Below, one piece after another: positions 1-64,000 of a stretch of DNA of 64,000 nucleotides. The first letter of the stretch is position 1; each line of letters opens with the position of its first letter. Origin of the DNA: Actinokineospora enzanensis DSM 44649. Its GTDB lineage: Bacteria > Actinomycetota > Actinomycetes > Mycobacteriales > Pseudonocardiaceae. The stretch lies in the NCBI RefSeq assembly GCF_000374445.1, contig NZ_KB894406.1, forward strand, positions 124,001-188,000, in the 5' to 3' direction. Below the pieces are notes generated by a model. The model ran no database searches and was not told the DNA's origin. It saw nothing but the letters and a program-made list of their open reading frames with translations. Both the position numbers and the translations under genes were made by a program.

Positions 1-4767
<4,767 letters not shown>

Positions 4768-4771
<4 letters not shown>

Positions 4772-6432
4772 CCAGCCCCGGCACCCGACGCAAGGGCACC
4801 GTCCCGTGGCCGGAGGAGGCCGTGCGCCGCTACGTGCGCGCGGGCCACTGGCGCGGGCGGCCACTCGGCGACTACGTGTGGGACTGGGCCGCCGCGCACG
4901 GCGACCGGGTCGCCGTGGTCGACGGCGAGACCCGCTGGACCTACCGCGCGCTGGCCGAACGCGTGGACGCGCTGGCCGACCGACTGCTCGGCCTCGGCCT
5001 GGCCGACGGCGACAACGTGCTGGCGCAGCTGCCGAACACGGCCGAGTCGGTGGTGTTCTTCCTGGCCTGCCTGCGGATCGGCGTCGCCCCCGTGCTCGCC
5101 CTGCCCGCGCACCGCGAGCACGAGCTGGGCTACCTCGCCGACCTCGCCGAGGTCAAGGCGATCGCCACCCCCGACCGGCTGGGCGACTTCGCCCACCAGG
5201 TCCTCGCCGCCGAGCTGGCGAAGGCACGCAAGCGGATCGTGCTCGTCCTCGGCGACGAAGTCCACAAGGGACACCACGGCGTGCGCGGGCTGATGGCGGT
5301 CGACGGGGACGCGGCCGCGCGCAGGCACCGGCTGGACCGGCTCGGCGTCGGCTCCCGCGAGGTCGCGCTGTTCCTGCTCTCCGGCGGCACCACCGGCGTG
5401 CCGAAGATCATCCCCCGGACGCACGACGACTACGAGTACAACGCCCGCCGCAGCGGTGAGGTCTGCGGGTTCGGCCCGGACACCGTGTTCCTGGTGACCC
5501 TGCCGGTGGCGCACAACTTCCCGCTCGGCTCGCCCGGCCTGCTCGCCACGCTGATGGTGGGCGGCCGTGTGGTGCTGACCCGATCGCCGCGCCCGGAGGT
5601 GGCGTTCGCCATCATCGAACGGCAGCGGGTCACCACCTGCCCGCTGGTCCCGGCGATCGGCCAGCGCTGGGCCGAGGCCGCCCGGACCACCGGGCACGAC
5701 CTGTCCAGCCTCCGCACAGTCCAAATCGGAGGGTCGGTGCTGCCCGCGGGCTTCGCGACCACGCTCGCCGACGCGCTGGGCTGCCGGGTGCAACAGGTCT
5801 ACGGCATGGCCGAGGGCCTGCTCAACTACACCCGCCTCGACGACCCGCCGCAGGTCGCCGCCACCACCCAGGGCCGCCCGATCAGCGCCGACGACGAATG
5901 CCGCGTCGTCGACGACGAGGGTCGCGACGTCCCCGCCGGTGCCGCGGGCGAGCTGCTGACCCGGGGCCCCTACACGCCACGCGGCTACTTCCGCGCCCCG
6001 GAACACAATCTACGCGCGTTCACCCCCGACGGTTGGTATCGCACGGGCGACATCGTCCGGGTCGGCGCAGGCGGCAACTTCGTCGTCCTGTCCCGGATCA
6101 AGGACCTGGTGAACCGGGGCGGCGAGAAGGTCTCCGCGCCCGAGGTCGAGGACCTGGCGCTGGAGCTGCCCGCCGTGCGGCAGGCCGCCGTGATCCCGAT
6201 CCCGGACCCGGAGCTGGGCGAGCGCGTCGGTCTGTGCGTGGTGCTGCACGCGGATCAGGAACTCACGCTTGAGCAGCTCAGGTTGGCGTTCGAGGCGCGC
6301 GGCGTGGCCAAGTACAAGATCCCGGAACGGCTGGACGTGCTGGCGGAGCTCCCGCTCACCGCCGTCGGGAAGGTCGACAAGAAGCAGCTGCGCCGCCAGG
6401 TGGTCGACGGCGCTGCCCCGGTGCGGGCGTGA
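4768..6432 (+). CDS. DhbE/MbtA-type aryl acid adenylating enzyme (2-hydroxybenzoate-AMP ligase)
   Basis: This ANL-superfamily enzyme of 554 residues should form an aryl-AMP from an ortho-hydroxybenzoate and pass it to a carrier protein or CoA. Visible signatures are the P-loop SGGTTGVPK, the DhbE-like pocket stretch HNFPLGSPG, YGMAEGLLNYTRLDDPP (very close to DhbE, EntE, YbtE and MbtA), the YRTGD hinge and the C-terminal GKVDKK catalytic Lys. It overlaps the PKS stop by 4 bp (ATGA), so the two are translationally coupled. Because the PKS is expected to give a free ortho-hydroxybenzoate, 6-methylsalicylate is the simplest substrate guess; salicylate or 2,3-dihydroxybenzoate remain possible. 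Confidence 0.9.
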
Positions 6433-6449
6433 AGGCGGAGGAGGACGCG

Positions 6450-7958
6450 ATGACCGAGACGGTGGCCGCGCGGCCGGGTGGGCTCGCCCCCTGGCAGGTG
6501 CGGACCGTGCTGGTGGTGCTGCTGTCCGGGCAGCTGCTGTCGGCGCTCGACCAGACGATCGTGGGCACCGTGCTGCCCACGATCGTCGGGCAGCTGGGCT
6601 CGCTGGACGACTTCGCGCTGGTCGTGACCGCGTACCTGCTGACGTCCACAGTGTCCACTGCGCTGTACGGAAAACTCGCGGACCTGTACGGGCCCAAGCC
6701 GATGTACCTGGTGGCGATCGGCGTGTTCACGGTCGGCTCGCTGGCCGTGGGGCTGAGCCAGGACATGACGCAGATGGTCGCCTTCCGCGCGCTGCAAGGA
6801 CTCGGCGCGGGTGGGCTCGTGGTGCTGGCGTTCACGATCAGCTCCAGTGTCGTGCCGCCCCGGCAGATCGGGCGGGTACAGGGCATGGTCGGCGCGATGT
6901 ACGCGCTCGCCTCGCTCGCCGGGCCGCTGATCGGCGGCGCGTTCACCGCGTACGTGTCGTGGCGGTGGGCATTCCTGGTGAACGTGCCCATCGGCGTGCT
7001 CGCGCTGGTGGCCGTGGCGACCTCGCTCAAGCTGCCGGTGGTTCGGCGCGAGCACACCGTGGACTACCTCGGCGCGGTACTGCTCGGCGCCGGAGTGTCC
7101 ACTTTGGTGCTCGCGACCGTGCGCGGCGACTGGACCTCGACCACGACGATCGCCCTGCTGGCCGCGACGGCGGTGTTGACCGTGGCGTTCATCCTGCGGC
7201 AACGCAGCGCGCCGGAACCCTTGGTGCCGTTGGACCTGTTGCGTGGCCGGGAAGTCGGCATCGCCATGGTGGTGACCTTCCTCGTCGGCGTCGCCATCAT
7301 CGGCGGCTACTTCTTCCTGCCCATCTACCTGCAGGTCGTGCGCGGCCAGGACCCGGTGGACGCGGGCCTGAACCTCCTCCCGCTGATGATCGCGGTCATG
7401 ATCGGCTCCGGCCTCAGCGGCTGGCTGATCTCCTCGGTGCTGGGCCGAATGAAGCCGGTCGTGGTGGCGGGCTGCGCGATCATGACGGTGAGCCTGTACC
7501 TGTTCTCCACGTTGGACGCGCACAGCGGGGTATGGTCGGTGTGGGGCGCGGAGGCGGTGCTGGGCGTCGGCATGGGCATGGTCATCTCCAAGCTGATCGT
7601 GGCCGTGCAGAACGCCGTCCCGCGCGAGCACATGGGCACGATCACCGCGCAGGCCGCGTTCTTCCGCACCATCGGCTCGTCCATCGGCGCGGCCGTCTTC
7701 GGTGCCCTGGTGGCGTCCCGGGTCAGCGGCGCCGACCGGGTCGTCTACACCGACCCGCGCGCCCTGCCCACCGGTCTGGCCGAACGCTTCGCCGACGCGC
7801 TGCGCGTCGTGTTCTGGGCGGGCGTCCCGGTGATGCTGGCCGCCGTGCTGCTGACGTTGCTGCTGCCCAACACCCGGCTCCGCGCCGATGTCAGTCCCTG
7901 GGGCGAGGAGGGACAGCAATCCGAGCAAGAGGAAGCGAAGGAGAAGGGGATCCGATGA
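6450..7958 (+). CDS. MFS drug exporter, DHA2 (14-TMS) family
   Basis: A 502-residue EmrB/QacA-type proton antiporter with many hydrophobic segments and the DHA2 signature LDQTIVGTVLPTIVGQL in the first membrane helix. I prefer ATG 6450, preceded by a strong GGAGGAGGA, over a GTG at 6429 that would overlap the ligase stop. It sits directly after the aryl-AMP ligase and overlaps the next gene by 4 bp, so it is part of the polyketide operon and probably exports the finished product or gives self-resistance. The C-terminus is a short charged tail rich in Glu and Gln. Confidence 0.88.
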   Translation: MTETVAARPGGLAPWQVRTVLVVLLSGQLLSALDQTIVGTVLPTIVGQLGSLDDFALVVTAYLLTSTVSTALYGKLADLYGPKPMYLVAIGVFTVGSLAVGLSQDMTQMVAFRALQGLGAGGLVVLAFTISSSVVPPRQIGRVQGMVGAMYALASLAGPLIGGAFTAYVSWRWAFLVNVPIGVLALVAVATSLKLPVVRREHTVDYLGAVLLGAGVSTLVLATVRGDWTSTTTIALLAATAVLTVAFILRQRSAPEPLVPLDLLRGREVGIAMVVTFLVGVAIIGGYFFLPIYLQVVRGQDPVDAGLNLLPLMIAVMIGSGLSGWLISSVLGRMKPVVVAGCAIMTVSLYLFSTLDAHSGVWSVWGAEAVLGVGMGMVISKLIVAVQNAVPREHMGTITAQAAFFRTIGSSIGAAVFGALVASRVSGADRVVYTDPRALPTGLAERFADALRVVFWAGVPVMLAAVLLTLLLPNTRLRADVSPWGEEGQQSEQEEAKEKGIR

Positions 7959-9115
7959 GCGTCTTCACCTGGGGTGACAACTCCAACGGCCAACTGGGCG
8001 ACGGCGGCCCGGGCAGCCGTGCCACGCCAACCGGGATCGCGGCGCCCGACGACATCCGCCAGGTCGAGGCGGGCAGCGGCCACGTCCTCGTCGTGCTGGA
8101 CGACGGTTCCGCGCTGTCCTGGGGCCGCAACATCTTCGGCCAGACCGCCACCGGCGGTACCGACAACCGCGACCGCCCGGCACCCGTCCGCGGCCTGCCC
8201 GCCCCGATCCGCTCCGTCTCCCTGGGCGGTGGCCACACCCTGTACCTGTTGGCAGACGGCACGGTCTGGGCCTCCGGCGCCGGTTTCTTCGGCTGCCTCG
8301 GCGACTCCGCCCACCAGATCAGCCCCGTCCCGATCCCCGTCGAGGGCCTCCCCGGCCCGGCCACCCAGGTCGTCGCGGGCGGCGGCCACAGCCTGGCACT
8401 GCTGGCGGACGGTTCGGTGTGGACCTGGGGCCGGGACGACTACGGCCAGCTCGGCGACGCGGGTGAGCTGAAGCCCGGACACGCCACCCAGGAACACATG
8501 GGCAAGTCCTACCCGGTCCGCTTCATTCCCGCCCGCGTCGAAGGCCTTCCCGAGGTGGCGTCGCTGTACGCGGGCGGCGGCCAGAGCCTCGCCCTCCTGG
8601 CCGACGGCTCCGTACTCGCCTGGGGCTTCAACGACTGTGGCCAGCTCGGCGACGGCACGACGACCCACCGCGCCGCCCCGGCCAAGATCGACGCGCTGAG
8701 CGGTGTCCGCGCCCTGGCGGGCGCCTACCACCACACGCTCGCCCTGCTGGAGGACGGCACGGTCCGCGCCTTCGGCCTCAACGACCGTGGCCAGCTCGGC
8801 AACGGCAGGACCACCAACAGTTCCACCCCCGTCGCCACCCTGAATCTCACCGACATCACCGCCATAGCCGCTGTGGGCGGCGGTTCCGACGCCGAGCCCG
8901 GGAACGCGGGCCACAGCGTCGCCCTCCGCGCCGACGGAACCGTCTGGTCCTGGGGCTGCAACGACAACGGCGAACTCGGCGACGGCACCACGGAAAGCCG
9001 CGCGACCCCGGTCCAGGCGGCAGGCTTGTCCGGCGTCCGCCACATCACCGTGGGCGGCGAAGTGCCCCAGTTCCGCGAGAACCCCGGCGGCGGCTACACC
9101 GTCGCCCTGGCCTGA
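7955..9115 (+). CDS. RCC1-repeat seven-bladed propeller protein
   Basis: A protein of 386 residues built from repeated units of the form W-G-x-N-x-x-G-Q-L-G-D-G-x-T followed by HxLAL-x-DG, the RCC1 (regulator of chromosome condensation) propeller signature; about seven repeats can be counted. There is no signal peptide and no fused catalytic domain, so it is probably a cytoplasmic binding scaffold. ATG 7955 overlaps the exporter stop and is preceded by GAAGGAGAAGG. Bacterial RCC1 proteins have no general assigned role. Being embedded in a biosynthetic operon suggests a partner or chaperone role for a pathway enzyme, which is inference. Confidence 0.85.
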   Translation: MSVFTWGDNSNGQLGDGGPGSRATPTGIAAPDDIRQVEAGSGHVLVVLDDGSALSWGRNIFGQTATGGTDNRDRPAPVRGLPAPIRSVSLGGGHTLYLLADGTVWASGAGFFGCLGDSAHQISPVPIPVEGLPGPATQVVAGGGHSLALLADGSVWTWGRDDYGQLGDAGELKPGHATQEHMGKSYPVRFIPARVEGLPEVASLYAGGGQSLALLADGSVLAWGFNDCGQLGDGTTTHRAAPAKIDALSGVRALAGAYHHTLALLEDGTVRAFGLNDRGQLGNGRTTNSSTPVATLNLTDITAIAAVGGGSDAEPGNAGHSVALRADGTVWSWGCNDNGELGDGTTESRATPVQAAGLSGVRHITVGGEVPQFRENPGGGYTVALA

Positions 9116-9127
9116 GGGAGCCCGTTC

Positions 9128-10390
9128 ATGACCACGGTGACCGGCAATACCCAGGCCGTCGCGTCCTGGCTCACCGCCAACGCCCATCCACTGCCCGGAA
9201 CCAACGCTTCGCAAGCCCGGCCCGCGTTGTCGCCGCTGCGGGACGTCGTGGGTGACGCCCGGATCGTGGGTATCGGCGGGTCGGTGTATGGCTCCCACGA
9301 GCAGTTCACCCTCACCACGGCCGTGATCCAGTACCTGATCGAGGAACTCGGCTTCCGCACGGTCGCGACCGAGGAGGACTGGGACGTCGCGCTCCCCATC
9401 GACGAGTACGTCGGTGGTGGTACAGGCGATGTGGACGCCCTGGTCGCCGATTCGGGGATGCCCTGGCGCACGCGGGAGACCCGCGAGCTGCTGGAGTGGT
9501 TGCGGGACTACAACTCCCGTGCCACCGAGCGAGTCCGGTTCGTGGGTGCCGGGGTGATCGACACCCGGGCCGAGGTCTACGACCTGGTATCCGACCACGT
9601 GGGCCGCGTCGCCCCTGAGCGGGCTGCGGATCTGGCCGCGCACTTCGGTCCGATCCGGCCGACCGGGCCCGACCACGTGGGGTGGTTCTTCACGCAGGCA
9701 CAGGACAAGGACGCATTGGTGGCGCACGCGCGAGCCGCGCTGGAGCTGGTGGAGTCACTGCCTCGTACCGCGGGGGACCAGACACACGAACTGGCTGTGC
9801 AGCACACGCGGCAGATCGTGGGCTTCTACGAGCACTACACCCATCACGTGGTGGAGGATGGGTATCGAGACCGGTTCATGGCGGACAACCTCGCTTGGTG
9901 GCATGAACACACCGGACACCGGATCGCCTACTGGTCCACCACGGCGCACAGCTTCCGGGCCGATGAGCTCGCCATTGCCATTCCACCCAAGGGGACCATC
10001 CGATTCCGGCCCACCGGGCGGCATCTCCGGGATCGGTTCGGGGACGGGTATGCGTCATTGGCGTTGAGCTATGGCGAGGGGGAGGTCGTCTCCGGTTGGG
10101 GGCTGCCGCCGTTCCAGCGGCGCGTCGTGGGAACTTCGTCGGTGCCGGATGGGTTCGTGGACTCCGTGTTGAACTCGGTGGAGCATGAGAGTTATCTGGT
10201 GAGTTTCCGGGGAGAGTTGCCGGACGAGGTCCGAGAGTGGCGGGCGAGGCAGGGACAGGCCAGGGTGATCGGCTCGGTGGCGTCTCCCGATATCCCCTCG
10301 GAGTCCTACTGGCTCACCGGCGGCACCCAGACCGACTGGTACGACGCCGTGATCCACACCCGCACCAGCACCCCCACCCGGGACCTCTGA
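9128..10390 (+). CDS. Erythromycin-esterase-like protein with altered catalytic motif
   Basis: A 420-residue protein of the erythromycin esterase/succinoglycan-biosynthesis family. The family landmarks align (YLIEELGFRTVATEEDW; MADNLAWWHEH; AHSFRA), but the usual GEATHG segment, which carries catalytic Glu and His in EreA/EreB-type enzymes, reads GGSVYG here, so both are lost. The later Glu (TEEDW) and the AHSFR His are kept. It starts 12 bp after the RCC1 gene and ends the co-directional run, facing the LAL regulator. It is either a catalytically re-purposed hydrolase or a binding protein of the pathway; macrolide resistance is unlikely. Confidence 0.8.
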   Translation: MTTVTGNTQAVASWLTANAHPLPGTNASQARPALSPLRDVVGDARIVGIGGSVYGSHEQFTLTTAVIQYLIEELGFRTVATEEDWDVALPIDEYVGGGTGDVDALVADSGMPWRTRETRELLEWLRDYNSRATERVRFVGAGVIDTRAEVYDLVSDHVGRVAPERAADLAAHFGPIRPTGPDHVGWFFTQAQDKDALVAHARAALELVESLPRTAGDQTHELAVQHTRQIVGFYEHYTHHVVEDGYRDRFMADNLAWWHEHTGHRIAYWSTTAHSFRADELAIAIPPKGTIRFRPTGRHLRDRFGDGYASLALSYGEGEVVSGWGLPPFQRRVVGTSSVPDGFVDSVLNSVEHESYLVSFRGELPDEVREWRARQGQARVIGSVASPDIPSESYWLTGGTQTDWYDAVIHTRTSTPTRDL

Positions 10391-10424
10391 CCCCAAGCGA
10401 CAAGAGTGGTTCGTGGTGGTGGGG

Positions 10425-13115
10425 CTAGTGGTGCGAGTCCAGGTTCAGCTTCATCAGGTCGCGCCGGGACGAGATATCCAGCTTCCGGAAGATCTTCCGC
10501 AGGTGGTAGTCCACCGTGCGGGGACTGATGAACATCTCCGCCGCCACCTCCCGGTTGGTGGCCCCCCGCCCCACCGCCCGAGCCACCTGCATCTCCTGCG
10601 GCGTCAACCCCTCGGCCACCCCGACGGAAACCCCACCCACGGACTCTCCGGCGGCCCGCAACTCCGCCCGAGCCCGCTCGGCCCAGATAGGCGTCCCCAA
10701 CCGGGCGAACGCGTCCATCGCCGACCGTAGATACCCCCGAGCCGCCCCCCGATGCCGTCCCCGCCGCAAGAACTCCCCATACAGCAACTCGGTACGCGCG
10801 TGATCGAACGGCCGATCCGCCAAAGCGTGCAACCGCAAAGCCTCCCGATAGTGTCCCGAGGCTTCCTCGGCGGAACCGGCCACCAACGCCTGACTTCGTG
10901 ACGCGAGAGCGGTCAGCTCGGCCGAACCGACGGACTCGGCCCAACTCAGGTACCGCCCGACGAGTCGTTCCCCGACCTCGGGCGCCCCCGCTCGCACAGC
11001 CGCCTCGACGTGATCGGGCACCGCGCTCACGGCCATCACCGGACTGCCGGGAACCGGCCCGGAACCGTCCAACTTGGAGAAAGCCACCAAGGCATCCGCC
11101 GACCGGCACTCGGCCAGGGCCAACAGCCCCAACGACCGCTGCGCCACGTCGGCCACCTTCACCAACCGACGCGGCACAGCCTCGGACAGGGCCTGCTCGG
11201 CCATCCGCCGCGCATCCGGCCCCCGGCCGCGCAAGCCGGTGGCCGTGCTCAACAAGGCCAGATGCAGACTCGCCGAGTTCCGTCGACCGGTCTCCTCCGC
11301 CAACCGGAGCCCCTCGTCGGCGAGCGCCTCCGCGGCCGCGTACCGGGCCCGGCTGATCTCGTCCGGTACCAGGTATTCCAGCGTCAACGCCAGTGTCCCG
11401 GCAGCCCCGAGAGCGCGAGCACGAGCGACAGCACGGGCCCGCAGACGAGCCGACAGCCCGTACTCGCCGACCGCCCACGCCATGCCCCCGGCCGCGAGCA
11501 GCAGTTCGGGATCGTCGGAGGACTCGACCTCCACGAGCGCGGCCGTCACCGAGTGATGGTGGGCGGCGTGCGGCGCCAGGAACGTGTCCAGCAGGAACGC
11601 CATCTGACGGTCGGCGGGCTGGTTCAGCTCGGGCAACGACCGCAGGCTCTGGGCGAGGGCGTCCATCGCCTCCGGATGCGCGGCCGTGAACACCGCCTCC
11701 CGGGCCAGCAGCAGGATCTTCAACGCCAGCGTCGGATCGACCGACACGGCCTGACGCGCGGCGGGGACCAGGATCGACACCGATTCGGCAGGCGAACCGG
11801 CGCGCAGCTCGACCGAGCCGCGCAGGTACTGAGCCTCCAGGCCGACCGTGCCGCCGGGGGAGAGGGCCCGCACGCGGTCCAGCAAGGCCAAGGTCGTGGT
11901 CGTGTCCCCGCCTCGCCAGGCGGCCTTGGCGGCGTCGGTGAGGCGGCGCGCGCGGGCATCGACCTCGTGGCTGAGTTCGGCGGCGCGTTCCAGGGCCGCC
12001 GCTGCCGCGAGGTAGCCGGAGCGGTGCAGGGCCTCGGTGGCGGAGCGTTCCAGCTCGATGGCGACTTCCTCGTCCGGACCGGCGCTGGCCTTGGCGCGGT
12101 GCCAGGCGCGGCGTTCGGCGTGCGTGGGGTCGTCGGCGAGGGCTCGGGCCAGGGCGTCGTGGACGGCACGGAGAGTGTCGGGCGGGGCCGAGCCGTAGAG
12201 GGCGGACAGCACCAAGGGGTGACGGAACGACAGCGCGTCGTCCTCCAGCCGCACCAGGTCCGACACCTCGGGGGAGCGCAGCACGCCCGGGTCGACGCCC
12301 AGGTAGCCCGCGGCGCGTTCGACGGCGGCGATCCCGCTGGTCCCGGCGGCCGCGGCGACCAGCAGCATGGCCGCGTCGGGACCGATGCGGTGGATGCGGT
12401 CGAGGAAGGCGCGTTCGAGACGGCCGGTGAGCGGCAGCCCGTCGCCGTCGAGACGGTCCGCCAGCTCCAGCAGGGCCAGCGGGTTGCCGCCGGTGTCGCG
12501 GACCAGGGTGGGCAGCAGGGCGGCGGAGACGCGGTCGCCCAGCAGCTCGGCGGCGGTCGCGTCGTCGAGGCCGGTGAGGTGGAGCTGCCGGAGTCCGGCG
12601 GCGTCGATGTCGCGGCCGGTGTCGTCCCGGACGGCGAGCAGCATGGTGATCGCCTCGGCCTCCAGGCGGCGGCCGACGAAGGCGAAGGCGTCCTGGGAGG
12701 CGGCGTCGCACCACTGGGCGTCGTCGATCACGATGAGCAGGGGTTTCTCGACCGCCAGCTCCGACAGCAGGGTCAGCGCGGCGACCGAGACCAGGAACGG
12801 CTGCGTGGGCGGTCCGGACGCCAGCCCGAACGCGACGCGCAGGGCGTCGGCCTGCGGGTCGGGGAGGCTGTCGACGCGGTCACGGACGGGGAGCAGCAGC
12901 TGGTGCAGCGCAGCATAGGTGAGCGTGGACTCCGACTCGACGCCGACCACGCGCAGTAGCCGGGTGTCGGGCGCGGTGGCCGCCGCGGTGGTGAGCAGGG
13001 CCGACTTGCCGATGCCCGCCGCACCCCGCAGGACCAGCGCGGACCCGCGGGCGTGCCGGGCCTGCCCGATCAGCCGACCGATCGCGGCCAGCTCGACGGT
13101 CCGGCCCAGGAACAT
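10425..13115 (-). CDS. LAL-family LuxR regulator (ATPase + HTH)
   Basis: A protein of 896 residues typical of large ATP-binding LuxR regulators of antibiotic clusters. The N-terminus begins MFLGRTVEL and has the Walker A GAAGIGKSALL and a Walker B LLIVIDDAQW. A long TPR-like helical middle follows, with a C-terminal LuxR HTH (GLTPQEMQVARAVGRG; NREVAAEMFISPRTVDYHLR). ATG 13115 is chosen because MFLGR is the conserved start of the family. It is divergent from an exporter at 13332 and convergent with the esterase-like gene. Three direct repeats lie just upstream at 13128-13182. It is the probable pathway-specific activator of the PKS region. Confidence 0.9.
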   Translation of the reverse strand: MFLGRTVELAAIGRLIGQARHARGSALVLRGAAGIGKSALLTTAAATAPDTRLLRVVGVESESTLTYAALHQLLLPVRDRVDSLPDPQADALRVAFGLASGPPTQPFLVSVAALTLLSELAVEKPLLIVIDDAQWCDAASQDAFAFVGRRLEAEAITMLLAVRDDTGRDIDAAGLRQLHLTGLDDATAAELLGDRVSAALLPTLVRDTGGNPLALLELADRLDGDGLPLTGRLERAFLDRIHRIGPDAAMLLVAAAAGTSGIAAVERAAGYLGVDPGVLRSPEVSDLVRLEDDALSFRHPLVLSALYGSAPPDTLRAVHDALARALADDPTHAERRAWHRAKASAGPDEEVAIELERSATEALHRSGYLAAAAALERAAELSHEVDARARRLTDAAKAAWRGGDTTTTLALLDRVRALSPGGTVGLEAQYLRGSVELRAGSPAESVSILVPAARQAVSVDPTLALKILLLAREAVFTAAHPEAMDALAQSLRSLPELNQPADRQMAFLLDTFLAPHAAHHHSVTAALVEVESSDDPELLLAAGGMAWAVGEYGLSARLRARAVARARALGAAGTLALTLEYLVPDEISRARYAAAEALADEGLRLAEETGRRNSASLHLALLSTATGLRGRGPDARRMAEQALSEAVPRRLVKVADVAQRSLGLLALAECRSADALVAFSKLDGSGPVPGSPVMAVSAVPDHVEAAVRAGAPEVGERLVGRYLSWAESVGSAELTALASRSQALVAGSAEEASGHYREALRLHALADRPFDHARTELLYGEFLRRGRHRGAARGYLRSAMDAFARLGTPIWAERARAELRAAGESVGGVSVGVAEGLTPQEMQVARAVGRGATNREVAAEMFISPRTVDYHLRKIFRKLDISSRRDLMKLNLDSHH

Positions 13116-13127
13116 GACCACCGATCC

Positions 13128-13182
13128 TACCGGTGATCGGACCGGCACGGACTGGTGATGTGCGTGGTGCGTACCGGCGATC
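13128..13182. promoter_or_regulatory. Three direct repeats at 22-bp spacing between LAL regulator and exporter
   Basis: TACCGGTGATC (13128), GACTGGTGATG (13150) and TACCGGCGATC (13172) begin exactly 22 bp apart, sharing the core ACYGGYGAT. Two helical turns of spacing would place an activator oligomer on one DNA face. The repeats lie 13 bp upstream of the LAL start and about 150 bp upstream of the exporter, so they could serve either gene. No such trio was noticed elsewhere in the window. Confidence 0.5.
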
Positions 13183-13331
13183 ACCGCCCGTAACGTCGGT
13201 CGGAGTGACGCGGACGGCGCACCCCATGCGCCGCCCCCCGGCGGCTCGTCCCCCCAAGCGCGCGCCGGGGCCCGGCAACCCCCAGGCGCCGTCCGCGTCA
13301 CGTCCGCAGCGGGTGAGAGGAAGGTCCGAGG

Positions 13332-14903
13332 GTGTCCCAGAACCGGGCGGCGGGCGCGCCGCCGCCATTGGAGCGGCACGTGCTGGTCATCGCGGGGGTG
13401 GTCGCCCTCGGCGCGATCATGACCGTGCTGGACTCGACGATCGTCAGCGTCGCCATCCGCGCGCTGTCCGAGCAGTTCGGCTCGCCGCTGGCCACCATCC
13501 AGTGGGTTGCCAGCGGCTACCTGCTGGCGCTGGCCGCGGTCATCCCGCTCACCGGCTGGGCCGCCGAGCGGTTCGGCGGCAAGAACCTCTGGCTGTTCTC
13601 GCTGGCGTTGTTCCTGGTCGGGTCCGTGCTCTGCGGGCTGGCCTGGTCGGTGCCCAGCCTGATCGTGTTCCGGGTGATCCAGGGCATCGGCGGCGGCATG
13701 GTGCTGCCCGCCGGGCAGGCGCTGTTGGCGAGCATCGCCGGACGTGAGCGGGTAGGCCGGGTGATGAGCCTGGTCGGTGTGCCGCTGCTGCTCGGGCCGA
13801 TCCTGGGCCCGGTGGTCGGCGGCGCGCTGGTCGACTCGTTCTCCTGGCGCTGGATCTTCTTCGTGAACATCCCGATCGGACTGATCGCGCTGCCGCTGTC
13901 GATGAGGCTCATCGACCGCACCGAGGGCAGGCCGGGCCGTCGGGTCGACCTGTTCGGCCTGCTGCTGCTCTCGCCCAGCCTGGCCCTGCTGGTCTATGGT
14001 CTGTCCACTTTGGTCAGCCCGGGTCCGGTCCCGGCCGCGGTGCCGATCATGCTCGGGGCGGGCGGGCTGCTGCTGGTCGGGTTCGTGGTGCACGCGCTGC
14101 GGGCCGAGGCGCCGCTGCTGGATCTCAAGCTGTTCGCCGACCGCTCGTTCACCTCGGCGAACCTGGTCAACGTGCTGTCCGGCGCGTCCATGATCGGCGC
14201 GATGTTCGTGCTGCCGCTCTACTACCAGACCCTGCGCGGCGAGTCCGCCCTGGTCGCGGGCCTGCTCACGGCCCCGCAGGGGATCGGCGCGGCGATCTCC
14301 ATGCAGGTCGGCGGCAGGCTGGTGGACAAGGGCAAGGCGGGCGTTGCCGTGCTCGTCGGCTCGGTCCTGATGGCCGTCGGCTACCTGGCCTTCGTCCGCG
14401 ACCAGGAGAACGCGAGCTACCTGCTGCTGTCCGGCGCGCTGTTCGTGGTCGGCCTCGGCGTCGGCCTGACGATCACGCCCGCGATGTCGGCCGCCTACCG
14501 GACGCTGCGCCGCGAGGCCATGGCGGGCGCGACGGCGGTGCTCAACATCGTGCAACGTGTCGGCGGCCTGCTCGGCACCGCGCTGTTCGCCGTGTTCCTC
14601 CAGTACCGGGTGTCCGACCTGGTCGACGGCGACACCATGCTCGGCCGACAGCCACCCCCGGCCGCGCGTCCCGGCATGACCACCGCGTTCGCCGAGACGT
14701 TCTGGTTGCCGCTGGCCTGCGCCGCGCTGGCGATCCTGCCCGCGCTCGCCCTGCTGGCCGCCAACCGGCGCGCCGCCCGGGAGCAGGCCGCGCAGGGTGA
14801 CCGGAAGGCGGACCCGAAGGAGATGCCGCAGCCCCGATCGGATGGCGACGGGCCGTCGGTCAACGCCAAGTCACTGCGCGGCTCGGGCACGACCCGCCGC
14901 TGA
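13332..14903 (+). CDS. MFS multidrug exporter, DHA2 family
   Basis: A 523-residue 14-TMS-type transporter. The signature VLDSTIVSVAIRAL in helix 1 and the RVIQGIGGGMVLPAGQALLASI stretch (motif C region) are typical of EmrB/QacA proteins. GTG 13332 follows GAGAGGAAGG. The C-terminus is a long hydrophilic tail. It is transcribed divergently from the LAL regulator with only 216 bp between them, so it is probably under the same control and exports or protects against the product of the adjoining polyketide pathway. It faces a MarR gene at its 3' end. Confidence 0.88.
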   Translation: MSQNRAAGAPPPLERHVLVIAGVVALGAIMTVLDSTIVSVAIRALSEQFGSPLATIQWVASGYLLALAAVIPLTGWAAERFGGKNLWLFSLALFLVGSVLCGLAWSVPSLIVFRVIQGIGGGMVLPAGQALLASIAGRERVGRVMSLVGVPLLLGPILGPVVGGALVDSFSWRWIFFVNIPIGLIALPLSMRLIDRTEGRPGRRVDLFGLLLLSPSLALLVYGLSTLVSPGPVPAAVPIMLGAGGLLLVGFVVHALRAEAPLLDLKLFADRSFTSANLVNVLSGASMIGAMFVLPLYYQTLRGESALVAGLLTAPQGIGAAISMQVGGRLVDKGKAGVAVLVGSVLMAVGYLAFVRDQENASYLLLSGALFVVGLGVGLTITPAMSAAYRTLRREAMAGATAVLNIVQRVGGLLGTALFAVFLQYRVSDLVDGDTMLGRQPPPAARPGMTTAFAETFWLPLACAALAILPALALLAANRRAAREQAAQGDRKADPKEMPQPRSDGDGPSVNAKSLRGSGTTRR

Positions 14904-15054
14904 ACCAGGATGACGACCGATGGCTGGTGCGCCCACATCTGGACCGGTGATCGCGGTGTCGTCGTCCGCGCCCGCACTGACGCCTTGGTGGGGTTGCGGT
15001 TGCCAGGTCGGGAACGATGCCGGGCGGGGACGTGGGGGTGGGTGGCGGGAGGAA

Positions 15055-15585
15055 TCAGGCACGACCGAGGGAGCGGAAGCCGGGGTGCACGCCGGGCGAC
15101 AGTCCGGCGTGCGCGGCCAGTCGTATCAGCATGTCCACCAGCTGCCTGCGTTCCTCGGTGCTCAGCGGCGCGGTCACCTCGTCCTCGTGCTCGGCCATCG
15201 CCCGACCCACCGCGTCCACGGTCCGCTCGCCCAGCTCGGTCAGCGACACCGTGCGCACCCGCCGGTCGTGCGGGTCCCGGCCGCGAGCGGCCAAGCCCAG
15301 GTCCTCCAGCTCGTCCACGAAGGTCACCACCCGGCTGGGCTGCAGCCCGAAGTGCCTGGCCAGCGCCTGTTGACTCTGCCCAGGCGACTGCCGCAGCCAC
15401 CACAGCACCCCCAGCTGCGGCGGGGTCACCCCCAGCCGGGTGGTGCGGTCGGCGAACCGCTGCGCGACATGGGTCCCCAGCTGGGTGAGCAGGAAGGCGG
15501 CACCGCCGCGGGCCTCGGGGCGCGCGTTCGCGGGCGGCGCCTCGCTCGTCTTCTCCACCACAGGCCGATGGTAGCCCGTAGTCAT
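15055..15585 (-). CDS. MarR-family transcriptional regulator
   Basis: A 176-residue winged-helix regulator. The core LGVTPPQLGVLWWLRQSPGQSQQALARHFGLQPSRVVTFVDELE is the MarR HTH and is followed by the wing with RDPHDRRVRTVSLTELG. ATG 15585 (MTTGYHRP) lies next to an AT-rich patch, an obvious promoter region shared with the divergent regulator at 15725. MarR proteins usually repress a nearby exporter or enzyme in response to a phenolic or lipophilic ligand. The closest candidates are the exporter at 13332 and the gene cluster starting at 15725. Confidence 0.87.
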   Translation of the reverse strand: MTTGYHRPVVEKTSEAPPANARPEARGGAAFLLTQLGTHVAQRFADRTTRLGVTPPQLGVLWWLRQSPGQSQQALARHFGLQPSRVVTFVDELEDLGLAARGRDPHDRRVRTVSLTELGERTVDAVGRAMAEHEDEVTAPLSTEERRQLVDMLIRLAAHAGLSPGVHPGFRSLGRA

Positions 15586-15724
15586 CAGAACTGAATAATA
15601 TCGGACATGTAATGGTTCTATCGGTGGAATGATGCGTAGTGTGAAACCATCGTGACCCACCGGATCGGCCGGTCCGGTCGACGTGCGAGACCCCGGGGTT
15701 CGTCGAGCTGAGGGAGTGGTCAGG

Positions 15725-16288
15725 GTGTCCGTGCAGGTACAGGACGTGAAGGTGGTGCGCTGGCCTGCCGAGGCAAGCACCCTGGACCGCTACCGGGAGG
15801 AGGGCGCGCTGCGCCTGCTCGTCCTGGAGGGCAAGGCCGAGCCGCCGATCACCGCCGACGTCAAGGAGGACTGGGTCCGGCTGCCGGTCAGCAAGGCCGA
15901 CCTTCTTGCCCGTATCGCCGCCCTCCGCGCGCGGGCCGACGTGCACGTGGTGCCCCGGGTCGACGAGGGCGGCGTGCTCCGCTACGGCGGCCGCGCGGTG
16001 GCCATCTCCCCGGTCGGCGCGGGCGTGCTGGCCCGGCTCGCCCAGGACTTCGGCGTGCTGGTGCCGCGCGAGGTGCTGCAGCACTGCCTGCCCGGCAACG
16101 CCGAACAGCGCAACGCCCTCGACCTGCAGATCATGCGGCTGCGCAGGCGGATCCGGCCGCTCGGACTGGCCATCCGCACCGTCTGGTGCCGCGGCTACCT
16201 GCTGGTGGCGCAGAGCGCGACCGAGGGCCCCGGCAGGCGCGACCCGCTGGACGAGGTGGCCGGGTTGGCCGCCGAGCGGGCGGGCTGA
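15725..16288 (+). CDS. Atypical OmpR-type DNA-binding regulator with degenerate receiver
   Basis: A 187-residue protein. The first ~80 residues look like a remnant receiver: the segment EDWVRLPVSKADLLARIAALRAR mimics the end of a response-regulator receiver, but no phospho-acceptor Asp pocket or conserved Lys is visible. The C-terminal half is a Trans_reg_C winged helix (PVGAGVLARLAQDFGVLVPREVL; ALDLQIMRLRRRI; VWCRGYLLV). GTG 15725 is preceded by GAGGGA; an earlier in-frame ATG at 15683 lacks a ribosome site. It is 3 bp from the PIG-L gene and divergent from MarR. It probably regulates the ATP-grasp cluster without a sensor kinase. Confidence 0.75.
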   Translation: MSVQVQDVKVVRWPAEASTLDRYREEGALRLLVLEGKAEPPITADVKEDWVRLPVSKADLLARIAALRARADVHVVPRVDEGGVLRYGGRAVAISPVGAGVLARLAQDFGVLVPREVLQHCLPGNAEQRNALDLQIMRLRRRIRPLGLAIRTVWCRGYLLVAQSATEGPGRRDPLDEVAGLAAERAG

Positions 16289-16291
16289 CCC

Positions 16292-17101
16292 GTGGCCACG
16301 CTGGTGTCCTTCCACGCCCACCCCGACGACGAGGCCATCTGCTGCGGCGGCACGCTGCGCAAGGCCGCCGCCGACGGCCACCGGGCGGTGCTGGTCGTCG
16401 CCACCCGGGGCGAGCTGGGCGAGGTCGTGCCGGGCGTGCTCGAACCGGGCGAGTCGCTCGCGTCCCGCCGGGTCGCCGAGACCGAGGAGGCCGCGCGGCT
16501 GCTCGGCGTGCACCGCGTGGAATTCCTGGGCTACCGCGACTCCGGCATGATGGGCGCGGCCACCAACACCGAGCCCGGCGCCTTCTGGGCCGCCGACCTG
16601 GACGAGGCCGCCGAGCGGCTCGCGGCGATCCTGCGCGCGGAGGCCGCCGACGTGCTGACCGTCTACGACAGCCACGGCGGCTACGGGCACCCCGACCACA
16701 TCCAGGTCCACCGCGTCGGCCTGCGCGCCGCCGACCTCGCCGGAACGCCCCGCGTCTACCAGCAGACCGTCAACCGCGACCGGATGCGCCGCGGCCGCAA
16801 GGCCTTCGCCGCTCGGGCCGTCCAGGCGGGCATGGAGCTGCCCGGCCCGGCCGACGAGGAGTTCCTGGACACCTTCGGCTCCCCGGAGTCCGAGATCACC
16901 GCCGCCATCGACGTGTCCGCGCACGCCCTGGACAAGCGCGCCGCCATCCGCGCGCACGCCAGCCAGGTGAGCGAGAAGTCCGTCTGGCTGGCCATGCCGG
17001 AGGAGGGCTTCCGCTTCGCCTTCGGCACCGAGTTCTACATCCGCGCGGGCCAGGGGCCCGGCATCACCGAGACCGACCTGTTCGCCGGACTGCCCGGCTG
17101 A
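16292..17101 (+). CDS. PIG-L/LmbE family N-acetyl-hydrolase (Zn deacetylase)
   Basis: A 269-residue metal-dependent deacetylase or amidase. It has the Zn motif HPDDE (residues about 10-14) and the second metal His in GGYGHPDHIQVH, as in MshB and Mca of mycothiol metabolism and in deacetylases of antibiotic pathways. A hairpin follows at once (17104-17140), so it forms a two-gene unit with the regulator before it. It could deacetylate a pathway intermediate or hydrolyse a mycothiol conjugate; the sequence does not decide. GTG 16292 is used as the start, with VATLVSFHAHPDDE matching the family N-terminus. Confidence 0.85.
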   Translation: MATLVSFHAHPDDEAICCGGTLRKAAADGHRAVLVVATRGELGEVVPGVLEPGESLASRRVAETEEAARLLGVHRVEFLGYRDSGMMGAATNTEPGAFWAADLDEAAERLAAILRAEAADVLTVYDSHGGYGHPDHIQVHRVGLRAADLAGTPRVYQQTVNRDRMRRGRKAFAARAVQAGMELPGPADEEFLDTFGSPESEITAAIDVSAHALDKRAAIRAHASQVSEKSVWLAMPEEGFRFAFGTEFYIRAGQGPGITETDLFAGLPG

Positions 17102-17103
17102 CC

Positions 17104-17140
17104 GGGTCACCGATCCCAGCGCACCCGGGATCGGTGACCC
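17104..17140 (+). terminator. Strong hairpin between the PIG-L gene and the ATP-grasp operon
   Basis: GGGTCACCGATCCC (17104-17117) and GGGATCGGTGACCC (17127-17140) form a perfect 14-bp stem with a 9-nt loop, starting 3 bp after the stop codon. There is no U tract, as is usual in actinomycetes. It splits the regulator/PIG-L unit from the ligase operon, leaving 83 bp for an internal promoter before 17224. Confidence 0.8.
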
Positions 17141-17223
17141 ACGACGGGCGGACCGCGGACCAGCACCCTGGAGACACGCCCGCGCGTCCCGCGGGCGGCA
17201 GGCGACAGCGAGGGAGTCGACCC

Positions 17224-18477
17224 GTGAACCCCGACCGGACCCTGCTGCTAGTCGGGCACCCGACGGAGGCCGTCCGCACGGCCAAGGAACTGGGCCTCGG
17301 GGTGATCCTGCTACAGCACAAGAGCAAGTTCGAGCCCGCCCAGGCCGAGCTGGCCGACGAGACGTTCCTGGTCGAGTACACCGACTGGACCGTCAGCGGC
17401 CCGCTGGCCGAGTTCGCGCACCGGCGCTGGGGCTTCGCCGCCGCGGTCTCGCTCACCGACCCGGGGCTGGAGATCGCCGGTCGGGTCAACGACCGCTACG
17501 GCCTCGGTGGCACCGGCTACGACGTGAGCCACCTGCTGCTGAACAAGGCCGTCATGCGGGAACACCTGCGGGACAAGGGTTTTCGGGCGACCATCGGTTT
17601 CGAGCTGGTGCGTGACGAACGCAGCCTGCTCGCCTTCGGCGCCGACCACGGCTACCCGTTCATCGTCAAGCCCACCGACACCGCGGGCGGCTTCGGCGTC
17701 AAACGGGTCGACGGGCCCGCGGACGCGGCGGCGCTGTGGCAGTGGATCGCGCACACCCGCGAGCACGGCATGGACCGCGGCCCGGCGGCGCTGTTCACGA
17801 TCACCGACTTCATCATGGAGGAGTTCGTCGACGGCCCCGAGTTCAGCGTCGAGTCGTTCAGCTTCGGCGGCAGGCACATCGTGGTCGCGGTGACCGAGAA
17901 GGACATCGCCCCCGGCCACTTCGCCGAGCTCGGGCATACCCTGCCCGCCCGGATCAAGCCGGAGCTGGAGTCCGAGATCGTCGCCGTCACCACCGAGTTC
18001 CTGGACACCGTGGGACTGCGCGACGGCGTCAGCCACACCGAGATCCGGTTCGGCGCCGACGGGCCGGTCGTGATCGAGGGGCACAACCGCGGCGGCGGCG
18101 ACCGCATCCTGGACCTGGTCCGGTCCGCGTATGGCATCGACCTGGTCGGCTATGCCCTCGGCTGGCCGTTCGGCCTGGTCGAGCCGTTGGCCGAGCGGCC
18201 GACCCCGAACGGCGGTGCGGCGGTGCGGTTCCTGCACGGCGAGTCCGGTGTGGTCGGTGCGATCGCGGGGGTCGACGAGCTGAAGGAGCGGCCGGAGGTG
18301 ATCGCGGCCGAGACGTATGTGTCGGTGGGCAGCCGGGTCGGCCCGCTCCAGGACGACTTCGACCGGTTCGGCCTGGTCGCGGTGTCCGGCGCGGACTCGC
18401 ACGCGGCCGCCACCCAGTGCGAGAAGCTGATCGCCGAGTCCGTGCGCATCACCGTCGAGGCGGAGGTGGGCGCGTGA
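17224..18477 (+). CDS. ATP-grasp carboxylate-amine/thiol ligase (first of tandem)
   Basis: A 417-residue ATP-grasp enzyme, expected to activate a carboxylate as acyl phosphate and join it to an amine (amino acid or peptide ligase). Visible elements are the substrate-side Lys (LLLNKAVMREHL), the glycine-rich ATP loop IVKPTDTAGGFGV, the EEFVDGPEFSVE strand, and the metal-binding HTEIRFGADGPVVIEGHNRGGGD segment with Glu and Asn. GTG 17224 follows GCGAGGGAG. It overlaps the next gene by GTGA. It is the first gene after the hairpin, probably the start of the biosynthetic operon. Confidence 0.9.
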   Translation: MNPDRTLLLVGHPTEAVRTAKELGLGVILLQHKSKFEPAQAELADETFLVEYTDWTVSGPLAEFAHRRWGFAAAVSLTDPGLEIAGRVNDRYGLGGTGYDVSHLLLNKAVMREHLRDKGFRATIGFELVRDERSLLAFGADHGYPFIVKPTDTAGGFGVKRVDGPADAAALWQWIAHTREHGMDRGPAALFTITDFIMEEFVDGPEFSVESFSFGGRHIVVAVTEKDIAPGHFAELGHTLPARIKPELESEIVAVTTEFLDTVGLRDGVSHTEIRFGADGPVVIEGHNRGGGDRILDLVRSAYGIDLVGYALGWPFGLVEPLAERPTPNGGAAVRFLHGESGVVGAIAGVDELKERPEVIAAETYVSVGSRVGPLQDDFDRFGLVAVSGADSHAAATQCEKLIAESVRITVEAEVGA

Positions 18478-19235
18478 GCACCCTGATCCTCGATCGCGCC
18501 GACGGCCCGCTGCCGCCCTACCGCGACTGGCTGGACGACGGCGACGACCTGATCCTGTTCACCGACCGCGCCGCCGACGACATCCCGACGCACTACTCGG
18601 CCGTCCGCACGTTCGCCGACTACGCCACGTCCGGCGCCGTCGAGCTGGCCGCTCTCGACCAGCCGGTCACGGCTTTGGTCGCTCTCGCCCCCGCCGACGC
18701 GATCCGCGCGGGCGCCCTCCGCGACCACCTGCGCCTGCCCGGTCAGGGACGGGCCGCCGCGATCGCGGCCGTGGACCTTCTCGTGCAGCGCAAGCGCTTG
18801 AGCCGTGTCGGTCTGCCGGTCGTCCCGTACGGACAGGTCGACCGTGCCGCCGATCTGCACTGGTACGCCCATCTCTGGGGCTACCCGCTGCGCGTGCGGT
18901 CCACTCGCGACCGGGGTTGGCCGGTCCTGGCTCGACTGTCCACCGAGGACGAGATCACCGCGTTCGCCGCCGCCACCTTCACCCCGGACCTGCGTTACCT
19001 CCCGGGTCTGGTGGCCGAACCCGGCACGATCGAACCCGCTGTCCGCTACCGGGTCCCCGGCCCAAATCTCGTCCATGCCGCCATCGACGCCCTGCCCGAC
19101 CCGGGCGGGCCACCCGTCGTGCACGTGGTCCTGTTCGACGGCGAGCCGCACGTGGATGTCGTCGACACCTGGGCGTCCGGCCGTGACGCCGCCCGACAGC
19201 AGGCAGGTCTCGCGATCGAGGAGGTGACCGGATGA
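18474..19235 (+). CDS. Degenerate ATP-grasp paralogue (pseudo-ligase)
   Basis: A 253-residue protein without an obvious family at first sight. Its N-terminal half lines up with the ATP-grasp enzyme encoded next at 19232: MSTLIL/MSVLIL, YRDWLDD/YDRWLAD, LRLPGQ/LDLPGQ, VGLPVVPYGQV/AGVEVAAYRDL, WGYPLRVR/HGYPVVVK. The ATP-binding Lys and Gly loop (VVVKPRDGAGSLGV in the neighbour) have become LRVRSTRDRGWPVL, and the acidic metal ligands of HAEIF and GEIACR are replaced (HVVLF, VDTWAS). It is 186 residues shorter than the neighbour. It overlaps genes on both sides by 4 bp, so it is made in step with both intact ligases. It is probably a non-catalytic partner subunit; catalysis is unlikely. Confidence 0.7.
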   Translation: MSTLILDRADGPLPPYRDWLDDGDDLILFTDRAADDIPTHYSAVRTFADYATSGAVELAALDQPVTALVALAPADAIRAGALRDHLRLPGQGRAAAIAAVDLLVQRKRLSRVGLPVVPYGQVDRAADLHWYAHLWGYPLRVRSTRDRGWPVLARLSTEDEITAFAAATFTPDLRYLPGLVAEPGTIEPAVRYRVPGPNLVHAAIDALPDPGGPPVVHVVLFDGEPHVDVVDTWASGRDAARQQAGLAIEEVTG

Positions 19236-20551
19236 GCGTCCTGATCCTGCACCTGCGCAACTCCCTCAAGGACACCCCCTACGACCGGTGGCTGGCCGAC
19301 TACGACGGCGACCTGCTGCTGCTCGCCTCCCGCGAGCACCTGGAGCTGGGTGGCGAGGAGCTGCCCGGCCCGGACAGCGGCTACACCCATGTCGAGGCGA
19401 TCAGCGGCTACCAGTTCGGCGGCGGCGTCGAGGCCCGCGTGCTGGAACTGGCCCGGAAGTACGACATCCGCCACATCATCGCCCCGCAGGAGCAGGACCT
19501 GGAGCGCGCGGCTCGCCTGCGCGAGATCCTCGACCTGCCGGGCCAGCGGTACGAGAGCGTACTGCCGTACCGCAACAAGATGCTGATGAAGGACACCGTG
19601 CGTGCCGCCGGGGTCGAGGTCGCCGCGTACCGGGACCTGGAATGCGCACTCGACCTGCTGACCTTCGCCGACGAGCACGGCTACCCGGTGGTGGTCAAGC
19701 CGCGCGACGGCGCCGGGTCGCTCGGCGTGCGGATCCTGCGCACCCCCGAGGCGCTGCACGCGTTCCTCGCCGACGAGGGCGAGCCGATCATCGGCGGGCA
19801 CGGCAACCTCAAGGTGGAGAACTTCGTGTCCGAGACCATGTGCCATGTGGACGGTCTGGTCGTGGACGGTCAGATGATCTACGCCTGGCCCTCGCAGTAC
19901 CTCTACGCCCTCGCCGCCTTCCAGGGCGACCGGGGCGGCAGGCTGGACGTCACCCTCGACGCCGACGACCCGCTGACCCCGCGCCTGCTGGACTGCGCGG
20001 ACAAATGCATCGCCGCGCTGCCCGCACCCCGCGACTTCGCCTTCCACGCGGAGATCTTCCACACCGAGGACGACCGGGTCGTGCTCGGCGAGATCGCCTG
20101 CCGTACCGGCGGCGCCGCCCAGCGCGACATCCAGCGCGCGCTGTTCGACATCGACCCGACCGAGGCGTGGATCCGCGCCCAGGTCGGCCTCCCGCTGCCG
20201 TTCACCCCCGGCGCGCCCCGGCTCGTCCCGCTGACCCTCACCGGCCAGCTCGCCCTGCTCAAACGGCCCGGCGTGGTCGAGGAGATGCCAGGGGAGCCGC
20301 CGTTCGACTGGGTGCGCAAGCAGAACCTGTTCATCCGCGCCGGGGACGTGCTCGACGAGCCCGCCTACGCCGCGGACTTCCTGGTCACGTACGTGATCGC
20401 CGCGCCGACCCGCGCGGAGAGCGTCCGCCGCATGCGCGAGCTGGAGGACTGGTTCCTCGGCGCGCTGCGGCTGGGCGCGGGCGGCGTGGAGCCCACGGCC
20501 CGCCGGGCGCGCCTGGCGGGCATGAGCGAGGGGACCGGAAATGCCCGATGA
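19232..20551 (+). CDS. ATP-grasp ligase (second intact copy)
   Basis: A 439-residue ATP-grasp protein with intact signatures: YRNKMLMKDTV (Lys), YPVVVKPRDGAGSLGV (ATP loop), NFVSETMCHVDGLVVDG, and HAEIFHTEDDRVVLGEIACRTGG supplying the metal ligands. It is distinct from the ligase at 17224, so two different amide bonds can be imagined. ATGA overlap with the degenerate paralogue upstream; the 3' end overlaps the PLP enzyme by 11 bp. The resemblance to the truncated neighbour indicates a local duplication followed by decay of one copy. Confidence 0.9.
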   Translation: MSVLILHLRNSLKDTPYDRWLADYDGDLLLLASREHLELGGEELPGPDSGYTHVEAISGYQFGGGVEARVLELARKYDIRHIIAPQEQDLERAARLREILDLPGQRYESVLPYRNKMLMKDTVRAAGVEVAAYRDLECALDLLTFADEHGYPVVVKPRDGAGSLGVRILRTPEALHAFLADEGEPIIGGHGNLKVENFVSETMCHVDGLVVDGQMIYAWPSQYLYALAAFQGDRGGRLDVTLDADDPLTPRLLDCADKCIAALPAPRDFAFHAEIFHTEDDRVVLGEIACRTGGAAQRDIQRALFDIDPTEAWIRAQVGLPLPFTPGAPRLVPLTLTGQLALLKRPGVVEEMPGEPPFDWVRKQNLFIRAGDVLDEPAYAADFLVTYVIAAPTRAESVRRMRELEDWFLGALRLGAGGVEPTARRARLAGMSEGTGNAR

Positions 20552-21488
20552 CCGCCGCTACGCCACCCGCCTGGAGGAACTGGTCGGCCGCACGCCGCTG
20601 GTCCGGCTGTCCTATCCGGACGTCCCGGCCGAGACCAGGCTGCTGGCCAAGCTGGAGCTGTTCAACCCGATGTCGAGCGTGAAGGACCGTCCCGCGTTGC
20701 ACATGCTGGTCGCGGCCGAGCAGGCCGGGCTGCTCGACCCGGCGGGCGGCACGGTGGTGGAGTACTCCTCCGGCAACATGGGCATCGCACTGGCCGGGCT
20801 GTGCGCGGCGCGCGGCCACCGGTACGTGCTGGTCATGCCGGACAACGCGACCGAGGAGCGGCGCGGCATCGCGCGGGCGTTCGGCGCGGAGCTGGTGACC
20901 ACCCCGCACGAGGAGGGCCTGCCGGGCACGATCGCGCGGGCGGAGGCCGTGGCGGCGTCGATCCCGGGCGCGTGGCTGGTGAACCAGGCGTTCAACCCGG
21001 ACAACACGGCCGCGCACTACGACACCACCGGCCCCGAGGTGTGGGAGGCGACCGGCGGCGAGGTCGACGTGCTGGTGTGCACGGTCGGCACCGGCGGCAC
21101 GTTGACCGGGATCGCGCACTACATCAAGGAACGTCGGGACCTGCACGTGGTCGCGGTCGAACCGGCCAAGTCGCCGGTGCTGTCCGGGGGCGAGCACAGC
21201 ATCCACCGGATCCCGGGGATCGGGCCGGGGTTCGTGGCCGAGGTGACCGACGTGGGCAGCATCGACGAGATCATCACCGTGTCCGATGAGGACGCCGGTC
21301 TGGCGACGAAGGAACTGGCCGCGAAGGCGGGGATCTTCGTCGGGGTGTCCGCGGGCGCGGCGGCGTTCGCGGCCCGTGTGGTGGCGCGGCGCCCGGAGTT
21401 CGCGGGCAAGACCGTGGTGACCGTGTTCCCGGACACCGGCGAGCGGTATCTGTCCATGTGGGAGTCACTGGGGGAGGAACAGGCGTGA
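20541..21488 (+). CDS. PLP-dependent CysK/SbnA-like beta-substituted alanine synthase
   Basis: A 315-residue fold-type II PLP enzyme. PLP Lys in NPMSSVKDRPAL, substrate loop YSSGNMGIAL, phosphate-binding GTGGTLTG and the GVSAGAAAF Ser near the C-terminus are all present. The loop reads SSGNMG rather than the TSGNTG of housekeeping cysteine synthases, resembling SbnA-type enzymes that make N-(1-amino-1-carboxyethyl)glutamate from O-phosphoserine. No SbnB-like dehydrogenase is nearby, so the nucleophile is unknown. It probably supplies an unusual beta-substituted alanine to the ATP-grasp ligases. Confidence 0.87.
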   Translation: MPDDRRYATRLEELVGRTPLVRLSYPDVPAETRLLAKLELFNPMSSVKDRPALHMLVAAEQAGLLDPAGGTVVEYSSGNMGIALAGLCAARGHRYVLVMPDNATEERRGIARAFGAELVTTPHEEGLPGTIARAEAVAASIPGAWLVNQAFNPDNTAAHYDTTGPEVWEATGGEVDVLVCTVGTGGTLTGIAHYIKERRDLHVVAVEPAKSPVLSGGEHSIHRIPGIGPGFVAEVTDVGSIDEIITVSDEDAGLATKELAAKAGIFVGVSAGAAAFAARVVARRPEFAGKTVVTVFPDTGERYLSMWESLGEEQA

Positions 21489-22240
21489 GCGGGTTCGCTT
21501 CGGCGTTACGGGAACGTCGCCGGATGATCGGCACCTGGGTCGTCACGGACAACGCCATCGGCGCGGAATCGTTGGCGGGCCTGGGTTTCGACTTCCTCTG
21601 TGTGGACGGTCAACATGGACTGTTGGACGAACGCGCCTGGCTGACCGTGTTGACGCACATCGCCACCCGCGACGGCGCCGTGGGCATCGCCCGCGTGCCG
21701 GGCAACGACGCGGTGACCATCGGCCGGGCGCTCGACCTGGGCGCCGAGGCCGTCGTGGTGCCGATGATCGACAACGCCGCCCAGGCCGCGGCGGCCGCCC
21801 GTGCCTGCCGCTACGTGCCCGAGGGGAACCGCAGCTACGGGCCGATGCGGGCGGAACCGCGCGGCGCAGGCACGCCCGCCGAGGCGAACGGCCGGGTCGC
21901 CTGCGTGGTGATGATCGAGACCGCCGAGGCGCTGGCCGACATCGACGCCGTCTGCGCGGTCGACGGGATCGACGGTGTCCTGGTGGGACCGTTCGACCTC
22001 ACCCTGGCCCTGGGCGGCACCGGTTTCGGCGACCCGGCCGTCGCCGACCGCCTGACCGAGGCCCTGGACCGGGTGGCTGCGGCCGCCGAGCGGGCCGGGA
22101 TCGCGGCGGGCGTGCACTGCCCGGACGCGGCCACCGCCGCCAAGCGCCTGGCGGACGGATTCACCTTCGCCACCGTGTCCTGCGACCTGATGCTGCTGGA
22201 GGAGGCGGCGACCGCGGCATTACGCGGCGTGCGCGGCTGA
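21485..22240 (+). CDS. HpcH/HpaI-family aldolase (SbnG-like candidate)
   Basis: A 251-residue (beta/alpha)8 class II aldolase. Visible family residues are the His in DGQHGLLD, Arg in GIARVPGND, metal Glu in VMIETAEA and metal Asp in VGPFDLTLALG. The family makes or cleaves 2-oxo acid aldols with pyruvate or oxaloacetate; SbnG of staphyloferrin B biosynthesis uses the fold as a citrate synthase. GTG 21485 overlaps the PLP gene (GTGA). It carries two TTA codons (21506-21508, the eighth codon, and 22220-22222), which would make translation depend on the rare leucyl tRNA. It probably builds an oxygenated acid unit for the same product. Confidence 0.85.
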   Translation: MSGFASALRERRRMIGTWVVTDNAIGAESLAGLGFDFLCVDGQHGLLDERAWLTVLTHIATRDGAVGIARVPGNDAVTIGRALDLGAEAVVVPMIDNAAQAAAAARACRYVPEGNRSYGPMRAEPRGAGTPAEANGRVACVVMIETAEALADIDAVCAVDGIDGVLVGPFDLTLALGGTGFGDPAVADRLTEALDRVAAAAERAGIAAGVHCPDAATAAKRLADGFTFATVSCDLMLLEEAATAALRGVRG

Positions 22241-22329
22241 TCCCACCCGCGCGGGACCGTCGGCCCATGACGCGGGGAAACGACCGGACGAGCATGGTCC
22301 GCAGACCCAGTCTGGCGAAAGGACACACC

Positions 22330-23220
22330 GTGGCAGGCTTCGACATCCACCGGATCGGCGGCCGTATCGGCGCGGAGGTCGTCGGCGTCGACCCCGGTGG
22401 CCCGCTCGCCGACGACGTCGTCCGCGACCTCAACGCGGCCCTGCTGGCGCACAAGGCGTTGGTGTTCCGCGGCGCGAACCTCACCGACGAGTCCCAACTG
22501 GAGTTCGCCGCCCGCTTCGGCCCGCTGACCAAGGCCCACCCGACCGGCGTGCCCTCGGTGGACGGAAAGCCGGAGGTACTGCCGATCGACGGCGACGACC
22601 ACCGGGCCAACCACTGGCACACCGACTGCACGTTCGTGCGCACCCCGCCCAAGGCCAGCACCCTGCGCGGCATCGTCATCCCCGCGTACGGCGGCAACAC
22701 GCTGATCGCCAACCAGGCCGCCGCCTACCTCGACCTGCCCCGCGAACTGCGCGAGCTGGCCGACAAGCTGTGGGCGGTGCACACCAACGACGCAGGCCAG
22801 CCACTGCTGTCGACCGACCGCGCGGACGAGTACCGCAAGATGTTCCTGGCCACCATCTACAAGTCCGTCCATCCGGTCGTCCGCGTGCACCCGGAGTCGG
22901 GCGAGCGCGGCCTGTTCGTCAGCGGCTTCGCCCAGCAGCTGGTCGGGTACTCCATCAGCGAGTCCCGCGCCATCCTGGACATGCTCCAGCGCTACGTCAT
23001 CCGCCCGGAGAACGTCCTGCGCGTCCGCTGGACCCCGGGCGACCTCGTCCTGTTCGACAACCGCAACACCCAGCACTACGGCCCCGACGACTACGACGAC
23101 CAGCCCCGCATGCTTCACCGCGTCACCATCGCCGGGGATGTGCCGGTCGGTGTCGACGGCGGCAAGAGCTACCTGCTCGAAGGCGACGACGCCGCGCACT
23201 ACACACCCCCGGTGGAATGA
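22330..23220 (+). CDS. TauD/TfdA-family Fe(II)/2-oxoglutarate dioxygenase
   Basis: A 296-residue dioxygenase. The iron facial triad is visible as HTD in NHWHTDCTF and the distal His in MLHRVTIAGD, with the following Arg for 2-oxoglutarate; LVLFDNRNTQHYG is the family's C-terminal strand. I choose GTG 22330, which follows GCGAAAGGA, over an ATG at 22267 without a ribosome site. It most likely hydroxylates or desaturates an amino acid or the assembled peptide. The 90-bp gap before it is the widest within the run from 17224 to 24481. Confidence 0.9.
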   Translation: MAGFDIHRIGGRIGAEVVGVDPGGPLADDVVRDLNAALLAHKALVFRGANLTDESQLEFAARFGPLTKAHPTGVPSVDGKPEVLPIDGDDHRANHWHTDCTFVRTPPKASTLRGIVIPAYGGNTLIANQAAAYLDLPRELRELADKLWAVHTNDAGQPLLSTDRADEYRKMFLATIYKSVHPVVRVHPESGERGLFVSGFAQQLVGYSISESRAILDMLQRYVIRPENVLRVRWTPGDLVLFDNRNTQHYGPDDYDDQPRMLHRVTIAGDVPVGVDGGKSYLLEGDDAAHYTPPVE

Positions 23221-23236
23221 CGACAGCGAGGACCGC

Positions 23237-24481
23237 ATGACCAGATCGTTGGCCGACCGCCTGGCCCTGCCGTCCATCCGCGGCCACGGCGGCCTGGTCG
23301 CCGCCCTCGCCGTGGACAGCGTCGGCACCGGCCTGTTCATGCCCTTCGGCGTCGTCTACTTCCTCTACACCACGGACCTGACCCTGCCCGTGGTCGGCGT
23401 CAGCCTCACCATCGCCCGCCTCCTGGCCATCCCGATGTCCCTCGTGGTCGGCCCGCTGATCGACCGCTACGGCGCCCGCGCGGTGCTGGTGTGGGGCAAC
23501 CTGGTGGGCGCGGCGGCGTTCGCGGGCTACCTGTTGGCCGACACCGTGTGGCTGGTCGTCGTGGTGACCTTCCTGGCGGGCGCGGGCCAGAGCACCTTCT
23601 GGACGGCGATCCGCACTCTGGTGGGAACGGTGATCCCGGCCCCACAACGCACGAGCTGGTTCGCCTTGCAGTCGATGACCCGCAACGCGGGCTTCGGCCT
23701 GGGCGGTCTCATCGGCGCGGTCGCGGTGGGGTCGGGCAGCCAGTGGGTGTACTACCTGTTCGCGGGCCTGAACGCGGCCAGTTTCGTGCTGGCGGCTTTT
23801 CTGGTGCTGCGGTGGCGGACTCCGGATGCGGCGGGGGAGTCCGCTCGACAGAGTGGGTCGAACCCGTTCGGGGGCTATCGACAGCTGGTCCGAGATCGTG
23901 CCCTGGCGATGGTGACCGCGGTGAACCTGGCGTTTGTCATGTGCGCCAACGTTCTCACGATCCTGTTGGTCGTCTATGTGACACAGGAGCTGCACCAGCC
24001 GCCGTGGGTGGGCGGTGCGTTGTTCACGGTGAACACGGTTCTGGTGTCGACGACCCAGACTCTGACTACCCGGGCCCTGCGCGCCTTGTCCCATCCGGCT
24101 GTGTTGCGGTTGGCGTCGGTGCTGTGGGCGGGGTCGTTCGCGTTGATGTGGTTGATGTCGGTGGTGCCTGAGTGGATGGTGATCCCGGGGATGTTCATCG
24201 CGCTGGTGACCTTCACGGTGGCGGAGATGGCGCAGGATCCGATCCTGAACACACTCCTGTCGGAGATCTCCCCACCCGGCATGACCGGCCGCTACATGGC
24301 GGCGTTCCAGTTGTCGTGGAGCTTCGGGGGAGCGGTGGCGCCGTTCCTCCTCACCTGGCTACTCTCCCTCGGCCTCGCGACGACCTGGCTCACCATGATC
24401 GTGATCTGCCTGGCCGCCGTCCTGGGCACCACCCGCCTCAAGCTCCCGACCACGGAACCCGGTCAGGCAAAATCCGGTTAA
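23237..24481 (+). CDS. MFS exporter of the ATP-grasp cluster
   Basis: A 414-residue 12-TMS-type major facilitator with many hydrophobic segments; the LVVGPLIDRYGARAVLVWGNL loop between helices 2 and 3 is the MFS motif A. ATG 23237 follows GCGAGGA and lies 16 bp after the dioxygenase, so it closes the operon. The likely role is export of the peptide-like product. Its 3' half uses more T-rich and less GC-biased codons than the genes before it. Confidence 0.87.
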   Translation: MTRSLADRLALPSIRGHGGLVAALAVDSVGTGLFMPFGVVYFLYTTDLTLPVVGVSLTIARLLAIPMSLVVGPLIDRYGARAVLVWGNLVGAAAFAGYLLADTVWLVVVVTFLAGAGQSTFWTAIRTLVGTVIPAPQRTSWFALQSMTRNAGFGLGGLIGAVAVGSGSQWVYYLFAGLNAASFVLAAFLVLRWRTPDAAGESARQSGSNPFGGYRQLVRDRALAMVTAVNLAFVMCANVLTILLVVYVTQELHQPPWVGGALFTVNTVLVSTTQTLTTRALRALSHPAVLRLASVLWAGSFALMWLMSVVPEWMVIPGMFIALVTFTVAEMAQDPILNTLLSEISPPGMTGRYMAAFQLSWSFGGAVAPFLLTWLLSLGLATTWLTMIVICLAAVLGTTRLKLPTTEPGQAKSG

Positions 24482-24527
24482 CCTCTCGCTTGCCACCCCC
24501 TGGCCCGCCTGTCCCTATCGTGCCGAT

Positions 24528-25409
24528 GTGACCCACCTGAGCTACCTGGAAGCCATCGTGGTCGGCGCGTTCCAGGGCGTAACCGAACTGTTCCCGGTCT
24601 CCAGCCTGGGCCACAGCATCCTCATCCCGGCCATCATCGGCGGCCGCTGGGCGGAAGACCTCTCCGTCTCCACGCCGGAGTCCCCCTACCTGGCCTTCAT
24701 CGTCGGCCTGCACGTGGCCACCGCCGCCGCGCTGCTGGTCTTCTTCTGGCGGGACTGGGTCCGCATCGTCGGCGGCCTGGTCTCGTCGGTCCGCCACCGC
24801 CGGGTCACCACGCCGGACGAACGCCTGGCCTGGCTGCTCATCATCGGCACCATCCCGGTCGGTGTCTGCGGCCTGCTCCTGGAACACCTCTTCCGGACCA
24901 CCCTGGGCAAACCCATCCCGGCCGCCGCGTTCCTCATCACCAACGGCCTGCTCCTCCTCCTGGGCGAACGCCTTCGCCGCCGCACCGAACCGCAGGCCCC
25001 CGCGCCGACCGACCAGGACACCCGGCTGAGCACCATGACCACCAAGTCCGGCCTCCTCATCGGCACCGCCCAGGTACTGGCCCTCCTGCCCGGCCTGAGC
25101 CGCTCCGGCCTCACCATGATCACCGGCCTGGTGCGCGGTCTGTCCCATGAGGACGCCGCCCGCTTTTCCTTCCTGCTTTCCACCCCGGTCATCCTGGCGG
25201 CGGGCCTGCTCAAGATCCCCGACCTCTTCGGTCCGCTCGGTGCGGGCATCGGTGGTCAGGTCATCGCGGGCAGCATCGCCTCCTTCGCCTCCGCCTACCT
25301 GGCCGTCAAATATCTCACCGCCTACTTCCACTCCAAAACCCTCACCCCGTTCGCCATCTACTGCGTCCTGGCCGGAACGGCGGCACTGACATGGCTATCG
25401 TTCTCCTGA
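24528..25409 (+). CDS. uppP: Undecaprenyl-diphosphatase UppP/BacA
   Basis: A 293-residue integral membrane phosphatase that recycles undecaprenyl pyrophosphate to the monophosphate carrier for cell-wall synthesis. The two family motifs are clear: FQGVTELFPVSSLGH near the N-terminus and LPGLSRSGLTM in the second half. GTG 24528 lies 46 bp after the exporter on the same strand. Extra UppP gives bacitracin resistance in other bacteria, so a self-protection role for the neighbouring cluster is possible; it may equally be an unrelated housekeeping copy. Confidence 0.93.
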   Translation: MTHLSYLEAIVVGAFQGVTELFPVSSLGHSILIPAIIGGRWAEDLSVSTPESPYLAFIVGLHVATAAALLVFFWRDWVRIVGGLVSSVRHRRVTTPDERLAWLLIIGTIPVGVCGLLLEHLFRTTLGKPIPAAAFLITNGLLLLLGERLRRRTEPQAPAPTDQDTRLSTMTTKSGLLIGTAQVLALLPGLSRSGLTMITGLVRGLSHEDAARFSFLLSTPVILAAGLLKIPDLFGPLGAGIGGQVIAGSIASFASAYLAVKYLTAYFHSKTLTPFAIYCVLAGTAALTWLSFS

Positions 25410-25481
25410 CCACCGGCGGCAACACGAAAAGAACCGGCGAGCCGTCCGGCGCGACAACCCCTTCACCCCCACACTGACCCA

Positions 25482-26678
25482 GTGCGAAAACGCATCATCC
25501 TTCTGGCCCTGGCCGCGGCCATCCTCGCCACCACCCTCTTCGGCCTCCCCCTTGCCCTGAGCATCGCCAAGTACTACCTCCACAACGAACGCGCGGAACT
25601 CGAACGCGTAGCCGCCCGGGTGGCCATCTCCCGCACCACCATCCCCGCAGAGTTCCAAGACGACACCATCGCCTGGTACAGCCCATCCGGCATCCGCACC
25701 CTCGGCTCCGGCCCACCCACCGCCGACCAGGCCGTCCAGGAGGCAACCGAGCACAACGAGGTGACCCACCACACCACGACCACCGAAATGGTCGTAGCCG
25801 TCCCAGCGGAAACCGGCACGGTCCGCGTCGCCACCCCCATAGGCGAGGTAATCCGCCAGACCGGTCTCACCTGGCTGGCGATGACCGTCCTGGCCGCGCT
25901 GGCCCTGACCCTCTCCTGGCTGGCGGCCCGTCGCATGGCCGCCAGACTCGCCCACCCGCTCGAAACCCTCACCACCGCGGCCCGATCCCTCGGCAATGGC
26001 GACTTCACGGTGCGAACCGCTCGAACCGGCATTCCCGAAATAGATTCCGTAGGCGCCTCCCTCGATTCCACCGCCCACCGCCTGGGCGAAACCCTCGACC
26101 GAGAACGCGCCTTCTCCGCCAACGCCTCCCACCAGCTCCGCACCCCCTTGACCGGCCTCCGCCTACAACTGGAGTCCGCCCTCCAAGACCCCCACACCGA
26201 CCCCTACGACACCATCCGCGCCTGCCTGGAGACCACCGACCGCCTGGAGCGCACAGTCGACGACCTCCTCACCCTCGCCCGCGCAACTCCCACGGCCGCG
26301 GAAACCGACCTCCCCACCCTCCTGGCCGAGACCCGCACCGCCTGGGAGGCCCACCACGACCGCCCCCTCCACATCACCGCCCACGGCGCCCCCGACCCCC
26401 ACGCCTCCTCCGCCGCCGTCCGTCAGATCCTGCAGGTCCTCCTCGACAACGCCCAGACCCACGGCACCGGCGCCGTCACGATCACCGCCCGCGACGCGGG
26501 CGAGACCCTCGCCATCGACGTCGCCGACGAGGGCGCCTTCCCCGACCTGGACCCGTTCGCCCCCGGCGACGGCATCGGCCTCCCGCTCGCCCGCCGTCTC
26601 GCCGAGGCCGAGGGCGGCCGCCTGGTCCTGGCCTCGACCACCCCGACCAGGTTCACCCTGCTCCTGCCGACCCACTAG
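25482..26678 (+). CDS. Two-component sensor histidine kinase
   Basis: A 398-residue membrane kinase: N-terminal TM segment (residues about 4-28), an extracytoplasmic part of roughly 110 residues, a second TM segment (LTWLAMTVLAALALTLSWLA), HAMP, HisKA box with ANASHQLRTPLTGLR and an ATPase domain with the LLDNAQTHG (N box) and GDGIGLPLARRLAE (G box) motifs. The stop codon TAG lies inside a palindromic repeat (26675-26750). The partner response regulator follows at 26807. It starts at a GTG 72 bp after uppP. Confidence 0.9.
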   Translation: MRKRIILLALAAAILATTLFGLPLALSIAKYYLHNERAELERVAARVAISRTTIPAEFQDDTIAWYSPSGIRTLGSGPPTADQAVQEATEHNEVTHHTTTTEMVVAVPAETGTVRVATPIGEVIRQTGLTWLAMTVLAALALTLSWLAARRMAARLAHPLETLTTAARSLGNGDFTVRTARTGIPEIDSVGASLDSTAHRLGETLDRERAFSANASHQLRTPLTGLRLQLESALQDPHTDPYDTIRACLETTDRLERTVDDLLTLARATPTAAETDLPTLLAETRTAWEAHHDRPLHITAHGAPDPHASSAAVRQILQVLLDNAQTHGTGAVTITARDAGETLAIDVADEGAFPDLDPFAPGDGIGLPLARRLAEAEGGRLVLASTTPTRFTLLLPTH

Positions 26679-26750
26679 TGGTGCGACCCGGGACGTCGAC
26701 CGCGTCTCGACCCGCCCATACCCGGCCGACATCCTGGGTCGCACCACTGG
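26675..26750. repeat. MITE/REP-like palindromic element, short copy
   Basis: Inverted arms of 25 bp (26677-26701 and 26724-26748) with 3 mismatches, beginning CTAGTGGTGCGACCC and ending GGGTCGCACCACTGG. The same arms and the internal TCTCGACCCGCCCA recur in the copy at 47172-47338, of which this looks like an internal deletion. The left end supplies the TAG stop of the histidine kinase. No ORF lies within. It also stands between the kinase and its response regulator. Confidence 0.8.
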
Positions 26751-26806
26751 ATGTTGACTTGTTGAACGACCGACCGGCGCGGGCCGACCACCACTACCCT
26801 CGGCAC

Positions 26807-27487
26807 GTGCCGCATGTGTTGCTCGTGGAGGACGACCCGACGATCGGTCAGGCCCTGGAGTCCAGCCTGCGCCTGCACGGCCACGACGTCACCTGGGTCA
26901 CCACCGGCGCCGCGGCCCTCGCCGGGCACCCGGCCGTCGACCTCGTGCTGCTCGACCTCGGCCTCCCCGATCTCGACGGCGTCGACCTCTGCCGCAGGTT
27001 GCGCGCCGTCCTGCCGCACGCCGTGCTGGTCATCCTCACCGCCCGGCAGGACGAGATGGACGTCGTCGTCGGCCTGGAGGCGGGTGCCGACGACTACCTC
27101 ACCAAGCCCGTCCGCCTCGGTGAGCTGCTCGCCCGCGTCAGCGCTCACCTGCGGCGCGGTCCCGTCGGCCTGCCCGGTCAGCCCGCCATCGCGGTCGGCG
27201 CCCTGCGCGTCGACCCGGCGGGCAGGCGGGTCAGTGTCGCGGGCCAGGAGATCCCGTTGCGCGCCAAGGAGTTCGACCTGCTGGCGCGGCTCGCCGCCGA
27301 GCCCGGCGTCGCGGTCAGCCGAGACACGCTGATGACCGAGGTCTGGGACGCGCACTGGTACGGCTCCACCAAGACCCTCGACGTCCACATCGCCGCCCTG
27401 CGCCGCAAGCTCGCCGTCAACCCGCAGACGCCGGAGATCTCCACCGTTCGCGGCCACGGGTACCGCTTGGAGCGGCCCCGGCAGTGA
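26807..27487 (+). CDS. OmpR/PhoB-family response regulator
   Basis: A 226-residue response regulator. The receiver carries the acidic pair EDD near residue 9, the phospho-acceptor Asp in LVLLDLGLPD, and Lys in LTKPVRLGELLARV. The C-terminal winged helix is RAKEFDLLARLAAEPG followed by TLDVHIAALRRKL and TVRGHGYRLE. GTG 26807 is chosen because VPHVLLVEDD matches the family N-terminus. It pairs with the kinase upstream, 128 bp away because of the repeat element. Its stop abuts the stop of the convergent MarR gene in a TGATCA overlap. Confidence 0.92.
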   Translation: MPHVLLVEDDPTIGQALESSLRLHGHDVTWVTTGAAALAGHPAVDLVLLDLGLPDLDGVDLCRRLRAVLPHAVLVILTARQDEMDVVVGLEAGADDYLTKPVRLGELLARVSAHLRRGPVGLPGQPAIAVGALRVDPAGRRVSVAGQEIPLRAKEFDLLARLAAEPGVAVSRDTLMTEVWDAHWYGSTKTLDVHIAALRRKLAVNPQTPEISTVRGHGYRLERPRQ

Positions 27488-27928
27488 TCAGCGGGAGAGG
27501 GCGGCGTGCAGGCCCTTGCGGAGGATTTCCAGCTGACCCTCGTCCAGATGCCCCAACGGTCCCGCGGCGGCGGTCAGCGAGCGCATGAAGTCCACGCGCA
27601 GGCGTTCGCCCTCCGCGGTGAGCATGAGGGCCTTGACCCGGCGGTCGACCTGGTCGGGCCTGCGGATGACGGCGGCGCGGTCCTGCAGGCGGTCGATCAG
27701 CGTGGTCAGGTTCGACGGGTCGTACCGGAGGCGTTCGGCGAGCTTGCGCATCGGGACCGCCTCGCCGGGTTCGAGCGCCATCAGCACCTTCGTCTGCGCC
27801 CCGGTCAGGCCCAACCGGGCCGCGCACGCCGCGAAGTCGTCCTGCAGGCGGTCGGCGACCGCCAGCAGCAGTCGGGACACGTCCTGGACCAGGCGGAGGT
27901 GCTCCGTCGGGGAATCGGCGGCGGTCAC
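27488..27928 (-). CDS. MarR-family transcriptional regulator
   Basis: A 146-residue MarR protein: LTGAQTKVLMALEPGEAVPMRKLAERLRYDPSNLTTLIDRLQ is the winged HTH and RRPDQVDRRVKALMLTAEGE the wing. Convergent with the response regulator with zero spacing. The start is a GTG at 27928. No divergent partner gene lies directly upstream (about 200 bp of non-coding sequence and the end of an SDR gene), so its target is unclear. Confidence 0.88.
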   Translation of the reverse strand: MTAADSPTEHLRLVQDVSRLLLAVADRLQDDFAACAARLGLTGAQTKVLMALEPGEAVPMRKLAERLRYDPSNLTTLIDRLQDRAAVIRRPDQVDRRVKALMLTAEGERLRVDFMRSLTAAAGPLGHLDEGQLEILRKGLHAALSR

Positions 27929-28083
27929 CCGTCAACAGTAACGCCCCCGACCTGGCCGGGCCGGGTCAATGGTTGTCCTATATGGACCGACCGGGCCGCT
28001 TCGCGCCGGGATAACGGCAGGTCAGCGTCGAGCGGAAGCGCGCGTGGTGAACGGGCACTTCGGGAGCGTGGCAGTGGGTGCCC

Positions 28084-28100
28084 ACGGGAGTCGCTCCCGT
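28084..28100 (-). terminator. Short hairpin after the SDR gene
   Basis: ACGGGAG (28084-28090) and CTCCCGT (28094-28100) form a 7-bp stem with a 3-nt loop about 33 bp beyond the SDR stop on the minus strand. It is the only compact hairpin in the 27929-28132 gap and may end the SDR transcript. Confidence 0.4.
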
Positions 28101-28132
28101 ATGCGAACTCGCCGGTCTGGCAAGCGAACCCG

Positions 28133-28945
28133 TCAGAGCCCGGGCGCGCCGGTCAGTTCGAGGCTGCGCCGCCACAACAGTTCCCGCGCCTCCCGGTCGT
28201 AGGCCTGCGAGTCGGCCGTGCTCTCGGCCAGTCGGTCGAAGAACGCGCCGCTGGTGTCCGCTACGTCCGGGTCGACGGCCAGCCGCCGGACGGCGTTCAC
28301 GCCAACCGAGAGCTCCTCCAGGTGGCTGCCGCGCTCCAGCAGCACCATCTTCGTCGGCATGTACGTGGCCGGGTGCAGGCTGTTGACCGTGACCTCGGCC
28401 GCGGGCACGCGCTCGGCCAGCGAGATGCCGAACATGATCTGGGCGAGCTTGCTCTGGCAGTACGCGCGCGATCCGTCGTAGCCGCGTTCGAGCATGAGGT
28501 TGTCGAAGTCGAGCGCCCGCTGGCCCAACGACGACACCAGCACCACCCGCGCCGGGGACGACGCGCGCAGCAGCGGGAGCAGCTCCAGGGTGAGCAGGAA
28601 CCCGGCCAGGTGGTTGACCGCGAACCGCAGCTCGTGGCCGTCCGCGCTGACCCGGCGGTCCCGCCCGTCCGGCTCGCCGCCGCCGATCCCGGCGTTGACG
28701 ACCAGCACGTCGAGCCGGTCGGTGGCGGCGCGGGTGTCGGCCGCCAGCGCGCGGACCTGGTCCAGCTCGGCGAGGTCCGCCCGCAGCCGGTCGCCCGCCG
28801 GGATGCCGAGCTCCACGCCCACCCGGTCGAGCCGTGCGGTGTCGCGGCCGTGTGCCAGCACGCGGTGCCCCTCGCGCGCGAGCGCCTCGGCCAGTCCACG
28901 GCCGAGCCCGTCGGTCGCGCCGGTGATCAGGATCGTCTTGGTCAC
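28133..28945 (-). CDS. Short-chain dehydrogenase/reductase
   Basis: A 270-residue classical SDR with the nucleotide-binding TGATDGLGRG at the N-terminus, NAGIGG, catalytic Ser in VVLVSSLG and the Tyr-Lys pair in AYCQSK. The family resembles retinol-dehydrogenase-like SDRs with a long substrate loop. The substrate is not deducible. It is followed 46 bp upstream on the same strand by the polysaccharide deacetylase, so the two may share a transcript. Confidence 0.87.
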   Translation of the reverse strand: MTKTILITGATDGLGRGLAEALAREGHRVLAHGRDTARLDRVGVELGIPAGDRLRADLAELDQVRALAADTRAATDRLDVLVVNAGIGGGEPDGRDRRVSADGHELRFAVNHLAGFLLTLELLPLLRASSPARVVLVSSLGQRALDFDNLMLERGYDGSRAYCQSKLAQIMFGISLAERVPAAEVTVNSLHPATYMPTKMVLLERGSHLEELSVGVNAVRRLAVDPDVADTSGAFFDRLAESTADSQAYDREARELLWRRSLELTGAPGL

Positions 28946-28991
28946 GGGTACGACCCTACCCCCGGGGCCGACACTCCACTGTGGACACCGC

Positions 28992-29819
28992 TCAGCGCCG
29001 CGGCCGGTCGGTGCCGAACATCTCGTCCAGGGTCACCGGCACGAGGGCGCGTTCCTTGAGCAGGTCCTGGATCTGGCCGAACAGGCCCAGCACGGTCGGG
29101 TGGTTGGCGTGCCCGAGCATGATCGTGCCCGGGGTGAGGTACTTGCGCGCCTGGTCCATCAGGAACTCCGGGGTGATCGCCTCGGAGTCGCTGTAGGAGC
29201 CGTTCCACAGGACCATGCTGGTGAACCCGCTCCGGGTGGCGACGGCGTCGACGCGCGGGTTGTGGAACCCGAACGGCGGGCGGTAGTACGGGCGGGTGGT
29301 GGTGCCGAAGGTGCTGTTCACCCACTGTTCATTGCGGTCCAGCTCGCCCTCGATCTGGTGGTCGTTGAGCTTGCGCAGGTCGGGGTGGCTGAACGTGTGG
29401 TTCATGATCTGCACCTGGCCGCGCTCGACCAACGGCCTCAGCGTGGCCGCCTGCGGCGCCCAGGCGTGCGCGTACGTCCCGTTCGGACTGAACGTGAGGT
29501 GGATGCCGGTGCGGCGGGCGAAGTCGACGTACCCGGCCACGCAGTCGTCGCAGTAGCCGTCGTCGACGGTGAGGGCGATGTCGTGGGTGCCCGCCGGGCC
29601 GCGGGTGACCTTGCCCGCCTGCGCGGTCTGGCCGTGCTTGCGCGACGACGGGCTCGGCGTGGCGACCGGGTCGGAGGACGGGGGCGGGGCGGCGGTGGGG
29701 TCGGTGGTGTTCGTGGGCCGATCGGGGTTCGTGGCGCACCCGGCCACCGTGGTGGCGAGTCCGAGACCGAGCATTCCGAGAAACGACCGGCGGTTCAGGC
29801 CGTGGGCGGGGCATCGCAC
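28992..29819 (-). CDS. Secreted polysaccharide deacetylase (NodB domain), Tat/lipoprotein-like
   Basis: About 275 residues from GTG 29819, chosen so that the signal sequence sits at the N-terminus: twin-Arg NRRSFLGMLGLGLATTVAGC, with a lipobox-like Cys. A Thr/Pro/Ser-rich linker follows, then the NodB domain with TVDDGYCDD (motif 1) and HTFSHPD (motif 2 zinc His pair). Family members remove N-acetyl groups from peptidoglycan or chitin-like polymers. It is divergent from a secreted peptidase-like hydrolase. The frame is open up to 29891, but the upstream part has no secretion signal. Confidence 0.85.
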   Translation of the reverse strand: MRCPAHGLNRRSFLGMLGLGLATTVAGCATNPDRPTNTTDPTAAPPPSSDPVATPSPSSRKHGQTAQAGKVTRGPAGTHDIALTVDDGYCDDCVAGYVDFARRTGIHLTFSPNGTYAHAWAPQAATLRPLVERGQVQIMNHTFSHPDLRKLNDHQIEGELDRNEQWVNSTFGTTTRPYYRPPFGFHNPRVDAVATRSGFTSMVLWNGSYSDSEAITPEFLMDQARKYLTPGTIMLGHANHPTVLGLFGQIQDLLKERALVPVTLDEMFGTDRPRR

Positions 29820-30057
29820 CGGTTCACGGTAGAGCACCGAGGGCGGGCCGGGGCGGCCGGGTGGAGCTTGGGAATCCGATGACGAAGCCATTACCGGTGC
29901 TGTGCGGTCGATCCCGACCGTCCACAGTGGTCATTTGGGGGTTTGGGAGTGCGCTCACCCGGTCGGGGCTGTGTCCAGGTCCGTGACGGCGCGGCGGCGG
30001 ACCGGTATACAGAACCCGATCACTGGGGTGTTTTGTCGGATCGGAAAGGTTTCTCCC

Positions 30058-31596
30058 TTGGCACGCTTCCTGACCGCTCGCGGCCGCCGCGCGCTCGGTG
30101 CCCTGTTCGGCGCCGTGCTCTGCGCGGCGGCCGCGCTGCCCGCCGCCGCCAAGCCCACGGCCGCGGTACCGCACCTGACCTGGGCCGATTGCCAGGACGG
30201 CTTCCAATGCGCCACGGCCACGGTGCCGCTGGACTACGACCGGCCGCTGGGCGCCCGGATCGACCTGGCCGTGATCAAGCTGCCCGCCACCGACCCGGCG
30301 CACCGGATCGGCACACTGTTCGTCAACTTCGGCGGCCCCGGCGGCTCCGGCCTGCAACGGCTGCGCGAGCGCGGGCGGTGGCCGTGGCTGTTCTCGGCGG
30401 AGCTGCGCGCCCGGTTCGACGTGGTGTCCTGGGACCCGCGCGGCATCGCGAACAGCGCGGCCGTGCGCTGCTTCGACACGCTCGCCGAGCAGCAGGCGTT
30501 CCTCGGATCATTCCCCGAGATGCCCGGCGACCCGGGCGGCGAGCAGGCGTTCTACGACGCGTCCAAGGAGCTCGCGCTCCGCTGCGAGCAGCACGCAGGC
30601 CCGATCCTGCGGCACGCGTCCACCGCGAACACCGCCCGCGACCTGGACCTGCTCCGACGCGCGGTGGGCGACCAGAAGCTGACCTACCACGGCATCTCGT
30701 ACGGCACCTACCTCGGCGCCACCTACGCGAACCTGTTCCCGGACCGCGTACGCGCGATGGTGTTCGACGGCTCGATGGACTTCATCGGCAACGCCACAGG
30801 TCGGGGCAATGGTCGGACCGTGCCGCTGGACACTCGCCAGGATGTACCGCGCGGCATCTCGGAGACCTTCGACCAGTTCCTCCGGCTGTGCACCGAGGCG
30901 GGCCCCCGGTGCGCCTTCTCCTCGGGTGACCCGCGGGCCAAGTGGACCGAGATCATGACCCGGGCAGGCCAGGCCCCGATCACGATCCAGGGCGATGACG
31001 GTCCACAGACGTGGACGTACTCCGGGATCCTGAACACCGCCGCCGACCTGTCCGCGGTCAGCGGCTGGCCCGACATCGCCACCCTCCTGCAACGCCTGTA
31101 CGACACGCCCGCGGCATTGGTCGCCCCGCGTGGCGAGCCGTACACGTCGAACCGCACCGAGGCGTTCAACGCGATCCAGTGCGCCGACAGCGACGTCCCG
31201 ACCGATCCGGCCGTCTACAGCGCGTACGCCCGGTCCGAGGACCAGCGCGTCCCGTACTTCGGCCGGATCGGCGCCCTGGACATGATGACCTGCGCCTACT
31301 GGCGGCCCGAGGACACCGACCGGTACACCGGCCCGTGGAACCGCCGGACGTCGGCGGAGATCCTGGTCATCAACAACCGCTACGACCCGTCGACCCCGCT
31401 GCACGGCGCCCGCGACGGCGCCGCCGAGCTGGCCCGCGCCCGCGTCTTCGTGACCGAGGGCTATGGCCACTCGACGATGCTGTCGCCGAGCACCTGCACG
31501 GAACAGGTCAAGCGCGAGTACCTGATCGACGGCACGTTCCCGGCCCCGGACCAGGTCTGCGCGATCGACGCCAACCCGTTCCTCGCCACCACCTGA
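30058..31596 (+). CDS. Secreted alpha/beta hydrolase, SlpD/SlpE tripeptidyl-aminopeptidase type
   Basis: 512 residues from TTG 30058, preceded by GGAAAGG; a signal peptide follows (ARGRRALGALFGAVLCAAAA, ending LPAAAKP). The oxyanion region VNFGGPGGSG, the nucleophile elbow GISYGTYLG, and C-terminal NNRYDPSTPLHGA plus GYGHSTML supply the Ser-Asp-His set of the tripeptidyl aminopeptidase family. Cys residues are scattered as in exported homologues. A TATACA at 30006-30011 is a plausible -10 element. It should act outside the membrane, trimming peptides. Confidence 0.87.
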   Translation: MARFLTARGRRALGALFGAVLCAAAALPAAAKPTAAVPHLTWADCQDGFQCATATVPLDYDRPLGARIDLAVIKLPATDPAHRIGTLFVNFGGPGGSGLQRLRERGRWPWLFSAELRARFDVVSWDPRGIANSAAVRCFDTLAEQQAFLGSFPEMPGDPGGEQAFYDASKELALRCEQHAGPILRHASTANTARDLDLLRRAVGDQKLTYHGISYGTYLGATYANLFPDRVRAMVFDGSMDFIGNATGRGNGRTVPLDTRQDVPRGISETFDQFLRLCTEAGPRCAFSSGDPRAKWTEIMTRAGQAPITIQGDDGPQTWTYSGILNTAADLSAVSGWPDIATLLQRLYDTPAALVAPRGEPYTSNRTEAFNAIQCADSDVPTDPAVYSAYARSEDQRVPYFGRIGALDMMTCAYWRPEDTDRYTGPWNRRTSAEILVINNRYDPSTPLHGARDGAAELARARVFVTEGYGHSTMLSPSTCTEQVKREYLIDGTFPAPDQVCAIDANPFLATT

Positions 31597-31602
31597 CACG
31601 CG

Positions 31603-31629
31603 GGCGCGCGGGCAGCCCGCCCGCGCGCC
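31603..31629 (+). terminator. Hairpin terminator after the secreted hydrolase
   Basis: GGCGCGCGGGC (31603-31613) and GCCCGCGCGCC (31619-31629) form a perfect 11-bp stem with a 5-nt loop, beginning 6 bp after the stop codon. Confidence 0.7.
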
Positions 31630-31713
31630 ACGCTCGTCACCGAACGTCGGGTGGTCGGCTCGGGAGGCGGATTGTCGGTGCTCGGACGCATCATGGGCGC
31701 GAAGGAGGAACCC

Positions 31714-32598
31714 ATGACCCCGACCACCGCGCTGATGCCCACGAGCATGGTCCTGCCCGTGACCGCGCCCTTCGACTTCACCGCCACCCTGCGGTTCATC
31801 GGCGCGTTCCCGGCCACCGCGGGTGAGCAGACGGTCGCGCCGCGTGCGTTGACCAAGGCATTGCGGGAGAACGGGACGGTCGTCGGGGCCCGACTGTCCG
31901 CTTCGGATGGTGCGCTGCGGTGCGAGCTGACCACGGCCGACCCCGACACCGTCGAGGCGGTGGCCAACCGGCTCACCTCCCACCTGGGTCTCGACGACGA
32001 CCTGACCGAGTTCTACGCGCGCGCCGCCGCGGACCCGCCGTTCGCCCGGGTCGTGGCGCGGTTGCACGGGTATCACCAGGTGAAGTTCCCGTCACCGCTG
32101 GAGCTGTTCTGCTGGGCGGTGCTCTGCCAACGGGTTCCGCTGCCGTTGGCCCGCCGCACGAAACAGGCCATCGTCGACCACTTCGCCAACACCGTCACCC
32201 TCGATGGCGTGACATTGTCCGCGTTCCCGGACCTGGACCAGCTGCTGTCGCTGGACGAGCCCACCCTGCAACGCCTGATCGGCAACCCCCGCAAGGCCGG
32301 TTACCTCCACGCGGGCCTGCGCGGCTGGGCCGAACTCGACGAGGAGTACCTGCGCACCGGCGCCTACGTCCGGGTGCGCGACAGCCTCCTCGCCCTGCCC
32401 GGCATCGGCCCCTGGTCGGCGAACTTCATCCTGATCCGCGGCCTCGGCCGGATGGACCGGGCGGAACCGGACAAGGAGGCCCTCCGCGCCGCGGCGAAGG
32501 TCTACGGCCCGGTGACCGCGTCCGAGTTCACCCGGCTCGCCACCCACTACGGCCCGCACCAGGGCTACTGGGCCCACTACCTCCGCGCCGGTTCCTGA
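31714..32598 (+). CDS. AlkA-like DNA-3-methyladenine glycosylase (HhH-GPD)
   Basis: A 294-residue HhH-GPD protein, a base-excision glycosylase candidate. The helix-hairpin-helix LLALPGIGPWSANFILIRGLG is clear, with an N-terminal AlkA_N-like portion and the SPLELFCWAVLCQRV helix. The usual catalytic Asp region reads EPDKEALRAAA, so the exact catalytic residue is not certain. ATG 31714 follows GAAGGAGG. Flanked by hairpins on both sides, it is a single-gene transcript. Confidence 0.83.
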   Translation: MTPTTALMPTSMVLPVTAPFDFTATLRFIGAFPATAGEQTVAPRALTKALRENGTVVGARLSASDGALRCELTTADPDTVEAVANRLTSHLGLDDDLTEFYARAAADPPFARVVARLHGYHQVKFPSPLELFCWAVLCQRVPLPLARRTKQAIVDHFANTVTLDGVTLSAFPDLDQLLSLDEPTLQRLIGNPRKAGYLHAGLRGWAELDEEYLRTGAYVRVRDSLLALPGIGPWSANFILIRGLGRMDRAEPDKEALRAAAKVYGPVTASEFTRLATHYGPHQGYWAHYLRAGS

Positions 32599-32664
32599 TC
32601 GGCCGGGCTCATCCGTGCCGCTAGGCGCTGTCCGGCAAGTCCGGCGCACGCTATCCGCGCCCGC

Positions 32665-32727
32665 GCGGCCTCCGGCCGCACGGGCGGAAAGCCCAAGTAC
32701 AACCCGGTACGTGCGGCTTCCCGCCCG
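32665..32727. terminator. Two hairpins in the convergent gap after the glycosylase
   Basis: GCGGCC (32665) and GGCCGC (32674) form a short stem, followed by CGGGCGGAAAGCC (32681-32693) pairing with GGCTTCCCGCCCG (32715-32727) with one mismatch. It lies between the glycosylase (plus) and the small membrane-protein gene (minus), so it can terminate both. Confidence 0.6.
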
Positions 32728-32778
32728 CACGCCCAGAGACCACGCGGATCACGGATCCCGCGCACCAGACTCACCGGA

Positions 32779-32883
32779 CTAGGGGACCAGCACCTGGGTG
32801 GCGCCCGCGTCGATCAGGTCGACCATGCTCACCACGCACAACGCCAGCAGCACCAGACCCACCAGCACCCGCGCGGTTCTCAT
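32779..32883 (-). CDS. Small single-pass membrane peptide (34 aa)
   Basis: ATG 32883 overlaps the stop of the DUF4342 gene (ATGA), giving a 34-residue product: a short basic start (MRTAR), one hydrophobic helix (VLVGLVLLALCVVSMVDLI) and a short tail. The tight coupling and hydrophobicity are the only evidence that it is real. No family is recognised. It may be a membrane partner of the DUF4342 protein. Confidence 0.45.
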   Translation of the reverse strand: MRTARVLVGLVLLALCVVSMVDLIDAGATQVLVP

Positions 32884-33146
32884 CGCCCGCGACGCTTGCC
32901 GGGCGGGTCGTCGAGGCGCTCGACCTCGATCGACCACTGGCGGGTGTACCCGGCGATGGCCCCGAGCGCGGTGACGACCGGCGCCGCCAGCGCGGCCACC
33001 ACGCCCGCGGTCACCGGGATCTCCAGCAGCGTGCGCCCCCGCTCGTTCTTGATGAGCACCCGCCGCACATTGCCCTCGTGCACGATGCGCTTGACCTGCG
33101 TCACCAGCGCCTTGCCCCGTTCCTGCGCCGACTGCGTCCCGCTCAC
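32880..33146 (-). CDS. DUF4342-domain protein
   Basis: An 88-residue protein. VKRIVHEGNVRRVLIKNERGRTLLEIPVTAGVVAALAAPVVTALGAIAG is the DUF4342 signature: a basic segment, then a hydrophobic helix. The C-terminus is basic (PPGKRRGR). GTG 33146 with GGGAG upstream is chosen. The function of the family is unknown; the hydrophobic stretch suggests peripheral or single-pass membrane association. It is coupled to a 34-residue membrane peptide downstream. Confidence 0.8.
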   Translation of the reverse strand: MSGTQSAQERGKALVTQVKRIVHEGNVRRVLIKNERGRTLLEIPVTAGVVAALAAPVVTALGAIAGYTRQWSIEVERLDDPPGKRRGR

Positions 33147-33281
33147 GACACTCTCCCTCGATGACGACGGTTCCCGCCGACCGTCCCACGGCCCCACACC
33201 ACCGCAGAACCCGGAAAACCCGACGACCCGCCCGATTCAGGGGCGCGTCCGCATAGGGGTGGACGAGGGAGCCGTGCTCGA

Positions 33282-36170
33282 CTACCGCGAGCCGAGTACC
33301 TCCGCGTAGCGCTCCACCAGCGAACCCCGGTCCTGCTGTCCCGTCTTCGCCAGCAGGTTCGACACGTGCGAGTCCACCGTGCGCTGGGACAGGAACAGCC
33401 GCTCGCCGATCTTCCGGTTCGTCAGCCGGTCCGCCACCAACACCAGCACGTCGTACTCCCGCGCCGTCACGCCCAACAAACGCAACTCCGATGGAACAGC
33501 ATCGGTACCCCGACGCCGTTGCCGCACCGACTCGCCCGCGCGCCGCAACAACCCACGGGCCGCCGCGGCCACCCGAGGCGCGGGCAGGGCGTGGAAGTAC
33601 GCCTCCGCCTCCCGCAACCAGCGCGCCGGGTCACCCCAGCCGCCGTCGATCGCGGTCTCGGCGAGGAGGCGCAGGCCGAGGTTGCGGGCGAGTGGGAACG
33701 GTTCCGCAACGACCTGGAACTCGTCGACCAGCCGGGACGCCTCGTCGAGTCGGCCCGCGCGGGCGGCGAGGACCACGTCGGCCGCGGCCAGGAACGACCG
33801 GTTCCACCGGGCCTGCCCGCTCGCCGAGTGCCGTACCGCCTCGACGTCCGCGTCCGCGCCGGTCAGCACCGCCAGCAGCAACCGCGGCCCGTGCGCGAAC
33901 GACACATACTGCGGCGGCCGGTCCGCCTCCGCCGCCATCGCGCGCTCGAACTCGGCCAAGGCCCGCGCGCGGTCCTCTTCCAGCAGCGAGCAGAACGCCA
34001 TGCCGAAACCCCACAGCGCCGACGTGAAGTCGCAGTCCGCGCCACCGAGCCGTTCGTACTCCTCGAACAGCGCCATCGTCTCCGCCCGCCGCCCCTGGTG
34101 AGCGCTGACGCAGACCCGCAACCCCAACGCCGTCACCGCCATGTCGCCCAGCCGCAGCCGTCGCGCCGTCTCCTCGCACTCCCGCGCACCGCGTTCCGCC
34201 GCGACATGATCGCCACGCGTCAGGTGCACGACGGCCAGTTCCGCGACGATGTCCAACGCCGTCACCAACGCCCCGGCCGCCAACGCGGCGTCCCGCGCCT
34301 CGACCAGGCCCGCCGGGTCACCGGAGCGGATACCGGCCTGCGCGCCCAGGTCGAACAGCAGCCGGATCCGCCACAGCACCAGGTCGTGCCCGTCGGCCAG
34401 GTCGAGCGCCCGGCTGAACAGCGACTCCGCCTCGTCCAGGTCCCGGACGCGCGCGCAGGTCCCGAGCACCTCCAACGCCTCGCACGCGGTGTCCGGCAGG
34501 TCCGCCTGGGTCGCCGCCCGCAACGCGCGGGTCGCGAGTTCCTCCGCGCGGGCCAGCCGTCCCGTTCCGGGATCGGTGAACGCGAGTTGCGCGGCCACGA
34601 CGTCGACCCGGGCCGCGAACCCCGGATCCGCCACGACCGGCAGCGCGCGGGCCAGGTCGAGTTCCCGCCGTCCCACCTCCCACTGCCCGCTCGCCGCCGC
34701 GGCTCGTGCGAGCCGCAGGTGCACCGCGGCCCGCACGTCCGGCGTGGCGCGCACGGTGAACCGGGTGCCGAGCTCCGCCGCCCGCACCACCTCGCCCGCC
34801 GCGACGAGCGCGTCCAGCAGCGGCGCCAGCACCGGCGTCGGATCGGAACCCCCGAGCAGGTCGAGACCACGTTCCAGCAACGCGATGGCCGTCCCGAGAC
34901 CGCCCTGACCGGCCGCCCGACGTCCCGCCGTGGCGAGCAACTCGGCGGCCCGACCGGTCTCTCCCGCCCGCTCCCACAACTGCTCGGCGAGCAGACACCA
35001 CTCATCAGGCAGATCGGGACGGGCCTGTTCCACCGCCCGCGCGGCACGGGCCGCCAGTGCGGCGTGTTCCTGGGGCAGCAACCCGGCCCGCAACGCGTCC
35101 GCGGTCAACGCGTGCCGGAACGCGTAACCCCCGTCGTCCACCACGACCAGGCGTGCCCCGACTGCCGCGCGCAGTACGTCGAGCAGGGCGACCTCGTCCA
35201 CACCGGCCACGACGTGCACGAGTTCCGCCGGGAACCGGTGCCCGAACACCGCAGCCGCGCGCAACACCCGTGACCCGTCCGGCCCGAGCCGGTCCGCCCG
35301 GGTCGTGACACAGGACAGCACCGCGGGTGGGACTCCCGGACCGGACGCGCGGGCCGGACCCGTGGGTCCCGGGCCGCCGCCGACGATCTCGGCCAGCAGT
35401 TCCTCCACGTAGAACGGGTTGCCCTCGCCGTCACCCACCAGCCGGGCCAGCTCGGCGACCTGCGCGGCGGCCGGGTCCAGCCCCAGGCACCCGGCGACCA
35501 GCAGGCGCACCCCGGTCTCGTCCAGGTGCGACAGTTCCAGCGCGGTCGCCACCCCGCGCCTGCGCGCCGCCCGGACCAGGTCGACCGCCGGTCCCGGGTC
35601 GGGCCGGAGGGTGCCGACGAGCAGCACCGGCTCGGCGGCGAGGTTGTCCACCAGGTAGTCGACCACGGCCAGGGTGTCCGCGTCGGCGTCGTGCAGGTCG
35701 TCCAGGGCCAGCAGGCACCCGTGGTCCGCGCCGAGCAGCCGCAACAACCGCAACACCGCCTCGGCGAGCACCACCAGCGAGTCGTCCGCGCCCGGCACCC
35801 GGTGCGCCCGCCATTCCGGGACCAAACGGGACAGAGCGGGACGGTAGGGGGCGAGTTCCGCGGCATCGAGCACCGTCCCGTGCCGCAGCACCGACGACAA
35901 CGCCTCCGACAACGGCCGGAACTGCGCCGACGACGTCGTGGCCCGTCCACGCAGCACCGCGGCCCGTCCCGCCGTTCCCGTCACGTCCCGCAACAGCCGC
36001 GTCTTGCCCAGCCCGGCCTCGCCTGCCAGGAAGACCGCCGAACCCCGTCCCCGCCGGGCCGCCCCGAGCGCCGACCGCAACAGGGCCGACTCCTCGTCCC
36101 GTCCCACCATGTCCGGAGTCCCGATTCTCCGTACCGGCAACGCCAGGTCGGCCCCACTCGTCAACCCCAT
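33282..36170 (-). CDS. Large LAL-type LuxR regulator
   Basis: A 962-residue ATP-binding LuxR regulator. Walker A is AGEAGLGKTRLL and Walker B LLALDDLHDAD; a long TPR-like region follows and the C-terminus is a LuxR HTH (GVTAREYDVLVLVADRLTNRKIGERLFLSQRTVDSHVSNLL). ATG 36170 follows GGAGGAGGAG. It is divergent from a small secreted-protein gene; a perfect 8-bp inverted repeat at 36262-36279 lies between them. There is no secondary-metabolite gene next to it, so the small secreted protein is the only obvious target. Confidence 0.88.
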   Translation of the reverse strand: MGLTSGADLALPVRRIGTPDMVGRDEESALLRSALGAARRGRGSAVFLAGEAGLGKTRLLRDVTGTAGRAAVLRGRATTSSAQFRPLSEALSSVLRHGTVLDAAELAPYRPALSRLVPEWRAHRVPGADDSLVVLAEAVLRLLRLLGADHGCLLALDDLHDADADTLAVVDYLVDNLAAEPVLLVGTLRPDPGPAVDLVRAARRRGVATALELSHLDETGVRLLVAGCLGLDPAAAQVAELARLVGDGEGNPFYVEELLAEIVGGGPGPTGPARASGPGVPPAVLSCVTTRADRLGPDGSRVLRAAAVFGHRFPAELVHVVAGVDEVALLDVLRAAVGARLVVVDDGGYAFRHALTADALRAGLLPQEHAALAARAARAVEQARPDLPDEWCLLAEQLWERAGETGRAAELLATAGRRAAGQGGLGTAIALLERGLDLLGGSDPTPVLAPLLDALVAAGEVVRAAELGTRFTVRATPDVRAAVHLRLARAAAASGQWEVGRRELDLARALPVVADPGFAARVDVVAAQLAFTDPGTGRLARAEELATRALRAATQADLPDTACEALEVLGTCARVRDLDEAESLFSRALDLADGHDLVLWRIRLLFDLGAQAGIRSGDPAGLVEARDAALAAGALVTALDIVAELAVVHLTRGDHVAAERGARECEETARRLRLGDMAVTALGLRVCVSAHQGRRAETMALFEEYERLGGADCDFTSALWGFGMAFCSLLEEDRARALAEFERAMAAEADRPPQYVSFAHGPRLLLAVLTGADADVEAVRHSASGQARWNRSFLAAADVVLAARAGRLDEASRLVDEFQVVAEPFPLARNLGLRLLAETAIDGGWGDPARWLREAEAYFHALPAPRVAAAARGLLRRAGESVRQRRRGTDAVPSELRLLGVTAREYDVLVLVADRLTNRKIGERLFLSQRTVDSHVSNLLAKTGQQDRGSLVERYAEVLGSR

Positions 36171-36261
36171 GCCCCCTGCTCCTCCTCCTGCTCCATGGAG
36201 GTCATCGCGCGATCCCGCATGTTCGTGAGTGGGCGACCCTGTTCCCCATCGGACGGTAAAA

Positions 36262-36279
36262 CGTCCACCAGGGTGGACG
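36262..36279. promoter_or_regulatory. Palindrome in LAL/secreted-protein divergent promoter
   Basis: CGTCCACC (36262-36269), centre AG, GGTGGACG (36272-36279): an 18-bp perfect inverted repeat about 90 bp upstream of the LAL start and 123 bp upstream of the secreted-protein start. The size and symmetry fit a dimeric LuxR HTH operator. Confidence 0.45.
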
Positions 36280-36402
36280 CGATTCTCGGTGGTCCGCGCC
36301 GGGAATCTCGGCATCCATCGCGGATCTCCGCGACCCCTCATCGGCCGAACATTGTCCGAGGACGCGCACTGGATCCACAGTGCACGAGAGAGGGGACTAC
36401 CC

Positions 36403-36885
36403 ATGGACAAGAAGACCGTGCTGCGCCGGATCGCGGCACCGGTGCTGGCGGGTGCCGCGATCATGGTCGGCGTCGCGGGCCCGGCCGCCGCGGCCCCGGT
36501 CCACGCGAACGCCTCGGGCGCCACGCTGCGGTCCGCGTCGATCACCTTCACCACGCTGACCGACGACAAGGACTCCGACACGCTGGTCACCGTCCTGGTG
36601 AAGGACCGCGACGGCCGGGTGGACGCGCAGACCACCGGGTTCTTCGGCCAGTTCAAGGACCAGACCTCGAAGACCCTGCCGCTGCGCATCCGTTCCGGCG
36701 CCGCCTGGGACGCGCTGGAGAACGGCGGCTCGATCACCATCACCATCGCCCCGAACGGGCACGACACGTGGAACTTCGCCTACGAGGTCGACCTGTCCTA
36801 CTCCGACGGCGACGCGGGTTTCCACCTGAACCCGGGCACCTCGCTGAGCGAGTCGCACAAGTCCCTGACCAACCCGCTGAACTAA
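36403..36885 (+). CDS. Small secreted beta-rich protein of unknown function
   Basis: 160 residues from ATG 36403, after a GAGAGGGGA ribosome site. A Sec signal (KKTVLRRIAAPVLAGAAIMV, ending PAAAAPVHA) is followed by about 125 residues with alternating polar and hydrophobic strands (SITFTTLTDDKDSDTLVTVLV; GSITITIAPNG; NFAYEVDLSYSDG), like a C2- or PLAT-type sandwich. No Cys in the mature part. I do not recognise a family with certainty. It is the divergent neighbour of the LAL regulator and ends at a strong terminator, so it is a monocistronic, abundantly terminated message. Confidence 0.8.
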   Translation: MDKKTVLRRIAAPVLAGAAIMVGVAGPAAAAPVHANASGATLRSASITFTTLTDDKDSDTLVTVLVKDRDGRVDAQTTGFFGQFKDQTSKTLPLRIRSGAAWDALENGGSITITIAPNGHDTWNFAYEVDLSYSDGDAGFHLNPGTSLSESHKSLTNPLN

Positions 36886-36908
36886 CAACCCCCGGCGGCG
36901 GGTCGGAT

Positions 36909-36942
36909 CCACTCGGGGCTCCGTATTTGGAGCCCCGAGTGG
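36909..36942 (+). terminator. Perfect hairpin terminator after the secreted protein
   Basis: CCACTCGGGGCTCC (36909-36922), loop GTATTT, GGAGCCCCGAGTGG (36929-36942): a 14-bp perfect stem 24 bp after the stop codon. Confidence 0.85.
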
Positions 36943-37151
36943 GCGCTGCCTGTCCGCTATCGGCCAGTGGGCACCTGAACGGGCTACCGGCGCTCCGAGG
37001 TGGTGCGTCGGAATATCGGTGTGCCCCGGGGTGAATCTCGGTATGGATCTCGGTGCGCTCGGTCCCCTGTGCCGGGCACGATCGTGGGGTAAGCGTCGCG
37101 TCGTCGGGGAGGACGGTCGCGGCGGTAAGGCACAGCAGGGGAGTTGTTCCG

Positions 37152-38255
37152 ATGGTGAAATCCGATGTGTCCGCCCTGTCCTCGGTGCGGTTCGACACCC
37201 GGGTACGGGTGCACGGCACGTCCGAGTTCCACGGCGCGCTGGCGGTCTCGGCCGACGAGATGTGGGCGGTGGGCGGGACGGTCGACCCGGGCACCGGGCT
37301 CGATGTCGCCCTGGTCGGGCGCTGGGGGCAGGACTTCCGTTTCGTCCCGCCCGCGGACTCGGGACAGGGCGTGCGGCTGTTCGGGGTGGACCAGGCCGGG
37401 GAGGATGTCTGGGCGGTCGGCCGGATCTCCGACGGTCGCGTCGGCAGCCGACCCCGGATCGAGCGCCACGCCCGGCACACCGACTCGGCGACGGCGGTGG
37501 ACGTCCCGGCGGTGGACCACGACAGCGCGTTGCACGATGTCGCGATGCTCTCGGCCACCGAGGGCTGGGCGGTCGGCGGTTCCGGCCCCGACACCGACTT
37601 CAGCCACAACCTGATCGTCCGCTGGGACGGGACGGGATGGAACGAGATCCCGTGCCCGAACCCGGGAACCGCGACCAACCGGCTTGACGCCGTCGCGGCC
37701 CGCGCGAGCGACGATGTCTGGGCCGTCGGACACAGCGGCGACGGCACACACACCGACGCCGTGGTGCTGCACTGGGACGGTTCGGCATGGAGCCAGGTCG
37801 CGATCCCGGGAGCGGAGATCGAACTGCTCGACGTCGCCGTCGTCGCGCACGACTCGGTGTGGGTCGTGGGTACGACGACGGCCCCCGGCAAGTCGGACGA
37901 GCACGTCGGCGTCGTGCTGCACTGGAACGGCTCGACCTGGACCGACGTCCTGCCCGACCCCACCGCCGTCACCCAGATGACCGGCATCGCCGTGCTCGGC
38001 CCGGACGACATCTGGTTCGCGGGCTACGCCGAACTGCCGGGCCTGCCCGACACCGAGCACCTTGCGCACTGGGACGGCACCCGCTTGCGGGACGAGGCCC
38101 CGGCCGCGTCGACCACCGAGAACGTCGCCTCCGCCCTGCACCGGATCTGCGCCGTGGGCGACCGGCTCATGGCCGTCGGCTGGCGCGCGAGCTCCACCGA
38201 CCCGGCCGCCCGGTCGGCGGCCGCGCTGCTCGGCCGCACCGGCAAGCGGGCCTGA
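37152..38255 (+). CDS. Beta-propeller protein with repeated DVWAVG motifs
   Basis: A 367-residue protein in which a unit of about 50 residues recurs: D-x-W-A-V-G followed by a strand and a H/R-W-D-G-x-W segment (DEMWAVGG, EDVWAVGR, TEGWAVGG, DDVWAVGH, DSVWVVGT, DDIWFAGY). This is typical of actinobacterial Kelch-like/YCF48-like propellers. No signal peptide, so cytoplasmic. ATG 37152 follows CAGGGGAG. The role is unknown; such proteins are often binding scaffolds. Its own terminator lies at 38261-38294. Confidence 0.75.
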   Translation: MVKSDVSALSSVRFDTRVRVHGTSEFHGALAVSADEMWAVGGTVDPGTGLDVALVGRWGQDFRFVPPADSGQGVRLFGVDQAGEDVWAVGRISDGRVGSRPRIERHARHTDSATAVDVPAVDHDSALHDVAMLSATEGWAVGGSGPDTDFSHNLIVRWDGTGWNEIPCPNPGTATNRLDAVAARASDDVWAVGHSGDGTHTDAVVLHWDGSAWSQVAIPGAEIELLDVAVVAHDSVWVVGTTTAPGKSDEHVGVVLHWNGSTWTDVLPDPTAVTQMTGIAVLGPDDIWFAGYAELPGLPDTEHLAHWDGTRLRDEAPAASTTENVASALHRICAVGDRLMAVGWRASSTDPAARSAAALLGRTGKRA

Positions 38256-38260
38256 CCGGC

Positions 38261-38294
38261 ACGGGTCTCCGGGCAGGCAGGCCCGGAGACCCGT
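38261..38294 (+). terminator. Hairpin terminator after the propeller gene
   Basis: ACGGGTCTCCGGGC (38261-38274), loop AGGCAG, GCCCGGAGACCCGT (38281-38294): a perfect 14-bp stem starting 5 bp after the stop. The remaining 200 bp up to the MarR gene holds nothing I can support. Confidence 0.85.
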
Positions 38295-38492
38295 TGCGGG
38301 AGTCCCGGTTGCCGGTCTGGGAGTTCGAGGTGGGTCAGGCGCTGGGGACAGCGGAGCGGCGGACGGTTCCAGTGCGTCTGTCGTCGGTTCGAGCGTTCAT
38401 GGCGGCCTGCCGGGGGACGGCGCGTTTCCGCGCGGGCGAGGGGCCGTGCGGAAACGGTGCCGGACGGCGATGAAACCCGGCCTTCGGCTCGT

Positions 38493-38864
38493 TCAGTCCA
38501 GGAGCTCGGCGAGGATGGCGAGGCGGGTGTCGTCGGCGGCGCGGTGGACGGCGCGGCCCGCATCGGTGATGCGGACGAAGACGCCGCGGCGGTCGGACTC
38601 GCAGAGGGCGCGTTCGACCAGGCCCGCGCGTTCCAGGCGGGCGACGGTGCGGGAGAGGGCGCTCTGGCTCAGGTACATCTCGCCCGCCAGGTCCTGCATG
38701 CGCGGGACCCCGCACTCCAGGGCGGCGAGCCGGTCGAGGGTCTCGAACTCGTTCATGCTCACCCCGTGCGCGGTGTCCAGCTCGCGGTCGAGGCGGCAGG
38801 CGATCTCGTTGTAGCGCAGCGTCAGCGTGCGCCAACGGTCCACGAGCTCGGTCTGCCTTGGCAT
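38493..38864 (-). CDS. MarR-family repressor of the adjoining exporter
   Basis: A 123-residue MarR protein: VSMNEFETLDRLAALECGVPRMQDLAGEMYLSQSALSRTVARLE is the winged HTH and CESDRRGVFVRITDAGR the wing. ATG 38864 or an ATG 9 bp further upstream (38873) may be used. The start region is covered by a dense array of ATAAGATG half-sites (38871-38927), so autorepression is very likely, along with repression of the divergent MFS exporter at 38965. Confidence 0.88.
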   Translation of the reverse strand: MPRQTELVDRWRTLTLRYNEIACRLDRELDTAHGVSMNEFETLDRLAALECGVPRMQDLAGEMYLSQSALSRTVARLERAGLVERALCESDRRGVFVRITDAGRAVHRAADDTRLAILAELLD

Positions 38865-38870
38865 GGCGCG

Positions 38871-38927
38871 CATCTTATCATGCCACTGCATAAGATGTCT
38901 ACGCATCTTATGCAGTGAAATAAGATG
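38871..38927. promoter_or_regulatory. MarR operator array
   Basis: A perfect inverted repeat CACTGCATAAGATG (38884-38897), TCTACG, CATCTTATGCAGTG (38904-38917), flanked by further half-sites CATCTTAT (38871-38878) and ATAAGATG (38920-38927). Four half-sites of alternating orientation thus fill the gap between the MarR gene and the exporter and can hold two or more dimers. The patch is also the most AT-rich in the area, so it should include the -10 elements. Confidence 0.85.
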
Positions 38928-38964
38928 TTGCAGAATTAGATGCCGTTGCATGTAGTTTGACGCT

Positions 38965-40380
38965 GTGTCTCTCACCGATACGTCCTTCACGCCCGCCCCC
39001 ACGCGGGCACCCGTCTGGTCCGGCCGGCTCTGGGGAGTGCTGGCCGTGTTGTGCGTCGTGCTGTTCCTCGACGGCATGGACGTCTCCATGGTCGGTGTCG
39101 CGCTCCCGTCCATCGGGACCGAGCTGGGCATGCCGGAGTCCGCGCTGCAGTGGCTGGTCAACGGCTACGTCCTGGGCTACGGCGGCCTGCTGCTGCTCGG
39201 CGGCCGCACCGCCGACCTGCTCGGCCGCCGCCGCGTCTTCCTCATCGCGCTCGGCGCGTTCGCCGCCGCCTCGTTCGTCGGCGGCCTGGTCGACGACGGC
39301 ACCCTGCTGGTCGTCACCCGCTTCATCAAGGGGCTCGCGGCCGCGTTCACCGCGCCGACGGCCATGTCCATCCTGACCACGACCTTCCCGGAGGGCCCGG
39401 CCCGCAACCGGGCGCTGTCGATCTTCACCGTGTTCGGCGCCAGCGGTTACTCCTCCGGCCTGATCATCGGTGGCCTGCTGACCAGCGTCGGCTGGCGCTG
39501 GACCTTCCTCACCCCGGTGCCGCTCGCCCTCGCCGCCCTGTTCTTCGGTCTGCGCCTGATCCCCCGCGACAACGGCCGCGCCGAGGGCGGCCACGACCTG
39601 TGGGGCGCGCTCACCCTCACCAGCGGCATGCTGCTGGCCGTCTACACCGTGGTCACCGCGCCGGAGCGCGGCTGGCTGTCCCCGCTGACCCTGGGCTCGG
39701 CGGTCGTGGTCGCCGCCCTGCTGACCGCGTTCGTGGTGATCGAGAACCGGATCGCGCACCCGCTGATCCGCCTCGGCATCCTGCGCGTCGGCACGGTCGT
39801 GCGGGCCAACCTGAGCCTGATCGCGCTGATGGGCTCGTACGTCAGCTTCCAGTTCATGATGACTCTCTACCTGCAGAACGTCCTGCACTGGGCCCCGCTG
39901 GCGATGGCGTTCGCGCTGCTGCCCGCGGGCCTCGTGGTGGTCGTCGGCTCGCCGGTGGTCGGCAAGCTCATCGACCGGTACGGAACGGGACGGCTCATCC
40001 AGCTCTCGATGGTCTCGCTGAGCCTCGGCTACGTGTGGTTCCTCGCGACCGCGGGCAACGCGCCCGGCTACCTGGCCACGATCCTGCCCACCATGCTCCT
40101 GCTCGGCGGCGGGTTCGGCTTCGGCTTCAGCGCGATCATGGCGCAGGGCACCGAAGGCATCGACGACGCCGAACAGGGCCTGGCGGCGGGCCTGTTGCAG
40201 ACCTCCGGGCAGGTCGGCTCCGCGCTGATCCTGGCGGTCGTCACGGCGGTACTGGCGGGCAGCGAGCACGCGGTCGACCTCGGTTCATTCCGCCCCGGAC
40301 TGAACCTGGTCACCGCGGTAGCACTGATCGGCCTGCTGCTCAACCTCGTCCCATTGCTCCGACGGCGCCGCCGCGCGTGA
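38965..40380 (+). CDS. MFS exporter, DHA2 family, MarR-controlled
   Basis: A 471-residue 14-TMS-type exporter: DGMDVSMVGVALPSIGTELGM in helix 1 and GGRTADLLGRRRVFLIALGA as motif A. GTG 38965. It is divergent from a MarR gene with a shared operator array, the classical arrangement of an inducible drug or phenol efflux pump. A hairpin at 40386-40425 ends the transcript. Confidence 0.9.
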   Translation: MSLTDTSFTPAPTRAPVWSGRLWGVLAVLCVVLFLDGMDVSMVGVALPSIGTELGMPESALQWLVNGYVLGYGGLLLLGGRTADLLGRRRVFLIALGAFAAASFVGGLVDDGTLLVVTRFIKGLAAAFTAPTAMSILTTTFPEGPARNRALSIFTVFGASGYSSGLIIGGLLTSVGWRWTFLTPVPLALAALFFGLRLIPRDNGRAEGGHDLWGALTLTSGMLLAVYTVVTAPERGWLSPLTLGSAVVVAALLTAFVVIENRIAHPLIRLGILRVGTVVRANLSLIALMGSYVSFQFMMTLYLQNVLHWAPLAMAFALLPAGLVVVVGSPVVGKLIDRYGTGRLIQLSMVSLSLGYVWFLATAGNAPGYLATILPTMLLLGGGFGFGFSAIMAQGTEGIDDAEQGLAAGLLQTSGQVGSALILAVVTAVLAGSEHAVDLGSFRPGLNLVTAVALIGLLLNLVPLLRRRRRA

Positions 40381-40385
40381 TCAAC

Positions 40386-40425
40386 CCGAGGTAGCCTCGA
40401 TTTCGTCCGATCGAGGCTGCCTCGG
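40386..40425 (+). terminator. Hairpin terminator after the exporter
   Basis: CCGAGGTAGCCTCGAT (40386-40401) pairs with ATCGAGGCTGCCTCGG (40410-40425) with one mismatch and an 8-nt loop, 5 bp after the stop codon. Confidence 0.8.
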
Positions 40426-40451
40426 TCCAATGGGGGAGGTCCAATGGGGGA
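40424..40451 (+). repeat. Tandem 14-bp duplication carrying the ribosome site
   Basis: GGTCCAATGGGGGA is present twice head to tail (40424-40437, 40438-40451), directly upstream of ATG 40458. Each unit carries a GGGGGA ribosome-binding sequence; the second is in position for the NAD(P)-binding gene. The first unit begins in the last bases of the terminator stem. Confidence 0.8.
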
Positions 40452-40457
40452 ACAGAC

Positions 40458-41318
40458 ATGATCCTGGTGACCGGCGCGACCGGCACGATCGGCCGCGCAT
40501 TGATCCGACGCCTGGACGACGCCGTGGCCTTCGTCCGAGATCCCGCGAAAGGGGCGGAACTCGGTTGTCGCCACGTGGTCGGCGACTTCGACGACCCTGC
40601 TTCCCTGGCCGCCGCGATGCCGGGCGTGTCCCGTGTGTTCCTGAACGCGGGCGGCGCTGTGCCGGTGGCGGGGGAGCAGCCGATGATCCGACAGCAGCGT
40701 GCGGTGATCGATGCCGCTGTGGCTGCCGGGGTTCGGCATGTGGTGAAGCTGTCCGTGTGGCACGCGCGGCCCGAGGGGCGGCTGGCCGAGGGGGCGCACG
40801 GGGTGATCGAGGAGTACCTCAAGGGGGCCGGGGTGGGCTGGAGCGTCCTCCAGCCCAACGGCTTCATGCAGAACTTCCTGACCGGGGCGGCGGTGTTCAC
40901 CGAGGGCGGGCATCTGCTCGGCGCCTATCGGGACAGTCGAGTGTCCTATGTGGATACCGAGGACATCGCGGCTTGTGCGGCGGAGTTGTTGACCGGGGAT
41001 CCGCGCGCTGGACGGACGTTTGTGCTGACCGGCCCCGAGGGGCTCACGCACGCGGAGATCGGTGCGAAGCTGTCGAAGGTGGCGGGGCGGGAGATCCGAT
41101 ATCTGGACCTGCCCGCGTCCGACTTCGCCGCGCGGCTCGGAGCATTGGGGGTGCCCGGCGGGTTCGCGGAGGACGTCGCCGGGTTGTTCGCGGAGGTGAC
41201 CACCGGGAGACTGGCCCCGGTCACGGATTCGGTCGCGGAACTGACCGGGCGTCCGCCGCGCTCCTTCGATGCGTTCCTGCAGGACAACGCCGCTGTGATC
41301 CGTGAATCCTGGGCCTGA
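40458..41318 (+). CDS. NmrA-like NAD(P)-binding protein
   Basis: A 286-residue atypical SDR: Rossmann motif GATGTIG at residue 7, no Tyr-x3-Lys pair in the usual place, and the sequence HVVKLSVWHA plus NGFMQNFL typical of NmrA/HSCARG-like redox sensors and quinone oxidoreductases. The start is fixed by the duplicated ribosome site. It could reduce small quinones or sense the NADPH ratio. It is convergent with lexA. Confidence 0.85.
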   Translation: MILVTGATGTIGRALIRRLDDAVAFVRDPAKGAELGCRHVVGDFDDPASLAAAMPGVSRVFLNAGGAVPVAGEQPMIRQQRAVIDAAVAAGVRHVVKLSVWHARPEGRLAEGAHGVIEEYLKGAGVGWSVLQPNGFMQNFLTGAAVFTEGGHLLGAYRDSRVSYVDTEDIAACAAELLTGDPRAGRTFVLTGPEGLTHAEIGAKLSKVAGREIRYLDLPASDFAARLGALGVPGGFAEDVAGLFAEVTTGRLAPVTDSVAELTGRPPRSFDAFLQDNAAVIRESWA

Positions 41319-41339
41319 GTCCTCCGCGGGCGAACCGCG

Positions 41340-42002
41340 TCAGACGGTGCGGAGCACCGAGACGACCGTGCCGAGAATGACAGCGTTGTCCCCGTCGATC
41401 ACGTCGTAAGCCGGATTGCGCGGCTCCAGGTAAACATGCCCGTTGCGACGCCGGAACACCTTCACCGTCGCCTCCTCCTCGATCATCGCGGCGACGATCT
41501 GCCCCGAATGGGCCTCCGACCCCTGCCGCACCACCACCATGTCCCCGTCACAGATGGCGGCGTCGATCATCGAGTCCCCGCGCACCCGCAAGGCGAACAC
41601 CGTGCCCCGCCCGGTCAGATCCCGCGACAACGTCAACACGTCGTCCACGTGCTCCTCGGCCGCGATCGGCACCCCGGCCGCGATATCACCCACCACCGGC
41701 ACGGCCACCGAGTCCCCGGAGACCGGAGCCGTCTGACCGAGAAACGCGCGCACGTCGATCGGCCGCGACACCGCCGACCCGCGCCGAAGGAAACCCTTGT
41801 CCTCCAACATCGCCAGGTGCTTGGACACCGCCGACGCCGAGCGCAGGCCGACCGCGTCGGCGATCTGCCGGGTGCTGGGGGAGTAGCCGTGCTGGCCGAC
41901 CCAGTCCCGGATCACCAGGAGGATGCGTTGCTGTCGCTCGGGCAGCAACGACGGGTCAAGTCCTCCGAACAGCTCGTCATCGGTGATCACCCGGGCGATC
42001 AT
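41340..42002 (-). CDS. lexA: LexA-type SOS repressor
   Basis: A 220-residue LexA: N-terminal winged helix (QQRILLVIRDWVGQHGYSPSTRQIADAVGLRSASAVSKHL), Ala-Gly cleavage site in GDIAAGVPI, catalytic Ser in VRGDSMIDAAICDGDMVVV and Lys in EEATVKVFRR. It represses DNA-damage genes and self-cleaves when RecA filaments form. ATG 42002 is only 53 bp from katG, with a 28-bp palindrome in between and no complete CGAAC-N4-GTTCG SOS box visible upstream. That makes a second, non-canonical LexA paralogue a possibility. Confidence 0.88.
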   Translation of the reverse strand: MIARVITDDELFGGLDPSLLPERQQRILLVIRDWVGQHGYSPSTRQIADAVGLRSASAVSKHLAMLEDKGFLRRGSAVSRPIDVRAFLGQTAPVSGDSVAVPVVGDIAAGVPIAAEEHVDDVLTLSRDLTGRGTVFALRVRGDSMIDAAICDGDMVVVRQGSEAHSGQIVAAMIEEEATVKVFRRRNGHVYLEPRNPAYDVIDGDNAVILGTVVSVLRTV

Positions 42003-42013
42003 AGAGATGCGAA

Positions 42014-42041
42014 CGGGGCGCCCGGTGCACCGGGCGCCCCG
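42014..42041 (-). terminator. 28-bp perfect palindrome between katG and lexA
   Basis: A self-complementary sequence with 12-bp G+C-rich arms around a central GTGCAC-type core; the left half starts CGGGGCGCCCGG. It starts 13 bp after the katG stop on the minus strand and ends 12 bp before the lexA start, so it should terminate katG while leaving almost no room for a lexA promoter. Confidence 0.8.
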
Positions 42042-42054
42042 TCCACTCACAACG

Positions 42055-44313
<2,259 letters not shown>

Positions 44314-44316
44314 CTA

Positions 44317-44763
44317 TCAGCTTGTTGCGGTGGAACATCCGGGACAGAGACCCCGGTAGACGACCTCGGCCTCGTCGATGACGAAACCGTGGTCGTCGGA
44401 GGCGGTCAGACAGGGGGCGAACCCGACGGAACAGTCGACATCGGCGATCGCGCCGCAGGACCGGCACACGACGTGGTGGTGGTTGTCCCCGACCCGCGCC
44501 TCGTAGCGCGCCACCGAGCCGGGCGGCTCGATGCGCCGTAACAGTCCGGCGGCGGTCAACGCCCGCAGCACGTCGTACACGGCCTGGTGGGACACCGCGC
44601 CGAGGGAACCACGCACGGCACCGATGATGGAATCCGTGTCGGCGTGCGGTTCCGCGTGCACGGCGGACAGCACGGCCAGCCGAGGGCCGGTCACGCGCAG
44701 TGACACCGCACGCAGCATCTGCCGGAAGTCGGAGTCCGTGGGCACGCGGGAAGTCTCGTCCAT
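44317..44763 (-). CDS. furA: FurA/CatR-type peroxide-sensing Fur-family repressor
   Basis: A 148-residue Fur-family protein upstream of katG: winged HTH LGAVSHQAVYDVLRALTAAGLLRRIE, metal-binding NHHHVVCRSCGAIADVDC and a C-terminal CPGC giving a structural zinc site. In actinobacteria this arrangement is an autoregulated, peroxide-responsive repressor of katG. A TTA codon at 44539-44541 is present. The AT-rich stretch TCAAGTTAACGTT just upstream (44776-44788) is the likely promoter and operator. Confidence 0.93.
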   Translation of the reverse strand: MDETSRVPTDSDFRQMLRAVSLRVTGPRLAVLSAVHAEPHADTDSIIGAVRGSLGAVSHQAVYDVLRALTAAGLLRRIEPPGSVARYEARVGDNHHHVVCRSCGAIADVDCSVGFAPCLTASDDHGFVIDEAEVVYRGLCPGCSTATS

Positions 44764-44860
44764 CTTCTGGAATCAGTCAAGTTAACGTTCGTCGACCGGC
44801 CGGATTCGGTACTCTCGGTCACTGGTCGTGTTCGTGGTGGTGTCCTGGGGAGGGGTTGTT

Positions 44861-45643
44861 GTGGCGGAACGGGTGATGGACGGGCGTAGTGAGCGCGGAG
44901 TGTGTTACCGGCTGCGTGGTGACGGACCGTTACTACTGTTGATCCCGGGTGGGGTCGGCTCGTCTGCTTCGTACGGTCCGTTGGCGGCCGCGCTCGCCGA
45001 TGAGTACCGGGTGTTGACGTTCGATCGCCGGGGTCACTTCGGCAGTGCCGGGTCCACGGTGGCGGACCTGTCGATGTCCCGGCACGCTGCGGATGTCCGG
45101 GCGCTGCTCGACGAGGTCGGTGGGGGTCCCGCGCTGGTGTTCGGCAGTAGTGCGGGGGCGGTGATCGGGCTGGCGTTGGTGGCGGAGCATCCGGAGGTCG
45201 TGGCCGGGGTGGTGGCACATGAGCCGCCGGTGGTGGGGTTGCTGCCGGATGCCGCGCGGTGGTCGGGGTTCGCCGCGGAGATCGGGGAGCTGTATCGGGT
45301 GGAGGGGGTTGGGGCTGCTTATGCGAGGTTCGCGGGGACGATTGGGGGTGGGGGGCTTTCGGTGGAGTTGGAGCGGGAATGGGACGTGTTGTTTCGGTGT
45401 GAATGGGAACATATTATGGGATATGTTCCGGATATTGCGGCTTTGGCGCGGGCTGGGCGGGTGGTGATTCCTGCGGTGGGGGTGGATAGTGGGGACCAGT
45501 ACTATGCGCGGGCTGCTGGGGTGCTTGCTGGGCGGTTGGGAGTGGGGTTGGCGGAGTTGCCTGGGGGGCATTTGGCGCCGCGTGAGTCTGCGGGTGAGTT
45601 TGTTGATGCGTTGCGGGGAGTGCTGGCTTTTGTGCGAGGGTGA
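44861..45643 (+). CDS. Alpha/beta hydrolase with atypical codon use
   Basis: A 260-residue alpha/beta hydrolase: oxyanion segment LIPGGVGSS, FDRRGHFGS, nucleophile elbow FGSSAGAVIG (Ser), and C-terminal ELPGGHLAPRE (His). GTG 44861 follows GGGGAGG and is preferred to the in-frame GTG at 44828. It has a TTA codon (44930-44932), and its second half is strikingly rich in GGG, TTG and GTT codons on the coding strand, unlike its neighbours, which suggests separate acquisition. Divergent from furA; substrate unknown. Confidence 0.85.
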   Translation: MAERVMDGRSERGVCYRLRGDGPLLLLIPGGVGSSASYGPLAAALADEYRVLTFDRRGHFGSAGSTVADLSMSRHAADVRALLDEVGGGPALVFGSSAGAVIGLALVAEHPEVVAGVVAHEPPVVGLLPDAARWSGFAAEIGELYRVEGVGAAYARFAGTIGGGGLSVELEREWDVLFRCEWEHIMGYVPDIAALARAGRVVIPAVGVDSGDQYYARAAGVLAGRLGVGLAELPGGHLAPRESAGEFVDALRGVLAFVRG

Positions 45644-45708
45644 CGGGGTGCTCTGCCGGCCATTGTCGGTCGGCCTGCTTCCGGGTTGACGGAACGGACT
45701 TGACTGTC

Positions 45709-46278
45709 CTATTCGGACTTCGGGCCCAGGCCGTGGAGAAGGGTGTCGAGGACGAGAGTGGCCAGGGCGTCGGGGTCGTGCTCGGTGGTGGCGTGGGCGG
45801 CTTCGCCGAGGAGGGCGTAGTAGACCTGGCGGGTCCAGGTGAGGTCGGCGGTTGGGGCGAGGAGGCCGTGGTCCCGGGCGCGGCGCATGAGGTCCTCGCA
45901 GCGGTCCGCGATCCGGCGCTGGCCGTCGGCCATGGGGGAGGTCGGGTCCATGGATGAGGCCATCGCGAATGGCCAGGCGAGCTTCAGTCGTAGTACGCCC
46001 GCTGTGATCCGGTGCAGTGCGACCATCGGCGGCGCTGTCTCCGGTCGTCCCTCGTCGATCAGTGTGTCGAGTTGTCGGACGACGTCGGTGGCCATCGCGT
46101 CGAGCAATGCCTGGCGGGTGGCGAACCGGCGGTGCACGGTGGCTCGGGCCACCCCCGCCGCCTCGGCGATCTGTTCCATCGACGCCGCCGGGTCCCGGGC
46201 CAGCACCTGTTCGGCCGCCTCCAGGATCGCGCGGACGCTCCGCTCGGCGTCGGCCCGCAGCGGGCGCGGTCTGGTCAC
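45709..46278 (-). CDS. TetR-family repressor
   Basis: A 189-residue TetR protein: HTH DPAASMEQIAEAAGVARATVHRRFATRQALLDAM, with a ligand-binding C-terminal half. GTG 46278 follows GGGAGGATG. It is divergent from the SDR at 46405; TGATACA (46328) and the palindrome GTATCAGATAC (46372) lie between them, so it probably controls the SDR and itself. Confidence 0.88.
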   Translation of the reverse strand: MTRPRPLRADAERSVRAILEAAEQVLARDPAASMEQIAEAAGVARATVHRRFATRQALLDAMATDVVRQLDTLIDEGRPETAPPMVALHRITAGVLRLKLAWPFAMASSMDPTSPMADGQRRIADRCEDLMRRARDHGLLAPTADLTWTRQVYYALLGEAAHATTEHDPDALATLVLDTLLHGLGPKSE

Positions 46279-46327
46279 CCGGTCATCCTCCCTGCTGCCC
46301 GTTCGGACCTGCGAGTCAGGCGTGAAA

Positions 46328-46382
46328 TGATACATAAGTGTTGCAGTTAGCTTGGCAATGGTGTCTACTCTGTATCAGATAC
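46328..46382. promoter_or_regulatory. Probable TetR operator
   Basis: GTATCAGATAC (46372-46382) is a 5-bp-arm palindrome near the expected -10 of the SDR promoter, and TGATACA (46328-46334) matches TGTATCA (46371-46377) in inverse orientation. The intervening AT-rich stretch should hold both promoters. Confidence 0.5.
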
Positions 46383-46404
46383 TCGCCGAACTCAAGGAGA
46401 AGAC

Positions 46405-47175
46405 ATGCGACCCGTCGCACTGGTGACCGGGGCGTCCGCGGGCCTGGGCACCGAGTTCGCCGAACAACTCGCCCGTCGCGGCTACGACCTGGTCCTCCTC
46501 GCCCGCTCCGAGGACCGTCTCCGCCGCCTCGCCGCGCACCTGACCGGCAGTCACGGTGTCGAGTGCACCGTCCTCGCCGCCGACCTGGCCGATCCGGACA
46601 CCCCCGCCCGCGTCGCCGACGACCTTGCTCGCCGGGGCATCGTCGTCCACACCCTGGTCAACAACGCGGGTTTCGGCTCGGTCGGTCGCTTCGAGGACAT
46701 CGGCGCGGGCGTCGACCAGACCCAGGTGATGGTCAATGTGGCCGCGCTGGTCGGGCTGACCCGGGCATTGATCCCCGACATGCTCGCGGGCGGCGCGGGC
46801 GCCGTGATCAACGTCGCCTCGACCGCGGCCTTCCAGCCCTCGCCTTACTTCGCCACCTACAGCGCGGGCAAGACCTTCGTCCTCAACTTCAGCCTTGCTC
46901 TTCGGCAGGAATACCGCGGCCGCGGCGTGAAGGTGTTGTGCGTGTGCCCGGGGGCGACGAAGACGGAGTTCTTCGACGAGATCGGCACCAAGGCCGCCAT
47001 CGGCCCGATGATGTCGGCGAGCACGGTCGTCGGCACCGCCCTCAAGGCCCTGGACCGCGACCGCGCCTATGTCACCCCGGGCCTGCGGAACTCCCTCAAC
47101 GCCCACCTGCTCCCACGCCGCCCCCGCACCCTCGTCGCCGCCATCGCCAAGCTGGTGACCCGCTCAGCCGCCTAG
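46405..47175 (+). CDS. Short-chain dehydrogenase/reductase under TetR control
   Basis: A 256-residue SDR of the YqjQ/DltE-like group: TGASAGLGTEFAEQL, NNAGFGSVG, Ser in NVASTAAF and the Tyr-Lys pair YSAGK. ATG 46405 follows AAGGAG. The stop codon TAG coincides with the start of the palindromic element at 47172. As the partner of a TetR gene it is probably induced by its substrate or a related small ketone or aldehyde. Confidence 0.88.
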   Translation: MRPVALVTGASAGLGTEFAEQLARRGYDLVLLARSEDRLRRLAAHLTGSHGVECTVLAADLADPDTPARVADDLARRGIVVHTLVNNAGFGSVGRFEDIGAGVDQTQVMVNVAALVGLTRALIPDMLAGGAGAVINVASTAAFQPSPYFATYSAGKTFVLNFSLALRQEYRGRGVKVLCVCPGATKTEFFDEIGTKAAIGPMMSASTVVGTALKALDRDRAYVTPGLRNSLNAHLLPRRPRTLVAAIAKLVTRSAA

Positions 47176-47338
47176 TGGTGCGACCCAGAACGTCGACCAT
47201 GTCTCGACCCGCCCACGACGTGCCTGACGGCACCGCCGAAACGACCAAGTACATCCAGTACGAGGCCGTTCCGGCGGCACCGCCAGCCACGCCGTGGACC
47301 CGCCGATACACGGCCGACGTTCTGGGTCGCACCACTAG
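47172..47338. repeat. MITE/REP-like palindromic element, long copy
   Basis: A 167-bp element with 25-bp terminal inverted repeats (47174-47198 and 47312-47336, one mismatch), beginning and ending with CTAG. Left and right ends match the short copy at 26675-26750, which lacks the central ~90 bp. The left end provides the TAG stop of the SDR and the right end, read on the minus strand, the TAG stop of the LLM-oxidoreductase remnant. No transposase is encoded within. Confidence 0.85.
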
Positions 47339-47577
47339 GAGGCGACATCCTCGTAGGAGATCACCGTCTGCACGGAGCGCACGATCCCCGCCGGATCCCG
47401 CCCGATGCCTTCGAAGCACCTCGGCGCGCTCCGCGATGTAGGACACCGGGTTGTGCGGCGGCTCGCGTCCTGTATTTCCGGAATGTCGTCCGCTTCCTGC
47501 CAGACCCGGAGAATGTCGTCGTAGTCGACGTGCATCGGGGTCGCGGGTATTCGTCCGGTTTGACCCGCTGGCATCAT
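47335..47577 (-). pseudogene. Remnant of an LLM-class F420-dependent oxidoreductase
   Basis: An 80-codon minus-strand frame. MHVDYDDILRVWQEADDIPEI resembles the N-terminal region of luciferase-like F420-dependent oxidoreductases, while EGIGRDPAGIVRSVQTVISYED resembles their C-terminal region; normally some 200 residues separate the two. A neighbouring frame keeps PHNPVSYIAERAEVL, so the centre is deleted and shifted. The frame ends at a TAG given by the palindromic element, where the intact family would continue. I judge it a broken gene. Confidence 0.55.
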
Positions 47578-47584
47578 CGACGGC

Positions 47585-48271
47585 GTGGCTGAATACCGGG
47601 AACCGAGTTTCGGCGTGGGTGCGGGTTTCGCCCGCTATCGCGGCCCGGCCTTCGACACCGCGGCGCACTGCCATGCCGCGTTCCAGATCGCCATCGCGCT
47701 CGACGGCGAGGTGGCCATGGTGGACGCGGACGGGGAGTGCCACCGTGGGGCGGCCCTGGTCGTGCCGCCGATGGCCCGGCACCGGATGCTCGCGGGCACG
47801 GACCTCGTCACGTTCTTCATCGAACCGCACAGCGCCTTCGCCGACCGCCTGCGCGGACTCTGCGGCGACGGTGTCACGGTCGTCGACGAGCTGCGCGACC
47901 TCGACGAGGCGGAGGTCCGTTCCGGTCTCCCGTCCCGTGCCATCGACCCGCGGCTGCTGGCCGCCATGGACGCGGTGACGACGCCGGGCTGGTCGATGCC
48001 CGAGGTCGCCGCCCGGGTCGGCCTGTCCCCGCAGCGGTTGCGTGCCCTGGCCCGTCGGCAGCTCGGCATGCCGCTGCCCCGGTGGCGGGTCTGGGTCCGT
48101 CTGCGTCGAACAGCCGAGGCCCTGGGTGCGGGGGACTCGCTGGCGGACGCGGCTGTCGCGGGCGGGTTCGCCGATCAGGCGCACCTGTCCCGTTGGATGC
48201 GGGAGATGATGGGACTGACGCCGACCGAGACGCTCCCGGCCCTTCGCGCCAGGCCGGGACGTGCGGGGTAG
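47585..48271 (+). CDS. AraC-family transcriptional regulator
   Basis: A 228-residue regulator: N-terminal cupin-like sensor (CHAAFQIAIALDGEVAMVDADGE; LVVPPMARHRML) and C-terminal double HTH (MPEVAARVGLSPQRLRALARRQLGMPLPRW; SLADAAVAGGFADQAHLSRWMREMMGLTP). GTG 47585. It is divergent from the LLM-oxidoreductase remnant, which may have been its target before decay. Confidence 0.88.
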   Translation: MAEYREPSFGVGAGFARYRGPAFDTAAHCHAAFQIAIALDGEVAMVDADGECHRGAALVVPPMARHRMLAGTDLVTFFIEPHSAFADRLRGLCGDGVTVVDELRDLDEAEVRSGLPSRAIDPRLLAAMDAVTTPGWSMPEVAARVGLSPQRLRALARRQLGMPLPRWRVWVRLRRTAEALGAGDSLADAAVAGGFADQAHLSRWMREMMGLTPTETLPALRARPGRAG

Positions 48272-48340
48272 GGCTTGCCTGCGTGTCCCGGTCTGTTCCG
48301 TCGTGTTGCGGTTTCGCCCGGGACGGCCCCGGACACGCGG

Positions 48341-48994
48341 TCAGGGGCGGCGGCCGGTGTAGATGGAGATCGTGCCGGTGATCGTGGGAACGGCCGCCGC
48401 TTCCCGCACGTTCCGGAACCCGGCCTGGGAGATGAGACAGGGCAGCACACCCTCGGCGTTGGGCTGGGTGTGCTCGATGCCGTCGGCGAGTTGCACCAGC
48501 CGGAACCCGAGCCGCGCCAGCGTCGTGCGTTGCAGGCCGTAGTCGGCGATCACCAGGCGGCCACCGGGGCGCAGGGCCGCGAACATCGACGCCAGCATGG
48601 CGCGTTTCATCGACATCGGGCACTGGTGCAACACCAGACTGGACACCACGACACTCGCCGCGCCCGCGCCGACCGCGTCCTGGACCGCGTCGCCCATGCC
48701 GACCCGCCACTGCACCGCCACCCCTGCGGCCGCGGCCTTGCGCCGAGCCACCGCCAGTACGTCGTGGTCCGGGTCCAGGCCGATGATCCGGGCCTCCGGT
48801 CGGGCGCGGCCCAGCAGCACGGCCAGCGAGCCGGTGCCGCAGCCGACGTCCACGATCACGTCGTCCGGGTGCGGCGCCACGTGCCGGACCACCAGCCCGC
48901 GCCACAGCCGCTCGCGGGTCAGCGTGATCACGGTGTCGTAGTGGCGCACCGGGGCGAGGCGGCCCAGCGCGGGGGTGAACGTTCTCTCGGTCAT
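48341..48994 (-). CDS. Class I SAM-dependent methyltransferase
   Basis: A 217-residue UbiE/Methyltransf_11-like enzyme: SAM loop VDVGCGTGSLAVLLG, IIGLDPDHDVL, and VVVSSLVLHQC before RPGGRLVIADYG. ATG 48994 (MTERTFTPALG) is used. Its acceptor is unknown; there is no adjoining biosynthetic gene on the same strand. Confidence 0.87.
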   Translation of the reverse strand: MTERTFTPALGRLAPVRHYDTVITLTRERLWRGLVVRHVAPHPDDVIVDVGCGTGSLAVLLGRARPEARIIGLDPDHDVLAVARRKAAAAGVAVQWRVGMGDAVQDAVGAGAASVVVSSLVLHQCPMSMKRAMLASMFAALRPGGRLVIADYGLQRTTLARLGFRLVQLADGIEHTQPNAEGVLPCLISQAGFRNVREAAAVPTITGTISIYTGRRP

Positions 48995-49085
48995 GCCGCC
49001 CAGCCTCGACGACCGCCACGCCCGCCGTCTTGAACGAACCGCTCGCCTACCGGCCCCGGTCCGCCCCGGCTCGTAGGCTGTCCGG

Positions 49086-49430
49086 ATGCCGGGCAGTCGA
49101 AGGGTGCGGGCGGCGCGCAAGCGCAAGCGCCGCATGGAACGCGTCGAACACGACCTCACCGACCCGCAGTGGACCGCCCTCCAATCCGCCTGGGGCGGCT
49201 GCGCGTACTGCGGCGCCACCGACCAGCCCCTGCAACGCGACTGCGTCCTCGCCATCTCCCGCGGCGGCCGGTACACCATCGACAACGTGGTGCCCGCCTG
49301 CCGGTCGTGCAACACGAGCAAGTGCAACATCGAGGTCACCTCCTGGCTGCGCCGCAAACGCCTGGATGAGCGCGCGTTCCTGACCCGACACCTGGAGATC
49401 AGGGCAACCCTGGAGCAGGACCCGACCTGA
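49086..49430 (+). CDS. HNH-type nuclease-like protein with substituted first His
   Basis: A 114-residue protein with a basic N-terminus (RRVRAARKRKRR) and a zinc-supported HNH fold: CAYCG and CRSCN Cys pairs, SRGGRYTIDNVVPAC. The position that usually holds the catalytic His (DH-x-x-P) reads DCVLAIS here, i.e. Cys replaces His. Standalone small HNH proteins are common in actinobacteria, often phage or island relics. DNA binding is likely, cleavage doubtful. Confidence 0.8.
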   Translation: MPGSRRVRAARKRKRRMERVEHDLTDPQWTALQSAWGGCAYCGATDQPLQRDCVLAISRGGRYTIDNVVPACRSCNTSKCNIEVTSWLRRKRLDERAFLTRHLEIRATLEQDPT

Positions 49431-49582
49431 CTCCCCAGCCGCGCGGATCATGACCCGAGGCCGAGCGCAGGCAATCCGTCCGCGTCGCTCGGTGCACCGG
49501 TGCTGGTCACAAATCATCACCGCGGTGGCCGAATCCGGCTCCTATCCCCGATGATCGCGGGTGGCATGGGGGAGGGAGACAA

Positions 49583-50797
49583 GTGTTCGCGAGATTCGTA
49601 CCGCCCGCGGGTCCGGCCCGGGGGTTGGCGCTGGCGCAGCTGACCAACTCGATCGGGGACGGCGCCTACTACGTGTGTTCGACCCTGTACTTCACCCGGG
49701 TCGTGGGGCTGTCCCCGACGCAGGTGGGGCTCGGGCTGACCCTGGGCTGGGCGCTGGGCACGCTGGCGGGTGTCCCGTTCGGGCACCTCGCGGACCGACG
49801 CGGGCCGCGGGGAGTGGCGGTGGTGCTGGCCGTGGCCACGGCACTGGCGGTCGCGGCGTTCGGGTCGGCTCGGTCGTTCCCGGCGTTCCTGATCGCGGCC
49901 TGTGCGTACACAATCTGCCAGTGCGGTCTGGTGGCCGCGCGGCAGGCGTTGTTGGCCGGGGTCGTGGACGCGGCCGGGCGCACCACCGCTCGTGCGTACC
50001 TTCAGTCCACGGCCAATGCGGGGATCGCGATCGGTGCTGCGGTCGGTGGTGTCGCACTGCAATTCGACACGGAAGCCGCGTATTTGTCCGCGTTCGGCCT
50101 CGATGCATTGACCTTCCTCGGCGCGGCCCTGGTGTTGCGTCGCCTGCCGTCGGTGCCGGGCGTGCCGAGGGTTCGGGACGGGGAGCCCGCGCTGGGGGTG
50201 TTGCGTGACCGGCCGTACGCGGTGATCACGGTGCTCAACGCGGTGATGATGCTGTACATGCCGCTGCTCAGCGTGGTGCTGCCGCTGTGGGTGGTCGAGC
50301 ACACCACCGCGCCGCGGTGGATGGTGGCCGGATTGATGGTGATCAACACGGTGGCGGTGGTGTTGTTCCAGGTCGCGGTGGCACATCGAGTCACCGACCT
50401 GGACAGTGCGGTACGGCTCGTGCGGGTGGCGGGAGTCTTGTTGCTGGTGGCCTGCGGTGTGTTCGCGCTGTCCGGTGGGCACCTCGCCGCCTGGGTGGCG
50501 GTGGCGGTTCTGGCGGCGGGCGCGTTGTTGCAGACCGGTGGGGAGATGATGCTCGCTTCCGGTTTCTGGGAGATCAGTTTCGGTCTCGCGCCGGATGGGC
50601 GGCATGGGCAGTATCAGGGGTTCTTCGGTAGTGGGATCGCGGTTGCCCGGACGGTCGGGCCGTTGTTGCTGACGGCGTTGGTGATCGGGGGTGGGGCTGT
50701 GGGGTGGTTGGTGCTTGGGGGGTTGTTCGTGCTCGCGGGGGTTGCCACTGGTCCTGCGGTGGGCTGGGCCCGACGGGGGCGGAGTGCTGTGGGGTGA
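49583..50797 (+). CDS. MFS transporter
   Basis: A 404-residue 12-TMS-type transporter: AQLTNSIGDGAYYVCSTLYFTRVVGLSP is the first helix and GHLADRRGPRGVAVVLAVA motif A. GTG 49583 follows GGGAGGGAGAC. It is convergent with the ANL ligase at 50868 and forms the left edge of the 3-hydroxyanthranilate region; export of the product is likely but not shown. Its 3' end has unusually G-rich, T-containing codons compared with the ligase region. Confidence 0.85.
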   Translation: MFARFVPPAGPARGLALAQLTNSIGDGAYYVCSTLYFTRVVGLSPTQVGLGLTLGWALGTLAGVPFGHLADRRGPRGVAVVLAVATALAVAAFGSARSFPAFLIAACAYTICQCGLVAARQALLAGVVDAAGRTTARAYLQSTANAGIAIGAAVGGVALQFDTEAAYLSAFGLDALTFLGAALVLRRLPSVPGVPRVRDGEPALGVLRDRPYAVITVLNAVMMLYMPLLSVVLPLWVVEHTTAPRWMVAGLMVINTVAVVLFQVAVAHRVTDLDSAVRLVRVAGVLLLVACGVFALSGGHLAAWVAVAVLAAGALLQTGGEMMLASGFWEISFGLAPDGRHGQYQGFFGSGIAVARTVGPLLLTALVIGGGAVGWLVLGGLFVLAGVATGPAVGWARRGRSAVG

Positions 50798-50867
50798 GTG
50801 GTCCGGCTCCGGGATCTCGCTCTGGACGCTTCTTGCTTGGGTGGCTCGATGGGGTGCGGAGGTGACG

Positions 50868-52427
50868 TCAGTCGGCGTCGTTGGTGCGTAGGTTGCTGGC
50901 CAGTTCCAGCCGCTTGACCTTGGTGGTGGCGGTATGCGGCAGATCGGACAGTCGCTTGTGGACCGGCGGGCTCATGGTCGGCAGGCCCGCCGTCGCGGCC
51001 GTCCAGGCTGCCGGGTCCAGTGGCTGGTCGTCCCTGGTGGACACGACCGGGACGGCCCGGCCGTCCGGGCCGGGGATGATCACGACCTCGACCAGGGCGT
51101 CCAACCGGGCCAGCAGTTGGTCCTCGGCGGCCAGGGTGCTGCCGAAGCCGGGGATCTCGTCGATCTCGCGGTCGAGCATGTGCAGGCAGCCCCAGCGGGT
51201 GCGGTAGCCGAGGTCGCCCATCCGCCACCAGGTGCCGCGGGTCTGCTCGGTGTAGCGGTCCGGCTCGCCCAGGAAGGTGATGGCGCGGCCGTCGCTGCGG
51301 GCCTCGACCAGGCCGGGGGAGGTCCTCGTCGGGCGCTTGCCGTCCCGGCTGACGACGCGGATGCCGGTCATCCCGGGGAAACCCCAGCCGACGCAGCGGC
51401 CGTCGGCCTCCGCGCTGCGGAAGCGGGTGTAGGTGCGGACGACCACCGGGCCGGTCTCGCTCTGCCCGTACAGCTGGCCGAACAGCGGGACGCGCCTGCG
51501 GGACGCGCGGGTGAGCCGGTGGATGGTGCGCGGGTGGATCGCGTCGAAGGTGCTGCTGAACAGCTGCACGGTGGCGAGCGGCTCGCGCGGGTCGTCGGCG
51601 AGCTCCTCCCAGCGCATGAACGAGTTCGGGTGCGCCTCCAGGATGCCCGGTCGGACCGCGGCGAAGATGCCCGCCACGTGGTCCGGCGCGTCGTCCACCA
51701 GCACCACCAGCGGGAAGCCGCGGTAGAGGGAGATCGCGGTGGCGCTGATGATCCGGGAGTGCACGAACGACACGTGCATCGCGATCGGTTCGCGGGTCCG
51801 CTTGAACGCCATGGCGACCGCCTGCGGCCGGTAGCGGGACTGGAGGCTGGCCCCGGTGTGCACGGCCATCTTCGGGATGCCCGTGGTGCCGGAGGTGTGC
51901 GTCACCAGCGTCGGGTGGTCCGGCGGCATGATCACCGGACGGACCCGCTCGGTGCCCGCGAAGTCCGCCAGCCGCTTGGCCTTCGCGTGCTCGCCCGAGG
52001 TGAGCAGCACGGACGAGGTGATGTCGAAGACCGACCCGGGCAACTCGTCGTCCAGTTTGGACTGGTCGGTCACCAGGTGTGGACGCTGCGCCCGGGGGAG
52101 CATCACGGACACCGTGTGTCCGTCCAGTTTGGCCGACAGCAGCACCGGTACCGCGCCGATCCGCGCGGCGGCGAAGGCGAGCAGGGTGATGTCGAAACCG
52201 TCCGATTTGTACACAACCACGTGCTCGCCCGGCCGCACACCCGCCGCCCACAGCCGGGACGCGGTGTCGTCGACCACGTCGGCCAGCTCCGCCACGGTGA
52301 ACCGGCGGCCGGGGGCGAGGTCAAGGTCGTGGTCGAGGATCACCACGTTCGCCGGGTACCGTCGGGCCGCCCGCTCGAACACGGTGCCGAGCCGGATGCC
52401 GCGGTTGAGGATCCGTTGCAGGATCAC
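50868..52427 (-). CDS. ANL-superfamily acyl/aryl-AMP ligase
   Basis: A 519-residue adenylating enzyme: P-loop VTHTSGTTGIPKMAVHTG, YGQSETGPVVVRTYTR, hinge WRMGDLGYRT, and a C-terminal TTKVKRLEL Lys. The C-terminal lid is divergent, and the aromatic-pocket motifs of DhbE are absent, so the substrate differs from that of the ligase at 4768. GTG 52427 overlaps the SRPBCC gene stop (GTGA). In the 3-hydroxyanthranilate context it is the natural candidate for activating that acid or its acylating partner. Confidence 0.85.
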   Translation of the reverse strand: MILQRILNRGIRLGTVFERAARRYPANVVILDHDLDLAPGRRFTVAELADVVDDTASRLWAAGVRPGEHVVVYKSDGFDITLLAFAAARIGAVPVLLSAKLDGHTVSVMLPRAQRPHLVTDQSKLDDELPGSVFDITSSVLLTSGEHAKAKRLADFAGTERVRPVIMPPDHPTLVTHTSGTTGIPKMAVHTGASLQSRYRPQAVAMAFKRTREPIAMHVSFVHSRIISATAISLYRGFPLVVLVDDAPDHVAGIFAAVRPGILEAHPNSFMRWEELADDPREPLATVQLFSSTFDAIHPRTIHRLTRASRRRVPLFGQLYGQSETGPVVVRTYTRFRSAEADGRCVGWGFPGMTGIRVVSRDGKRPTRTSPGLVEARSDGRAITFLGEPDRYTEQTRGTWWRMGDLGYRTRWGCLHMLDREIDEIPGFGSTLAAEDQLLARLDALVEVVIIPGPDGRAVPVVSTRDDQPLDPAAWTAATAGLPTMSPPVHKRLSDLPHTATTKVKRLELASNLRTNDAD

Positions 52428-52975
52428 GGTTCACCGCCGCTCTCCAGCACGGCCTTGATCCGCTCGACGGTCGCGGCCATGTCCTCGGCCAGCTTCGCGC
52501 CCCACTCGGCGAAGAACCGCCGCCGCTGCTCGTCGTCCATCTCGGCGGTGATACCGACGATGCCCTCGGTGGCCCGGCCCATCCGGAACCGGTGCGCGAG
52601 CAGACAGCCCTCGTCCCGCGGTTCGAGGTGGAACGACCAGGTGCTCTCCTGGCGGTGTCCCGCCCCGTTCCGCATCGCCCAGCCGAACTCCCGGCCGGGC
52701 GTCGCGGCGACGACCTCGGCGTGCGTCTGCCAGTGGCCGCGCGCGACCGGCGCCCAGGCCACCACGTCCTCGGCCCGCACGTTGTCGCCGCGGAACACCG
52801 CGCCGACCGTGCCCGGCGTCCCGGCGACCCAGGCCCCGCCGGTGCATTCCGCACTCCACTCACCGCTGCGGGTGAGATCGCTGACCACCGCGTAGGCGAT
52901 CTCGGGCGAGGTGCGGACGAGCGCGCTCCGCTCGATCTCGAACAGCGGCGGTGTTCCGGTTTTCGCTGTGGTCAC
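52424..52975 (-). CDS. SRPBCC/polyketide-cyclase-like protein
   Basis: A 183-residue START/SRPBCC fold: FEIERSALVRTSPEIAYAVVSDLTRSGEWS is the usual N-terminal strand-helix and AEDMAATVERIKAVLE the C-terminal helix. The family offers a hydrophobic cavity for cyclases, aromatases or lipid binding. It is coupled to the ANL ligase (4-bp overlap), so a role as cyclase or dehydratase on the ligase product, for instance closing a heterocycle, is conceivable. GTG 52975 has no strong ribosome site. Confidence 0.8.
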   Translation of the reverse strand: MTTAKTGTPPLFEIERSALVRTSPEIAYAVVSDLTRSGEWSAECTGGAWVAGTPGTVGAVFRGDNVRAEDVVAWAPVARGHWQTHAEVVAATPGREFGWAMRNGAGHRQESTWSFHLEPRDEGCLLAHRFRMGRATEGIVGITAEMDDEQRRRFFAEWGAKLAEDMAATVERIKAVLESGGEP

Positions 52976-53042
52976 GGGGAAAGTCTGCGGATTCCCGACG
53001 AACAGGGTCAACCGGCCCCGACCCGGTCCGTCAGGTCGTCCG

Positions 53043-54026
53043 TCAAGTCGGCATCCGCAGGACGACCCGGCGCCCCTTGGTCTCCCCGCTCGCCACCGCC
53101 CGGTGGGCGCGTTCCGCCTCACCGAGCGGGAGTTCCAGGATGTCCCGCGGCCGCAGCACGCCCGTCGCCACCCGTCGACCGATCTCCGCCGCAGCCTCGG
53201 CCAGTTCCGCCGCGGTGGCGTGCGAGATGACGAAGCCGTGGATGGCGGCGTTGTTCGTGTACAGCGGGCCGACCGGGAGCACCGGCCGGGTCGCCATCCC
53301 GGCCAGCAGCACGATCCGGCCGCCGCGGGCGAGCAGTCCGACCGCGGTGTCCAGGTCGTTGACCCCGGCCGGGTCGATGTAGAGGTCCACCCCGTCGGGG
53401 CAGGCCGCGCCCAGTCGCCGCGCCCGCGCCGGGTCCGCGCGGTCGACGACCTCGGCCGCGCCGATACCCCGGCAGTACGCGGCATCCGCCGCACCGGCGA
53501 CGGCCACGACCCGGGCGCCCGCCGCCGCGGCCAGCGCGACGATGGCGCCGCCGACGTTGCCCGCGGCGCCGATCACGACCACCGTCTCGCCCGCGCGTAA
53601 TCGCCCGTGCGTGAACAGCCCGAGGTACGCGGTGGCCGCCGGGTGCGCCACGGCGACGACGTCGTCCGCCGACACCCCGTCCGGCAGCCGGTACAGCCGG
53701 TCGGCGGGCACGGCGACCCCGCTCGCGGCCGCGCCCTGCCTCCCGTCGTGTCCCATGCTGTTGCACCACACCCGCTCGCCCGTGGCGAACCCGGCGGCCG
53801 GTTCCACCACCGTCCCGACGAGGTCCCGGCCGAGCACGAACGGGAACGTCATCGGGGTGCGGAAGGCGCCCGACCGGATGAAGGTGTCGACGTGGTTGAC
53901 CGTCGTCGCCTCGACCCGGACCAGCACCTCGCCGTCCGCGGGACGCGGTTGCGGGAGCGTCCCGTACCGGATCGCGTCCGGTCCGCCCAGCGCGTCGACG
54001 TAGGCGGCGTGCACGTACCCGCTCAC
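53043..54026 (-). CDS. Zinc-independent quinone-oxidoreductase-like MDR enzyme
   Basis: A 327-residue medium-chain dehydrogenase/reductase of the QOR/zeta-crystallin type. NADPH motif GAAGNVGGAIVALA, VNHVDTFIRSG near the N-terminus, and no structural-zinc Cys cluster. GTG 54026 overlaps the exporter stop (GTGA). A TTA codon at 53598-53600. Likely a reductive tailoring or quinone-protection enzyme for the cluster. Confidence 0.87.
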   Translation of the reverse strand: MSGYVHAAYVDALGGPDAIRYGTLPQPRPADGEVLVRVEATTVNHVDTFIRSGAFRTPMTFPFVLGRDLVGTVVEPAAGFATGERVWCNSMGHDGRQGAAASGVAVPADRLYRLPDGVSADDVVAVAHPAATAYLGLFTHGRLRAGETVVVIGAAGNVGGAIVALAAAAGARVVAVAGAADAAYCRGIGAAEVVDRADPARARRLGAACPDGVDLYIDPAGVNDLDTAVGLLARGGRIVLLAGMATRPVLPVGPLYTNNAAIHGFVISHATAAELAEAAAEIGRRVATGVLRPRDILELPLGEAERAHRAVASGETKGRRVVLRMPT

Positions 54027-55252
54027 GCCGCGCTCTCGGCACCGCGCGCGGCCGCCGCGGCGGTGGCCAGCAGGAAGATCAGCGCCACCACGGCGATCGC
54101 GGCGCCGATCACACACACCACGGTGATCCCGGCGGGCAGGGTCGCGCCGCCGATGAGCGTGCCAAGGCCGATGCCGAGGTAGATGCCGGACGAGTTCAGC
54201 GACACCACCAGCGGCGCCTCGCCCGGCGCGGCGGCGATCAGCCGGTGCTGCTGCGGCGGCGTCTGACACCAGCTGCTCGCGCCCCAGACCGCCATCAGCA
54301 GGCCCACCAGCGGCAACGTCACCGCGTGCGCGCCCGCCAGCCAGCCAAGCGCGCCCAGCGCGACGGCCATGCACACGTAGCCCGCCGACAGCACCCGCAG
54401 CGCGCCCCAGCGGTCCGTGGCGAGCCCGGCGACCAGGTTGCCGAACACCGCGCCGACGCCGTAGAGCAGCAGCATCCAGGCGATCCCGGCGGTGACGCCG
54501 ACCGCGTGCAGGGTGGGCACGGTGTAGGCGTAGGCGGTGTAGCAGGCGGTCATGCCGAGCACGGTCACCGGCAGCACGGCCAGCACGCCCGGCCTGCCAA
54601 GCACGGCCAGCCGGGTGCGCAGCGGCACCTTCGTCGCGCCGGGCAGCTCCGGCATGATCGCCCGCACGCCGACGCCGGACAGCACGCACAGCAGCGCAAC
54701 CGCGCCCAGCGCCGAGCGCCAGTCCAGCACCTGGCTGACCACGGTGCCCAGTGGGATGCCCACCGCGGTCGCCACGGTCAGTCCGCCGACCACGACGGCG
54801 AGCGCGCGGGCGCGCAGCTCCGGGCGTACCAGCGCGGCGCCGACCGCGCCCGCGTTGGGGGTGTACATGGCCGCGCCCGCGGCGGCGGCGATCCGGGCGG
54901 CGGTGAGTACCGCGAAGTTCGGCGCCACCGCGGCGAGCACGTTGCCGATGGTGAGCACGGCCAGGCCGACCAGCAGCAGCCGCCTGCGCGGCAGCCGCGC
55001 GGTCACGGTGGCGAGGATGGGGGAGAGGATGGCGTAGGCGGCGGCGAACACGGTCACCGACTGGCCCGCGGTCGACTCGGAGATGTGCAGCGAGCCCGCC
55101 ATCTGCGGCAGGAAGCCCGCGACGACGAACGCGTCGGTGCCGACGGCGAAGGTGCCGAGGGCGAGGATCAGGGTGGCGGTCAGGCCGCGGGACTGGGCGT
55201 CCGGAGCGTCGGCGCGCGTCGGCGCCGCTCCCGCGGTGGGGGTGCTGGACAT
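54023..55252 (-). CDS. MFS exporter, DHA1 family
   Basis: A 409-residue 12-TMS transporter of the AraJ/arabinose-efflux-like DHA1 group: TLILALGTFAVGTDAFVVAGFLPQMA in helix 1, ATVTARLPRRRLLLVGLAVL as motif A. ATG 55252 follows GGAGG. It is the first gene of the minus-strand set exporter, MDR enzyme, SRPBCC and ligase, and its upstream region carries six GGAAC repeats (55326-55407). Confidence 0.9.
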   Translation of the reverse strand: MSSTPTAGAAPTRADAPDAQSRGLTATLILALGTFAVGTDAFVVAGFLPQMAGSLHISESTAGQSVTVFAAAYAILSPILATVTARLPRRRLLLVGLAVLTIGNVLAAVAPNFAVLTAARIAAAAGAAMYTPNAGAVGAALVRPELRARALAVVVGGLTVATAVGIPLGTVVSQVLDWRSALGAVALLCVLSGVGVRAIMPELPGATKVPLRTRLAVLGRPGVLAVLPVTVLGMTACYTAYAYTVPTLHAVGVTAGIAWMLLLYGVGAVFGNLVAGLATDRWGALRVLSAGYVCMAVALGALGWLAGAHAVTLPLVGLLMAVWGASSWCQTPPQQHRLIAAAPGEAPLVVSLNSSGIYLGIGLGTLIGGATLPAGITVVCVIGAAIAVVALIFLLATAAAAARGAESAA

Positions 55253-55325
55253 GGTGGTCCTCCGTGCCGGGGCCGTCCCGGCGTGACAGGTCGGGCCCCG
55301 GACCGGGTGGGACGGTACGGGACCT

Positions 55326-55407
55326 GGAACGGTGTGTGATCTGGAACCGGTCCGGAACCTGCCCGCGCCCGGGAGGTGTGGAACCGGGACGGGCGTGGAA
55401 CCGGAAC
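55326..55407. repeat. Cluster of GGAAC(CGG) repeats upstream of the DHA1 exporter
   Basis: GGAAC starts at 55326, 55343, 55354, 55380, 55397 and 55403; three are extended to GGAACCGG. Spacings of 17, 11, 26, 17 and 6 bp, with partial inverse symmetry around GGAACCGGTCCGGAACC. It lies between the Rrf2 gene end and the exporter start, where a regulator would bind. The 220-bp gap holds no gene. Confidence 0.5.
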
Positions 55408-55472
55408 GTGGTGGGAGCCGGACGGTGGTGGGCCCGGCAGGCGTGCGGTTCGGGGGCGTGGGTGGGCCGGGA

Positions 55473-55955
55473 TCAGGTGGAGAGGCGCTGGTAGGCGCGT
55501 CGGGTCCGGTCGGCCGTGACCTTGGGGGTGGTCGCGATCAGGTCGGCCAGCGTGCGGGCGGCGAGTTCGCGCCGCCAGGCCAGCTCCGCCTTGCGCATCA
55601 CGGTGGCGATACCGCACGGCCTGCGCAGCTCCGGCGCGTCGGGCGCGGCGGCCGCGACCCCCTGCGCGCGGACCTCGGTGCACCGGAAGGCGTCGGTGCG
55701 CCCGTCGATGGCCGAGACGACGTCCATGAACGTGATCTCCCGCGCGGGCCGGGACAGCCGGAACCCGCCGCGGGCGCCGGGCACGGCGACCAGTACGTCG
55801 CCGTCGACCAGCGCCCGCAGGTGCTTGGCCAGGTACGGCTTTGGCAGGCCGTACAGGGTGGCGAGCTTCGAGGTGGACACGGGGTTGCCGTCGTCCGCCC
55901 AAGCGATGGCGAGGCAGCAGTGCAGGCCCCACTCGACACCTTCGGATAGCCGCAT
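55473..55955 (-). CDS. Rrf2-family transcriptional regulator
   Basis: A 160-residue Rrf2 protein: EGVEWGLHCCLAIAWADDGNPVSTSKLATLYGLPKPYLAKHLRALVDGDVL, the winged HTH, and GARGGFRLSRPAREITFMDVVSAIDG. The three-Cys cluster of NsrR/IscR is incomplete (Cys only in FRCTEV, RRPCGI and the N-terminal CC), so an Fe-S cofactor is doubtful. ATG 55955; the palindrome GGATGGTATCC (55961-55971) directly upstream may be its operator. Likely controls the exporter operon downstream. Confidence 0.87.
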   Translation of the reverse strand: MRLSEGVEWGLHCCLAIAWADDGNPVSTSKLATLYGLPKPYLAKHLRALVDGDVLVAVPGARGGFRLSRPAREITFMDVVSAIDGRTDAFRCTEVRAQGVAAAAPDAPELRRPCGIATVMRKAELAWRRELAARTLADLIATTPKVTADRTRRAYQRLST

Positions 55956-56527
55956 AACATGGATGGTATCCGTCCACGTTCCATCGTGCCCGGGGAGGGG
56001 GTGGAAGTTCGTCCGGACGGCGGCCCGAGACCGGGCGCGGAAGGTCCGGATGCTATCACTTCGATTTCTCAATGGCTACCTTCGGTGTCCAGGATCGACC
56101 GTTGTGGCGGAGGTATGCCGTCGTTCGGGCGAAGCCGTGGTGGTGCGCGGTCGCGGGTGCCTGGTAATTCACCAAAGCCAGCGGATTTGCGCCGAAATCC
56201 GCCGGGTGCGGAGTTGGCAGCGCTCCATTCGGGCGGAGGCGCGCATTTCTGTCCGGCACGCACGGGCGGCCGCGCCCGCATGGCGGGATCGCGTAGGCCG
56301 GGCAACCGGCCGGATATCGACTCCGCCCTGCTGGGGCGAGGTCCCGGCGGCGACGGCGTTTCGCCCGACTTGTTCGACAATGCAGAATTGATGTGAATTC
56401 TCGTCACAATGTTATGTCACGGACCGCGATTAAGCGGTTCACCCGATTGGCGCTATGATCCACATGGGTGGCTGTTAATGTCGATCGGCGGTACCGGAGG
56501 AATTCTGCAGCGAGGGGGCTGGGGTTC
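55956..56527. other. 572-bp gap without a convincing gene
   Basis: Frames in this stretch are short and of random composition. The right end (56385-56470) is AT-richer than anything nearby and contains TATGAT (56454-56459), a good -10 for the transposase-like gene at 56528. The left end carries the Rrf2 promoter. The middle may be decayed coding DNA; nothing further can be supported. Confidence 0.5.
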
Positions 56528-57712
56528 ATGCACACCTGGAGCCGGTGCGTCATCGGCGGCGATCTTTCCGAAAGTGACAATCTCGATGATTCCCTGGAGT
56601 ACTTCTACGACTCGGTGTTCGCGTCACTGTCCAGGCGGGACCAGCGAGCCACCGCACGCATGTACCTGCAGGGGCTCTTACGCACCGAAGGGCGCAAGTC
56701 GGCGCGGAACATCGCCGCGTCGTTCGACGGGTCCGCGGCCGTCGAGCAGAAGCTGCAGCACTTCGTCAGCAGCTCCACTTGGGACTGGCGGACCATGCGC
56801 CGGGCGCTCGCGGGCGAGGTCGGCAGGCGGACCGCGCCGTACGCGTTCGTGGCCAGGTCGATGTCGATCCCGCGGCGCGGCACCCGGTCCGGGGCGTGGC
56901 ACCTGGTCGGCGACGGCGGCAGCCAGCGCGCCATCGGGGTGTGGGCGGTCAGCGAGTCCGGGTCGGCGCCGGTGAACTGGCAGTTCCGGCTCGCCGCGCA
57001 CCGGCACCGCAGGCCGCGCGACGGCGCGCCCGCGGCACCCGGCCAGACCCGCGGCACGGTGGACACCTACCTGGCCGCGGACACCTGGGACGCGCCGTGC
57101 CCGCCGTTGGTGTTCGACGGCGCGGAACCCAACGCGACCGCCGCACTCGGCCCGCTCGGCGACCGGCCCTGGCTGGCCCGGATCCAGGACTCGGTGCAGC
57201 TCTACGCCACCGACCACCGGGTGGGCAGCCGCCGCGGCGACCTGCTGTCCGCGCGGGAGATCGTGGACATCCTGCGCCGCACCGCGCAGATCCGGGTCGG
57301 CGCGCCCGCCGACCGGGCCCGGTCCGGCGGTGGGCACAGCGTCACCGCGGTCGTCGCCGTGCGCGCGCCCTCGGCCGAGACCGGCGCGCTGGCCCTGTTC
57401 GGGGAGCAGCAGCTGGGCAGGCCGTCGGTGACCCGGCTGTGGCTGACCAACATGCTCGGTGCGAGTGTGGACGACCTGCTGCGGCTCACCCGCGCGCCCG
57501 CCGCGGTGACCGACGACTTCGGACTGATCGGCGACCGCGTCGGCCTGCTGGACTACCTGGGCCGGTCCGCGGGCGGCTGGCACCGGCACGTGACGCTGGC
57601 GTCCGTCGCGTATACGGCGGTGACGCTGTTCGGTGCCGCCCGAACCGGTCTCGCGGGCCGCGCGGTCCGGGTCCCGGGTCCCCGGGACGTATTTGACGGA
57701 TCGAACCGCTGA
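56528..57712 (+). CDS. Domesticated IS701-type transposase-like protein
   Basis: A 394-residue protein with the IS701 N-terminal pattern: RMYLQGLLRTEGRKSARNIAASFDG, then QKLQHFVSSSTWDWRTMRRAL. Where IS701 transposases have the first catalytic Asp (VVDETGF), it reads VARSMSIPRRGTRSG, and the second acidic region (DAGYG-like) is also changed, so the DDE triad is not intact. No terminal inverted repeats flank it. ATG 56528 follows GAGGGGG. A TTA codon at 56678-56680. Non-mobile relatives occur in antibiotic clusters; a DNA-binding regulatory role is plausible. Confidence 0.72.
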   Translation: MHTWSRCVIGGDLSESDNLDDSLEYFYDSVFASLSRRDQRATARMYLQGLLRTEGRKSARNIAASFDGSAAVEQKLQHFVSSSTWDWRTMRRALAGEVGRRTAPYAFVARSMSIPRRGTRSGAWHLVGDGGSQRAIGVWAVSESGSAPVNWQFRLAAHRHRRPRDGAPAAPGQTRGTVDTYLAADTWDAPCPPLVFDGAEPNATAALGPLGDRPWLARIQDSVQLYATDHRVGSRRGDLLSAREIVDILRRTAQIRVGAPADRARSGGGHSVTAVVAVRAPSAETGALALFGEQQLGRPSVTRLWLTNMLGASVDDLLRLTRAPAAVTDDFGLIGDRVGLLDYLGRSAGGWHRHVTLASVAYTAVTLFGAARTGLAGRAVRVPGPRDVFDGSNR

Positions 57713-57773
57713 CCTGACGGAGCGGCGGCCCGGCGGTGGCCCCGGATGCCGGGGTTCCGGTGGGATCGGTGAC

Positions 57774-58934
57774 ATGACGGCGCCAGCGCACCGGATCGGG
57801 TTGCTTCCGGCAGACCAGCAACCACAGTGGCCGGACCGAGGCCAGGTGGAACTCGCGCGTGCCGCCCTGATGGCGCGGCAAGCCCTGGTGTCCGAAGTGG
57901 ACGTGCTGGCGCTGCGCGCGCGGCTCGCGGCGGTTGCGGCGGGCGACGCGCTCGTCGTGCAGGCGGGCGACTGTGCGGAGGATCCCGCCGAGTGCGCCCC
58001 AGACGACGTGTCGCGAAAGGCCGGGATGCTGGACGTCCTCGGTGGCGTGCTGCGGATGGCGACCGGGCTCCCGGTGCTGCGGGTGGGTCGGATCGCAGGC
58101 CAGTACGCCAAACCGCGTTCCTCGGCCGTGGAACCGGTCGACGGTCGTGAGCTGCCGGTCTACCGGGGGCACCTGGTCAACGACCCGCGCCCGGAGGAGT
58201 CCGCCCGGGTCCCGGATCCGTCCCGGTTGTTGCACTGCCACCGCTCGGCGTCCCGGATCGTCGCCGAGCTGGGCTGGACCGGCACGCACCCCGGGCACGT
58301 CCCGCAGAGCCAGGTGTGGACCAGCCACGAGGCCCTGCTGCTGGACTACGAGGTCCCGCAGCTGCGCCGGGTCACCGACGGCTGGCTGCTCGGCTCGACC
58401 CACTGGCCGTGGTTGGGCGCCCGCACCCGCAAGCTGGACGGCGCGCACGTGGCCCTGCTCGCCCAGGTGGTCAACCCGGTGTCGTGCAAGGTCGGCCCGG
58501 ACCTCACCGCCGGGGCCCTGGTCGAGCTGTGCGACCGGCTCGACCCGTCGCGCGAACCCGGCAGACTCACCCTGATCTCCCGTCTGGGCGCGGACCTGGT
58601 CCGCGACCGCCTGCCCGGCCTGGTCGCGGCCGTGCACGCGGCGGGCCACCCGGTGATCTGGCTGTGCGACCCCATGCACGGGAACACGTTCACCGGCCCG
58701 GACGGCCGCAAACGCCGCCTGGTCGACCGCGTCGTGCACGAGGTCCGCGGCTTCCGCGCGGCGGTGGCCGAGGTCGGCGGCGTCGCGGGCGGTCTACACC
58801 TGGAGACCACCCCGGACCCGGTCCGCGAATGTCTGTCCCGTGTGGACGACCCGGGTGATCCATACACCAGCCTCTGCGACCCGCGGCTGAACCTCGACCA
58901 GGCCATGACCGTGGTATCCGCCTGGCGCGCGTGA
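57774..58934 (+). CDS. Class II DAHP synthase, PhzC-like
   Basis: A 386-residue class II (plant-type) 3-deoxy-D-arabino-heptulosonate 7-phosphate synthase, condensing phosphoenolpyruvate with erythrose 4-phosphate. Family segments are clear: VVQAGDCAED, VGRIAGQYAKPRS, WTSHEALLLDYE, GSTHWPWLG, NPVSCKVGP, WLCDPMHGN and GGLHLETTPD. It is shorter than primary-metabolism AroG enzymes, like the dedicated PhzC copies. It increases flux to chorismate for the downstream genes. ATG 57774, 60 bp after the transposase-like gene. Confidence 0.92.
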   Translation: MTAPAHRIGLLPADQQPQWPDRGQVELARAALMARQALVSEVDVLALRARLAAVAAGDALVVQAGDCAEDPAECAPDDVSRKAGMLDVLGGVLRMATGLPVLRVGRIAGQYAKPRSSAVEPVDGRELPVYRGHLVNDPRPEESARVPDPSRLLHCHRSASRIVAELGWTGTHPGHVPQSQVWTSHEALLLDYEVPQLRRVTDGWLLGSTHWPWLGARTRKLDGAHVALLAQVVNPVSCKVGPDLTAGALVELCDRLDPSREPGRLTLISRLGADLVRDRLPGLVAAVHAAGHPVIWLCDPMHGNTFTGPDGRKRRLVDRVVHEVRGFRAAVAEVGGVAGGLHLETTPDPVRECLSRVDDPGDPYTSLCDPRLNLDQAMTVVSAWRA

Positions 58935-59008
58935 CCACGCGCGTTCCGGGAGCACGACGGTACCGACCTGGCGCGCCGGACGGCCGCGCGGGACTTGAGG
59001 AGGAGACG

Positions 59009-59779
59009 ATGGAACACGGGATCGCGATCGTGACCGGTGCGGCGGGCGGGATCGGTGCGGTGATCGCCCGCGCGCTCGGCGAGTGCGGGGTGCTGCCCGC
59101 GGTGGTCGACCGGGACGCGGAGCGGCTCGACGCGGTGGTGGGGGAGCTGGCCAGGGACGGGATCAAGGCGCGGGCGTTCCCCTGCGACGTCGGCGCGGCG
59201 GACGCGGTCGAGGCGCTGGTCGCGGCCGTGGAGGAGGAACTGGGACCGGTGCGGTACCTGGTCAACGCGGCGGGTGTGCTGCGGCTGGGGCCGATCGTGG
59301 AGCTGACCGCGGCGGACTGGGTGAGCACGTTCGCGGTGAACGCGGCGGGTGTGTTCCTGGTGTCCCAGGCCGTCGCCCGGCGAATGGTCGCCCGTCGGGC
59401 AGGCGCGATCGTCACCGTCGCCTCCAACGCCGCCGACGTGCCCAGGGTGGGCATGGGTGCCTACGGTGCGTCCAAGGCCGCCGCCACCATGTTCACCAAG
59501 ACACTCGGGCTGGAGCTGGCGGCGGCCGGGATCCGGTGCAACGTCGTCGCGCCCGGTTCCACCGACAGTCCCATGTTGCGCGGGATGTGGAACGGTCCCG
59601 GCGGCCGCGCCGCGACCATCGACGGCGACCAGGCCGCGTACCGGGTGGGCATCCCGTTGCGCCGGATCGCCGAGCCGCGCGATGTCGCCGACGCGGTGCT
59701 GTTCCTGCTCGGCGACGCCGCCGCGCACATCACCATGCACGAGCTCGTCGTGGACGGCGGCGCCGCCCTCGGCGCCTGA
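59009..59779 (+). CDS. DhbA-like SDR: 2,3-dihydro-3-hydroxyanthranilate dehydrogenase candidate
   Basis: A 256-residue [25 protein letters not shown], Ser in [10 protein letters not shown], Tyr-Lys in YGASK, and the DhbA/EntA-type ending [15 protein letters not shown]. EntA and DhbA oxidise 2,3-dihydro-2,3-dihydroxybenzoate to the aromatic acid. Located next to PhzD/PhzE-like genes, it should instead aromatise trans-2,3-dihydro-3-hydroxyanthranilate to 3-hydroxyanthranilate. ATG 59009 follows TTGAGGAGGA, a very strong ribosome site. Confidence 0.87.
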
Positions 59780-59801
59780 CCAGGAACCTAGGAGACCACC
59801 C

Positions 59802-60434
59802 ATGAGCCCATCGGCGGGCATCCCGGCCATCGAGGCCTACGACATGCCGACCGCTGGCGAGCTGCCGCCGAACACCGCCCGGTGGACGGTGGCGGCCGAC
59901 CGCGCGGTGCTGCTGGTGCACGACATGCAGCGCTACTTCCTGCGCCCGTTCCCCGAGCCGCTGCGCGCCCAGCTGACCGGCAACGCACAGCAGCTGCGCG
60001 AGGCGTGCCGGGCCCAGGGCGTCCCGGTCGCCTACACCGTCCAACCGGGACGGATGACCGACGGGCAGCGCGGGCTGCTCAAGGACTTCTGGGGTCCGGG
60101 CATGCGCACCGAAGCGGCGGACCGGGAGGTGGCGGGCGCGCTGGCCCCGGCGGCGGACGACTGGCTGTTCACCAAGTGGCGCTACAGCGCGTTCTTCGAC
60201 TCCGACCTGCTCGACCGCATGCGCGCCGCAGGCCGCGACCAGCTCGTGCTCTGCGGCGTCTACGCGCACGTCGGCGTGCTGGCCACCGCGGTCGAGGCGT
60301 TCTCGCACGACATCCAGGTGTTCTTCGTCGCCGACGCGGTGGCCGACTTCACCGCCGCGCACCACCGGATGGCGCTGGACTACGCGGCGTCCCGGTGCGC
60401 GGTGGTGACCACGGCGAAGGAGGTGTTCCGGTGA
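59802..60434 (+). CDS. phzD: PhzD-like isochorismatase
   Basis: A 210-residue isochorismatase-fold hydrolase that removes pyruvate from 2-amino-2-deoxyisochorismate, giving trans-2,3-dihydro-3-hydroxyanthranilate. The catalytic Asp is in [10 protein letters not shown], Lys in TKWRYSAF, and [12 protein letters not shown] is the PhzD-type oxyanion segment without the Cys of other cysteine hydrolases in the fold. GTGA overlap with the PhzE gene; 22 bp after the dehydrogenase gene. Confidence 0.93.
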
Positions 60435-62287
60435 CCCGTGTGGACGGTCATGAGCTGCTGGCCGCGGTACTCGGCGCCGACCCGCCGCCGTTCGCCCTGA
60501 TCCACCGGTCGGGCGGGATCGACGTCGTCGTCGGCGAGACGTCCACCCCGGAGTCCCTGTCGGACATTCCCGTCCCGGATCGTCCCACTCCGGGCCACCA
60601 CACGCTGGTCGTCGTCCCGTTCCGGCAGCTTGCCGAGCGTGGCTTCGCCTGTGTCGACGACGGGGCGCCGCTGATCGCGATGGCGGTGACCGGGCAGGCC
60701 GTGCTGCCGGTCGACGAGGTGCTCGGCAGGCTCCCGGACGGCCCCGTCGACCTGCGCGACGGCCGTTTCGACCTGGCCGACGACGAGTACGCGGACCTCG
60801 TGCGGCGGGTCGTGGCCGACGAGATCGGCGCGGGCAACGGCGCGAACTTCGTACTCAAGCGCACCTTCGAGGCGTCCATCCCGGACTATACGCCCGCCGA
60901 CGCGTTGAGCGTGTTCCGCCGCCTGGTGCTCGGCGAGTCCGGCAGTCACTGGACGTTCGTCGTGCACACCGGAACGCACACGTTCGTCGGCGCGTCGCCG
61001 GAGCGGCACGTCAGCCTGGACGCCGGGGTCGCGGTCATGAACCCGATCAGCGGCACCTACCGCTTCCCGGCAGGCGGGCCGACGCTGGACGGGGTGCTGG
61101 AGTTCCTGCGCGACGGCAAGGAGACCGACGAGCTGTACATGGTGCTCGACGAGGAACTCAAGATGATGGCGGGCATCTGCCCGGACGGCGGCCGCGTGGT
61201 CGGCCCCCGGCTGCGGGAGATGGCGCGGCTCGCGCACACCGAGTACTTCATCGAGGGTGGGACGAACCGGGACCCGCGGGACATCCTGCGCGACACGCTG
61301 TTCGCGCCGACGGTCACCGGCAGCCCGATCGAAAGCGCCTGCCGCGTCATCCGCGACCACGAACCCGACGGTCGCGGCTACTACAGCGGCGTCATCGCGT
61401 TGCTCGGGCACGACGACCGAGGACGGGACCGGATGGACTCGGCCATCCTGATCCGCACGGCGGAGATCTCCCCGGCCGGGCGGCTGAGCATCGGTGTCGG
61501 CGCCACGCTGGTCCGGCATTCCGACCCGGCGACGGAGGCGGCCGAGACGGTGGCGAAGCTGTCGGGCCTGCGGGCCGCGTTCGCCGGTGTTCGGATGGCG
61601 GACCGGCCGGAGGTCCGGACGGCGTTGTCGGAACGCAACACCCATCTCGCACGGTTCTGGTTGTCCGACGCTCCGACCACATCGGCCACGTCGGCCGGTC
61701 GAACCGTTCTCGTCGTGGACGCGGAGGACACTTTCACCGCGATGCTCGCCCGGCAGCTGCGTTCACTCGGCTGCGTCGTGACTGTTCGTCCGGCCGTCGA
61801 TCCTGGCGTGTTCGCCGATTACGATCTCGTGTTGTTCGGCCCGGGGCCGGGTGACCCGCTGGACCGATCCGAGCCGCGAATCCTCGCTTTGCGGAACGGT
61901 GTGCGCACGATGTTGGACGCGGGCAGGCCATTCATCGCGGTGTGTCTGAGCCATCAGATTCTGGCAAGCGAGCTCGGATTCCGTGTGGAGCGTCGAGAGG
62001 AGCCCAACCAGGGGTTGCAAAAGGAGATCACGCTGTTCGAGCGCGGCGCCAGGGTCGGTTTCTACAACACGTTCGCCGTCAGGTCCACCGAGGACAGGGT
62101 GGACTGCGTGCCGTTCGGGAAGGTCGAGGTCAGCCGGGATGTCTCGACCGGCGAGGTGCACGCGTTGCGCGGTCGCGGGTTCGCCTCCGTGCAGTTCCAC
62201 CCGGAGTCGGTGCTCACCGTCGACGGTCCCGGTCTGCTTTCGGACCTGATCTCCCATTCGGTCTCGGTGGCGGCTTTGGCCCGGTGA
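60431..62287 (+). CDS. phzE: PhzE-like aminodeoxyisochorismate synthase
   Basis: A 618-residue fusion of a TrpE-like chorismate-binding domain (residues 1-~410) and a class I glutamine amidotransferase domain (from ~430). The first has [25 protein letters not shown] and [24 protein letters not shown]; the second has the nucleophile Cys in AVCLSHQIL and the HPES His-Glu. It converts chorismate and glutamine to 2-amino-2-deoxyisochorismate. Together with the three genes before it this makes 3-hydroxyanthranilate. A hairpin at 62287-62306 ends the operon. Confidence 0.95.
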
Positions 62288-62306
62288 TTCCGCGCGGTTG
62301 CGGAAT
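62287..62306 (+). terminator. Hairpin after the phzE-like gene
   Basis: ATTCCGC (62287-62293), loop GCGGTT, GCGGAAT (62300-62306), overlapping the last base of the stop codon. The stem is short, but it is the only structure before the next promoter region. Confidence 0.45.
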
Positions 62307-62393
62307 TCGCCTGGTCGCGGGTTTCGGCCGCGAATCAGGTTCGGTGCTACACCGAAAGCGTGAGCCGCGATCCCGGTGCCGGGAGGGTGATGC

Positions 62394-63590
62394 ATGGGCG
62401 CGCGGCGGGAAGTCCACAACACGGTCTCGGGGTCGCACGCCGAGAACATCATCCAGGCAGGCGTGGTCAAGGGCGGCCTGTTCCGGCGCGTCTACCGCGT
62501 CAGCGTGGACATGCCGCGCCCGGTGCGGATCACATTTGTCGTATTCCTGGTGATGGTCCTACTCGGCGCGTCCACCTTCGCCGTCGTGACCTGGGTTTTG
62601 CCGCAATTCGCCCCCACCTACAAAACCGAGTTCCTCGTCGACCTGTCCGCAGGCGACGTCCCGGACGATTTCGGGGCGAGCGCCGACTCCCTGCGAAAGG
62701 CCCTCGGGAACTCCGGCGACGACGACGCCCTCGCCCTGCGCGGCTTCGGCGGCGACTGCGGCTCGGACGCCAATACCAACCAACTCGTCGGCTTCGGCAC
62801 CGGCAACCGCACGGAGGTCGCCGACGCGGTCCACGGCGCGCACACGACCGGCGCGGCGACGTTGTTGCGCGGGATAGTCGAGGCCACGCAGGACTTCTCC
62901 GGCCCGTTCACGCAGCGAGCCAAGCAGGTCAACCGCATTATCGTCGTGACCAGGCACGGGATCGACGCCTGCGACGACGACGCGGACTTCGTGGAGAAGG
63001 AGATCCGGGACCGCGTCGCCGCGAGCGGCCTGTCCCTGGAGTTCCGTTTCGTCGGCTACCGCGTCCCACACGACCAGAACGACGTACTCGCCCGCCTGGC
63101 CTCCGGCGCGGGCGCCCCGCCCCCGGTCCTCGCCGACAACCAGGACCAACTGCGCGGCGCCCTCGACTGGTTCACCAACGTCGAACCCGTCCTGCGGTCC
63201 GCGACCCAGGTGGTCGACGCGTTCAACCCGACGGTCGCCAAGGTCGACCAAGCCGTCCAGGCGATCATCGACGGCCGCCTCGACGTGGCCGCGCGGACGC
63301 TGGACGAGGTCAAACCCACCACCGCGGACGCCGAGTTCGAGAACCTGCGCACCCGCGCCCGCACCCCGGACGCCGTCGCATTGCACACCAAGGCCCTGTC
63401 CCTGCGCGACCGCCAACGCGACGTGTTGGACTCGGCGTCCCGGTTGCTGGACACCGCCCGTTCCGGATCCCCGCTGGGACAGCGCCTGACCGGGTATCAA
63501 CAGGCGGCCGACAACTACAACGCGAACGTCGACGACATCAACCGCATGCTGGCCCAGTTGCGCGCCCAGGCCCCGGGAGGCGGCCGGTGA
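62394..63590 (+). CDS. Membrane vWA-like protein with N-terminal RHIM/PP-like motif
   Basis: 398 residues. Residues 9-28 (NTVSGSHAENIIQAGVVKGG) resemble the N-x-x-S-G...QAG-x-x-x-GG motif of RHIM/PP-type amyloid signalling sequences found in actinobacteria. A TM helix lies at about 45-69, followed by an outside vWA-like domain: DLSAG (partial MIDAS), RGFGGDCG, TLLRGIVEATQDF and NRIIVVTRHGID. The C-terminal 150 residues are helical. ATG 62394 follows GGGAGGG. It is coupled by GTGA to a shorter paralogue. The family role is unknown; a sensor that transmits across the membrane to the amyloid motif is a reasonable inference. Confidence 0.65.
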   Translation: MGARREVHNTVSGSHAENIIQAGVVKGGLFRRVYRVSVDMPRPVRITFVVFLVMVLLGASTFAVVTWVLPQFAPTYKTEFLVDLSAGDVPDDFGASADSLRKALGNSGDDDALALRGFGGDCGSDANTNQLVGFGTGNRTEVADAVHGAHTTGAATLLRGIVEATQDFSGPFTQRAKQVNRIIVVTRHGIDACDDDADFVEKEIRDRVAASGLSLEFRFVGYRVPHDQNDVLARLASGAGAPPPVLADNQDQLRGALDWFTNVEPVLRSATQVVDAFNPTVAKVDQAVQAIIDGRLDVAARTLDEVKPTTADAEFENLRTRARTPDAVALHTKALSLRDRQRDVLDSASRLLDTARSGSPLGQRLTGYQQAADNYNANVDDINRMLAQLRAQAPGGGR

Positions 63591-64000
63591 ATCGGCTCGT
63601 ACTCATCCTGGTCACGGTCTTCGTGGTCTTCGCCAGCGCGACGACGTTCGTGCTGCTCGCCGTGATCCCCGACTACCGCACCACCGTCCTGGTCGACACC
63701 TCCACCCAGACCACCGACTTCCCCGGCGTCCTGGCCGCCGTCACCGCAACCGCCCACAACATAGGCACGGACGACTCTCTCTCGTTGCGCCGCTTCGGGG
63801 GCGAGTGCGGGTCTCCGGACAACACCGCCGAGCTGACCGACGATCCTTCCGCCGTCGGTTCCGCCTTGCGGGGTGTGCGCCCGTCCGGTCGTCCCACTCT
63901 GTTGAGCGGGATCCTCGCGGCGATCGACGACTTCGATGGCGTTCTGCCGTTCCATGGGACGAAACGGAACAGGATCGTCATCATCTCCAGCACAGGACTG
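63587..64000 (+). CDS. Membrane vWA-like protein, paralogue of the preceding gene (3' truncated)
   Basis: GTG 63587 overlaps the preceding stop; the frame is open to the window edge (138 codons). A TM helix at residues 3-27 (LVLILVTVFVVFASATTFVL) leads into a vWA-like start: VLVDTSTQTTDF, LRRFGGECGSPDN, PTLLSGILAAIDDF and RNRIVIIS. It lines up with the first paralogue (LRGFGGDCGSDAN; ATLLRGIVEATQDF) but lacks the N-terminal RHIM/PP-like segment. The end lies outside the window. Confidence 0.7.
   Translation, partial: MNRLVLILVTVFVVFASATTFVLLAVIPDYRTTVLVDTSTQTTDFPGVLAAVTATAHNIGTDDSLSLRRFGGECGSPDNTAELTDDPSAVGSALRGVRPSGRPTLLSGILAAIDDFDGVLPFHGTKRNRIVIISSTGL

Follow-up and report, generated by a model that had tools for sequence, protein, structure and literature searches.

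Gene content of the locus

The window is a 64,000-nucleotide stretch of Actinokineospora enzanensis DSM 44649 (contig NZ_KB894406.1, positions 124,001 to 188,000). As originally predicted, nine genes were found at positions 15725 to 24481, all with open reading frames and all on the plus strand, and they are kept in the same order in Lentzea nigeriaca. The set opens with a wHTH regulator (15725..16288; Trans_reg_C, Pfam PF00486, 29.4 bits against a cut-off of 26.2; Lentzea partner at 71%) and a PIG-L deacetylase (16292..17101; PF02585, 103.7 bits), followed by three ATP-grasp genes, designated ATG1 (17224..18477), ATGm (18474..19235), and ATG2 (19232..20551). A CysK-family PLP enzyme (20541..21488; PF00291, 231.5 bits), an HpcH/HpaI-type aldolase (21485..22240; PF03328, 109.8 bits), a TauD/AtsK-type Fe(II)/2-oxoglutarate dioxygenase (22267..23220; PF02668, 195.9 bits; AtsK, E value of 6e-83), and an MFS exporter (23237..24481; PF07690, 148 bits) complete the set. 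The solved chain nearest to the aldolase is a hydroxyketoacid aldolase (E value of 5e-38). The tight packing described earlier was confirmed: the ATG1/ATGm and ATGm/ATG2 junctions each have a 4-bp overlap, ATG2 and CysK share 11 bp, and CysK and HpaI share 4 bp if the GTG at 21485 is taken as the HpaI start.

The families named in the original prediction agreed with Pfam and NCBIfam, except that "SbnA-like" is a weak description of CysK. In NCBIfam this protein stayed under both relevant cut-offs, with 341 bits for cysK (cut-off, 351) and 224 bits for SbnA (TIGR03945; cut-off, 350), and on the latter score a role as an SbnA 2,3-diaminopropionate synthase was rejected. A D-cycloserine-type O-ureidoserine synthase, a lower-ranked PDB match, was also discarded. 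Motif comparison revealed an altered substrate loop (SSGNMG), and in the CysK tree, built by FastTree only, the loop distinguishes the CysK proteins encoded beside HpaI or within an AsnB-PrpF-ACAD-DHO block from those linked to SAT. For its part, the PIG-L protein is an MshB-like paralogue whose score of 178 bits against TIGR03445 (cut-off, 224) led us to reject it as the mycothiol deacetylase MshB; the MshB of this genome that exceeds the cut-off sits elsewhere (contig C17, 348.6 bits).

The PIG-L protein is nearer to MshB than to the other named models, and the CysK score lies slightly below the cysK cut-off. Both features recall low-molecular-weight thiol chemistry and would suit a set making a dedicated thiol or amino-acid precursor, and not a peptide-type amide. 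We consider this highly improbable, however, given that the PIG-L cluster occurs only in the window and Lentzea among the loci examined, that the constant part of the set is the two ligases, and that the substrate loop of CysK is altered.

Homologues of HpaI, at about 50%, were observed elsewhere in three genomes of one genus (g10). Two plasmid HpaI matches adjoin pdxA, a sugar-acid kinase, and a phosphoglycerate dehydrogenase, outside a ligase-type cluster.

The two ATP-grasp ligases and their linkage

ATG1 exceeded the Pfam cut-offs of both PF13535 (76.7 bits) and LAL_C2 (50.5 bits), and its nearest solved chain was 3vot (E value of 9e-22), in agreement with an ATP-grasp amino-acid ligase. 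ATG2 exceeded the PF02786 cut-off (25.3 bits against 19.8) but not that of PF13535 (24.4 bits against 27); it matched RizA (4wd3; E value of 9e-20), and its relatives on plasmids bear the label "NikS protein." Two lysines of ATG2 are kept in 29 of 30 alignment rows, the remaining row having a gap, and E287 is kept in all 30. From family knowledge we take these to be ATP and metal positions, so ATG2 retains the catalytic positions of a ligase. Among solved structures, ATG1, ATG2, and ATGm are most closely related to the L-amino-acid ligases RizA, BL00235, and BacD, for which we know of no dead partner subunit. Ligases of the ATP-grasp type are prized as simple, carrier-free tools for amide formation.

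Related loci were collected with an ATG2 alignment search, which supplied the best 80 of 83 relatives. A single-sequence ATG2 protein search of genome contigs gave no match, and at an E value of 1e-60 the window's own genome was the sole match among 396 genomes sampled from the phylum. Six distant loci (L048, L050-L053, and L056) were left out of the 94 ATG2 loci. The 88 counted comprise 79 of the best 80 of 83 (L109 lies outside the ATG2 cluster), the window, L039-L042, and L044-L047; they include two-strain pairs of single species, and several are truncated at contig ends. Genes at these loci were called by codon usage, and some start sites may be wrong (L059, L135, and others).

Among the matches listed, the 88 loci each encode a close relative of ATG2; ATG1 or an ATG0-ATG1 fusion lay within three genes of it in 81 of them, and CysK lay within six genes in 80. 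Because both lie so close, the homologues are linked; the scattered arrangement that the original prediction had named as speaking against it was not found at these loci, and its central view, that ATP-grasp ligases form the basis of an amide-forming set, is upheld.

A conserved ATP-grasp pseudoenzyme beside ATG2

The middle ATP-grasp gene, formerly taken for a decayed third ligase, proved to be an intact 253-amino-acid ORF, and its family was found in 24 of the 88 loci among the matches listed. In 22 of these 24 the ATGm gene ends no more than 2 bp from the active ligase gene ATG2, and the gene is open and adjoins ATG2 across four families of Actinomycetota. Residues K116, K156, and E287 are kept in none of the 24, so that ATGm lacks the catalytic positions of a ligase, and the segment carrying S221 and R237 is missing from all of them. 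Some ATG2 positions are retained, namely, E196 in 23 and E274 in 19 of the 24. All 12 pairs compared gave a dN/dS ratio below 1 (range, 0.12 to 0.61), higher in each case than that of ATG2, for pairs hand-picked among close relatives, with shared sequences and no significance test. The AlphaFold model (pLDDT, 91.0; pTM, 0.84) gave a confident ATP-grasp fold, with RizA as the best fold match (E value of 8e-14; TMq, 0.70; TMt, 0.48).

Since the family is kept beside ATG2, with dN/dS below 1 and a confident fold despite the lost residues, ATGm is an old, conserved, and retained pseudoenzyme that has lost its catalytic residues, and not a product of decay. The pseudogene reading was dropped on the intact ORF, the position beside ATG2, the residue pattern, and the constraint. 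A functionless ATG2 duplicate under slow decay would fit the loss of conserved ATG2 positions from all 24 members and the dN/dS values above those of ATG2, but we regard it as very unlikely in view of the open gene beside ATG2 in four families, the dN/dS range itself, and the confident predicted fold.

The residue loss, position, and constraint of the retained pseudoenzyme suggest that it may be a catalytically dead partner or regulator of ATG2, presumably in contact with it. Such a conserved dead partner, if true, would represent a new means of controlling an ATP-grasp ligase. ATG2-type ligases can also work without it, since ATGm is absent from 64 of the 88 ATG2 loci among the matches listed.

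The larger conserved region and its proposed product

The cluster had been thought to start at 15725. The genes shared with Lentzea nigeriaca, however, begin at contig position 74,542, some 49 kb to the left of the window, and end on the right at 24481 with the MFS gene, rightward genes having no partner in the Lentzea stretch. Of the 64 genes in this region (C4:74,542-148,481), 56 have a reciprocal best hit in the Lentzea stretch, at a median identity of 71%, compared with 0 of 19 and 0 of 36 genes on the flanks; the comparison covered 98 kb, and the flank control is silent on homologues elsewhere in the Lentzea genome. The window covers this cluster incompletely. Its further genes from the conserved region include, on the plus strand, a type I PKS (KS-AT-DH-KR-ACP by Pfam; 1..4771, starting 152 bp left of the window; Lentzea partner at 60%) and an aryl-AMP ligase resembling dihydroxybenzoyl-adenylate synthase (4768..6432; TIGR02275, 575 bits against a cut-off of 724; Lentzea partner at 72%), and on the minus strand, a LuxR-type AAA regulator (10425..13121; PF13191 and PF00196; Lentzea partner at 64%). 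Besides this type I PKS, the conserved region carries two FabF-like ketosynthases. At its opposite end from the nine genes lies an AsnB-PrpF-ACAD-DHOase-like block (C4:82,994-91,629), and a second CysK accompanies this AsnB-PrpF-ACAD-DHO-FAD block.

The genes at 15725 to 24481 thus look like the right-hand end of an antibiotic-type cluster of about 70 to 74 kb, and not like a free-standing peptide pathway. The best explanation, which we hold to be reasonably probable, is that they form the amide-ligase end of a hybrid biosynthetic cluster of about 74 kb. Most likely, they make a beta-substituted alanine unit that is joined through two amide bonds to something larger. CysK would form the beta-substituted alanine, and HpaI and TauD may supply or tailor its side chain. 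Acyl-phosphate activation and amide bond formation are established for the ATP-grasp ligase family, and ATG1 and ATG2 are predicted on this basis to convert carboxylates through acyl phosphates into the two amides. PIG-L may carry out an N-deacylation, and the MFS exporter would move the product out of the cell. The alanine unit is probably joined to a polyketide from the same cluster or produced alongside it.

The pseudo-di- or tripeptide proposed earlier as a free-standing product becomes less likely because the set sits within a larger conserved region with polyketide genes. A separate pseudo-tripeptide cluster inherited together with a neighboring polyketide cluster would be in keeping with the exporter and regulator that the nine genes have of their own and with minimal relatives, such as L078 and L125, that consist of SAT, CysK, ATG1, ATG2, and MFS with no T or D block. 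It is nevertheless unlikely, as the conservation with Lentzea runs over the whole region and as the second CysK and its block, which in Streptomyces plasmids stands beside the same CysK-HpaI-TauD trio, lie at the region's other end.

In agreement with the original prediction, no described pathway with this gene set was found in the open-licence literature. Like the locus, the dapdiamide pathway (dda) has stand-alone amide ligases, in its case including the ATP-grasp DdaF, as well as an Fe(II)/2-oxoglutarate oxygenase, and its product is a pseudotripeptide, according to the accessible text of PMC12568646. A dapdiamide-type pathway was rejected, as ATG1 and ATG2 scored 24 and 34 bits with the DdaF model (cut-off, 840); in addition, CysK is under the SbnA cut-off, and an SbnB-type gene is absent among the nine genes by Pfam. 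The ketomemicin pathway (ktm) is likewise an NRPS-free actinomycete cluster with an aldolase and an ATP-grasp ligase, but the accessible part of PMC11943689 also lists a PLP C-acyltransferase, a dehydratase, an amidinotransferase, and a dehydrogenase. These four are absent among the nine genes by Pfam, and the lack of a match for the C-acyltransferase and amidinotransferase led to its rejection. Dynaplanin, compared because it is an actinomycete pseudopeptide, was discarded as the product of a five-gene cluster from other families, as far as described in the accessible text of PMC9239090.

Streptomyces plasmids contain the CysK-HpaI-TauD trio as well, and two of these plasmids have annotated enediyne chromoprotein genes. 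In four plasmids, TauD-HpaI-CysK is followed by AsnB-PrpF-ACAD-DHO, the same second block as in the window's own cluster. The plasmid clusters of S. zaomyceticus and S. goshikiensis have ATG1, ATG2, CysK, HpaI, TauD, and this block in common with the window's cluster. They differ in their ATG0, serine acetyltransferase, tyrosine aminomutase, and chromoprotein genes, whereas the window's region has FabF-like ketosynthases and a different type I PKS; ATGm was not found in their called loci.

On a bolder reading, possible but doubtful, ATGm and ATG2 would be an obligate two-subunit amide ligase with ATGm as the dead subunit, and the ligases would belong to a transferable side-chain module. In that module, CysK, HpaI, TauD, and AsnB-PrpF-ACAD-DHO-FAD would build a novel, possibly heteroaromatic alanine derivative and transfer it to scaffolds unrelated to one another: an aromatic polyketide in the window's cluster and chromoprotein enediynes in Streptomyces, where ATG2 occurs without ATGm. 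An aza-tyrosine unit as in kedarcidin would presumably fit the AsnB-PrpF-ACAD-DHO block in outline; no mention of aza-tyrosine or ATP-grasp was found among the kedarcidin-related open-licence papers listed.

The blocks recurring beside annotated enediyne and polyketide genes point to a shared, uncharacterised building block, which could be sought in dozens of public genomes. These blocks can also occur apart and do not necessarily contribute to a single product, since L044-L047 carry ATG1-ATGm-ATG2-CysK without HpaI and TauD and the AsnB-PrpF-ACAD-DHO quartet occurs without ligases at G000:C15. The DHO-like protein had matches in 3 of 100 relatives.

The nine-gene set and the larger cluster

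All nine genes are open on the forward strand with little spacing between them, and the gene families of the original prediction were borne out by Pfam and NCBIfam: a wHTH regulator (15725-16288), a PIG-L deacetylase (16292-17101), the ATP-grasp ligases ATG1 (17224-18477) and ATG2 (19232-20551) flanking a middle ATP-grasp gene, ATGm (18474-19235), the PLP enzyme CysK (20541-21488), an HpcH/HpaI-type aldolase (HpaI; 21485-22240), the Fe(II)/2-oxoglutarate dioxygenase TauD (22267-23220), and an MFS gene (23237-24481). The tight packing, predicted with overlaps of 4 to 11 bp, was also found, with 4 bp at ATG1/ATGm, ATGm/ATG2 and CysK/HpaI (the last given the GTG start at 21485) and 11 bp at ATG2/CysK. 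PIG-L is an extra paralogue, since another locus in the genome exceeds the MshB cut-off.

The nine genes are present in the same order in Lentzea nigeriaca, and the cluster extends past the window's left edge. When positions 74,542-148,481 of the contig holding the window (C4) were compared with a 98-kb Lentzea stretch, 56 of the 64 called genes gave reciprocal best hits (median identity, 71%), the counterpart region spanning positions 127,878-193,988 of the Lentzea contig. Against the same 98 kb, none of the 19 genes leftward or the 36 rightward gave such a hit. Gene order was mostly kept, apart from rearrangements at the left end and in a single small group. The conserved region includes two FabF-like ketosynthases side by side, read as KSalpha and KSbeta, together with ACP, acetyl-CoA carboxylase, SnoaL-like, cupin and ABM genes, two pyruvate-dehydrogenase-E1-like genes, and a type I PKS with an aryl-AMP-ligase. 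At its other end lies a second block (C4:82,994-91,629) of AsnB, PrpF-like, acyl-CoA dehydrogenase (ACAD), dihydroorotase-like (DHO), flavin monooxygenase, second CysK and methyltransferase genes. Their names derive from annotated proteins of plasmids, at 49-72% identity, and from scans run on the methyltransferase and on the homologues in Streptosporangium.

Also inside the conserved region are an RCC1-repeat (beta-propeller) protein gene (7955-9115; 74% to Lentzea) and an erythromycin-esterase family gene (9128-10390; PF05139, 171.6 bits; Lentzea partner, 61%), possibly a self-resistance or tailoring gene. Just right of the cluster (24528-27487), a BacA/UppP-type gene and a sensor kinase-response regulator pair had no partner in the 98-kb Lentzea stretch.

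ATGm, a conserved gene without its catalytic residues

The middle ligase, originally described as decayed, proved not to be so: it occurs in 24 loci, is constrained by dN/dS, and has a confident predicted fold. The window's ATGm matched no Pfam model. Matches at an E value of 1e-5 occurred in 25 of 390 genomes of the family, near full length in five other genomes (41-57% identity) and partial in the remainder. An alignment-based scan covered 80 named loci of the 83 relatives found, and clustering of called genes assigned ATGm to 24 loci among the matches listed. Its 3' end overlaps ATG2 by 4 bp in 16 of these and stops 1-2 bp ahead of it in 6; the distance is larger in L059 (50 bp) and L135 (524 bp), whose gene starts are uncertain.

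Numbered as in the window's ATG2, K116, K156 and E287 were each kept in none of the 24 ATGm sequences, and all 24 lacked the segment that contains S221 and R237; E196 persisted in 23 and E274 in 19. In ATG2, both lysines were kept in 29 of 30 rows (a gap in the other), and E287, S221 and R237 in all 30. Judging from the family, the lost positions would bind ATP and metal. Across 12 pairs, dN/dS ranged from 0.12 to 0.61 in ATGm and from 0.07 to 0.40 in ATG2; thus, ATGm is under constraint (values below 1), but weaker constraint than ATG2, being higher in all 12 pairs.

When 94 ATG2 proteins were placed on a tree, the presence of ATGm in 24 rows required 2 changes, versus a shuffled mean of 21.6. 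Since 64 near relatives without ATGm form one side of a branch (97/80) and the ATGm-bearing rows do not, one gain followed by later loss would be the simplest history. An AlphaFold model of ATGm (15 sequences; pLDDT, 91.0; pTM, 0.84) had the amino-acid ligase RizA as its best solved structural match (E value, 8e-14; TMq, 0.70; TMt, 0.48), in agreement with the profile search (E value, 2e-8). In the part of the open-licence literature covered, the only match for ATP-grasp pseudoenzymes was a paper on tubulin ligase-like 12.

Proposed pathway and recurrence of its parts

We infer that CysK would supply a beta-substituted alanine whose side chain HpaI and TauD would shape, that ATG1 and ATG2 would form two amide bonds, with ATGm assisting ATG2, and that the MFS protein would export the product. 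HpaI is nearest to a hydroxyketoacid aldolase. In the parts of the sources covered, the set fails on the defining genes of dapdiamide (PMC12568646) and ketomemicin (PMC11943689), among the closest printed pathways, and no pathway with this gene set was found in the covered open-licence literature.

Among 88 loci that encode a close relative of ATG2, ATG1 or an ATG0-ATG1 fusion lay within three genes of ATG2 in 81, and within six genes were CysK in 80, an MFS gene in 72 and serine acetyltransferase (SAT) in 42; ATGm was present in 24. HpaI and CysK occurred together in 9 (within the stretch fetched per locus), with TauD adjoining HpaI in 8. Loci L044-L047 are without both HpaI and TauD, showing these to be optional rather than core. 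In the ninth locus with HpaI and CysK, on a Streptomyces plasmid (L039:2211-3072), the TauD match, intact in related loci, forms two overlapping pieces with no annotated CDS and may be broken.

The substrate loop is TSGNTG in all 40 SAT-linked CysKs, which form one side of a branch (FastTree), and in all 36 others without an adjacent HpaI or flavin monooxygenase. In the 18 distinct CysKs that adjoin HpaI or belong to the second block, the loop is SSGNTG, SSGNMG, SSGSTG or SSGNTA, which suggests that they may use another substrate.

TauD-HpaI-CysK is followed by AsnB-PrpF-ACAD-DHO in four Streptomyces plasmids. Annotations on those of S. zaomyceticus and S. goshikiensis include an enediyne chromoprotein, a tyrosine 2,3-aminomutase and a type I PKS, and on that of S. 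zaomyceticus an "enediyne biosynthesis protein" as well; the part of PMC5181780 covered deals with enediyne mining. In genome G1144, an ATP-grasp-CysK fusion adjoins the quartet. The window's genome holds a second quartet (L195-L196; G000:C15, ∼25.5-30.7 kb; 49-60% identical), with no ATP-grasp or CysK genes within the 40 kb examined. It also holds two more tandem ATP-grasp sets with MFS genes nearby, L048 (G000:C29) and L049 (G000:C3), more distant from ATG1 and ATG2 (∼30-33% identity). Many related clusters have a short N6/N4 DNA-methylase-like gene (L081:12606-13262 and relatives; a cluster of 24 genes), possibly for self-protection, adjacent to CysK or to the MFS gene.
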